A stretch of 64,000 nucleotides of DNA, taken from Scatophagus argus (lineage: Eukaryota > Chordata > Actinopteri > Scatophagidae). The translations under genes were made by a program, and so were the position numbers. The number at the start of each line of letters is the position of its first letter. Positions within the stretch are counted from its first letter, which is position 1. The stretch spans positions 13,055,501-13,119,500 of the forward strand of contig NC_058501.1 of assembly GCF_020382885.2 (NCBI RefSeq), written 5' to 3'. The notes beneath the pieces are model-generated. The model made no database searches, was not told the origin of the DNA, and was given only the letters and a program-made list of their open reading frames with translations. Shown here in pieces: positions 1 through 64,000 of this stretch.

Positions 1-60
1 TTTGACTTATAATAGTAATACAAAATATTTTTTCCCCCTCTCAAATTTGTGCAAACTGAT

Positions 61-84
61 TTATTTATTTATTTATTTATTTAC
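61..84 (+). repeat. (TTTA)n microsatellite next to a csnk2a1 splice acceptor
   Basis: About six ATTT units run directly into the TTACAG acceptor of the exon starting at 87, so the repeat supplies the T-rich tract of that splice site. Confidence 0.8.
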
Positions 85-86
85 AG

Positions 87-3531
<3,445 letters not shown>

Positions 3532-5466
3532 AGCCACTTCCTCACCTGTGTTTATGTGTGCTCATGGCCATGTCCTGCCTAGCTCTCACTGCGGCCCAGG
3601 GCCATGGCTACCCTTTTTATGTTGAAAATAACAAAGAAGAAGATTTAAAAATTGCTTTTCACATTCAGTTGTATTTTGACACCTGGACTTGACAGAAATG
3701 TATTGTTGCACCTGTCAGGATTATTAGAATTAATTTGGGTGTGTTGACAATGCCATTGTCTAGAAATTCTAATAAGATGTAGACATGAAGAGAATGGATA
3801 ATAAAATTTATTTTGTATGTTCCAAATATACAGTCTTGCTTGAAACTGTTTGATGGGGATCGTGCTGTATTACACTGTGAACCTTTACACGACTTCACAA
3901 AACAGAGTCAGGAATCTGGTGTGCCCCACCTAACAGTGCTGGCTGGTTGCACACAATGTAATGTGCAGGAGTTGTTGGTGTTTTGAAGTTGTTAGATGCT
4001 ATAATTCTTTAATTGGACTTTTGTAGATATTCTACAGTTACTGTCAGGTTGCATGCACCCATTGCTGAGTATCACAGGGTCAATAGTTTGCCAATCTTAT
4101 GTTACTTTCACTTCTATATGTGTATGTATGTGTTCATGTTTGTTTTTTATGAAGTCTCTTACACATGATTTTGATTACATAGACGATTTTGTAACTTTCT
4201 GTTTTATGTTGGGAGGAGTCATCACCTACAAAAACAACTTCAAAAATAAACAATTTAAACAGGGTTTTCCAGGAACTACATGTTATTGAGTATACCCTCT
4301 GTTGCATTAGCAGTATGAGTGACTTAAAAGCAGAGCAGTGTAGTCAGCAAGACAGTTCTTCAGGATGGATTCCCCAGCTATTTAAGCTCTGAGTTTGTGC
4401 ATCCACATCTTTTATTTTGGTGAGCTTGAACAATGTGAGTGCAGAGCATATATCCAAAGTCGTTCAATACCATTTTCTTTTGTACTGTGGAGGCATCAAA
4501 TGTGTACGTGCAGTAACTTCTAGAGAGCTTTACATGATTAAAGCTGAATGTGTGAATAGAAGTGAACCACATTCACAGCAGGTCCTTTGTTGAACAAAAA
4601 AGAAAACAAAAAGGCTACCATAAACCAAGCAATGCCAAAGCTAAATTGGTTTAACAAAGGTTGTAATTTTACACACAGATGACTCCTGCCTTTACATATG
4701 CAGACGAACATATGGTCAAAAAGTTAACATACAAGCCTGCACATGCAAAATACAATTACATTTACAGCATCTGTTCATGCACAGGGATAGTGCTGCTACT
4801 GTCCTGCAAGGACTAATCCCGTGCTGGATATAGCAATCACATCAAAACTGGATTAAAACACGTTAAAAATCAGTATCCAGAGCAGTCCAAAGACTGCACA
4901 ACTTTTCTGCAAATACCTGAAAATGTAGCATTTGGCTCCAGATGGAGGGACTCCAACCCATATCTACGCACTCAACCGTTCGGAATCATGGTGCGTTCAT
5001 GTGCTTCTCATATGTGGAAAATCAATCACGCTGAAAAACAAGTGCTTTCGGTGAGCCTATTATAACAAGTTTCGTATTTTATAAGATGCAAGATAGCAAT
5101 TAAGTAGCCTGATTTATTTTTCAGTTAACATTAAGAAGCCCCCATCCCGTATGGGATTTCAAGACACTAGAAAACTTAAGAAACTTAACAAACAAGGGCA
5201 GTTATAAGGGGCATTAATCATGTCAAATGTCAACGTGTAAACTGCAAGTTATAATTGTATGTAATTGAAAGAATTTGCATGTTTTATAGTGAAATACTGC
5301 AATGCACATAAAACATGGTAGCGTTTATCAGTAAAGCTTACGGACAGATTGCTTCATATTCCCGATAGTGTTGAAGGCAGCATTAGTCGCGCCTGCTAAG
5401 GCACTCCTCTGCAGCGGCGCTCGGGCAGTTAGCTGTTTGCAAACCAGCCTGTTTTGGTTCTGTAAA
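3532..5466. other. csnk2a1 3'UTR and intergenic DNA
   Basis: After the csnk2a1 stop I see a T-rich 3'UTR with AATAAA at 3800-3805, then AT-rich DNA with no coding exon that I can support. The last 100 bases before 5467 are richer in G, C and CpG and are likely the promoter and 5'UTR of the first paraoxonase gene. Confidence 0.5.
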
Positions 5467-10052
<4,586 letters not shown>

Positions 10053-10952
10053 GCCACGTCTTTTTGACGTATGGCGTGAGGCAGAAGAGTCTAAACAAAT
10101 GCATCAAAATTTCAGTTAAAGAAAAAGAAATCAAGATTTAGCTCATTGCAAGGCTCTCAGTCAGAGGGTGACTGGTGATTTGACGACGATGGAGACGATG
10201 GTTTGATTTTGTGAATGTTATGGCTCTTAAGAAAAATGCTCTACCCTCTTGCTACAGGTGGGTGTGTTTTCCTGATTTTATAGCAATAAACCATCTGTAC
10301 AACAGGATATTTGGAATTGGTGACAGACGTAGAAGGCACTGAACTACCCAGATGATTGAACCACTATGAAATAAGTTCATGCAATTATTTGCTGTGTATC
10401 ATGAAAACAATATTTTCCACTGGTCACCTGAAAATGTGAAATCTTTATGTGTGTGGTGGATGGTCTTACGTGTTTTAATTGCTGAGTTCAATTGGGGAAA
10501 AAAACAAAAAACATTTCATTTGTTCCATGCATTTGAACGTAAATAAAAAAAACAAATGAGTCACACTACTGCTGTGGATTGTCCTGTGGTTCAACAAGTG
10601 TGCACAAAAAAAGTCATGTAATGGCTCACCAGACAGATGACAGTACACAAAATGACAGCATATGAATCCGACCTCACGTCATCTCTGCTTTTCACTGCGC
10701 TTTGAGGGAAGGCAAGTTGAACTCAACACTTAAAATAGGAAGTAGAGTTAGAGATCCAAAGAACAGGAAGAATTCTATCAGATGTGTGTGATGTGTGTGG
10801 ATGTTATTATGTTAGAAGAATTACATTAGTTTCTTTTTTTTTCTCCCAAAATAAAAAGCAAGTAAGAAGGCTGTTACCAGAAATTGGTTTAATGTATGCA
10901 GTGTTGTAAGGTTGTATTAATGTGTTGGTTCTTTTCACCTTTAGGCCCAAAT

Positions 10953-11425
10953 ATACTATATAGACAAAAGTATTGGGATGTAGCTATTTTTAGTGGTTGG
11001 GTTGGACCGCTTACAAATCTTAATGCTTCAGTATGCCAAGACATTTTGGTCAATGCTAAGCTTCCAGCTTTGTGGTAACAGTTTGGGAAAGATCTTTGCT
11101 ATTCCAACATGACTGTGGCCCAGTGCACAAAGCAAAACTCCATAAAGACAAGGCTGGATGAGTTTGGTGTGGAAGAACTCGACTTCATCAAACACCTTTG
11201 GGGTGAACTGGTGGACTGTGAGGCAGGTCTTTTTGTGCAACATCAGTGCCTGACCTCACAAATGTTCTGCTGCATCAGTGGGCTAAAATTCCAACAGAAA
11301 CACAAAATCTTGTGTTGAAGCACTTATAGCTGCAAAGCTGTTTGTATATTTACAACGCAGTGTCATTAAATTCCCTGTTGGTGTAACGGTCAGAGGTTCC
11401 AATACTTTTGTCTACATAGTGTGTA
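10953..11425 (+). mobile_element. Degenerate Tc1/mariner-type element, copy 1
   Basis: Bounded by inverted terminal repeats that begin ACTATATAGACAAAAGTATT on the left and end as the matching complement (AATACTTTTGTCTACATAG) on the right. Inside is a broken transposase fragment: the DDE-domain stretch FGVEELD followed by a KHLWGEL-like segment can be read, but the frame is interrupted by stops and indels and the 5' half is missing. It is a non-autonomous fossil, one of three related copies in the window (20340-20888 and 36571-37066). Confidence 0.75.
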
Positions 11426-12151
11426 TTATTCTAAGGTGTGCTAACACACAGTAAGTGTCAGTAAATACTGACTTTACTCTTAAGTTCACTATATGGATGT
11501 TGTTTTTTTTCTGAATCAGACTACTGTTACACCAATTTGTAACACCCCATCTAGTTTAAAGTAATCATGGAATAAATATAATTGTGGTTCCTGCAGTGAT
11601 GGAACTTGAGTTGATGTTCTTCTCATGCCACTTTCTAGGTTTCTAGTCTTTAGTCATTGGTTGCCTTACAAGTTAGGAATTTTTCACATGACACATATGT
11701 GTCGTTATTCATGTAAAAACATTTCATAGTTTCAGGTTCTCAGTTCTCCGTGAAGATTTGCTGCTTTTACTTTTTTATTTTTAATAATGTACAGGTTTGA
11801 TTAATCTGCTGATTATTCAGAAATGATTAATAGATTAAATATTGAACTTCATTAGTTGCAGTTTCATACAGAATAGTTAGCAATGAACTCAACTTTTTAA
11901 ATTAAGACAGTAATCTAATGATACAAATAATGTTAACAGTTTTCATCTGATAATTTTACTTGTAATACTTGGAGTAATACTTGAAGGAGGCTAACATTTT
12001 CTTGATAATACTTACATACTTTTACTTAAGTAACATTTACATCGCAGGACTACTTTTACAGTGTGGTATTAATATTTTTGCTAAAGTAAAGGATCTCAGC
12101 ACTTCCCCCACCTCAGGCTTCTTACCTGTATAGCTCCATCTCTGGTGAAGT

Positions 12152-12159
12152 TATATAAA
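12152..12159 (+). promoter_or_regulatory. Possible TATA box of paraoxonase copy 2
   Basis: TATATAAA lies 36 bases before the chosen ATG. If it is used, the 5'UTR would be only about 10-15 bases. The match is good but no transcript supports it. Confidence 0.35.
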
Positions 12160-12194
12160 TACACCCTAAGAGGTGTGACCTTTGAGTTCTAAAC

Positions 12195-15681
<3,487 letters not shown>

Positions 15682-15893
15682 TCTGCATATTATCTATCTG
15701 CGGTTAAAAACTAGAAATGTTGTAGCAAAAGATTTGGATGGATATGGAAAGAAAAAAAATAAAACTTTGATTTACCATTTGCAAACAAAGAGTAGTATGT
15801 TGCCTGTTGCACACATACAAGTCTCATACAAGCCCTTATCACAACACAGCCTGACTGCTTCAGCAGTTTTGATAAAGGAAAACAAAAGCTGTT

Positions 15894-18876
15894 TTACCTT
15901 TTTTCATCATTATCCATTATTTTTGATTTTTCATTTATTAGCAAATCTTCTTCTTCTACCTTGGATATTGTAAACCTAGTATCCCCACCATCAGGATGCG
16001 CTACACTTTGCTCTTCTGTAGGACCTTTGGTAGGTACAGTGAAGAGGATCCCATCATTTTCTGAATCAGATGCACGGTTGTCCTCGTTCTCCACATTGTC
16101 TGTCCTTGCGTGTTCTGCAGGTTTTGGGTCTGTGTTGTGTTTTTGTACTAGAGAATAACCCTTGTTTTCTTCAACATTGTCCACGGCTACCTTTGCATTC
16201 ACGAACACTTCACTGATACTGAGCAAACGTTTGTGCCGAGGCGAGTGATCCAGGGTCTGTATGTTGGTGGCCATGATGTCGCTGCAACTCTTGGAGCGAT
16301 TTATGTTGTCTGCGGGCTTTATTTTATTTGCTGTGGTTCCGATCTTCTTGATGACAGTGCTGTAGTCGTCCTCCTTTGGGAAGTCGAAGATGTCAATCAC
16401 GGTTGGCTTTACGTCTGGGTTGTTCTTGTCCTTTGGTTCCTCATCATAGAAGTGCCTGTGCCTTTGTCGTCTTTTCTTTAGCACCTTGTGAGCTTCCACT
16501 ACCATGTTTACATTCCAGCTGAAGAATAGGGACAGCCAAGCCAGGCCCATGTAGATCCATAACTCTGCAAACAGTCTGTACAGTCTGGGGTATTCAATGT
16601 TTGGATTCACACCTGAAACGGGAGTTGATGTGCCGACTTTAATAACAAAGTTCAGACCCACACCAAACTTTAGAAACTCATTAAAGAATTGAATGAGTTA
16701 CATTATGCCATAAATCTTATATACCTGCCACGTAATCTCCAAATCCAACTGTTGTGAGTGTGATGAAAGAGAAGTAGAGGCCATCCAGGTAGCTCCATCC
16801 CTCCACAGACATGAAAACAAGTGGAGGGATCACCAGGTGCACAATCAACCCCCATAACAGGAATAAGGCTGTGCAGGTTAACTGAACCTTTTTCTGATAA
16901 AAGGGAGGAAAAACACTACATTTTTATTTACACCAAAATAATTTGATGGAACTGTCTTTTGACAGTATTCAGACAAATATTAACTCCAGCTTTTGGTCAG
17001 TCTCTTACCACTGAAACACCTTTACGAATCAGAACCTGGGACAGACGTTTGGCCCGGTCTCCAAAGAATGAACCCAACTCGCTTATCCATACCAGACACA
17101 GGGGGATCCCACACAGACCGTACAGGATGCAAAACACTCGGCCACTTTTAGTCTTGGGGGCAACATTGCCAAATCCTGTAGGAGGAAATAGTAAGTCACA
17201 ACACTGCGAGATATAAAGAAGGTTTGTATAAAGGTTTAAACTGGCTTTAACACTGGTGAAAAAGTCATTTAGTTATCCTTTTTTAAGCAGTAAGGATACA
17301 ATTTTGGATTGCCAGTTTGAAAGCCAACTGGCTCCTGGGTGTCATCCTCTATTGCTTTGTCTTTTTAACTTGGTTTTGGAGACACCCCCCACCCCCTCCC
17401 AACTGCACAATTTCATTTTCTCTATATTTCACAGTTTGAAATCTACTAAATGCAAACGCAAATGCAAAAATTGTGAGCCTTCAAATGTGCAGTTATCCAT
17501 GTTAGTCATCCATTAATCAGGGTCATGGGTTTGTCATTTTCCTAAAAAGCCTTCCAGATGATTTTAAGAGCTGATATAAGTGGCTTGTTCCTTTGTGTCT
17601 CATGTATAGAATATCCAATGTGAAATTTATCTCATTAAAAAAAATTTTTTTTCAGTATTTTTGTTTGAAAAATGTATATATGGAATAACCAGAACGCTGT
17701 ACTCTCATAACAAAGTAAGCAAACAAATAATAACATATGACACATGACGACTGTTTACTTTGTGACCGAAATAATTAGAAACAATGTGGAGTTGTTTCAG
17801 TGTTACATTTTAAAATATATATATATATATATAGCGAAATTTTGATATTAGCGATGGTTAACCCATATTAGTGCCAAATACTGTAAAAGTCATACAAACC
17901 AATAGTGGTGACAATTGTGGAGGCGAAGATGACCGAGTTTTCCCAGGTCCACGTGTTGCGGTGTACGTCCCCGGTGATGGTCACACCTTGACCCGCAGCC
18001 TCTGACACTATCTGATGAGTAAAACAACAAAACTAGTGAATCAGTGTGTACAAATCCCATCTGCTCTAAGTTCTGCTTCTACACGGCGTCTTCACCACAC
18101 CGATAATCAACGTTTTGAGTTTTTTTTCTCTATTATAATTTCTTAAAATGACACGAGTGGAGTCAGTAACGCAACAGCCGTACGGGTCGACACGCCCTGC
18201 GCAAATACCTGTGGTTCGATGTGACATGCAGCTTCACGCTCGGCTCGACACCGTTGCCTTGTTTAAATCAACTTTTCTGTGCTATAAGAAATACGAAAAT
18301 GATATTTTAAATGACATCTTGCAAAGACACTTGTGGGCATTTTAGTTCGATCCGCTTCAGTTAAGGTTGAAGTTTGTTGTCTTAAACTGAGCAGGAAAAA
18401 CTGGTTTCGATGTGCCCCGACATGCAAACGCAACGAACTTCTCTTTGACTGTGCAGGCTTTGTTCGAGAAATAAAATCTAAAATAGTGAAAAATCTGTAA
18501 ATTGTTCGACTTCATTGCTTTTATATAAACTAATAACTTTATGAGGATTGATAGGAACTTCTCGGTCAGTAAATCTCCCCGAAATCACTCACAGTAGACC
18601 TAATGTAAGTGAGGATAATTGACCAAACTTTTTCTAACAGTCTGAGTTTCTGCCTGTCAAAGCCTACTGTTAAAAAAAAAGCATTCATACCTCTAAAATC
18701 TTATCCAGATCTTCTCTTGTTAAACAGGGATAGTTCTTCAAAATGTTCTCCTTCTGAAGCGTATAATTGTCCCTGGCTGATTTCCAGTTCGGCTCCTCCA
18801 GAATTTGAAATATTGCGGCTCCGATCGATAGGTAGAAAATAATACATGAAGTTAAAAAGGGACCCTTATCAGCCAT
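15894..18876 (-). CDS. kcnk5: Two-pore-domain potassium channel, TASK-2/KCNK5-like (5 exons, 388 aa)
   Basis: Background K+ channel of the K2P family in the plasma membrane. Exons on the minus strand, in transcript order: 18876-18691, 18011-17900, 17175-17009, 16893-16725, 16612-15894; phases match. Layout: M1 at about residues 8-28, extracellular cap, pore loop 1 (TIVTTIGFGNVAP), M2, M3, pore loop 2 (TLTTVGFGDYVAG), M4 (about 180-205), then a polar cytoplasmic tail. Closest remembered match is KCNK5 rather than KCNK16/17: the N-terminus, AAGQGVTITG, and the tail segment EDDYSTVIKKIG resemble it. The first pore filter reads GFG where KCNK5 normally has GYG. The tail makes the protein about 110 residues shorter than human KCNK5. 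Teleosts carry duplicates of this gene; whether this is the a or b copy cannot be told. Convergent with PON copy 2. Confidence 0.88.
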
Positions 18877-20339
18877 ATTAAAGTCATAACTTCAGTCTTA
18901 CGCCGAGTGTCTCTTATTCCCACGGAGGGCTGTTGTCATCCTACCTGCTGTCTTCCTGGTCAAACATAATAGGTGGTAATACACTCCTGAGAGCTACAAA
19001 CTCGGCTCCATTGTTCAGATAAATCCTTTCATCTGGTGCTGCTGTAAAATTCATTTTTAACGACATGGCTATAAATGATTGTTATTACCCTGTTGTTAAT
19101 AGTTAGTGGAAAATTACATAACATCCGAGTTTCACAGAACTATTGAGAACACTTTATAAGGTGTCAGTTTTTCACTAAAATTACATTAAATCGTATTCTT
19201 GCTCGATATATATATGTTTTGTCATGTAAAATGGGCAGGCCAATGTGTAGATATGCACTTGTATATCTTTCTCAGGTGATTGAGAAAACCAGCATGATGC
19301 AGTTATGGAGACATCCAACAGGGGACAGCATGTCCTCAGTGGGCCTAGGATGGTTTCACACACACACTTTTGAACGCATGTGGATGAACTGTTGTGTGTT
19401 GGTGCTGACGGTTGCTCTTATCTTCATGCGAGAGCATCCAGAAGACTGGAGTTCAGTGTGTTAAGTTAATCACACTGGGTGGATCCTGGCTGCTCAGCAT
19501 GATAATGGTGTTGTCCTCTGTGTGAAAATACAGCGCATGTGGAGGCTGAATGAGAATACACTGGTACTGCAGTCTATCTATCTAATTTAAAAACTGCTAT
19601 ATTTCCCAGATTAAAAGAGCACTTGACCGGTTTTACCCCTGATGTCCAGCTTACTGGGCACGAGGAGTACAGTCCAGTGTTGTTTTGGAGCTTGACCCAT
19701 TATGGGCTAAAAGGCAGGACATCTCAGTCGCTCCAGGTCTGAGCATCCTTTTTTTTAAAAATCTGTCTCTCGTAAGTCATCTTAATTGCAGGAGCAGGCC
19801 TACACCTTTAAGGCCAGATGTATTTGGCTAACGGACAGAGACAGCCCATCGGGTTTTAGGTAACACTGAGGCAGATGTTCCAGCTGTGGCAGCTGCTAGA
19901 TTGAGGTGTACTGAATCTCCTGGGAATTTCCACTGCTTTTTAAGGAGCTATTCAAGTTCATCAGACAGAGCCATAGCTTGGATTTGTGTGTGGGCCTTTT
20001 ATATAAATAACAGACTTTACATGAGAGGACACATGAGTGAAAATTTACGGCAATACCACAGTCCAAAATTTTTACAAATAAAAATACTCTTTTTGGAATA
20101 ATTGTCATGTCAAAAGTTTAAATACCAACATCTAAGACATCTATTCACTGAAAAACCCATTATCAACATATGTTCAGACCATGACTGGCGTCCAAAATAG
20201 TAGTGATGAAAAACTCAGATTAGGTGAGCACAGAGAAACTTCTCTCTTGAGCAGATGAATGTAAAAATAGCCATCTGTCAACAAACTGCAAACACATGAT
20301 CCACACCAAGTGACAGTAACTACACGTGTGGACAGAGGC

Positions 20340-20888
20340 TTTATTTGAGGGACTCAGTATTAAGACACATGTCTTCATTAGTGAATTCAGGTGTGGTATG
20401 GGGCTGTTTTTCAGGGGTTGGGCTGGGACCCTTACTTCCAGTGAAGGGAAATCTTAATGCTTCAGCATACCAAGACATTTCGGTCAATGCTAAGCTTCCA
20501 ACTTTGTGCCAACAGGTTTGGGGAAGACTCTTATCTATTCCAGCATGACTGTGCTTCAGTGCACAAAGCAGAGTCCATAAAGACATGGTTGGATGAGTTT
20601 GGTGTGGAAGAACTTGACTGGCCCACACAGAGTCCTGACCTCAAGCTCATCAAACACCTTTGGGATGAACTGGAACAGAGACTGTGAGCCAGGTCTTTTC
20701 ATCCAACATCAGTGTCTGACCTCACAAATGTTCTACTGCATGATCGGGCAAAAATCCTCCCAGACTCCAAAATCTTGTGGAAAACCATCAAAACTGTGAT
20801 AGCTGCAAAGCTGTCTGTGTATTTAGAATGTGATGCCATTAAAGTTCCCTGTTAGTGTAATGGTCAGGGGTCCTAACACTTATCTATA
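20340..20888 (+). mobile_element. Degenerate Tc1/mariner-type element, copy 2
   Basis: Most readable copy of the family. The DDE region is recognisable in pieces: [29 protein letters not shown] and HLWDELEQRL. It is split over frames and lacks a full terminal repeat at the left; the right edge is a worn form of the end seen in copy 1. No intact transposase can be read. Confidence 0.75.
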
Positions 20889-21439
20889 CAGCGCATCTCC
20901 CTCTCCTGTTCTGTAGTGGAGATAGAGGTGACACCAGCAACAACAGCGCCCCTGTGTGGAGGCACCGGCAAATAGCGTGTATGCAGAAATGGCTCCACGT
21001 ACCGAGGTGGTGGTTATGACTATGCTGATATGTATGAGTGCTTGCGGCACAGACACAGGCAGACGGGCACAAAAGTTGACCGCGTTTGAACAAAAGCTTA
21101 ACCTTGGCCACACATTCCCGTCTGATATCCAGGCTCTGTAAACACTCCTCCTGTGTGCAAATAACCACACAAGGGGAGAGCTGCACCTGCTTTGCACTGA
21201 GCTGACATGTTGTTAAAGAATCCTTAGTGCCAGCATGAACACAGCTGCATTAGAGCCGCCTTAAGTCCTTCCCCGTCTCTGTGGAGGCAACTCAGGAACC
21301 ATACAGGACCTGACTCACCTGTCGTGGTAAAGAGCTATGGCATGGTGTATTAAAGGATGTGTAAGATTGTATAAGGCCTCCTTTCACTTTAGAAGTCGGT
21401 GTTTAAGTAAAGTTCTCCCCTCTGATCTCCACCCATCAC

Positions 21440-21780
21440 TACTTAGTGCTTCGTCATTGCTGCGACACCGCCTCTCCGTGGAAACCTGATCGGTAGTCTC
21501 CAACTTGCCGCGAGGAGAAACACCGGAATTATTATTATGGCGTCAAAGTGAAGGTGGAGGAAACACGCAAGGGGATACGTCCGTCTGCTCAGGTACGACT
21601 CGCCCACTCGGACTCTGTTATTGTTGTCAACATCGCACACCCACGGAGGAGACAGCTTCTTCATCGGCCGTGTTCCTGGCGGCGGCAGTGCGTTTGGAGT
21701 TCACTGCGCCGTATTTAGAGGGATTATGTGAAACACGACGAGGTCAGGCATGTTTGTGCTGTTAGCCTGCACAGACAATG
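21440..21780. promoter_or_regulatory. GC-rich stretch, candidate promoter or non-coding first exon
   Basis: CpG-richer than its AT-rich surroundings, with a good donor-like CTCAG|GTACGA at about 21595. It could be an upstream first exon of epb41. There is no coding content to test it by. Confidence 0.25.
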
Positions 21781-24700
21781 TGAAACAGGACTCGTAGCCC
21801 ACTCTAGCGTTTCGAGCACACGACAAAAATGACCAGATATGTTCGTCAAAGGTTTGCTGTAAGGTTGCTGTGAGCAGGACCGGACACTGGGCCCCAAGTA
21901 CTTTGTAAACCACAGATTCCCAGGTTAGCTTAAATACAGGACGCCAGACAGTACAGTTAAAATAATCCTATAGGAATTATACACATTGTATTGCCTGGGT
22001 CTGTTTAACATGCCGAGAACTTCACTAGAAATCCGGAGTAAAATCTGTGGTATTTTTTTGTTTACTTAAACATCTGATTTGGGTCAACAAATAGCCTCGT
22101 TATATATTGGTTTTCAGCCTTTATCTGTTATCATAGGATGCTACTACTGTCTGCTATAAAGTAAAGAGTTTAAACTCGTAATAATGTGTGCTGTCACGTC
22201 TTTAAAATAAGTATTTACCGATCTCTGTTTTTTTTAATCCCTCTCCCTCTGCCTGATCTGGTCTCACTGTCTGGGATGTTCATGTAATCTACAACGACCT
22301 TCTACACTGATATGACGTGAGTATTGTTTACATAAGTTAAATAAAGCGTATAAAATAAGTCATTGTGACTCCATTGAGCCATTGTCCATATGGCTTATGG
22401 GGATTGAGTGGTAATTATTTTGCCTCATCAAATATATATGTGCAAATCAGTCTTCTGTCATGTGCCACAATATGATTTAAAGGTAATGCAGAGTTTAATT
22501 ATGATTATTAAATAGCCCTGCTCTCAGCTGCAGACAAGCATTTCATTTATATTTATGCAACGATTCTATCAAGTCATAGCTCATCAGCCTCTGCAGGATC
22601 TATTAAGCATTTATTCTTGATTACTTCTATTTGACATGTTATTTCCTGAGGGATCTGAGTGCAGACTTTGTAGACTACGTCTGTGTGTTATTATATACGT
22701 ACACATGTGTCTTCTTTCCTGTCTTGATTCGTCATTTGTGTGGAAAATTATTTAATTATGTTGTACCTTTTATATTTTAGTATTAAGTTTAAATTTATTA
22801 TTTAGTGACAAAATTATATGACTTCCTTTTTAATGTTCAGCAGACAACAGATCTAGAAAAAACAACAAAACACAACACTGCGAAGGTTTCTCAGTGTCAG
22901 TGACTGGAATTTGGCTTTTTGTTGATCCGCTCCATAGCAGACTTGTTTTGGGAGGGGTGGTGTGCGTGTGTCACCCTGAGGGCGCAAACACATCTTTATC
23001 TCTAATGAACACATGCTCCCGGCATGCCTTACAGCTCTGTGTTAAGGTAGGTTTGTGTTGGTAGGGATTCCCTTTAAAACACAACAATTTATTAATGCTG
23101 ACCTGGTGATTTAATTTTTCACCATGGAGTTTTTTTTTTTTATTAAAAGACTTGAAGTGCACTTGATTATACCCAGACTGCACTGTGTATTGATAAAATG
23201 TCCGTGTAAACGATATGTGTAGAGAGTTTCAGGGAAATTAACATGTGGTCCACTACTATGACTGTTCGTCATCTCAGTAAAATGCAAGCGATAAGTTCTC
23301 CACCAGGTGGCAGTGTAAACTAAGAAACGTGGCCATTTACTGGAGCATCAAACACAGTGTAACATGTACTTAGGTGGCCTAGAATGTCGACCACGATCTG
23401 TTTAAAGCACTGTGAGCTGCAGGGCTTGGTACAATGTCTTTGTAAGTGATGTCAGATGACATGACTTCTCATGCATATTAATTCAAGTGCATTATTTCCA
23501 ATCTGACTCATTACTTTGCATTGTCTCTGGATGCAAATGTTTGTTGCAGTTTTTACTCACGGTGGAAAATCCATGAGGTATTTTTTTTTGCAAAGTTGTC
23601 TTGTCCTATTCTCAGTATTAGATAATAGCACAGGATATGCTTAATGACCTTTTTCTTCAAAGGATCATCATGCTGCGCAATTTAAATTCTCTGACGTGTG
23701 TATGAAGGTGAAAGTTATAACTTGGCCTAAAACAAGAAGGATGAGCGCCATGTCTGCTGGCTGAAAGGGGCAGAAACATGGGACATTCCCACTTCATTAA
23801 TTCTTCATAACTTAATGGTGCGCTATGAATATTGATGCGCTGTTACCATCTATCCCGTTAGTGCTGTTGAGAGCTCAGATCCCGAGCACAAGTAAATATC
23901 CCTGCAAACCATGAATGCATCACATGCACGCAAAACTCATGTTTAAAGCGTTTTCAATGCTGCACAAGTTGTTTTACATAACAAATCGGTGTGTGTGATG
24001 TGTACCCAGATGCGGTATCGAAAGTGATGAATTGGGTGGAAGTAGTATGGGACGTTATGTAATCACAGAGTGATGGAGCCAGGGAGGGATAAAGATGTTC
24101 CAAACAAACATAACCCCCATGCACTCAGCTGGAGTGATGCACTGCACCGTCGTATGTGTGTGTTTGCCTGTGCTTTTGAACAAATGAGGATGAGTGATGG
24201 GAAGGCGGTCGGCAGCAGAAAGTGTACGCCAGTGTTTTGGGTGTGTCTACTGTGCGAGTGGCTCGTCTCAGAGTCTGTGGTTCCAGTCTGTCACAGTCTC
24301 AAGGGACTGTGGATCTGTGAGTGTTGCTCCTCTTCTCCTCCCCTCTCTTTTCTGCCTCTCCACCCTCTCCTGGGTCCAGCTCAACACCTGCTCCATGCAG
24401 TAGGCACAGGGCAGGGCAGGGGTTCCTAAGCAACTGAAGGCAACGCGAGTACTTCATGTAGTCTTTGTTTCTCTCCCTCGCTCTTCCTCTTGTTAACTCC
24501 CCGACTTGCTCATTTCATACCAAATGAAAGCAGAGGAAACAGAAATGAGCTGTATCCAAACTTTACGTTAGCAGCAAATGTTGAACACCACCAGTGTGTG
24601 CGCTGATGTGCCGCTTATCTGTCATCACTGTGTTCAGTGATCAAAGTCCACAGAAGAAAACACGATTACCATCTGTTACCGTGCTAGAGAGAAAATTCCT

Positions 24701-25679
24701 CTCTCTGTTGTTTGGTGTTGCCTCTTGAGATCTGCTTTGGACTTTTTGATCTACAGAATCACCTTTGTGCTGGTAAGAATTTTTATTCAGTTCGTAGCAA
24801 ATTACCGGCTCCAAAATGACATGTGACACTGCTGTGCATGTGAGACAAAGATGATGGTTTCCTTACCCTGTGAGGCTCTGAGAATAATGAACCCCCTTAG
24901 CCCCACCACCCCACCCCTTCTGCCTATGAGCCGTATGGCCCTAATGGGGTCACGCAGATGGGTGGGGACCACGCTGGGGTCCATAAAGACGGCTTGATCA
25001 ACGCACATGTGTTTAGTGGTTTGCTCTTGAATTTTTAGACGTTTGAGTGTAGGTCTGGTCGAGACATTGTTTGTACTTTTGTTTGGCACTTTCTTCCCAA
25101 CTAATTTGAATCAGTGCCTCTTTCAATATCCCACCAACTGGCTTAAGGTTGTAGTCCCGACACCCTCATACTGTGCAGATTAGTGCACCATGTTGGCGCC
25201 TGAAAAAGACTGGGCAGTACTCTGAGTATCGCTGTGGCCTCTGTTCCTGTTTCCTGTTTCTGGACATTGCACTGTGTTAATGATTGCACTCTTTTGCGCG
25301 CCTTATTCCATCCCTGTTGTGGACTGTTGTAATCAGGTCAAATGTATTGCACCAACATAGTGGTGAGTTGGGAATTTAAAACTTGACAAGGTGAATTCCC
25401 ACTTTTTTACGCATACCTACAGTATGTACTCATACTTGTCGAAACGCCTATGGATTTGTTTTCTATGCTACGTATTTATAATATAAATAAATAATCACAT
25501 ACTTAATCATAGCCTTAAATTTAGTAGCATGGAGCAGCTCTTGTCGGCACTACAGGGAAGGCTGAGTCCATCTCCTCCACCTTGCATGCTGTTGTGAGCC
25601 GCTGCTCAGTTGGTCAACTCAAGTCCAAGCCTCAGAGTGAGACTCCACCCCTTTACGAGCATCGGACACCTTCAGCACA

Positions 25680-25800
25680 ACAAAGCATGTGTCGCACCGC
25701 AACATTGTTTCTCCTCTGAACCTACGGAATATAGGATTTTGTCGGATTTTGCGCCGTTTTCTCCCCCATTGATGCTAATTATAGAGTAGGTAAGCCAAAT
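25680..25800 (+). promoter_or_regulatory. Candidate alternative non-coding first exon
   Basis: CpG-rich stretch followed by a consensus donor (AGTAG|GTAAGC at about 25786). Placed 7.4 kb before the first coding exon of epb41. Position and splice site are the only support. Confidence 0.22.
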
Positions 25801-28800
25801 GTGAGATTTATGTTCTTCGGGCGGTGGGGGGGTGAGTTAGTGTTTATTTGTTTTGTTGTACATTCGGCGCCATTTTCATACACGGATTGTTTAAATACCC
25901 TGGCACGTTGGCTCGATACAGCCGATAACTGGTTTGCAATTTAGTTGAGTGGGGGGGAAAGTTGGAAATTAACATCGCATTAGTCTACGTTACCATTCAG
26001 CATTCAAACGATGCCATTTGTTAAAGCAAATTAAAGTTGGGTTGCCCAGTTCAAATTACATCTCCATGAATCAAAATCGGTCCGTGCAAGCGGAGGGCAG
26101 CGATGCTTTTATCGCATGTGAGAGTTGTTTTTGTAGAAACGAAGGGGCATGCAAGTTATCATCCTGCTAAAAGATGGCGCATACAGTTTGAAAATTTTAG
26201 GAAACTTACCTTTTACAAATTTCTGTTTGTTTTTGTATTAATCTTATATGCATCAATCTATTATTTAAGTTAAACATCATTGCTTTCTATCTAGCAGTGG
26301 TTCATCATATTATTTACAGTGTAGAGGTCTGATAATATTCATTTTAATGTATTAGAGACAAAAATAATTATGACCTGAGCAAAGATGATACAAGTGCCAC
26401 TTTTCATTCCCTAAACCATTCATATGTTAAATAGTTATTTTTCCAGGCGATGTACCATCTCTTCATGTTGAATGCTTCTCCGTGAGGTGTATTACAGCTA
26501 TTCCCAAGAAAGTGTTTGCTCAAGTATTCAGATGTTGTTTTCTTTGGCAGTTTCAGAGATGGCATTGCTTTTGGATTTAATTTTCTGCATGAGGTGCCTT
26601 GCTTTTACCCCCAAGTCATAGTGTATGGGTTAAAAATATCCATCTTTGCTGGGGGGCAGCATATGTGTCCGCTCTTGTACTACCCATAACGCACTTAAGA
26701 GAAACTCATCCAATAAGCCTCATCTCCATTGATGATACCGCTGGATATATATAGTCAGATAATCTTTTATGAAGCGCTGCAGATATGACGTAGGGAGGAT
26801 GAGGGAGAGATGGAGGCAGTGTTAATGCAGTGGCAAGCACTTGCATGACAAACAGAAGTAAACACAGAGGTTAAAAAGTGACAGATAAGACTCGGGTGCT
26901 TGTGGCTGGAGGGGGTTGTGGTGGGGATCTCTTGGGCTGCTGAATCAGCAGTGCTGTGAACACTGAGCTGCTGAAGTGATGCTGAAGGATGTTTTTGGCT
27001 CTGCTGTGTAAGAGTGAGGTCACCGAGGTCCCAGAAGAGCTTGCTGGTGTTAATCCTCTTTTGGGAGTTATGATGCATTTGTGCAGTTAGACTACTACTC
27101 TGTTGTGTGACTTTTCTAAATAGGGAACAGACTCCACATGCAGATTTGAGGGCGCTGTACTTCATGAATGAGAGAGTCTGTGCATTTGACCAGCTTAAAA
27201 ACCATAAAAAAAACAAACAAATGTTACATAGTCTTTAAACAAAAGATGCCATTTTTAGAACAATTTAATTTAAACATAGTAAATAAAGTTTACAACACAG
27301 TACTCCTTTTAAATCTTTTAACTAATGACTCATACAGAAAGTTGTGTGTGTCCAGTATATCACGCTTCTTTCATGATGTGAACTAATGCACAGACACTGT
27401 ATACTACTCTGTCGATGGGTTTTGACTGAGATGATGTTGGAAATGGATTCAGAATTGCTTTCAGGGTAACCACAGTGAATCAATCAAGCTACTTCATTCT
27501 TTTCCCATGTCGGTTCATGTTACAGCCTCAGCCTCAGACCATCTGTGTGTATTGATCCATACAGAGCTGGGTTTGAGATAGGTTTTCACAGAGGACAAGA
27601 CTAGGATATCTCTTTGTAGCCCAATACTGCTTCGTTGAGCATAACCAAATGTTCAAAAAATATATGTTGTCACAGAATTCAGGATTACAGTGCTTCATTC
27701 AAAATTTGATTTTTAATTTGTCAAAAGAGTTACTTTGCATGTCTCTCCATAATATTGAAAACATGCCATATTATTTCACACCACAGGATTGTTTACCAAG
27801 AAGCACTTGTGTACACTGAATATCTCAATGACATTTTGTGTGTATCCACGATGTTGCTAGACAGGCTTTTGTGCATTAACTGAACATACAAACAGTTTAG
27901 CCAGGCACGTGTTAGCATGCATGTTAGCATGTGTGTCTGTGTTTACTTAGAAAGGTTAATAGGAGCCACCATGTGGCCAGAGGACTGGCTTTCTGTTAGT
28001 TTCTGTTGATTTTCAGCCAGGTGGGCGTGGCTTAGCATAAAACCATGAATCAGCACAGCTGATTGCAACTTCTGCCAGCTTTTCTCTCTCTCCCACACAC
28101 ACTGATACAAACACACACACACGCACACAGATGCACGCACACCCAGAGGCCGAGAGACAGGGAATCAGATTGGAGGGAGGCAGTGAGATGGATACTGTAG
28201 GCAGGTAGATAGATGGAGATAATCTCACTTGGTCACTTGGGGGCTGATTAACTCTAAACTCCTTCTAATTCCTTAAGCCTACTCTCAGTACCCAGGAAAC
28301 ATGCTTTCTTTTTGTCCTACCCTACAGGGCAGCGTTACTGTGAAGCTCATGCTACTTGTCAGTTAGTCGATGAGTAGCGTTGGTAAAGAAGTGAATTCAC
28401 TCAACAAATGAAATATCTCTCCTCTGACTTAAAAACTATGCCGTATACACATGGTGTGTGCATTTCCGGCTGTGCACGCCTATGTACACATGTGCATCTG
28501 CGTGATGTGTGCAGTGCGCTCTGAACAGAAATAGACATGAGCTTGTCTGTAAAGGCTAACTAATGAGTCCCTGCATCCTGAGCACATGTAGCTATTTTTA
28601 TACCATACCTCCTCCTCATTGCACTGCAAGCTCTTGCCTATTCACCCCTCTTGTCTCATTTCATCACACATATACTGTATATACCCACGAACACACGCAA
28701 GCAGCAGCACTTTGCCATCACAGGCACACAATATGAAGGCTTTGGTATTTGGACAAATTGCTGAGATATGGTGCTAGTGGCAGTTATCGGGTTAGCATCA

Positions 28801-29571
28801 ATTCAGACTTTAATGGGAACGGTTTATGAATTGGATCTCACAGTGTTACTTAGATTTAAAGCAACATTATGCAGCTGTTTTACCTCAAAATAACAGCTTT
28901 AAAATCATTTTGATGGTGCGCTGCCTTGTAACAATGAGAGTGCAAAATCTTGTTGTTATGGCGGTGGTGTAAAAAGTGATTTCCATTCTGGAGATGCGTC
29001 AAATGCAAAAAAAATTACCAATGTCCTTTAAGTGAGATATGCTGATTCAAATTAAATTTTAAATGATCTTCCTTTGGGAACATTATATTCAATCAAAAGT
29101 CACCGAAATCTCTCTTAAATCAAATCCCGATTCAGCTCCAGCCCTGGCGTTTGCACCTGATCCAGCAGCTCTTTGTGTGCTCACTCTTGATAGAGGATGC
29201 CCTACTTCATCTATAATTTATCTCATTAGAGACATTAATTATGTAGGATGGAGGGCAGAGTTTTTTTTTAAAGAGTACTGCAATATTTCATCTAATTACC
29301 TCCACCTCAACAAAAGAAATATGCCTCATATTATGAGAGATTGATGCTGTATTGAGAGGTCCCGTGTGGCTGCCGCTGTCTCAATCAGTCATGATGCAGG
29401 TTAGTCTTGCTCAGCTGGCTGACAGCAGAGATGTTAGATAGGCAGCACAAAATGGAGGAGGCAGCAGACACAAGCTCAGCTGGTCCATTAGTAGCATGTC
29501 TGTTTCCTGACAATCACGATTGAGATGACGGAGCATTAAAAGACCCAGGAGCCCGTGAGCACTGATGCATA

Positions 29572-29600
29572 CCGGTGTGTGTGTGTGTGTGTGTGGGGGG
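29572..29600. repeat. (GT)n microsatellite
   Basis: About twelve GT units followed by a G run. Confidence 0.85.
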
Positions 29601-29738
29601 GGTGACCTAGGGAATATGCCTATGGGGGGTCTTGTGGGGGGAAGGGTAGGCTGGATTAGTTATAGTGTGCAGCACAGTTATTGGTCACTGGACACAAACA
29701 ATGGGAGGGCTAAAGAGGATTTGGTCTGTGTGCGTACC

Positions 29739-29795
29739 CCCTCCTCCTCCTCCTCCTCGTCCTCGTCCTCCTCCTCCTCCTCCTCCTCCTCTCCT
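29739..29795. repeat. (CCT)n microsatellite
   Basis: CCT repeat interrupted by two CGT units; apparent Ser-rich or Gly-rich reading frames here are only the repeat. Confidence 0.85.
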
Positions 29796-32700
29796 GCTGT
29801 CCTGTACTGCTAGTGGGACGCGCATGGTATAGAGGGCCAGGCTACACCCTTTGGGGCGGCCCTGTACATCTGGAAGATTGGACTGCCTGCCAGTCTGCTT
29901 GTCTAGCATTTCCCCTCCCCCACTCCGTATGAGGTAGGGTGGGACTTGAACTACATATGGAAGAGACAAACACAGCCACATTAGTTACCAATTAGATAAG
30001 GCCCACATCAGACAGGATGTGAATCTGTCTCATTTTGGACATAAACTAATGGTGATGTGAGCCACAGTGATTGATAAATCCCAGTTAGGAGTAATGGTAC
30101 ACAGTAATACCTGTGCTGTATTTCAGGCTGTGTGTGAAGGTGATTTATGTGTGTGTGTTGTGTGAAGTCAGCTGATTAGAAGTTTCTAAATTAACCAGGT
30201 CTGTTCTCCTGCTGCTACACCAGTGAATTAAGTTGTGTGCATTAAACTGCAGGGTCCCTTTACTGTGACTGTGAATCACATTCTGTAATAAGTCATTTAG
30301 CTAAGTGTGCTTGCACTGTTACATAGAGGCAACAGTCTTAGTCTCTTTCATCTCTAAAGACAAGCTGAAGTGGACAGAACCTGCAGTATATGCTCTGTGT
30401 AGACCATATGAATACAATTTTCTTTTACTGTATATGTGATGTACTCATCCGTCACTGGATTTTTGATACAGATACTGATAGTCATAATGTGAAAATTAAA
30501 AAAATAAATTAGTGATATATTGGCTGATATTGATTTTGACAAGTTTTGACCAACATGTAAATTTATGTACTGTGAATTCTTGTTACTTATTGGCTCACAT
30601 ATACCCTGATGCTGGCATACCTTACGTTAACGTTAAGTTAATGTCAGCTGCTATATTGGCCCACTTGACTAAACTGGGATCAAATTTGTCATGATAATTT
30701 TGTTTGAAAATCTGAAACGAGGTATTAAAATGTAATTTCAATCACTGTAAGCTCTCTATGAAATCAATTTAGAAACTTTTTATGCATAAAATCACTTGTG
30801 AGAAAAGCTCTGTGTATGGCTCATTAGTCGATTTTCAATCTTACTGTTACTAATCTTACTCTTAGGTACTGCTAACTGGTCTACAGCAGTGCCCACAGTG
30901 GCCAAATCCACCAAGAAATGATAACAATTGATTGACTGTTTTGTATCATCTAATGGTACATATTGTGAACTCGCCGAGTACCTTAGATGACCTGTGCAGG
31001 ATGGGCCTGTGTGTGATGAAGAGCCAGGCATGCTTGGCGAGGATGATCCAGGCGGTGCTAATACGCAGCTCCGGAGCAGAATGCCTCCTTTGTGTCAGGG
31101 AGATTTAATGAGTCTGTGTAGACCCTGTTTTGAGTTCAGCCTGGAAACTCCATGTAGACACAGACACACTCTTCAACAAGGAAGGCTATTGTGTGATGAA
31201 GTGATGTTTGTGTGTTTAAGTATGTGTTTCTGAGTTAGCATATAATCTATGGTTGGCAGTTGTCTTCATGTTTTATGGAATAAGCCCCCTTATGCCCCTC
31301 ACATGGGGCAACTAACAATAACTTAAAGCTGTGATGTAAATTACATTGTAAAAATTGCTCATGGTAAATTACTCTTGATTAGATCAGCTTAAATGATCCA
31401 ATATTGTGTGAGGATAATGAAGCATGAATACAAAAAAAAATATTTGCATGATAAAAGATATTTTCTATCAAATTACCACCATGTGTTGAGAAAAATTATC
31501 AAAATATGTGGGCCTATTCTGTTATTATTTACAATTTCATACAACCATTTATTTATTTTTTTGACTCACAATTTTTCAGAGCCAAAGATCGTCGAATTGC
31601 TCGTTTTGTCTGACCAGTAGTGAAAAATTAAAAGATACTCACTTATACAAGGTTCCCAAACAGAAAAAAACACACATTTAAGAATCCAGAACTAGAATTT
31701 TCGCTGATTAATATTCTGTGGAACGATTAATTCACTAATCTTTCTTGACCTTGGGCATAATCGGTTTCTTGATAAACAACAATTCACTTGACAGGAGACT
31801 TACTAATTAACCTCTCTAAGTGTGTGTGTGTGTGTGTGTATATATAATATGAAAAGCGCTCTGTTGTTTAGCTTAATGCTAACGCAGTCTTACTTCATGT
31901 GCTTAAACTTTAAGGTTGGGACTTTATCCCCCCCGTCTGGCAGTGAGATTAATTACACAAGCACTGTTGACGTGTGGTTACGACTTACGACTCTGCCATA
32001 CACGCATGCTTATGAGATGTGACTCCTTTGCAGTGCAACCTCTGTCGTTAGTATGGTTGGCAGCCCAGTCTTTGCTGTTTGATGTAAAATGAATTGCTAC
32101 TGGTGTGCCAGTCGGAAATGTCTCCACTGATGCAAGATTTTAAAACTCACCTGGACTGTGAAATACAGAGGGATTTATTTGGCGGCCATAGGCTTGTGTA
32201 AACTTGTTTGGCAGGGGCTAGCATGTATTGGATGTTCATATACATTTAAAAGTCCAGCATTCCAGCTTTAATATGAAATGGCATGTGTGCTCGATGCTCA
32301 TGCATACAGGAAAATATTTTCACTGCTCTGTGGAAATGAACTAATAACTGCAGACTTCTGCATTTGCTAACTTCTCTGCTGCAGCTTCAACCTGCCACAC
32401 TGAACAGCTACAGCAAACACACAGCATCAAAACTCAAGCTCAGTGTTTCTTATTCATTTTAAAAACACAGTCACCAATAAGTGAAGAGGACAGAATATAT
32501 TTTTTCAATTTTATTTATTTTTCTCACAGCACTTGCTTGATAAGGAGAGACACCGAAATGTAATATGTAACTTCAAAAAGTGTATATTTCTTGTAAATTA
32601 TGTTGTAAATTTTGTTTCCCACTTTCACACGTAGTGGGTTTTGAAAGGACAGTTTTCAAGTTCAGTTTCATGCATGCAGGATGTTAATTTAAAGGCTCAC

Positions 32701-33179
32701 AGTCATGTTTTAAGCCGTTCGGGGGTTATATTAATTTTGACCTAACATTTTAGTTATTTTTTTCTCTTGGCACTAGCTTACTGAGAAAGTGCAGCTAAAT
32801 GTAGCAGTTTACTTCAGAAAGTATTGTATTTACATTTAAGAAAATGGAGCATAGCTGCAGCAATAAATCTTGAAGACTGCCTGATGTGACATGCATGATT
32901 TTGTTTGTTATTGATTGATTCAGATTTTTCACAGGGTCTCTCAAACAAACACTGCTAAAATCGAAATAATAAGTCAGCAGATAAGCATATCGTTCCCGCC
33001 CTAGTAGTGCAGTCCATGTATTACATTTGCTTGGCATTGTTTCCAACACCCAGGCTAATAGTCCACTGCTCCTAATCTTATTTGTTGTGTTCCAAGTATA
33101 GCCGTGCTGTGCACCGTCACATTCTGTACAGCACCGTGACCTTTCTCCATCTCTGACTCCCTTCTGTTCTCCTTCCCAG

Positions 33180-34462
33180 TGGCTACCATGACAACAGAGG
33201 CAAGTGCAGTGAGTGAGGCAGACACCGAGGGCAAGCAGAAGGCCAGCGGCGCTGAGCCTGAACCCGATCCAGAGAAAAAGAAGAAGCCAGAGGCGTCCTC
33301 GTCTGAGCTGGAGGGAGAGCAGTCGAGCAAGAAGGCCCAGGAGCAGACCTCTGAGGCTGGACCCGCTGACGTAGCCACCTCCCCTGAGGAGGAGCAGCTG
33401 AAGCCTCGTACCAGGACTTCTGCTGGCAAAGGCCTGTCTCGCCTCTTCTCATCTTTCCTCAAACGCCGCTCACAGTGCTCCGAGGGAGAGGGCTTTGAGG
33501 CAGAGAAAGCCCGGGAGGAAAAGGCAGACAAAGAGGAAAAAGCTGACAAAACAGAGGAGAAGGAGGAAGAGGTGAAGAGTGAAGAGAAAGAAGCTAAAGT
33601 GGAGGAGGAAACACCTGAGGTAAAAGAAGTGAAAAAGAAAGAAGAAAAGGTAGAAGAAAAAGAGGATATAAAGAAGGAGGAAGAAAAAGTTGAGAAGAAG
33701 GGCAGTAAAAAGAAAAAGAAAGAAGCCAAGAAGAAAGCAGAGAAAAAAGATGAGGAAAAACTGAAACAAGACGAGGAGACGAAGGAAGAGGAAAACTTGA
33801 AAAAGAAAGAGGAGCAAAAGGAGGAGGAAAAAGCACAGCAGACTGTAGAAAAGGTGGAGGAAAAATCAGAAACAAAAGAAGAAGCAAAGAAGGAGACCAT
33901 TGAAGTTAAAGACAAGGAAGCAGAAGCCGGACAGAAAGAGAGTAAAGAGGAGGAGAACACTGACAAGAAGGTTACAAAGAAAAAAGAAAAGGAGGAAAAG
34001 TTAAAGAAGAAGGAAGAAGAAAAAGCAAAGAGGAAAGCAGAAGAAGAAGAAAGGGTAAAGAAGAGAGAGGAAGAAAAGGCAAAGAAGAAAGAGGAAGAAA
34101 AGGCAAGAGAGACTGAAAAAGCAAAAAAGAAAGAAGAGGAAAAGGCCAAGAAGAAGGAGGAGGAGAAAGCAAAAGACGAGAAGACAAAAAAGAAAGAAGA
34201 AGAGAAGGCAAAAGAAGAGGTGAAGAAGAAAGAGAAAGAAAAGGAGGAGGAAAAGACAGAAGAAAAGAAAAAGAGGGAAGAGGAGAAAGGAAAGAAAAAA
34301 GAAAAGGGGAAGAACAAAGGAAAGAAAGAGGAGAAGGAGGTGAAAGGGCCAAGTGAGGAGCAGGTGAAAGCACCAATTGCTGCTCCGGAGCCCGAGCTTA
34401 AAACTGAACCAGACGTTGAACAAGCTCCTGATCAGCACTCGATAAGCAGCGCTGAGACTCAG
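33180..34462 (+). other. epb41: epb41 first coding exon with a long Lys/Glu-rich block
   Basis: 1283-nt exon. It begins with the family start MTTE and, at 33436-33470, the 4.1R signature [12 protein letters not shown]. From about 33500 to 34350 the reading frame is almost only Lys, Glu and Ala in KKKEEEKAK-type units. After this block the 4.1R sequence resumes at [12 protein letters not shown] and ends in SSAETQ at the donor. In human 4.1R these two signatures are separated by only a short acidic linker. The block has the alternating-charge character of a stable single alpha helix. Long Phe/Ser-rich or Leu-rich frames on the other strand are its mirror image. Confidence 0.85.
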
Positions 34463-37400
34463 GTGAGTGTGGCGCTGACTAAGAGTATACTTACAGTACT
34501 ATACGAGTACTGCATGTTGGGATATCGCCATGTTTGTTTTCATGCTGAAAGTTAGATGAGGGTATTGATACCACTCTCATATCTGATCATCTGTACAGCC
34601 AGCAGCCACTTAGCTTAGATTAGCATAAAGGCTGGACGCAGGGAGAAACAGCTTGCAAAATCCACCTAGCAGCATCTTTAAAGCTCTTTAACCAACATGC
34701 CTGCCTATCTTCTTGTCTAACCTGAGGCAAGAAAGCACATTTCTCATTATATCAAATTTTTACTTTAATCATTTGTGTGTGAGGATTCAAAACAGAGGAA
34801 ACATTTTAACAAAAATCTCACACTCAAGGGGAGGCTGTCTGATGAATCTAGATAGAGATCAATTCTTTTCAGGTGATTCATTGAGATCGTGGTGGGTTAT
34901 CAATGTTCTCTTACTTCAGTCTTCAAACTTCATGCCTTGCTTTACCTCTTTGTGTGAATATGACCTGGATGACTGAGAATCTCCACAGATATCCCTCATG
35001 CAAATGCACTGATTGTAGTGATACCTCTCTAGTTTAGTGTAGGTCTACTTGTGCTGTTGTTTTGTAAAAGCTTATAGGTGCCATTGGATGGTGCAGTGTC
35101 ATTCCGTACCACGTTGGTTTTGATCATTTTGATTGGCTACAAAACAAACTTATTGCGCTCTTTTGTGCAACTTTGTCAGACATCCTGCTGCCAAAGAAAG
35201 TCCACAGAGCAGATATGTACAGTGAGGGGCGAGCCAATGTGTGTCCACAGCTCACTCTGGTGTGACACCGGTGGTCGAAGGAGAACTAAAGGAAAAAGCA
35301 AGATGAGCAGATTATAACACAAACATGGTGACAAAAGAAATAACCTGCTAGAAATGTCAAAATTGATTTAAAAAAAAAAAAAAGTTAGCAATTCAGATTG
35401 TGGATCGTGATTAAGATTCAATAGACTGTGACAGTTTTTTTCCCCCAAAATCATCCACCGCTGTCTCACACAGTTTCTGATAAAATTCAGAAACAGAGCT
35501 CTTCTGTATAGAAATTCATGCTGCAGATTTGACTGTAGTAGAGGAACACATGTTTTTTTTTTATGTCTAATGAATTTTTTATGATATGGACAGCTTGCTC
35601 AGCGAAAGTAACTGTGCTGCTTTGAGCTGACAGCTTGGTCTGAAACAAAAGTGATTCCTGCTGCTCTGAACTAGAGCTAACGTCAACAGCAGTATATTTG
35701 CTTTTTACAGAGTTGTCTTAATTATAGCTTTGAGTTTGACATATTTTCCAAATGTCTTGACTCTATCAGCCACCTCAGGAGGAACAGAAGGAAGAAACTG
35801 AGATTAAGAAGGAGCCTGAAGTTTTGGCAGAAGTGAAGGAGGACCCAGAGAAAAAAGAGGAGAAATCAACAGAACAGGAGAAAGGAGGCAAAGGAGAGGA
35901 GAAAGCAAAGGAGGAGGCGAAGAAGGAGAAGCCTGGGAAAGAAAAGAAGACCGAAAAGAAAGCAGAAGAGGCTAAGGGCTCCAAACGTCAGAAAACCATG
36001 CAGTGTAAAGTCACCTTACTGGATGACACTCAGTTTGAGTGTGAGCTTGATGTAAGAGACCTCCCAGAATGACGGCATGTATTGCTTGTCCATGCTAAAG
36101 ATTAGACTGGTGAAGACTGATGAGTGTCTCTCTTGCTGCATCTGTGTGTCCTCTTTCTGATGTAGAAACATGCCAAAGGCCAGGAACTCCTAACGAAGGT
36201 GTGTGACCATGTCAATCTGCTGGAGAGAGATTACTTTGGCCTGGCTCACTGGGAAACACCAACCAGTAAGGTAAGCTGTGTGTGCTTATGGTTTCTCTGC
36301 AAAAGCATATCCAGATATTTTACATGACACCAACAAGAACCTGGTTGTGAGCAGCCGGTTATTTGTTTTCCCTCCATTTTCCACAGACATGGTTGGAAGC
36401 CACCAAAGAGATCCGGAAACAGGTTCCAGGTGCTGTCTATGAGTTTACATTCAATGTGAAGTTTTACCCTCCTGATCCAGCACAGCTTACTGAAGACCTC
36501 ACCAGGTGAATGGCTCAAGTATTAAAGGAATAGTTTGACTTCTGGTGAAATCTGCTGATTGACAGAGTTACACTATGTAGACAAAAGTATTGGGACCAAT
36601 ACACCAACAGGGACTTTAATGGCATCACATTCTAAATACACGGACAGCTTTGCAGCTATAACAACTTCCACTCTTCTTGGAAGGCTTTCCACAAAAATTT
36701 TTTTCTGTGGGAATTTTTGCCCATTCATACAGTAGAGCATTTATGAGGTCAGGCACTGATGTTGGATGAAAAGGCCTGGCTCAAAGTCTCTGTTCCAGTT
36801 CATCTCAAAGGAGTTTGATGGGGTTGAGGTCAGGACTCTGTGTGGGCCAGTCAAGTTCTTCCACACCAAACTCATCCAACCATGTCTTTATGGACTTTGC
36901 TTTGTGCACTGGGGCACAGTCATGCTGGAATAGAAAAGGGCCTTCCCCACACAAAGCACAAAGTTGGAAGCATAGCATTGTCCAAAATGTTGAGAAGTAA
37001 GGGGCCCAGCCCAACCATTAAAAGCAGCCCGATAGAGGTGTGTCTGGGTACTTTTGTCTGTGTATACTAAGCTAAGCTGGATCTTTTCCAGCCTCTCAGA
37101 TAATTTTCTGAGAAGTATATTTTCAAAAGTGTTGTCACTGCAGTCATTACATCTCATGAAAAACAGTTTATATAGTTTTTATATCTTTGTTAATAAGTTA
37201 ATTTTTTCCTTTCATATCTTTTTTAGGTACTTTCTATGTCTCCAGCTGAGGAAAGACATAATGCGTGGTGTTCTTCCCTGTTCCTTTGTCACGCTGTCCC
37301 TGCTCGGCTCCTACATAGCCCAGTCAGAGCTTGGAGAGTATGACCCAGAGGTCCACGGAACAGACTATGTTAAGGATCTGAGCCTGGCCCCCGGACAGAG

Positions 37401-40400
37401 CAAAGAGCTGGAGGAAAAGGTGATGGAGCTGCATCGCACATACAGGTAATCAAAGTGAATGGGCTTTGACTGGCACAAGGTAGTGATGGCATCTTTAGTT
37501 AACACATACTTTTTGGGTAAGCATATATTTTAAAAAGACAAACTGTGAAAGATATCTGCAACTTCAACAGCTGTTGAAATTGGTGATTTTACAAGTCCTT
37601 TAAAATAATCCTGATGGTAAAACATAGTTTTGAAATGTATTTTCTTATCTGTGTTCTTCCAGGTCAATGAGCCCAGCCCAAGCAGACATGTTGTTTCTGG
37701 AAAATGCCAAGAAACTCGCTATGTATGGGGTTGACCTGCACCAAGCCAAGGTAGGGTTTCATTTCAGTTGTTAGCTATTTACATGAGTTTTTTGCAGCTT
37801 AATTAATACCACAGATTTTTCATAGTAATTCTAAAATGCTAAAAGTCCATAGTACATGTGTTGACTTTCCTTCATTTTAAAATTGCGTGTCGCTGTTTTT
37901 TAGGGACATGTTTGTATTACATCAGTACCAACCAGAATTTAATTACAAAATTGATGTCCCCCCCCCCAGAAAAAAGGAGAGATTAATAACATTTCAAACT
38001 CAATGACCTCAAAATCCATGTCCTCATAGTGTGAGAAAGTCTGCCTCCCAGTGACTGCTTATTGTAAGCGCAGGGTCACAGTGATTGTGTGTATTGGCAC
38101 GGTGTCATAACTGTTTATCACGCTATTTTTGTGCATGCAGGATCTCGATGGTGTCGACATTACACTGGGAGTTTGCTCCAGTGGCCTGATGGTTTACAAG
38201 GACAAGCTGAGGATCAACCGTTTCCCTTGGCCCAAAGTACTCAAGATCTCTTACAAACGCAGCAGCTTCTTTATCAAAATCAGAGCATCAGAGGTAAATC
38301 TGAATTTACACGTCCTATCTTCCCACCACATCCCAACCACATATCTCTTCCACCTACATTTTTTACTAAATCACAACCCCACCTGTCTGATACCTTACTT
38401 ACTGATTATGCCAGCTGACTTATCAGTTAGCTATAAATTACCTGTTGGGTGTACTCATGGACTTATTTCACCAGAGCCATTCCTTGGATTTATTTTAAGT
38501 TTTTATATTGAATTTACCACAGTAGTGTTATGCTCATAGTGTTATTTTGGGATAATAAAACCATAGTTGTATATTATGTTATTTTAAATTGGTTAGTGTT
38601 AAGGCTGTATGTAATGTAATGTACACCAGTATTATTTTCAGCTCTACACTTAGAACCTGGGTTTATCAATTATATTTGATCTTTTATGTCTTTCTTCACT
38701 CACAGCAAGAGCAGTATGAAAGCACAATTGGCTTTAAACTGCCCCACTACAAAGCCTCGAAGAAGCTGTGGAAAGTTTGTGTTGAACACCATACCTTCTT
38801 CAGGTAAGACCAGATCCTTCTCACCTTATTCTGAATGACACTTCCCTGCCTGGTAACAGAGGTCATTCTCGGGTCCTCCCTATCCCCTACATAATTGGCT
38901 CACTGGTCTCTGCAGCTTAAGCCCTATAGTGGCTCCCTAACAGTCAAATCACAGTTTAACCACAGAGGATAAAGGTCAAAGTTGTTGCTAATCTTGTTGC
39001 ATAACAGCGACTCCTGGTATGGGTTCTGTTACTTTGATGAATGAAGGATGGATCAAAATTAACTCAATGTTTTTCTCCCCCAGGGTTCCAACAGTAGATC
39101 CTCCATCATCACGTCGCTTTCTTGTCTTGGGCTCCAAGTTCCGGTACAGCGGGCGGACTCAGGCCCAGACCCGCCAGGCCAGCTCTATGATAGACCGTCC
39201 AGCTCCTCGCTTCACACGCTCTGCGAGCAAGAGGCTGTCCCGTAACCTAGATGGAGGTATGTGCAAGTGTGTGAATCCGTGGAAACTTTACATCGCGCGT
39301 GAATCTCATGATAAAAGCGCAGGTTTGGTAAGCTACTCTCTGACCTGTCTCGCTCTTGCAGCTGGAGATGAAACTCTCCAGTTGTCCAGTTCAACCAGGT
39401 CTGAGGTCGATGAATGGTCGCAGATGCTGACATCTGACAAACCCCAGCCTTCTCCCGAATTTCCAGGTACCAGGAGCTGTGTAGAGATGTGCCAGCACTT
39501 TATAGCATATATGCGGCAACTTGTGTTATTCTCCCTCAAACAGCTTTAACACGTCATTTAACATTCGTTTAACAACGTTCATCCACTCTTGCTCATTTGC
39601 TTTTCATGCCAGTAAGCCTTGGAAAAGATTGCCGATTGCTAACTTGTCAGAGCGCTGACCTCCCCTGACATGTGGGTAATGTCACCCACCTTTTACTTTC
39701 CCTGGCATGATCCCAGGGCATCTCTGGTCTTTGTGCAGCCTGACAGAAAATTTAAAGCTTTTCTTCTCATGGTTATCTACACACAGGCATTTCCAGCTTT
39801 GACGCTGCTATTTCTCAGTGTTGGGCATTTTCAGAAGTTGCCTTTTGATGTGTGTTGCACAGTAGCCTCCATTTGCTTGCAACTTGCACCTTTTTATGCT
39901 CAACATCTTAACAGACTCACTCATCACTGTTCAAGTCGATCTTTAAAACGGGATAACGCTGGAACTTTGAACACTGAAAATGTAATCTCCACGTGTGCCC
40001 TTTTTATCTGTCCTTGTTGTTGTTGGATGATGAGTGGCATTTTTCAGTGAGCTTCTTACTAACCTCAGCTTACTGGACTCACAATTGTCTGGTACAAATG
40101 CTTGGCATCTGGCTTTGTTCAAAAACACGCTTGAAGCACTGTCACGGTGGCAGTCATCTCTCCAGCCGAACCATTACATAACTGCCATCCCGTCATCATC
40201 TCTTCGCAGCCAGAGGGGTGTCTGAGCAGACTTCCATTCAGTCCTGGGAGGAGGAGCAGTCTGTTTGGCAGGATTCTGAGTCTGGGCAGACTGGCTCTCA
40301 AACCATCACCCAGACAGTCAGTCAGCCATGGCAGGAAATGGCATCAACAGATGAGCAACAGCAGAGGAGAAAGGAAGACGAGTGGCCAATTTTGCTCCAT

Positions 40401-43400
40401 CGTTATCCTCCTTTTCCCTTTGTCCCGTCATTTGATTTTGTGAAACAGCCAGGTATTCAAACTCCCAGTGCGTGCCAACAGTTATTTAGCACTTTGGCAC
40501 AAGGAAAACTGAACACACAGTCTTTTAATCTTTCACTTTTTCTTTTGGATTTTAAAGAGCATCTAAATGTAAATGTATTCCAGCCAGCATGCACTTAAAG
40601 AATGATACCACTACATGTATACTGTATTATCCGCAGCGGTTTCAACCACCTGTTTTCGAGCATTTTGCAGTTTGATTTTTGTGGTTATGAAATTGTTCAT
40701 TATTGTTTCTCTGATCATGTCAGCTAAGGTCAGCTTGACAAAAATGAGCTCTATGGACAGACTATTGCAACCCGCACTGACACAGCAAGATGACTGGTAC
40801 CTTTACTTTGACCAAATCTCCAGCCTGTCCTTGTTTGAGCGAGCTGACAAACCATGTGAGTTTCTTTGTGTGGAAATATGAGTTGCAATTTGAATACTGT
40901 CATTACTAAAATGCTTTAACAGCCTCATATATAAATCAAATTTCAGTTACTTTCGTGGCTCATTATTTTACTTTCCCCTTTACTCCCCACAGTCTCTCTC
41001 AGAGCTGAGTTCCAGGTCAAGCAGGAGGATGAGCAGGGCATGTATGTGGCAGAGCAGGAACTGACCAGTGAGGAGGTCATTGGTAGGACGCAGGAAGGCA
41101 TGATCTCGGTAGACAAGCTGACAGAGAGGGAGCTTTTGGAAAAGAGGCTGAGAGACGTGAGGGATTTAGAGGAAATTCTCCAAGAAGTGGATGAGATGGC
41201 AGAGAGACTTCAAGAAGTAATAGAAGAGGAATTGGGTGAGGAAGAAGTTGCTAAGTTGAGAGCAGAAGAGGGAGATTTAACAAGAAAAGTATTAAAGAAA
41301 TCAGTGAGCAGAACAGAGACAAGAGAGGGAGAAGTGGATGAACTAGAAGAGGAGATAAAGCGGGTGTTTTTAAAAGGCTTGTTGCCTGAAGAGGAAGAGC
41401 TCAAGGTGAGGCAGGAGAGTGAACAAGAGGTGACAGGTGAGAGTCTGTTAGATGACAGCTTGAGAGAGAATCCAAGGCAGGTAGAAAAGGAATGGCAAAA
41501 TGAGGTGGAGAAGTCTGGCTCTTCAGAATTTGCTAATACCACGTCTGTAGTAGCATACCAGAAGGTGGAGCGTAGGACTAAGAAGAGAGTGACTATTGTA
41601 GAAGAGACAGGGCAGAGTCAGGAAGAAATGGATGGTGTACAGGTACCGGAGAGACTAGAAAAACAGGGGACATGGCGTAAGATAGAAATACAGGAGGAGG
41701 TAACTGAGAGAGAAGTTGCAGAGAGGCTTCAGCCTGAGGATCCGTCTCAGGTGGCAGACGAGGACGACTGGTTCATGCTTTTTGACCGCCCTCTGTACAA
41801 AGATGTTTTCAAACCACCAGGTACCGTTTGTAATTGTGCAAACAGTTTTATCTCAGATACACTCCAATATTCTCCTGTAATACTTATGTGTGCATTGTTT
41901 TACATAAGCAGTTTAACTGTTACACTTGAAGTGTTGAATTGTGTCTCTAAAACCCTCTTCAGATTCAATAGAAAGTTAATGGAGAAGTTTACAGGTTGGC
42001 TTCTCCTTTTGATTCCTCGTCCCTTTCTCCCTTAAATATTGTTTGACGTTTATGAAAGAGCTGGATGTGTTGACTGTAGTTCTGGGTTATGCTCAGGTGG
42101 ATGCAGTGTAGTGAAAGTAATGACAGTATAGCAGGCACATGGTCATTGTGGATGTCCTAATGGTACAACAAATTGTTGTCTGTTACTCAGATCATATATA
42201 CAAATATTATTCTTAGAGAGCTAGAACACCAAAATTAACATATTAATTATATTAACTAGTTCTTTGTTTTGCTGAAATTGTGCATGCAAGTTGCTACAAT
42301 GAGGTGTGTGAGATGTTGTGTAAGATTGTGCAGTCTTATTCATCTACAGTAATGTCTGTACCTTAAAAATTATGTCTTGCAACTGTAACCCTGTTCAAAG
42401 ATTCGGCTGTGTTTTTACTGTCATCATTAGTTACCACTGTGGAGCGTGCTCAGGTGGATGAAGGCGAATATTACACCTCAGTGACTGAGATTACAACTGC
42501 TGAGAACAAAACAGAGATTATAATAGAAGAACGACAAATAAGAGAAGAGGAAACGTGCCGTATACCAGAGATCCCGCCACCACAGACCATTACAGAAAGA
42601 GAGGGTGACTGGTTTGTGTTACTGGATGCTGTTCCCAGAGAAACTCCATATGTACCACTATGTACGGCACAAATCCCCTGTCCTGCTATTCACTCTCTTG
42701 TGCTTTGTTTTATGATTATTTTTTTGCCATAGGAAGTGTGTTACTGCTTGAGTTAAAAGACTTTCTCCTGTCTTCGCTCACTTCAGTTACGATGGAGGAA
42801 AGAAACACGATGGATGCAGAAAGTTTTGTCTCTGTGGTTGGAACTGCAGTCAGTGAGGAGATTAGAGAAGAAGTAGCTGAAGAGGGGAAGATAATAGAGG
42901 AGGTGCCAAGACGTTTCAAAGAAATCCCACAACAGCCAGTGACAGACAAAGATGATGACTGGTTTGTGTTGCTGGATGTTGCTCCCAGGGAAACCTCATT
43001 CGTACCACCAGGTACTGCTAATATCGCCTGCACTGTTTCACAGCTTTATCAAAGCAAGCAAGTAATTATCCTGAGCTTTGCAGACACTCTTATACTTGAA
43101 TCCCCTGTAGTGCTCGTGGTGTCTGAGGATTTTTTTTTCTTTATATCTCTTTTGTCTCAGTTGCTTTTGCACAGGGTGTTGAAGTGTCTCCAGAAGAACA
43201 TGTCGCTCTGGTTGAAGTGACAACCGTTGAGCGCAGAGAAGAAGCAGTGGAGGTTGTGGTAGAAGACACAGATATGAAACAAGTGCAGAGTGAACAGAAA
43301 GTAGATGTTCTGCCACAGGGTGTGAGAGAGATAGAAGATGACTGGTTTGTCCTGCTGGATGTTTCCCCTAGAGAACCGTCATTTGTGCCACCAGGTATGC

Positions 43401-46400
43401 TTGCCTCCAGTCCTTAAAAGCTTATTTTGTCATTTTTGGCTTAAGTGTCTTACAATACTCGTTCACTCTGTTTGTCATTAGTTACCACGGATGAGTACGT
43501 TCAGGTTTATCCTGGAGAAAGCATTTCTGCTCTGGTGGAAACAATATCAGTAGAGTCCAGAAAGGAGGTCGTAGTTGACGAGACTGTGATGCAGAAAGAG
43601 GACAAGAAGCTTCCCGCACAAATTATACCAGAGCAGAAAATATCTCCGCCAGTCAGAGAAAGAGATGATGACTGGTTTCTTCTGCTGGATGTTATTTCCA
43701 GAGAAGCTCCCTATGTTCCTCCAGGTACACACAGCCTTCAAATGTCTTTTCTTTTCACACATATTCTCACACTAAAGAAGATGGGTGGTAAGCAAACTAT
43801 TCAATTTCGACGATTTCTGTTGTTAAATTCAGATTCTTCAGTTATGGCTGAAGCTTGAGCTTAAGTTCTGATGATTTTCAGTTTCTCTGGCCGAACCGAG
43901 TCAGATGTATCCCAGTGTGCAACCTGGAAGTGAAGTGATAAGCATAGAGCAGAAGTTGCAGCAGGTTGATCTTGACCAGAAGCCTTCCCAGCCACTGCCA
44001 CAGAGAGATGATGACTGGTTCGTGCTGTTCGACGCCATCCGTGAAAAGCCTGTTGTCGTACCACCAGGTACCTGTGATAGCCAAAGGGTCTGTTCAGTTG
44101 AGTGATGGCAAATAAACTGGACTGCACCTGATGCTTTTTCCTTTGCTTTAAACCTAAAGTAGCTCTAGCAAAATAAAATCTGAAATGAATGTGCATCCGA
44201 TTTATTTACCCTTATCTTTCCACATTAGTCGCTGTGGTTGAGCGTATTGTGGATGTCATAGCTGCTGCTGAACCAAAACCAAAACCTGTCATGGACCTGA
44301 GGCCACCTGTTAAATTGGTAGAGGTCACGGTACCATATCCCAGACAGGTGGATGATGACTGGTTTGTGCTGCTAGATGTGGCAGCAAAAACACCAGGTAT
44401 TGAATCACACAAAATAATAAGGTGTCTGTTATATTTATTTCACCTTGTTCAGTATATCTTTAAATGGAATGTTGTTCTGGCTCAGAAGGCTTTCTTTGTA
44501 TCCTGCATTAGTGGCTGTGGACGAACGTGTTCGTGTACAACCTGATGTTCGACCAGCTAAAGAATTTGCAGCCACAGAGCCGAGAGCACAACAGAGAATT
44601 ATTATAGAGGAGGAGACGTGGCAGCAGGAGCAGGTGGTACAGCAGAGACCACGTCCCACAGTAAGGGAGGTGCAGGATGATTGGTTTATTCTTCTGGATG
44701 TGGCCACTAAGAAATCAGGTATAGTCAAAATGGTTTAGTCCAGCTGTGCATCCAAAAAATTCTACTTGGGTTTGTTTCACTGTGCACAATTATTATTTTA
44801 CATTTAATCTACCCCCCATAATATGTGCATCTGTTTTGCTATTTCACTGTTTAAATATATCCTCATATTTTGTCATCTATTTCCACAATAATACCTGGTT
44901 GTATATTTCTATTAGTCACTGTCCCTGAGCGCATCCAGTACCCAGCAGAGGTGAGAGCTCCAGCTGCTGTGGCCAAAACAAGGATTGCTGTTTCTGAGAC
45001 GAGACCACAATTTGAGAAATGGATCATGGAGGAAAGACCTCCACACACGCATACACATGTCAATGATGATTGGTTTGTTCTACTAGATGTTGGCTTCAAA
45101 GAGTCAGGTATTTTTTTGTTTGTTTGTTTCTTGTTCGGGTTGGCTGTTTTGCATACAAACAACTCACAGGAGGATGCGTTTTCTTTGCTTCGTAAGACGC
45201 TTATTAACATTTGCAGCGTGTTGACAGGATGCATCAGCTTTTGTCCACGGATGGCAGCGAACATTCATCATTATTCAGCTACCCTCTTACCGTGCTGCGT
45301 TTCACAAACTGAAGAAACATCGCTCTCTTAATGCCAGCATTTTACTTCTTCAACCATGTAAAGCTTCCACTTAGAGCTCCTTGCAGCCTAACATCATCCA
45401 ATCGCAACAAGAACTAATCCACGCTTTTGCTCATTCCACTTTGTGGATATTCGCTTCTTGCCCACTTCAGATCCTTATCCTTTTAGAAGAGACTAAACAA
45501 AACATATCAGGTACAGTATGCCCCTGCAGAGCGTGTGCTTTTCTGATCACGTCAAGGCTTGAGACTGTAAGTATGATGTGGCCGTTTGCGTAGATGCGTT
45601 ATTATTGTTATTGCATTTATATGTTTATATTCGAGATACGATCTTAACCCTGCATAACACATTCCCTTAAAACACGCTTTCTTTACACTTTGTCTGTATT
45701 TCTTCCAGTGGTGAGCACACAGCGTGGCACCCGTCCCGTCAGTGCTCCAGTCTTCTCCCAGGCTGCTCTGGCGGAGGCAGGGATCCCTATGGCGCCTTTC
45801 GATCAGCCCCAGACCTCCACCCCAATCAAGACTGGCCACAAGGAGGAGAGAAGGCTGGAAGTCACCGTAGAAGCTGTGGAGCCCTCTAAAATTGAGCCTG
45901 AGGCCGAGGACAAGGTATTGTGACATAATTTCAGGAAAATTCTTCAAGTTTTTTTGTGCAGGAATAATGTAGCATCATATAGAATGTAAACCATACATCC
46001 CTTAGAGGATATCCGGTGCCAGTGAAAGATTATTTATAATGTGTCCTCATAGTGATTGCCTCTGTGAATTCATAGTAGATAATGTTAACTTTTTTAAAAA
46101 AAAAAATTCATTTTAATGTAATTGTTTCATAATCTTTAAGAATTAGAGGTGTTAAAGTAGTGAGCAGAGATTGTTCTCTGTGTCTGAGTGTGAACTCTGT
46201 CTCTCTTGCTGCTGTAGCCAGCAGTGTGGAGGGACCAGAGCCATGTACACTCTACACTGATATCCACCATCAATGGGGACATTCAGGTTAGTGTCAGACA
46301 CTGGGGGGAGAAGAGTTGTTTCCACTATGTTCAGATGTGGGTGTTAAAGCCATCAGGCAGAGGATGCTAACACGTGTCCATCTCTCCTCCCTGGGGTAGC

Positions 46401-49400
46401 ACGAGTCTGAGGCGATGAGCACGGAGGTGGTGCGAATGCGAAAGGTCAGATCCTCAGCCCGGTATACGTTCCCGTAGCCATTTCTCCACCTCCATTCTGC
46501 TGATATCGAGCTTTCTCATCCAAAAGACTAATTTCACCCTCTTCTCATGTTGTGCTTCCATACAGCTAGGTCTTAAATGAAATCCACATCAGGTTCGATG
46601 CACATACAATATATTGTATGTAAAAATAGATGATATATGTAAACGTTTAATAGAGGAGTATCACTTCAATATGAGGAGACTATGCTTGCCTTACAGTATG
46701 ATTTTGCAAATATTATCAAAGGTTATAAAAGACATTCATTTCTTCTCATTGCTTGCTGTGGTTGTAAACCCTTGAATGCACACACGCATGACTATAGATT
46801 AAATTAACTTTACTAGAAAGTAGCATGATAACTGTTGTTTTATCACATCTGTCACTCCACCATTCTTTGTGGTTTTTTTCTCATTACTGAAATAGGAAAC
46901 TTAATAATAGGAGACTTATGTTGTTTGCTTTGTTAATACATTTTGCATGCAGACTCCTCACAGCTCTCTCTGTTGTATTCGTAGTGAATTTTGTTGTATG
47001 CATGTCCAAGGTGTGGCAGTTAAATGCCAGCACATGGGGAAACTGAAACAAACCCACACTCTTTTTGTTCTTTTCATCCTTCACAGAAAAGAGCTAAGAA
47101 AATTGAGGGTGACTCAATTTATATCAGACATAGCCTTTTAATGTTGGAGGTTTGTATCCCTTCCGGAGATGTCAGTCTCTGTCTGTATTTTCTTGCTCTT
47201 TGGCACAACGGCTGCGGTTTTAATCTCACGCTTGCATGTGGCATGATTCACACTCTTTGCATCAGCACAAATGTTTGGCTGTAGATCACATGGTAAGTGT
47301 TTGTGTATGTGTGGCCGTGTAACTCTAATTCGGATGTTTCAGGAGAGTGCTGTTGAGCTTAGAACAAATATGTGTCAGGTTATGGTAAGGTTATTTTACT
47401 TGTATTGGTTTAGACCAACTTAAAAAAATGCCAGACTCCATACTGTCCTCAAACTGTCCCTAATGGTCTACCCTGCAGTTCCGCTGATGAGCTAACGTTT
47501 AGACCAATGAGGGACAGACGAAGCTTTTCTACGTTCTTCAAGTCGGGATTCACAAGCAGCTTCATTTTTAGATGATAGTCAATTTTTTTTCCAGATCATC
47601 AGTATTCTCCTGTTTCTGCTTTTGCTTTTTCTGCCTCGGTTTCATTTTCTAACTTGCCAGTAATGCATTGCACCTCCTCAGCAGTTATGCAAATGAAATC
47701 TTGTGATCATAGAAATAAAAACCAAAATAATTACATGTCGTTGCTGCTGTTCATGAAAGGAGGGACGTTTGGAGAAACACTTATCATTAAGTTGCTCTTT
47801 AGCACCACAACACTTCTAGATCCTTGTCTGCCGTGTGTTAAATGGGCATAGCAGCAAAGATCAACTTGGTGCTAACTGTTGCCAAATAAGTCCTGCTGCT
47901 GTTGCTTTTGTTCATTTTATGTTAAATGAACGGGTTTCCATTTGTACTGAGGCTTCATCTTTGACAACTTGCTACCATGTCTGCTGTCATCACCTTTCCT
48001 GCTGTTTGATTTGCAGCCTGTGTTCACGACTTGTGTCAATCCAAGCCTAATGCTATGAAACGGATCGTTAATGCTGTGCTGTATGGTTTATAGCTCCCAT
48101 CCATCTAAACTCCAAATGATAATCATCTTTGATAAATCACGCCAATGACTCCTCCGAATCTTTTCCTTTAGAAACCAAGGTGTGCCCTCATGATCCAACT
48201 TTTCATTTGGAAAAGGAATCCCTGATAATCTATGAAGAATCCCAGTAGTATGATTATCTAGATTAATGCTCCCCCTAATTTATGTTCTTTTAGAATCACC
48301 AGTTAACCCCCGCTTTTGCTTGTTTATCTAATCTGCAGTAGATAATAAACAAATTGTGCATAAACAACAAATAGAAAGATAACCTAATGAATTTTTTTTC
48401 TTTATTCTGTCTTTTGTTTATCTCTCCCAACTGCAAACATTTCCTCCATCTTCCCTTCCCCTCCCCAACTTTCACCATCTTATCCTCACATTTTATTTTT
48501 CCTTCCCTTATTGTTTTCTTGATTCACTTCCCTCTGTCAAATTTCCCGGCACCCTCTTCCTGCACCGATCTGCCCTCCGCACTCTCTCTTCCCCTCTCGA
48601 CTTTCCTCTGTATAGGAGTTCGACAAGCCCAATGAGGACTTGCTCAAGCACCATGCCAGTATCAGTGCGCTCAAGAGGAACTTCATGGAAGCTGTGCCAG
48701 AGCAGAGGCCCAGCGAGTGGGACAAGCGCCTGTCCACGCACTCCCCGTTCCGCACTTTGGGAATCAATGGTCAGCCTCTGCCCAGTGCAGATGGGGTAAG
48801 TCTCTCACAGGAACCACACGGCATCATGTCCTTTTGAGTTGATTTTTAAGTCCTGTCATTTCAGGAATTGGTGCAGTTCAATCAGAAACATTCATTTAAA
48901 TTAGAGTCGGTCATGAAGATTCAACGATTCCTGAATTGATGTGGTAAAGCTGTATTTGTACATATGCCATCACATGCTTTCCTTGGCTCCTTTCTGAGGT
49001 TACTGCACTTGACTGCAAAACATCACTGCTGCAGTGTGAGCAGTGTGCATGGGTTTGTTATGCAACGGAAGAACCTGACATTCTTGTCTGAAAGTCTCGT
49101 GTTTGGGTCATTTTTAAAAGTTAATGTGACTTTGAACATTGAATTGCTACACTCAAATGAAAGAAATTGATAGAACAGGGTATCAGGCTCTTCCTGGGTT
49201 CTCCTACAGTTAAAATATAATGGATGGTGAGTGCATGTACAGACCTATTCAAGGCAATGGCCTGTGCCATGCAACACATGCATGTGTATGAAGAATGCAG
49301 CTTGACTCGCTGAACAGGGTCTGTACCTTTGGTTGTTTGTTTTAAAATACTGACGTGTGGAGAGACATCTGTGGGACAGGTTGTCCACCCTCTGAGAACT

Positions 49401-52400
49401 CACTTTGGTTCGTCTTTGCTGCATTGGATGCCTCAGAACCCTGACATGTTGGTATTGCATGACTGATAGACCTGACGTTGAACGTTTACTGCATGACTCA
49501 GCGATGGCCCTTTGATGAATTTTTGCACGTCTTGACACTGAGCAGAAGTGACCTTTTCCCGTCTCCTCTGTCCCTCCTTGATGAATGAGCTTTCTTCCTT
49601 CTTCTATTACGCTTTGCACACTGTCTCCTTCATTCTGCTTTACTATGTTTTGGTTGGCTTCATTCACAGTTGTATGAGCAACCCTACTCTCACTATAGTA
49701 GATAACAACATAACAATCACAGGATTTCAGTATAAAACTAGTATACTAGTACTGGCATCACTAGCTGTAATTAAAAATATTACATCAAAGTTATTCAGTG
49801 CACTAGAAACACAACTCCAATTTAGTCCAGCTGCTGTCATGTGAGCAATATAATGTACAGATTTTTATTTTGATGCAATGATACTGCAACATAACACTTG
49901 GACATAAATACCTGCAGTACATTATATTGTCAGGATGAATTAGAGTTGCACTGAAGTCAAAGCAAAGCAAAACTGACAGCTCAGAGTTTGTAGTGAGGAG
50001 ACAAAACAGAACATGTGCAAAATGTTTGATGTATGCTCTCAACAATATGCTACTGGTCAAAAGTTGTCTGTCTAGTGGAGTGGGCACACTTCATTTTACT
50101 AGCCAATTTCTTAAAAAAATACAAACAAATGAAACAAATAAAGTAAGGCCTCTCCTGCCTCCACTAGTGTGCCGCAGAAGCAGAGTCGATCCTGTTAGTG
50201 CCAGTGGACTAAAAGGACGAGGCTAATGAGAAATAAGCTGCAGTTTATTGCCCAGAAGATACCAGCCATGGCCTTTAAGCTGCTGATATTGTGAGCCGCT
50301 GTCACAGCTTCTGGTTCAGCTTCTGATTAGAGTTCATAGCTTTGTTGGCATTCAGCAGCCTCCAGTTAGATCTGATCCCAGTTACCGCTCAGACACGACG
50401 CTGTACTGGGTAGTTAGCAGGACATGAAGCTCGAGGCCCAATGTGACTCTTATATAGTTATACTTATATAGTTCAGTGTGAAAAAAAGAATAAAATTCAT
50501 CCTTTTTTTGACAAGACACTACAAGTGTAGATGATGACATGTTGGACATGGAAAAATGCATGTTAAAATGCATGTGCTGCTAATGTTTCCATGCTCTGGA
50601 CAACAAACCTTAGCATCAAAATCAGATTTCTGTTCAAATGAAGGCTTTCACCGTGCTATCGCATCTGAATTTTAGATCTTCAATAATCAGTTCAGTTCAT
50701 TTTCGGCCATTGCAAACATTTCAAAAATTCCTCCCTCTCATCTCTCTTCCCCCCTCCTCCTCCTCCTCCTCCTCTCCCTCCCTCCCCCTCAGTTTGTCAT
50801 CCGCCTCCCCCGTGGCCCCCTGCTAGACTTCTACTCCAAACGCAGCTGAGGGGCCATCTCGACCCTGCGGAAACCCCACACAGGTGTGAGTGTGAGCCGT
50901 GGAGACCGCACCTAGTCCATCTACTGTAGTCATCAGCCTCTAGCTTTCTCTTCTCCTCCTCTCCTTCCTTCGCCTCTTCTCCAGCATCACTGTAGCATTC
51001 TTCATCCCTCATCCTCTGCTCCACTTGAGAAGCAGCTCCTTTCTTTTTTTCTGGCCTCTGTGGAAACAAGACTTCCGTTTCTCCTTTTTCCCACTGCAGC
51101 ACATTTGACCTGGTTTCTCCAGCCAGAAACAGACCTGTTCTCCAAAGACTGATTAAGACTGGAAATGACAATCAACCTCAGTACTTTTATGCATTTTCTC
51201 TGATGTTTTTTGGACTTTAAATCAACCAGTCCCCCAGTATTAATGAACAACTGACTTTTATCTGAAGGTTTTTGATCCTGTCACTTTGAGCCTGGTTTTA
51301 TACACAATTTGAGGTACATTTATATTGTCGGTTGTCTAAGATTATTGTCTTTGGATGAGCTGATCACTGTGATGTGATTTTTACAGAACCTTTTTTTTTT
51401 CTCGAACCCACATGAAATAAGCACTAGAAAACAGCAGTCTTGTCACTGTGAACTTTAACATTCTATGTCACAATAGTATTTCCTGTGATAGGGGACCTTG
51501 AGGCAGCTTAAATGTAGTTCTTATTAACCTCTTTGCCCTTCACCAGTATTTTGCAAGGCAGTATGTAGCAACTGCAGGAGATTCCTTGTTGCATGACTTC
51601 TTGACAATCAGTTTTGACCAAAGAATAAAAGACATTCCATATACAGTTTGTATGATTGTTCCTTTCAAGGATCCTGGATTTTATCATTTTAGTTTCATAT
51701 TATTCTTATACTTGATGGCTGTCGATCAGAGGTAGTATGAGTGGCATATTCCATTCTTCCAGCCCTGGAAATCAAAAAACAAAAAATAATCAAGCCAAAA
51801 AAAATAAAAGTATCTGTATTCAGTATCTTTCTTACTGTTGCACGAGCCAGTCAGGACACGGTTAAATTGTGGCCATGAAGGAATGTTCTGCCATAATATT
51901 TTGTTTGTGGCATTAAAACAGCGTTTGTCTGGTCACATAAATACAAGCCATAAAATGTCACCATCTTCCCACAGAGCTGTTGTACCTCATAAAATGGATA
52001 CTCTGCATGCATGCATTACTACAGTATGAAACTAACTTACTCTACATACATGTCAGCAGGCTAGACTTGACCTCTCATGATTACATAGTGACTGTGTTGT
52101 GTCTTTTTTAGAATGTGTGCACTAGTCCCCTTTGCAAGGGTTCAGAAGCAAAGGCTGCACAAAAGGAAACCAGCAGCAATTTGGGCATGTCAGGAAAACC
52201 AAGTCCTGCTGTGAGCCACAAGAGTGAGCCCGATAGTGTCGAAGTCCACGATGCATGTGCTCCAGTTCAGGAAGAGGCGTGTGATCAGGAAGAGCTTGTA
52301 GTATTTGAGACCTCCCGGGTGCCCATCGTAGAGGTGGAGATGGCGCAGCTGCCGCCCTCACTCGACCCCTGCTGTAGAGCTTTAGATGAGACCCTGCAGG

Positions 52401-54180
52401 AGGAAGGATCGTGTCCTGAGGTGTCGGAGTGCTCTGGGAAGATAGTTGGATCTTCCCCAGCTTCCTATTTCAGAAGCGATGGTCCACAGGTCATACGCTG
52501 CTTCCAGGTAGCCTCCTGACACCCTCAGGGTGATGCAGACTCTCTCTCTCTCTCTGTCCCTGCTTGGCCTCTGTGTGATTTCAAGGCTGCCACACTTGCT
52601 CACTCCTTTGCAGCACCCATTGCAAATCATAGTGTGAATCTGTAGCGGTAACAGGACCTTATTTGGTACAGTGTGAATTAAGCTTGTCATATTTAAATGT
52701 AAATGAGGTTGCTGCAGAGGTGTTGCACAGTGCTGTTCACAGCTATGGTGACGGGTTACTGTAACACTAGCATTTTTCTCCACTACAAAAAGTTCTGTCA
52801 AAGTCTTCTGACTTTGACTTTCACTATGTTTTCAATCCTGTTATGGCTTGATATTTATCATTTCTTTTGTAACATTTGGTGGTGGGAAGGGAAGCAACAA
52901 GGTGATTCTGTTGTTTCCAAAAAATCATAATTGAAACAAATTTGTTGAGAAGAAAGGATTGTTGTGGTGAAAATCAGTCCATACCGGTCGTGGCTTACAA
53001 TGAAATGCATGGTGTGAAACAAACTGGTTGCTGTGAGGTGCCAAGTGTCTGGTTAAACAGCCGTTCATGGGGCTATGCTCCCATCCACAGCCCCCTCTGG
53101 TGCAGACCCAGACGGTCACCATCACAGCTGCTTCCAATTCCTTACCCACTGGCATCTCCACCACAGAGGTCCCTGTCGTCCCAACCAAGACCTTCATCTA
53201 TAAGGCTTCAAAGGTAGGGGGCTCCCAGCACCTGCTCAGCCCAGATCTGTGTCGGCCATAGGTAGTCAGCAGTTTGCATGGTGAGAGGTATCAGCACTGT
53301 AGAGCAAGCAGGTCTGGGAGGACCAGGCCAGGGGCTCCAGGAGGAGCATGAGGAAGCACTGCCCCTTCCCTGGCTGAAGCTCAGGGTCATTTTATCTAAA
53401 ATACTTATTATTCACTCCACCATTTTTTTTGGTCTTTTTTTTCTCAGGTGACAGATGACAGAACAGACGACAAGGATGTCACAGCTGTGTCCAGCTCCAA
53501 GACTGTTACCTCAGAGACCGCTAGTGGCACCACAGTCACCACCACTACCACTCACATCTCAAAGGCCAGTACCATCTTACTTTTAGTTCATGTCATTTTG
53601 ATTTTATTTGCCTGTCAACTTTGTTTTCTTCCCTCTAACAGGTAGTGAAAAGTGGGTCTTCAGAGACTCGTGTGGAAAAGAGAATCGTCATAACTGCGGA
53701 CTCTGACATTGACCAAGAGAAGGTACGAATCCTCTGCCTGTGACACATCAATAAACAGAATCCACAAGGATTAGTTCAACATTTGTGAAAATACCTTCTA
53801 GCTTCTTCACCTTCTTGCTGAAGCGTTAGGCAAGACAATAGATACCACTCTCATATCTGTCCTGTAAATATGAAGCGACAGCCGGGAGACAGCCGTCTTA
53901 GCTTAGCGTAAAGACCGAAAAAACTGAGAGATACCGAGCCTGGTTGTGTCGGGAGAAGCAACTTCCTGGAGCCAGCCTCCAGTCTTTATGCTCAACTGTG
54001 AAAGGCTCCATAGTTAAAGAGCAGACATAAGAATGGTTTCAAAGCCAAATATGCTATTTTCCAAAAGTGTTCCATAAGGTATTATCTAACAAAAGCTTAG
54101 GTTAAGTCATCTTAAGACTAATACAAGTACATATACTGTCTTTCTTGCAGGGCAAAGATGGCGGCGCATCAGCTTTGTAA
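33188..54180 (+). CDS. epb41: Protein 4.1R (erythrocyte membrane protein band 4.1), expanded form, about 2271 aa
   Basis: Cytoskeletal adaptor linking membrane proteins to spectrin-actin. Coding exons: 33180-34462 (ATG 33188), 35770-36051, 36166-36270, 36387-36505, 37227-37445, 37663-37750, 38141-38293, 38706-38803, 39084-39256, 39362-39466, then eleven array exons (40210-45107, listed separately), 45709-45914, 46218-46286, 46400-46444, 47087-47149, 48616-48795, 52112-52507, 53091-53213, 53448-53564, 53642-53722, 54151-54180. Phases close to 2272 codons. Identity to 4.1R rather than the 4.1N/G/B paralogs rests on [24 protein letters not shown], the SSAETQ junction, [20 protein letters not shown] and [18 protein letters not shown]. 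Domains: headpiece 1-500, FERM from about 502, FERM-adjacent, array about 873-1835, spectrin-actin-binding core 1943-1963, C-terminal domain from 2156. Odd points: the array, a Lys/Glu block, a short final exon, one GC-AG intron. The ATG was chosen for MTTE, the usual family start, in good Kozak context. Confidence 0.92.
34540..34710 (+). repeat. Dispersed fish repeat fragment (copy a)
   Basis: Contains GTTAGATGAGGGTATTGATA, then CCACTCTCATATCTG and AGCTTAGATTAGCATAAAGG. The same blocks recur at 53756-54050, so this is an interspersed element. I do not name the family. Confidence 0.6.
35998..36000 (+). promoter_or_regulatory. epb41: Conserved internal start codon (AUG-2 equivalent) of epb41
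   Basis: In mammals skipping of upstream exons lets translation start at a downstream AUG just before CKVSLLDD, giving the 80-kDa red-cell form. Here Met502 sits at the same place ([10 protein letters not shown]). This suggests the short, FERM-first isoform can also be made; it would lack the Lys/Glu block. Confidence 0.55.
36166..39256 (+). other. epb41: epb41 FERM and FERM-adjacent exons
   Basis: Eight exons, together with the end of 35770-36051, encode the three-lobed FERM domain: KHAKGQELL, then [12 protein letters not shown] and [14 protein letters not shown], then [26 protein letters not shown]. They are followed by the FERM-adjacent segment with [14 protein letters not shown] and [15 protein letters not shown]. 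Lengths and junctions follow the human gene with no insertions. In the family this part binds band 3, glycophorin C, p55 and calmodulin. Confidence 0.92.
36571..37066 (-). mobile_element. Degenerate Tc1/mariner-type element, copy 3, in an epb41 intron
   Basis: Inverted orientation, between the FERM exons 36387-36505 and 37227-37445. It starts with CACTATGTAGACAAAAGTAT and ends with its worn complement near 37060. On the minus strand the transposase pieces [20 protein letters not shown], then [13 protein letters not shown], can be read. It is internally deleted and not functional. Confidence 0.78.
40210..45107 (+). repeat. epb41: Tandem array of eleven homologous phase 1-1 exons in epb41 (DDWF cassettes)
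   Basis: Exons and core motif: 40210-40452 (DEWPILLH, degenerate), 40724-40855 (DDWYLYFD, degenerate), 40993-41820 (DDWFMLFD), 42431-42661 (GDWFVLLD), 42787-43011 (DDWFVLLD), 43161-43394 (DDWFVLLD), 43482-43724 (DDWFLLLD), 43882-44067 (DDWFVLFD), 44229-44396 (DDWFVLLD), 44512-44718 (DDWFILLD), 44916-45107 (DDWFVLLD). Codon counts: 81, 44, 276, 77, 75, 78, 81, 62, 56, 69, 64. Most units start with V(T/A)(T/V)xER, continue with an acidic, Val/Glu/Pro-rich variable linker, then the motif, then a tail such as [12 protein letters not shown] running into the donor. The last three units have short tails ending KTPG, KKSG and KESG. Introns between units are short (87-610 bases). The array sits between the FERM-adjacent and spectrin-actin-binding regions. 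I know of no such array in mammalian 4.1R. Confidence 0.88.
40993..41820 (+). other. epb41: Largest array exon: 276-codon acidic coiled-coil-like segment plus DDWF motif
   Basis: Same start and end phases and the same closing motif (EDDWFMLFD, then a KPPG tail) as its neighbours, but with about 240 extra codons of Glu/Arg/Lys/Leu-rich sequence (for example [16 protein letters not shown]). It looks like a coiled coil or charged helix. The extra length may come from internal expansion of the linker. Confidence 0.75.
45487..45510 (+). other. epb41: Possible 24-nt microexon of epb41
   Basis: A pyrimidine-rich tract plus TTTTAG acceptor and a CAG|GTACAG donor flank 24 bases that keep phase 1-1 and would add EETKQNISG across the junction. 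Its ending SG resembles the ends of the last array units. It would be the twelfth, eroded unit or a 4.1R microexon. Not needed for the frame. Confidence 0.35.
45709..46444 (+). other. epb41: epb41 exons between the array and the spectrin-actin-binding core
   Basis: 45709-45914 contains [10 protein letters not shown], matching RPTSAPAITQ of human 4.1R. 46218-46286 and 46400-46444 follow, ending VVRMRK, as in the human IRMRK junction. They fix the place of the array: human 4.1R has only a few residues between the FERM-adjacent segment and this point. Confidence 0.85.
47087..47149 (+). other. epb41: epb41 exon 16 equivalent: spectrin-actin-binding core, 63 nt
   Basis: Encodes 21 residues ([10 protein letters not shown], then [11 protein letters not shown]), the same length and register as the mammalian exon 16, which is switched on during red-cell maturation and is needed for high-affinity spectrin-actin binding. 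Flanks are phase 0 on both sides, so skipping keeps the frame. Confidence 0.9.
48616..48795 (+). other. epb41: epb41 exon 17 equivalent
   Basis: 60 codons with [20 protein letters not shown] and [18 protein letters not shown], nearly identical to human 4.1R in this stretch. The donor (GGG|GTAAGT) is in phase 0, which allows splicing either to the terminal exon at 50793 or to the long-form exon at 52112. Confidence 0.9.
50793..51650 (+). other. epb41: Alternative terminal exon of epb41 with its own 3'UTR
   Basis: A strong acceptor (long CT/CCT tract then CTCAG) precedes 18 in-frame codons, [18 protein letters not shown], and TGA at 50847-50849. A 3'UTR follows with AATAAA at 51624-51629. It is phase 0, compatible with exon 48616-48795. 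Using it would produce a 4.1R lacking the C-terminal domain. Mammalian 4.1R also has alternative exons at this place, but I do not recognise this peptide. Confidence 0.6.
52112..52507 (+). other. epb41: epb41 132-codon exon between exon 17 and the C-terminal domain
   Basis: Open in phase 0 from TTTTAG|AAT to CAG|GTAGCC. It is Ser/Glu/Cys-rich (for example [14 protein letters not shown]) with no domain I recognise. The human gene has alternatively spliced exons at this position. The splice sites and uninterrupted frame support it; function unknown. Confidence 0.65.
53565..53641 (+). other. epb41: Probable 77-nt GC-AG intron in epb41
   Basis: The frame and the 4.1 family alignment both require the exon to end at ...ATCTCAAAG and the next to begin at GTAGTGAAAAGT. 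The intron then starts GCCAGT and ends AACAG. A GT donor four bases further in (GCCA|GTACCA) would break the frame of the next exon. Confidence 0.6.
53756..54050 (+). repeat. Dispersed fish repeat (copy b) in the last epb41 intron
   Basis: Shares GATACCACTCTCATATCTG and the AGCTTAGCGTAAAGACC block with 34540-34710. This copy is longer and also has the GTTCAACATTTGTGAAAATA head. Confidence 0.6.
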
Positions 54181-56631
54181 CTCAATCACCACCTGCATCT
54201 GTTCCTTTCGCTCTCCACCTTTTGATCCCTTCATCAGTGCAGTGCAGCACTGACCACGCAGTGACCAACTCTCTCCACGCACACACACAAACACACACGC
54301 ATATCTAAAATGAAATATCTCATTGATCTGCACCTAAAATAATGTCAGTGTGTAGATGAATCTTAGTAGATCCTCTTTGTTTTCTTCAGTTGGAGGAGGG
54401 CTGCACAGTGCTCAAGTTTGATCAAATGCTTCTCATTAAGGTGTTAAAAAGCTTATTGACAACATGTTCAATTGAATGATCTCAGTTTCGTTTGCTTTTA
54501 AATGCTTTGAATTTCCGAGTGGTTTTTACACCGTTGATTTTATACAAATACACTGTTTCCGTCCTAGTTTAGACACCACCATCAGCATGTATTCCTTTGG
54601 TGCTGCTAGGGGAACGTTAAGACTACATTCAAGGGAATTATTATTTTTTTGTTGTTGTTTACTTGTCTATTTAATTCAGGAGTGACTTTTTTTTTTTTTT
54701 TTAAATGAAATGACATACCTCGCATCAATATGTGAACAAAAATATAATGTGCATAAATTTGGACAGCTGTTGGCTTTGTTCACTGCTCAGGTATAAAAGA
54801 ACAAAAGAACATCAAATCTCTTCTTCCCTAACCAGCCAAGAACCAGCAGCCGACACGTTATTGTAAAAATTAGAAATGGATCTATTTTGAAATATTGCTC
54901 TATTTTATAGAATTAATGCTTTTATAGTATTTGTACAAATTTGAGGTTTTTAAGTTATTCATATCCATCTGCTCATTAAATTGTAGGTTGCCATTGTGCT
55001 GTTTACTGAATATCGAGGTCTCCGTTTAAGACCCGCTTACCTGTCTCGCCTGACGCCCTGAATCATTCTTCTTCGTTTCCTCTCGTAGTCCACCACGTTT
55101 CTGAAACCTTTCACCATTTAAACATGACAGTGGAGTGCTTCCCTCAGCCCTGTGTTTTTGTTCAATAGCGTAGAAGTCATAACTGCTTTGAATATATTTG
55201 GTTGATAAGAAAAGTTTTACAAGCTTTGGTCTGTTTATCTCAGGTTTTGATATTCTTTCTAAGACTGCAGACCTCCATATGATTGTATGAGAAATGTCCA
55301 TATATGTATATCCATCTCTACTTTAAATGTACATTTATGTTCAGCCAAGTGAGGTCAATCAACACAAAGTTTGTCACAGTAACCACACGTGTAAGAGGTA
55401 AAGGCAGCTGTCCCAGTACATGTGGCTTTTAACTCACAGGAGCACAAGTTGTCTTTTTATACATGTTCTACTATACAGTAATTTATTTGTAAAGTAGGAA
55501 GCGTCTCGTGTGATTTGATGTACTGTGATGTTTCAACACAAGCTGGTTCCCAGGCTTCCACTAGATGTCACAATGTTATCAACCGAGTTTGTAAAGTCTT
55601 TTTACCACATAGTCAAAAGTAGATTGCTCTCTGTACTTTTCCATAGAAAGTAAACGCATAAAATATACAAATCCCTTTTAGATAGCATGTTTGTTAGCAA
55701 ACTGGTTTTTTTGGGGGGGGTTTTTTGTTTGTTTTTTAAACCCCGAAAGAAGCCATTGGTATTTGTAGCTACATGGAAACCAACTGAAACCTCTCCTGGA
55801 AGAAAAATGTAGAATTTCAAATGAAGGAAAATAGTTTTTAGACTACGGAAAATATTGTTGCTTTGTGACTTATCCCTGTCTTTTTATGAAAAAATAAAAC
55901 ATGCATTATTTTGCATTTTGTTTGTCTGTCCATTATGACACATACAATGAGATCGTCATATCTGTTTAGATTGTAATACGATAACATGATGAAAATACAA
56001 ATACGTGATTATCAGGGACAATACTGTCACAGAAAAAGACTGATCAGTTTTTAATAGAAGTTCTCACTTTCTCAATCTAATTTGGTATGTACTTTTTCTT
56101 GGGTATAGCACCTGAACACATTTACATACGGTATATTGCCATTTTCAAATAAAATCCTTCATTTATACAGAATAAAATCTTATCCATGTTCCAAAATCTA
56201 TTCTGCAACAGAGGTTAACGGTGTGATGCAATTAAATGTTAACTTTCAAAAGTGGAACTGACTGACTGTATCACTAAGGCAAGCTTGTCAGGGGCTGGTG
56301 GCAAGATTTCCTGTTACATTCTACACAGTGCGGCTTTCACTATCAGCCTTAAAGCCACTTTTCTATTTAGGAGACGTGGAAAGATGGACTGACATCAGTT
56401 AACGGTGGAGACTGTATCAGACTGGCCCTTTGGAAATAAGTGACACATTTGATAAAGAAAAACTAACCTGCTCGACTGTAATAGTAAGACAGGAAACGTC
56501 TGAAGTGTCTATCAACACAGAGATGAGTTTGGGGAACTGTGCAGCATTCACTGAGATTATATAATCCACTGCTTCAAACAAGTAGTAAACAACAAAGTCT
56601 TTCAGTCCACTGCGATCCTCGAAGCAGAGTT
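54181..56631. other. epb41 3'UTR and csnk2b 3'UTR (convergent genes)
   Basis: AATAAA for epb41 at 55893-55898. For csnk2b on the minus strand the nearest candidate is ATTAAA at 56055-56050. I looked here for the missing 4.1 C-terminal exon and did not find it. No other exon supported. Confidence 0.5.
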
Positions 56632-59276
56632 CTAGCGAATTGTCTTGACCGGGCTCTTGAAACTCGATGCGGCCTGAAGCTGAAGTTGATAAGCCATTGG
56701 GTGAATTTTGAAACCATACAGCCTGAAACAAAAACATGAAATACAGTCACTTCCTCAGACAGAACAGAAAGAATTTTCTTTGAAACTCTGTGAGGTCAAA
56801 GGCTGATGTTGAAAGGCTGATGTTCAGTAAAGATACCAACACAGTAAGAACACAAAAGAATTAAGCTACTTTCAATTTCCAGCCCTAATAAGGGAGAATG
56901 AAAATCTTTCTTTGTTTGTTGTCAGTTACTTGAACAACACACTGATTAAGGCAAGTTGATGTGAATGCTAAGAATAAATAATAATAGTGTCAGATCAAAC
57001 ACACCTTGGCACAAACTGGTTAGCTGGTCGCTTTGGACGATACTCTGGGTGCACCATGAACAGCATGTGAGGGAACCCAGTCCCAAAATAAGCTCCATCT
57101 GTGTGGTGGTGTCTGGAAGATTTGGGGGTGTAAACATCCATGCACTTTGGGCAATACAGCTTCACCATTGCTTCTCCGGGGATGTCTGACAACCCTGCAA
57201 CAGACAACAGAGATTCGTGACAGTCGAGAGCGTCGTCTCTGCCACACACAGGTCAAAAGGTGCAGTCTGGGTTTTGTGTAAAATTTGCTTGATGTTATGA
57301 AAAGTCAGACTTACCAATAGGAAGCATTGGCTGATTCTCACAATAAACTCTGGGGCAATAGCCAAAATCCCCTTGTTGATACTTTTCCAACTACGGAAAA
57401 CAACAAATTTAGACATCACTTTTGATTCTTGTCATAGAGCGAGTATAAATTCTACGTTATTAAGTAACAGCCTTACCATCTGTGCAATGCCTCTGTTTGT
57501 GAGGATGTAACGCGCATGTATGAGCCCATAGAGCATCTCTGCCGCCTGCTCTATCAAGTCACTCTGATTGGGGTTATCTTCAAGTTCCTCATCTGTCAAA
57601 TTAAAGCGATTTGGATAGTTGAGGTGCTGATCCTGCTTTAGCAACTTTGATGTGGGAATTGTACTGTACTCTCACCTGGCTCCAGGTCAAGAATCATGTC
57701 CAAAGCCTGGCGATAGTGAGGCACCTGCTCATTCAAACCTGTCAGATTAAACTTGTCTTGTATGTAGTCTTCATCAACCTGTAACACACAAGTGAAGGCG
57801 ATAAACAGCTATTAATGGCATTAATTACAGTTACTATGGATACAACATAACGATGCTACAACATTACCTAAGAGCTTAACAGGATTACTCAGATGCTGCC
57901 AATGAAGAAAGCAAGGAGTTAAAATTAGAATTGGATCTTGTGAATGCCACATTCACCGCACAGTTCCTGGTACTTTTTATTTTAAGTGTTTTTCCTTTCA
58001 CATGTCTTCCTAAGGTGCTTTTTGAGTGAGAAAGCCTCATGTGCTTCAGTGGAACACATTAGAAACAAACAGAAGAGGAAAGTGGCTGCAACAAGCTCCT
58101 CTGAACTATAGTGAGACCACCAAATGGCACACGTATTATTATATTAGTTTTAATTTAATTTTAATTTAAGATACTATATTAATCCTAAGATGGGAAATTA
58201 CTTCTCTGCATTTAACCCATCACTGATTGAAACACACACACATGCAACATGCAGTGAAACACACAGGAGCAGTGGGCTGCATCAAGCACCCGGGGAGCAT
58301 ATATTGGGGGTTAAGTGCCTTGCTCAAGGGTACATCAGCCGGCTAATGGCCACCACACTCAAAATTTTCCTGTCCATCCGGTGGGGGAATCGAACCAGCG
58401 ACCTTCCGATCACAAGCCGCTTCTCCAACCTCTAGGCCACGGCTGCCCCCAATTATTATATATGAAATTTAGTTGCCATTTCCAGGTGTGTTGTACTGCT
58501 ACACAGAGACTGCAAGTCCAAGTACATCATTTCAGCCAATTCTAAGCTGCATTTTGCTGAAGATAAAAACACTGAAAGTCAATGGGTGGAATAATCATGT
58601 ATTCCACTATGCACCTTATATTGTTTTTGCACAGTTAACCTGCACTTTATAACTCATTTTCTGAGTAGCAATTCCACATATGTTTACACTGGGGCTTTTT
58701 AGTCTCTGGTTTTTACACGCACAGTCTGGTCGACCTGCTTTCTCTGCACTCTATTGTACTTTATGTAGCATATTTATTCATATTCATATTACATTCTACT
58801 GGCACCTTTCATTCTACCTCTACTTTATTTTGCACTACATTACACTGTTTGTTGTTGTACATACACCTTTTTATGTTGTCTTGTATATATATTTTATATT
58901 GCCACTTTTTATTTTGCTATTTTTAACATTTTGTTTAGCTTGTTGTGTGTATTGCTGCTGCTGCACTGCAATTTCCCAGCCTGGGATCAATAAAGTATAT
59001 CTATCTATCTATCTATCTATATGTTAGTTTACTCAGTTTATTTAGTATGTTTAGTCTATTTATTGGGCTTATACCGGGACCGGGGAAACTAATTTCGTTC
59101 TACCTCATGTTTCTACATGTGTGAAATGACAATAAAGCTCCTTGAATCCTTGAATCGTATGTTTTCTATTTTTTCCACTAACAGTTAGGCTTTGGTTGTT
59201 TGTTTGGTTACTTTTGACTAACCTACACTGCTGTAATGGGCTACTGGTGCTTGAATTTCCCTGGGGATCAATAAAG

Positions 59277-59310
<34 letters not shown>

Positions 59311-59631
59311 AAATACCTGCGTTGGGCAGGGTATAAATACGTATAGTAGATAAACATAAAGTATACACCCATACACAAGCTAGCAATAACATTTTAAAAG
59401 CTTTCAATGTATCCATATGATTGTCTGTGAAAAAACAAACTGCAGTCTCCATTTCATCAGTGCAGCCGTGAATTTTGGATACCATATTTGGGGTCAATTT
59501 AAATCATGGCTCCAATCTAAAAATCTCAGTTTATAATAATAACAATCCAAGGGACCGACCTCACAGAAGAACTCATTCCCCCTCAGTCCACAAAACCAGG
59601 ATATCCAGGACACCTCCTCTGAGCTGCTCAT
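56632..59631 (-). CDS. csnk2b: Casein kinase 2 regulatory subunit beta (6 coding exons, 215 aa)
   Basis: Dimeric zinc-binding core of the CK2 holoenzyme; recruits substrates and regulates the alpha subunits. Coding exons in transcript order: 59631-59560, 57778-57676, 57592-57477, 57390-57315, 57194-57005, 56722-56632. Phases agree and give 215 residues, exactly the vertebrate length. Visible: N-terminal autophosphorylation sequence MSSSEE, acidic loop [13 protein letters not shown], zinc-finger cysteines in CPRVYC and CPKC, alpha-binding tail [18 protein letters not shown]. The sequence is almost identical to human, with Ser for Asn in the tail. A minus-strand non-coding first exon probably ends at 60050 (donor GTGAGT), and the coding exon starts four bases after an acceptor (GACAG at 59639-59635). 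csnk2b converges on epb41 and lies just downstream of aif1 on the same strand. Confidence 0.96.
58150..58448 (-). mobile_element. tRNA-derived SINE in csnk2b intron 1
   Basis: On the minus strand it begins GGGGCAGCCGTGGCCTAGAG, with box A (TGGCCTAGAGG) and box B (GGTTCGATTCC) about 40 bases apart, followed by a conserved body (read on + as TGCCTTGCTCAAGGGTACAT) and an A/T-rich tail. A worn copy of the body lies at 62478-62550. Confidence 0.75.
58970..59022 (+). repeat. Retroelement 3' end with (TCTA)n tail, copy 1
   Basis: Reads CCCAGCCTGGGATCAATAAA then GTATA and TCTA units. Same layout at 59258-59310 and 60928-61003: a short hairpin-like CCC...GGG, then ATCAATAAAGTA, then (TCTA)n. This is the form of a non-LTR retroelement end. 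Confidence 0.65.
59075..59157 (+). repeat. Second type of retroelement 3' end
   Basis: GTGTGAAATGACAATAAAGC followed by CTTGAATCCTTGAATC, a tandem 8-mer end. Differs from the TCTA-tailed family on both sides of it. Confidence 0.45.
59258..59310 (+). repeat. Retroelement 3' end with (TCTA)n tail, copy 2
   Basis: TTTCCCTGGGGATCAATAAA followed by GTA and about eight TCTA units. Confidence 0.7.
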
Positions 59632-59634
59632 CCT

Positions 59635-60170
59635 CCTGTCAAACCATAACAAGAGTTGCAGAAAACCCGGATTCATTTTACATCCTCGACTGGTGGGCTA
59701 GCAGCAAAAAACCCGGCAGTTCAAATTCTGGAAATATAAACTTTACAAACATAGATTTAACATTGTATTTCAGCAACAAGCTGAAGCTTTTATGTGGGGG
59801 ACTGTGAACAAAAATGTGATTATACTGTCTGTAACAGGCAGCTTGCCTCGAGTTTCCTCTCTAACCCGGTACTGATGTTAGCTCTTGGTTACACGCTAAC
59901 GTTAGCTCGCTTGCTAGCCTTCGTTAGCCTCACCACACGGCGTTAAAGTACAGGCAGTGTGGGAATTAATTCTTGTAACTGCAATAAATCTCTAGAGCTA
60001 CTGACTCCTGCCTGTATGTAACTGTTCACATGAAGTCACCTTTACTCACCCTTCACTAGAATACTGAACACATCAACTTGCAAGCTTTGCGAATTTTTCT
60101 TCGCTCCCTGGATGACAAACGTGTTTTCCGGTTACTCACAGTTTTCAAAATAAAGTTCCTCATGACGCAC
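59635..60170 (-). promoter_or_regulatory. csnk2b: Probable csnk2b promoter, non-coding exon 1 and intron start
   Basis: A consensus donor (AAGG|GTGAGT) at 60050-60049 on the minus strand and CpG-containing sequence up to about 60170 fit the non-coding first exon known for this gene. The upper limit is not visible. Confidence 0.45.
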
Positions 60171-60387
60171 AGAGGTTGCTTCAGTCAAACCTAATAAACG
60201 TTACACCTTATATAAAACATAGCAATATTTCTATATTTATATAGCAATAATTAATATTTTTGTCTGACATGATGATGTCTCCCATGTATATTCCATAAAC
60301 CAACAGACTAAGCAGACTAAGTTTTCTAAGCAGTTATGGAAATGTCATATAAAGTAAGTGGGCTCACTTGCAACACATTTAAATGCC

Positions 60388-60393
60388 TTTATT
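60388..60393 (-). terminator. aif1: aif1 polyadenylation signal
   Basis: AATAAA on the minus strand, 191 bases after the aif1 stop codon. Confidence 0.55.
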
Positions 60394-60583
60394 GTGGAAC
60401 ATCTCGAAAGTGGCCATAATCACAGAAGACATCAGGGTTGCACAGATATGTAGATTTCACAATTGAATACAAATGACACATTTTACAAAGTGTTCAATAT
60501 ATTTTCCTATTGACATGAATTTTAAAACATTTGGTGTTTAAATCTGGAAAAAGCCACATAAACAGTCCCTGCTGGGAGCTCCT

Positions 60584-60950
60584 TCACGGCAGGTCTGAAA
60601 AGGTTTTGCGGCGAGGTGGTGCCGCATCTTGGGGCTCCTGCTGCTTTCCCATGCCTTCAAACATCAAAATCCTTAAAGGGTGAAAATTACATGTCAGTTG
60701 CTATATGAGACATTGCTATAAACCTTAGACAGTACAGAGTACTTTATTACTTTTTCCTTTCACATTTTTGCAACAAACAATCACCAAACATCTCAGGTAC
60801 TTAGTACAACATTTCCTTTTTATGCTTTTAGGGTACATTTAAAACAGATTGAGACTGAGACGCAAGTTGATTTTTTGGTATCAAACTAATAGTTTGATTA
60901 GTCAGCTTTAGATTAAAGGACACCTTGAATTTCCCTCGGAATCAATAAAG

Positions 60951-61002
<52 letters not shown>

Positions 61003-61936
61003 AATTCTGAAACTAGGCTAATAATAAATTGGACACTTAAACTTCTCTTAACCCCGATCCTCTTGTGACCCCACTTTGAGTCTCTGCCCTTTATCCTAAT
61101 TACCCAGTATTTACTTACAATTTCAGAATTGCATTTCTTTTTCCCAGCATCATATTCAGGAAGTCATGGTAGCTGATAGTGTCTTTTGCTGAATCTCCAA
61201 CCACCTCTGACATCATCTTTTTCAGCTCTAAGTGAGTCTTGGCCAGTCCGAGTTTTTCCAGCATTCGTTTCAACCCCATTAAATCTAAAAATAAATATAA
61301 GACCAAAGAAAGCAAACAAGTAAAAAGTGGTTATGTCTGTAATCTGAAAGGCAGGCTCTGTTGTGAGTCACGGAAAGTTGCTAATTATAGCAGAAAATAT
61401 TTTAGAGACTCTGTACAATGCAGTTTTACCTATTTCTCCTTTGTCGTTAAGATCAAACTCCATGTATTTCTCTGCAATGCAAGAAAATATTAACTTAGTT
61501 TTGTATGTTTTGCGCACAAAATGATAGGACAATTCGTAAAACAAAACTCACGTTTAAACATTTCCAGTTTTGAGCTGAGATCTTCCTCTTCTGCATACTG
61601 GGGATCTGAGAGAAAAGCCTGAGAAGGAGTGACAATTAAATAATACCAACAAATCAGGCATATTATTGTCATTGCTATCACACAAGCGTCACACAAGTTT
61701 ACGTACGCAGTCCTAGTGAGTAGAAAATGATTCCAAAAGCCACTTTTTTATTGTAACTAAAGATATCAACTCACTTCATTGATAGAATTCAGTCTGTCCT
61801 CCTGATGAGACTTGAGAAGGCCATACTGTTTTCCTCCTGTGAGTAACAAACAACCAACACACAGAAGTCATAATCATGCATAAAATATCAACAAAGCAGA
61901 AAAAAAGGCACACTAACCTTGAACATTTCTGTCCAT
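60584..61936 (-). CDS. aif1: Allograft inflammatory factor 1 (6 exons, 147 aa)
   Basis: Small calcium-binding, actin-bundling protein of macrophages and microglia (IBA1). Exons in transcript order: 61936-61918, 61836-61775, 61618-61552, 61471-61430, 61284-61119, 60671-60584. Phases agree and give 147 residues, the same as human AIF1. Core: [18 protein letters not shown]-hand 1 region [19 protein letters not shown], then EF-hand 2 region [20 protein letters not shown] and a polar tail ending SDLP. The paralog aif1l is similar, so the call leans also on position: in mammals AIF1 and CSNK2B are near neighbours in MHC class III, and here aif1 ends about 0.5 kb upstream of csnk2b on the same strand. 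Confidence 0.92.
60928..61003 (+). repeat. Retroelement 3' end with (TCTA)n tail, copy 3, in an aif1 intron
   Basis: TTTCCCTCGGAATCAATAAA followed by GTA and about twelve TCTA units, the longest of the three tails. Confidence 0.7.
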
Positions 61937-62819
61937 TTCCGTGTGTGGTGCTGAGAGCATGTGAAACCAACACTGAGGATATAAAAGCTGTGTTGGTGTT
62001 TCTGTAAACTGAGCCACAAGAGGAAGTGAAGTGAGAAAGAGAGTTAGTATTAATGAGGTTACTCTGTAGTATGTGAGGCTGCAGCAAGCAGAGGTCATCT
62101 GAAGGGTTCACATCATGACAGTTACAAACAGTGGGGTAAAAGCACTACTGCATTTCTCAATAAGAAAAGTTTACATGCAGAATGCCTGCTGTGTAATTGC
62201 CAGGATGGCCTCACTGAGCTCTGATACAGTCGACCGGGAAATTAATGCTTCTCCACTGGCTTAAAAATAAGACGACATTTTATTTAGGGAAGGAGAACTG
62301 TGACTTCCAAAACAGAAAGCACTGCACAATGCTTTGCAGAAACAATTCAACTGTGTGGCCACTTTGAAAAAAAAAAAGCCCAAACCCATATGTGTGTTTG
62401 TAAATTTTAACTGAGAGTGATACTCCCAAACTTTTATATTTGTACACATTCACATCTGACCAGCTATACAGAGACGGTGCAGAACTGTTGGGGGTTAAAT
62501 TCCTGGCTCAAAGGCATCTCAGTGGTGGTAATGAGGTGCAAGTGATGCTTTCACTTTCCTGACTCAAATTTAAGCTTGAGCTCAATAAATAAGTTGATAT
62601 TTTGCTCGTACGGCCATTCGTCCATTTGATGCAATGTTTTCTTCTTGCCACACGGTGGCTCTATTGCTAACGTAATGAGGTAAACAGGGAAGAAAAACTC
62701 GGTACAGCAGGGCGAGTCTGTATGACTTAGAGAACTGAGAATAGGTGGCAACAATGAAAAATAAAGTCAAAAAAAGTCAGTACTCTTTTGTCTTTTCACT
62801 AGGCTACATTACACAGAAA
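61937..62819. other. Shared upstream region of aif1 and the Ig-domain gene
   Basis: Divergent genes separated by 883 bases. It contains a worn SINE body at 62478-62550 and no supported exon. Promoters of both genes should lie here. Confidence 0.5.
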
Positions 62820-63980
62820 ATGGCACATTTTTATCTGCAGGGTCTTGTGTTGTTAGTTCTGTTCATGGTCATATCAGAGTGTGGAGGTGAGTAGGTCACT
62901 GAATAATTTCTTCACCAGATTCAATCAGTGGATATCATAAATGCTTTTTTTTTTTCTTCTTCTTTTTTTTGTGAGTAGACTGTGACTATGACTATGACAG
63001 AATTTAAAAGGCGATATATTTAAACTACCTTTTAAATAATCTCTATCAACATTTGTCATTTATTGTGAAGTATTGAAATATCTGCCTTGCAGCTGTGACA
63101 CTGAATGCTTCAGGGTATGCTATCTAAAAACCACTACTGTGCTGACCTCTGGGTTTTACTCTCTAACTTTATTTCTGATCATATAGACATCTCAACTGTG
63201 ATTGCGTATCAAGGAGAGGATGTAGCTCTCCCTTGTTTTAATTTCAATGGCACGGATCCAAAGAGCTGCTACAGGATCAGATGGATGAAGAGTGCCACAG
63301 ACACCAGACAGATAAAGGTTATCCTTGCCAGACCTAAAACACCCAAGATCCAGGATGATGAACGTGCAAAATGGGAAGCTGACGGAAATGGAAAGATGTC
63401 TCTTTTTCTGACAAAATTACAAAAATCCGACGAGGGACTGTATAACTGTGAAATCTGGCAAGGTTGGGAGTGTATGCTGGTCAAAAACATATCTTTAAAA
63501 ATCAAAGGTAAGACTTTTATTCTCCTTACTCCGAGCCTCTAACAAATGAATGATGTAGCACGTAAATCTCCCCTCTTTTTCAGAATGCAAAGTCCTTCAA
63601 GCAGTGAAAGCAGCGCCTGGCACACTCGTTGAACTGAACTGCCCAGTGGACATGACATCAGGACAGCAACGAACCCAGAATTACTCCTGGGTAAAGCTGA
63701 AAGGAGGCAACCCTGAATCTATCACCTCTAAGAACGTGGAAATCAACGGAACATCGCTATTTTTCCAGTCTGTGAATTACAGTGACAGTGGTTGGTACAG
63801 ATGTAGGGACATGTTTGGACAAACTCAGCACTGCTTTGAAATTAGACTACAGGTCCAAGGTGGGATTTTAAACCATTTCATATCTTCACTGACAACAAAT
63901 GACAACATACATGACTCCTGCATACCTTTTCTCTTTCCTTTACAAAGTGGACAATGCTGCTGTGGCCACAACGGTTCCAG
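62820..63980 (+). CDS. Two-Ig-domain receptor-like protein (5' part; continues past window end)
   Basis: Exons: 62820-62886 (signal peptide, MAHFYLQGLVLLVLFMVIS), 63187-63507 (first Ig domain), 63584-63859 (second Ig domain), 63948-63980 (Thr/Ala-rich stalk start), all phase 1-1 as is usual for Ig-domain exons. Domain 1 is V-like: GEDVALPC, RIRWMK, and the F-strand Cys in DEGLYNCE, with two extra cysteines (SCYR and WECM) that could form a second bond. Domain 2 has LVELNCPV, YSWVK and DSGWYRC. N-glycosylation sites include FNGT, NYS and INGT. The open stalk suggests a type I membrane protein. I do not recognise the ortholog; it may be one of the many lineage-specific fish Ig receptors. Its position beside aif1 recalls mammalian NCR3, but NCR3 has one Ig domain. 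Confidence 0.8.
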
Positions 63981-64000
63981 GTATTGCAACAACATCACAT

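Follow-up and report, generated by a model that had tools for sequence, protein, structure and literature searches.

In a gene for the red-cell skeleton protein 4.1R of the fish Scatophagus argus (genome of 571 Mb), eleven predicted exons (40210-45107) are inserted between the FERM/FA and the spectrin-actin-binding (SAB) parts, and an 8-residue tryptophan motif within them is under strong selection amid fast-changing linkers. From this we infer, with a probability of roughly 0.45, that the insert may be a disordered string of docking motifs, each used as an Atg8-binding (LIR/AIM) site. The window is the whole stretch of DNA that was analysed (64,000 nucleotides); all positions refer to it, and all features lie on its + strand:

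33188..34462, +, first coding exon of the 4.1R model, a K/E-rich headpiece with an ATG-started open frame and a GT donor
35770..39256, +, exons of FERM_N, FERM_M, FERM_C and FA (Pfam PF09379, PF00373, PF09380, PF08736)
39362..39466, +, E0, a phase 1-1 exon before the array, with DEWSQML, its W opening the last 17 residues; no profile match
40210..40452, +, E1, relaxed motif EDEWPILL at 40374-40397 (EDEWPILLH with the next residue); no match to the unit profiles
40724..40855, +, E2, relaxed motif DDWYLYFD at 40789-40812 (QDDWYLYFD with the residue before it), with Y in place of L, I or V at W+3
40993..41820, +, E3, 828 nt, glutamate-rich, motif DDWFMLFD at 41763-41786
42431..42661, +, E4, motif GDWFVLLD at 42604-42627
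42787..43011, +, E5, motif DDWFVLLD at 42954-42977
43161..43394, +, E6, motif DDWFVLLD at 43337-43360
43482..43724, +, E7, motif DDWFLLLD at 43667-43690
43882..44067, +, E8, motif DDWFVLFD at 44010-44033
44229..44396, +, E9, motif DDWFVLLD at 44354-44377, with a short tail of 12 residues from the W
44512..44718, +, E10, motif DDWFILLD at 44676-44699
44916..45107, +, E11, motif DDWFVLLD at 45065-45088
45709..45914, +, exon after the array (TRPVSAP...); in C17, the closest 4.1 paralogue, the equivalent exon comes after the FA exon, with one intron between
48616..48795, +, main SAB exon (Pfam PF04382, 85.8 bits)
53091..53722, +, exons of the C-terminal domain, CTD (Pfam PF05902, positions 5-79 of 107 only)

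According to Pfam, FERM, FA, SAB and CTD are all present and follow the order of 4.1R, the SAB domain starting at the end of the exon at 47087-47149; this confirms the location between the FERM-adjacent and SAB parts that a preliminary description of the window had given. The best PDB match of the FERM region is the FERM of 4.1R (PDB accession code: 1gg3, 521.8 bits), with Band 4.1-like 3 at 445 bits. Judged from sequence, the gene is closer to 4.1R than to Band 4.1-like 3, the comparison covering 10 matches at E 1e-50, among which no chain of 4.1G or 4.1N occurs. The array amounts to 963 residues, or 45% of the 2,139-residue model; the earlier figure of about 42% holds if a possible exon near 52112 (~131 residues, outside the model) is counted.

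All eleven consecutive exons of the preliminary description are recovered; each lies between an AG acceptor and a GT donor, has phase 1-1 and is a multiple of 3 nt long. Joined to one flanking exon on each side, they give a single open frame with 0 stops, while the other two frames hold 63 and 75. Every unit is symmetric, as had been claimed, and the frame survives the skipping of any subset of array exons.

Does the array occur in the other 4.1 genes of the same genome? Among six further 4.1 places, C17 has a 3.4-kb intron without units where the array sits, and the array interval of the 4.1R copy corresponds to a single intron in C17. No array units are found in four further paralogues, and one place (C3) is not judged because the 10 kb upstream of its CTD are without FERM or SAB.

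Turning to the origin of the units, we compare the DNA of the array with itself. Each of E3 to E11 matches at least one other unit with E 1.3e-4 or better (E3 against E8, for instance, with E 3.5e-5), and common descent of these nine exons is supported by their sequences. Profile matches of E4 to E11 reach 1.2e-14 or better, but the profile was built from those same exons. E2 matches two unit profiles with E 1.6 and 3.5 and E1 is absent up to E 20, and motif and phase are the only signs of a possible kinship of these two with the other units; E0 may be a decayed twelfth unit. To misassembly, or an artefact of recent tandem duplication, we give next to no credence: nothing is found in its favour, and the copies have diverged too far for it. 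E4 to E11 are only 24-45% identical in pairwise protein comparison, which makes them separate exons, not one set of reads that the assembly used twice.

The motif takes the form [D/G]DWF[VILM]L[LF]D in nine of the eleven exons (E3-E11), and the first two carry decayed versions, both as described earlier. It does not close the exon, as had been thought: counted from the W, it stands at the head of the last 17 residues in E3-E8 and of the last 12 in E9-E11. Five positions never vary across E3-E11: D(-1), W(0), F(+1), L(+3) and D(+5). Between units pN/pS is 0.09 for motif codons and 0.73 for linkers (0.90 for randomly paired linker codons), and none of 61 linker windows has a value as low as that of the motif. 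Synonymous sites are near saturation in motif and linkers alike (pS 0.66-0.79), so that the copies are old, with the motif kept and the linkers drifting. The preliminary description had proposed that exons were duplicated and that selection then kept the motif, and had named motif codons evolving as freely as linkers as the result that would speak against it. Between units they do not; the selection part of the proposal stands, and the duplication part stands for E3-E11.

The same figures bear on whether the exons are relics, or are used so rarely that they seldom or never enter mRNA. The decayed look of E1, E2 and perhaps E0 is in keeping with this, but frame, phase and splice sites are intact in all eleven exons and the motif is conserved at the protein level despite near-saturated synonymous sites, and we consider it very improbable.

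How common is such a motif elsewhere in the genome? Searched at the DNA level, DW[FY]x[LF][LF]D has 21 matches genome-wide (16 for a reversed-pattern control), nine of them inside the array; the 12 others, all translated, lie in frames of 9-70 residues, none of them unit-like. A looser pattern has 49 matches (control 61), eight of them inside the array, and of the 30 that were translated the 22 outside are unlike the array. The recurrence of the motif in the array is far beyond chance, and by these pattern searches the cluster is unique in the 571-Mb genome.

No confident fold is predicted for a unit. The prediction for E4 (AlphaFold, eight sequences) has a mean pLDDT of 57.8, with 67-72 in the half that holds the motif and no helix or strand listed; that for E3, from a single sequence, has a pLDDT of 54.0 and helices at E3 residues 44-105. 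Pfam gives no significant family for the array, its two matches (E 0.17 and 2.7) lying far under the cut-offs. The insert could serve chiefly to set distance or mechanics, as a disordered tether, adjustable by splicing, that runs from the membrane-bound FERM to the spectrin-actin junction and tunes the skeleton. Its placement between FERM/FA and SAB, linkers that change almost freely, and the great improvement of the spectrin-actin complex by the alpaca-type insert in human 4.1R (PMC9926112) would all agree with this, but a pure spacer needs no 8-residue motif at pN/pS 0.09, and we find it unlikely as the main role.

What, then, might the motif bind? A W and an L at W+3 are the core positions of an LIR. 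The core W-x-x-[LIV] is present in 10 of the 11 array exons, the exception being E2 with Y at W+3. With an acidic residue ahead of the W it is again found in 10 of 11, where 5,000 shuffles give 0.92 on average and never more than 6; the units are related, however, and do not count as ten independent events. All eleven motifs have D or E at -1, and ten are acidic at -2 (E4 has G); acidic or phosphorylatable residues are usual ahead of the LIR core, according to PMC7297954, where the LIRs proven by mutagenesis include that of Ataxin-3 (WFNL, with F after W), ATG4C (FVLL) and Ankyrin-2 (WVIV). LIR-type patterns are also short and common, WxxL occurring in 15,460 of 16,609 reviewed viral proteins (PMC5640201). 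The stricter xLIR pattern, which is predictive and not defining, fits none of the eleven motifs, because W+1 is F (in nine), P or Y. Two xLIR matches lie elsewhere within the array, outside the motifs.

We have also searched the PDB with five motif peptides from four units. The E5 peptide has two matches, a designed alphaRep (E 0.67) followed by a fusion of the BLM LIR with LC3B (9p3e, E 0.88); we do not take the latter as support. The other peptides match designed TIM barrels (E 0.002-0.07), which we take as an effect of composition, or nothing, and neither the unit profile, the motif profile nor one reversed control has a PDB match. Among the titles and abstract openings covered by our literature search, no report of 4.1R binding to LC3 or GABARAP is found.

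The LIR core explains neither the invariant F(+1) nor the invariant D(+5). These two are kept as strictly as W and L, the distance between the W and the end of the exon is fixed, and E4-E8 terminate in VP[P/L]. This favours multivalent docking of some other partner (e.g. a spectrin, ankyrin, tubulin or membrane-protein domain), which would be contacted by each of W, F, L, L and D. The other motif classes tried each fit at most one of the eleven motifs (clathrin box, KLC W-acidic and AP2 boxes none, SIM one, two more 0 or 1) and no candidate partner is found. We regard this alternative as less probable than the LIR reading.

If the motifs are instead LIRs, a mechanism can be drawn as follows. 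Of the two hydrophobic pockets of an LC3/GABARAP protein, the first would take the W and the second the L at W+3, and the acidic residues ahead of the W would pair with the basic surface of that protein. FERM on the membrane and SAB on spectrin-actin would hold the array between them, and the high avidity of about ten consecutive sites could draw lipidated Atg8 proteins, or membranes bearing them, to the membrane skeleton. The symmetry of the array exons could let splicing vary how many sites the protein has while the frame stays intact. The full proposal, a splice-adjustable, roughly ten-site Atg8-binding platform in the fish membrane skeleton that arose when exons of one of the two 4.1R copies were duplicated, is put forward as a tentative possibility.

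The ankyrin LIR sits in a giant exon. Ankyrin-2 (WVIV) and Ankyrin-3 (WIEF) each have one entry in the table of PMC7297954, a W-type LIR in a membrane-skeleton adaptor as proposed here, although a single one in place of an array. The long isoform of RTN3 is likewise membrane-linked with many LIR-type motifs in a long region. According to PMC5517149, the long N-terminal region of RTN3L contains six functional LIRs, which the authors find an unusual number, and the short isoform is without RTN3L function; those LIRs are mutually unlike (FTLL, YSKV, FEVI, WDLV, FEEL, YDIL), whereas the motifs of the fish array are near-identical, lie in duplicated exons and are only putative LIRs.

Mammalian EPB41 (4.1R) shares with the fish gene the family, the domain order and cassette exons that alter the FERM-SAB region. 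According to PMC9926112, human 4.1R becomes much more effective in forming the spectrin-actin complex when it is given the alpaca 19-residue exon-14 cassette and a Pro/Glu-rich stretch beside SAB, and a hyperstable skeleton is proposed for the alpaca-type protein. Across exons 12-16, alpaca reticulocyte cDNA gives a 419-bp product only; of the two products from erythroblasts, one includes exon 14 and the other lacks it. The difference is one of size, eleven exons and 963 residues against a single 19-residue cassette. That mammalian 4.1R has no equivalent, as the preliminary description held, fits the 419-bp product, for the alpaca comparison only; our literature search, mostly of titles and abstract openings, found no description of such an array in 4.1R.

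The array bears on the origin of the membrane-skeleton differences that set mammalian red cells apart from nucleated ones: the fish 4.1R copy carries a large, selected, frame-neutral insert where a small camelid cassette alters spectrin-actin binding. If the motifs bind Atg8 proteins, the skeleton would be linked directly, and in an adjustable dose, to autophagy or vesicle traffic. If the ten-site platform is true, the plasma-membrane skeleton would be coupled directly to LC3/GABARAP membranes, with more LIRs than the six of RTN3L. If the motifs do not bind Atg8, a repeated and conserved W motif with some other partner, in a classic protein, would still be a direct lead.

The array belongs to a + strand gene for protein 4.1R in the window; in its product, Pfam recognizes FERM_N, FERM_M, FERM_C and FA, then the spectrin-actin-binding domain (SAB) and the 4.1 C-terminal domain. 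Against solved structures, the FERM part is matched best by 4.1R (521.8 bits), with Band 4.1-like 3 lower (445 bits). The exons of main interest are:

39362-39466, E0, the exon just before the array, phase 1-1, with DEWSQML, whose W opens its last 17 residues
40210-45107, + strand, the array of exons E1 to E11, between FA and SAB

The preliminary description had placed eleven symmetric exons here, between the FERM-adjacent part and SAB. All eleven are found at 40210-45107, with AG/GT splice sites, phase 1-1 and a length divisible by three, and the Pfam order is FA, array, SAB. When the array and its neighbouring exons are joined, one frame is open (0 stops), while the other two contain 63 and 75 stops. 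The array accounts for 963 of the 2,139 residues in the gene model; its described share of about 42% is reached when the residues of a possible exon near 52112, absent from the gene model, are counted. This possible optional exon is an open stretch (52112-52505) behind an AG acceptor, between SAB and the C-terminal domain. The latter covers only positions 5-79 of the family's 107 in Pfam; its last part is not seen in the window gene (53448-54180) and is found at six other 4.1 gene places in the genome (C3, C8, C13, C17, C18, C19). The gene model ends GKDGGASAL, and the splice donor following 53564 would need to be GC. Adjoining 4.1R on the minus strand (61115-61747) are open frames that, by eye, we take to resemble an AIF1-type EF-hand gene.

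Nine exons, E3 to E11, carry the full motif [D/G]DWF[VILM]L[LF]D and the first two relaxed forms of it (EDEWPILL in E1, DDWYLYFD in E2), as had been described. Numbering W as 0, the invariant columns in E3-E11 are D(-1), W, F, L(+3) and D(+5). Counting W itself, the stretch to the exon end is 17 residues long in E3-E8 and 12 in E9-E11, which makes two unit sub-types. In DNA self-comparison, each of E3-E11 has at least one partner among the others at E 1.3e-4 or better. E2 matches the unit profiles only at E 1.6 and 3.5 and E1 not at all up to E 20, so their common descent with the units is argued from motif, phase and place. E0 may possibly be a decayed twelfth unit; it has no credible match in the gene at C17.

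Among E4-E11, copies within one gene, pN/pS is 0.087 for motif codons versus 0.73 for linker codons, whose alignment is uncertain, and 0.90 for linker codons paired at random. Of 61 linker windows eight columns wide, none reaches so low a value, and adding E3 gives a similar outcome. Thus the motif codons do not evolve as freely as the linkers between these copies, and the proposal of exon duplication followed by selection on the motif is supported for E3-E11. With pS near saturation (0.66-0.79) in motif and linkers alike, the low motif pN/pS indicates that the duplications are old and that purifying selection at the protein level held the motif, while the linkers drifted almost freely.

Genome-wide occurrence was judged by DNA patterns, and paralogue loci by unit profiles. 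The pattern DW[FY]x[LF][LF]D has 21 matches in the genome (16 for the reversed-pattern control), nine of them in the array. Translation of each of the remaining 12 gives frames of 9-70 aa that do not resemble the units. A looser pattern has 49 matches (control 61), 8 inside the array, and none of the 22 translated out of 41 outside resembles the units. The 4.1 C-terminal domain is found at at least seven places on seven contigs, including the window. The closest relative among the paralogues compared is C17, with 92% identity in one FERM exon (66-71% in the three others where this exon was seen) and 58% in SAB (37-47% in four others); from this identity, we infer that C17 is the sister copy produced by the fish genome duplication. 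At C17, a 3.4-kb intron separates the FA exon from the counterpart of the window exon at 45709. The unit profiles match nothing at this locus up to E 20, and the best match of E0-E3 is at E 0.33. Since C17 is without units at the same place, either the window copy gained the array or the sister copy lost it. Between FA and SAB of four more paralogues, C8, C13, C18 and C19, no unit-profile match is better than E 0.77; at C3, neither FERM nor SAB is seen in the 10 kb ahead of the C-terminal domain. In alpaca, reticulocyte cDNA yielded only a 419-bp product for exons 12-16 (PMC9926112). In the window, 20341-20640 and 36828-37070 are closely alike non-coding stretches that look like mobile-element copies; by eye, the C17 intron seems to hold similar sequence.

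The E4 unit has no confident AlphaFold fold (eight sequences; mean pLDDT 57.8, 67-72 in the motif-bearing half). For E3, from a single sequence (mean pLDDT 54.0), helices are predicted at residues 44-105, with low confidence around the motif. Short conserved motifs within long variable linkers look like a multivalent docking string. Among the motif classes considered, the best match is the LIR/AIM, which binds Atg8-family proteins (LC3/GABARAP) and is given as [WFY]xx[LIV], often preceded by acidic residues (PMC6499816; PMC7297954). Acidic-W-x-x-[LIV] fits 10 of the 11 array exons, and two LIRs with proven function, Ataxin-3 WFNL and PML FFDL, likewise place F behind the aromatic residue (PMC7297954). 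The stricter extended pattern (xLIR) fits none of the eleven, and PDB searches gave no dependable support for the LIR reading. That the motif docks a partner other than Atg8 proteins is less likely than the LIR reading, but a serious alternative. Judged from sequence, we tentatively regard the array motifs as putative LIR/AIM sites for Atg8 proteins, with a probability of about 0.45.

The alternative that deserves the closest look is that the array could be a spacer acting mechanically on the membrane skeleton. When the 19-residue exon-14 cassette of alpaca and a Pro/Glu-rich stretch beside SAB were put into human 4.1R, the protein assembled the spectrin-actin complex much more readily, the proposed cause of the rigid oval camelid cells (PMC9926112). 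The fish insert sits in this same region, with up to 963 residues. A mechanical role by itself, however, leaves the conserved motif unexplained, and we consider a spacer improbable as the sole reading. A mechanical role and a function of the motif, such as the putative Atg8 docking, could both hold.
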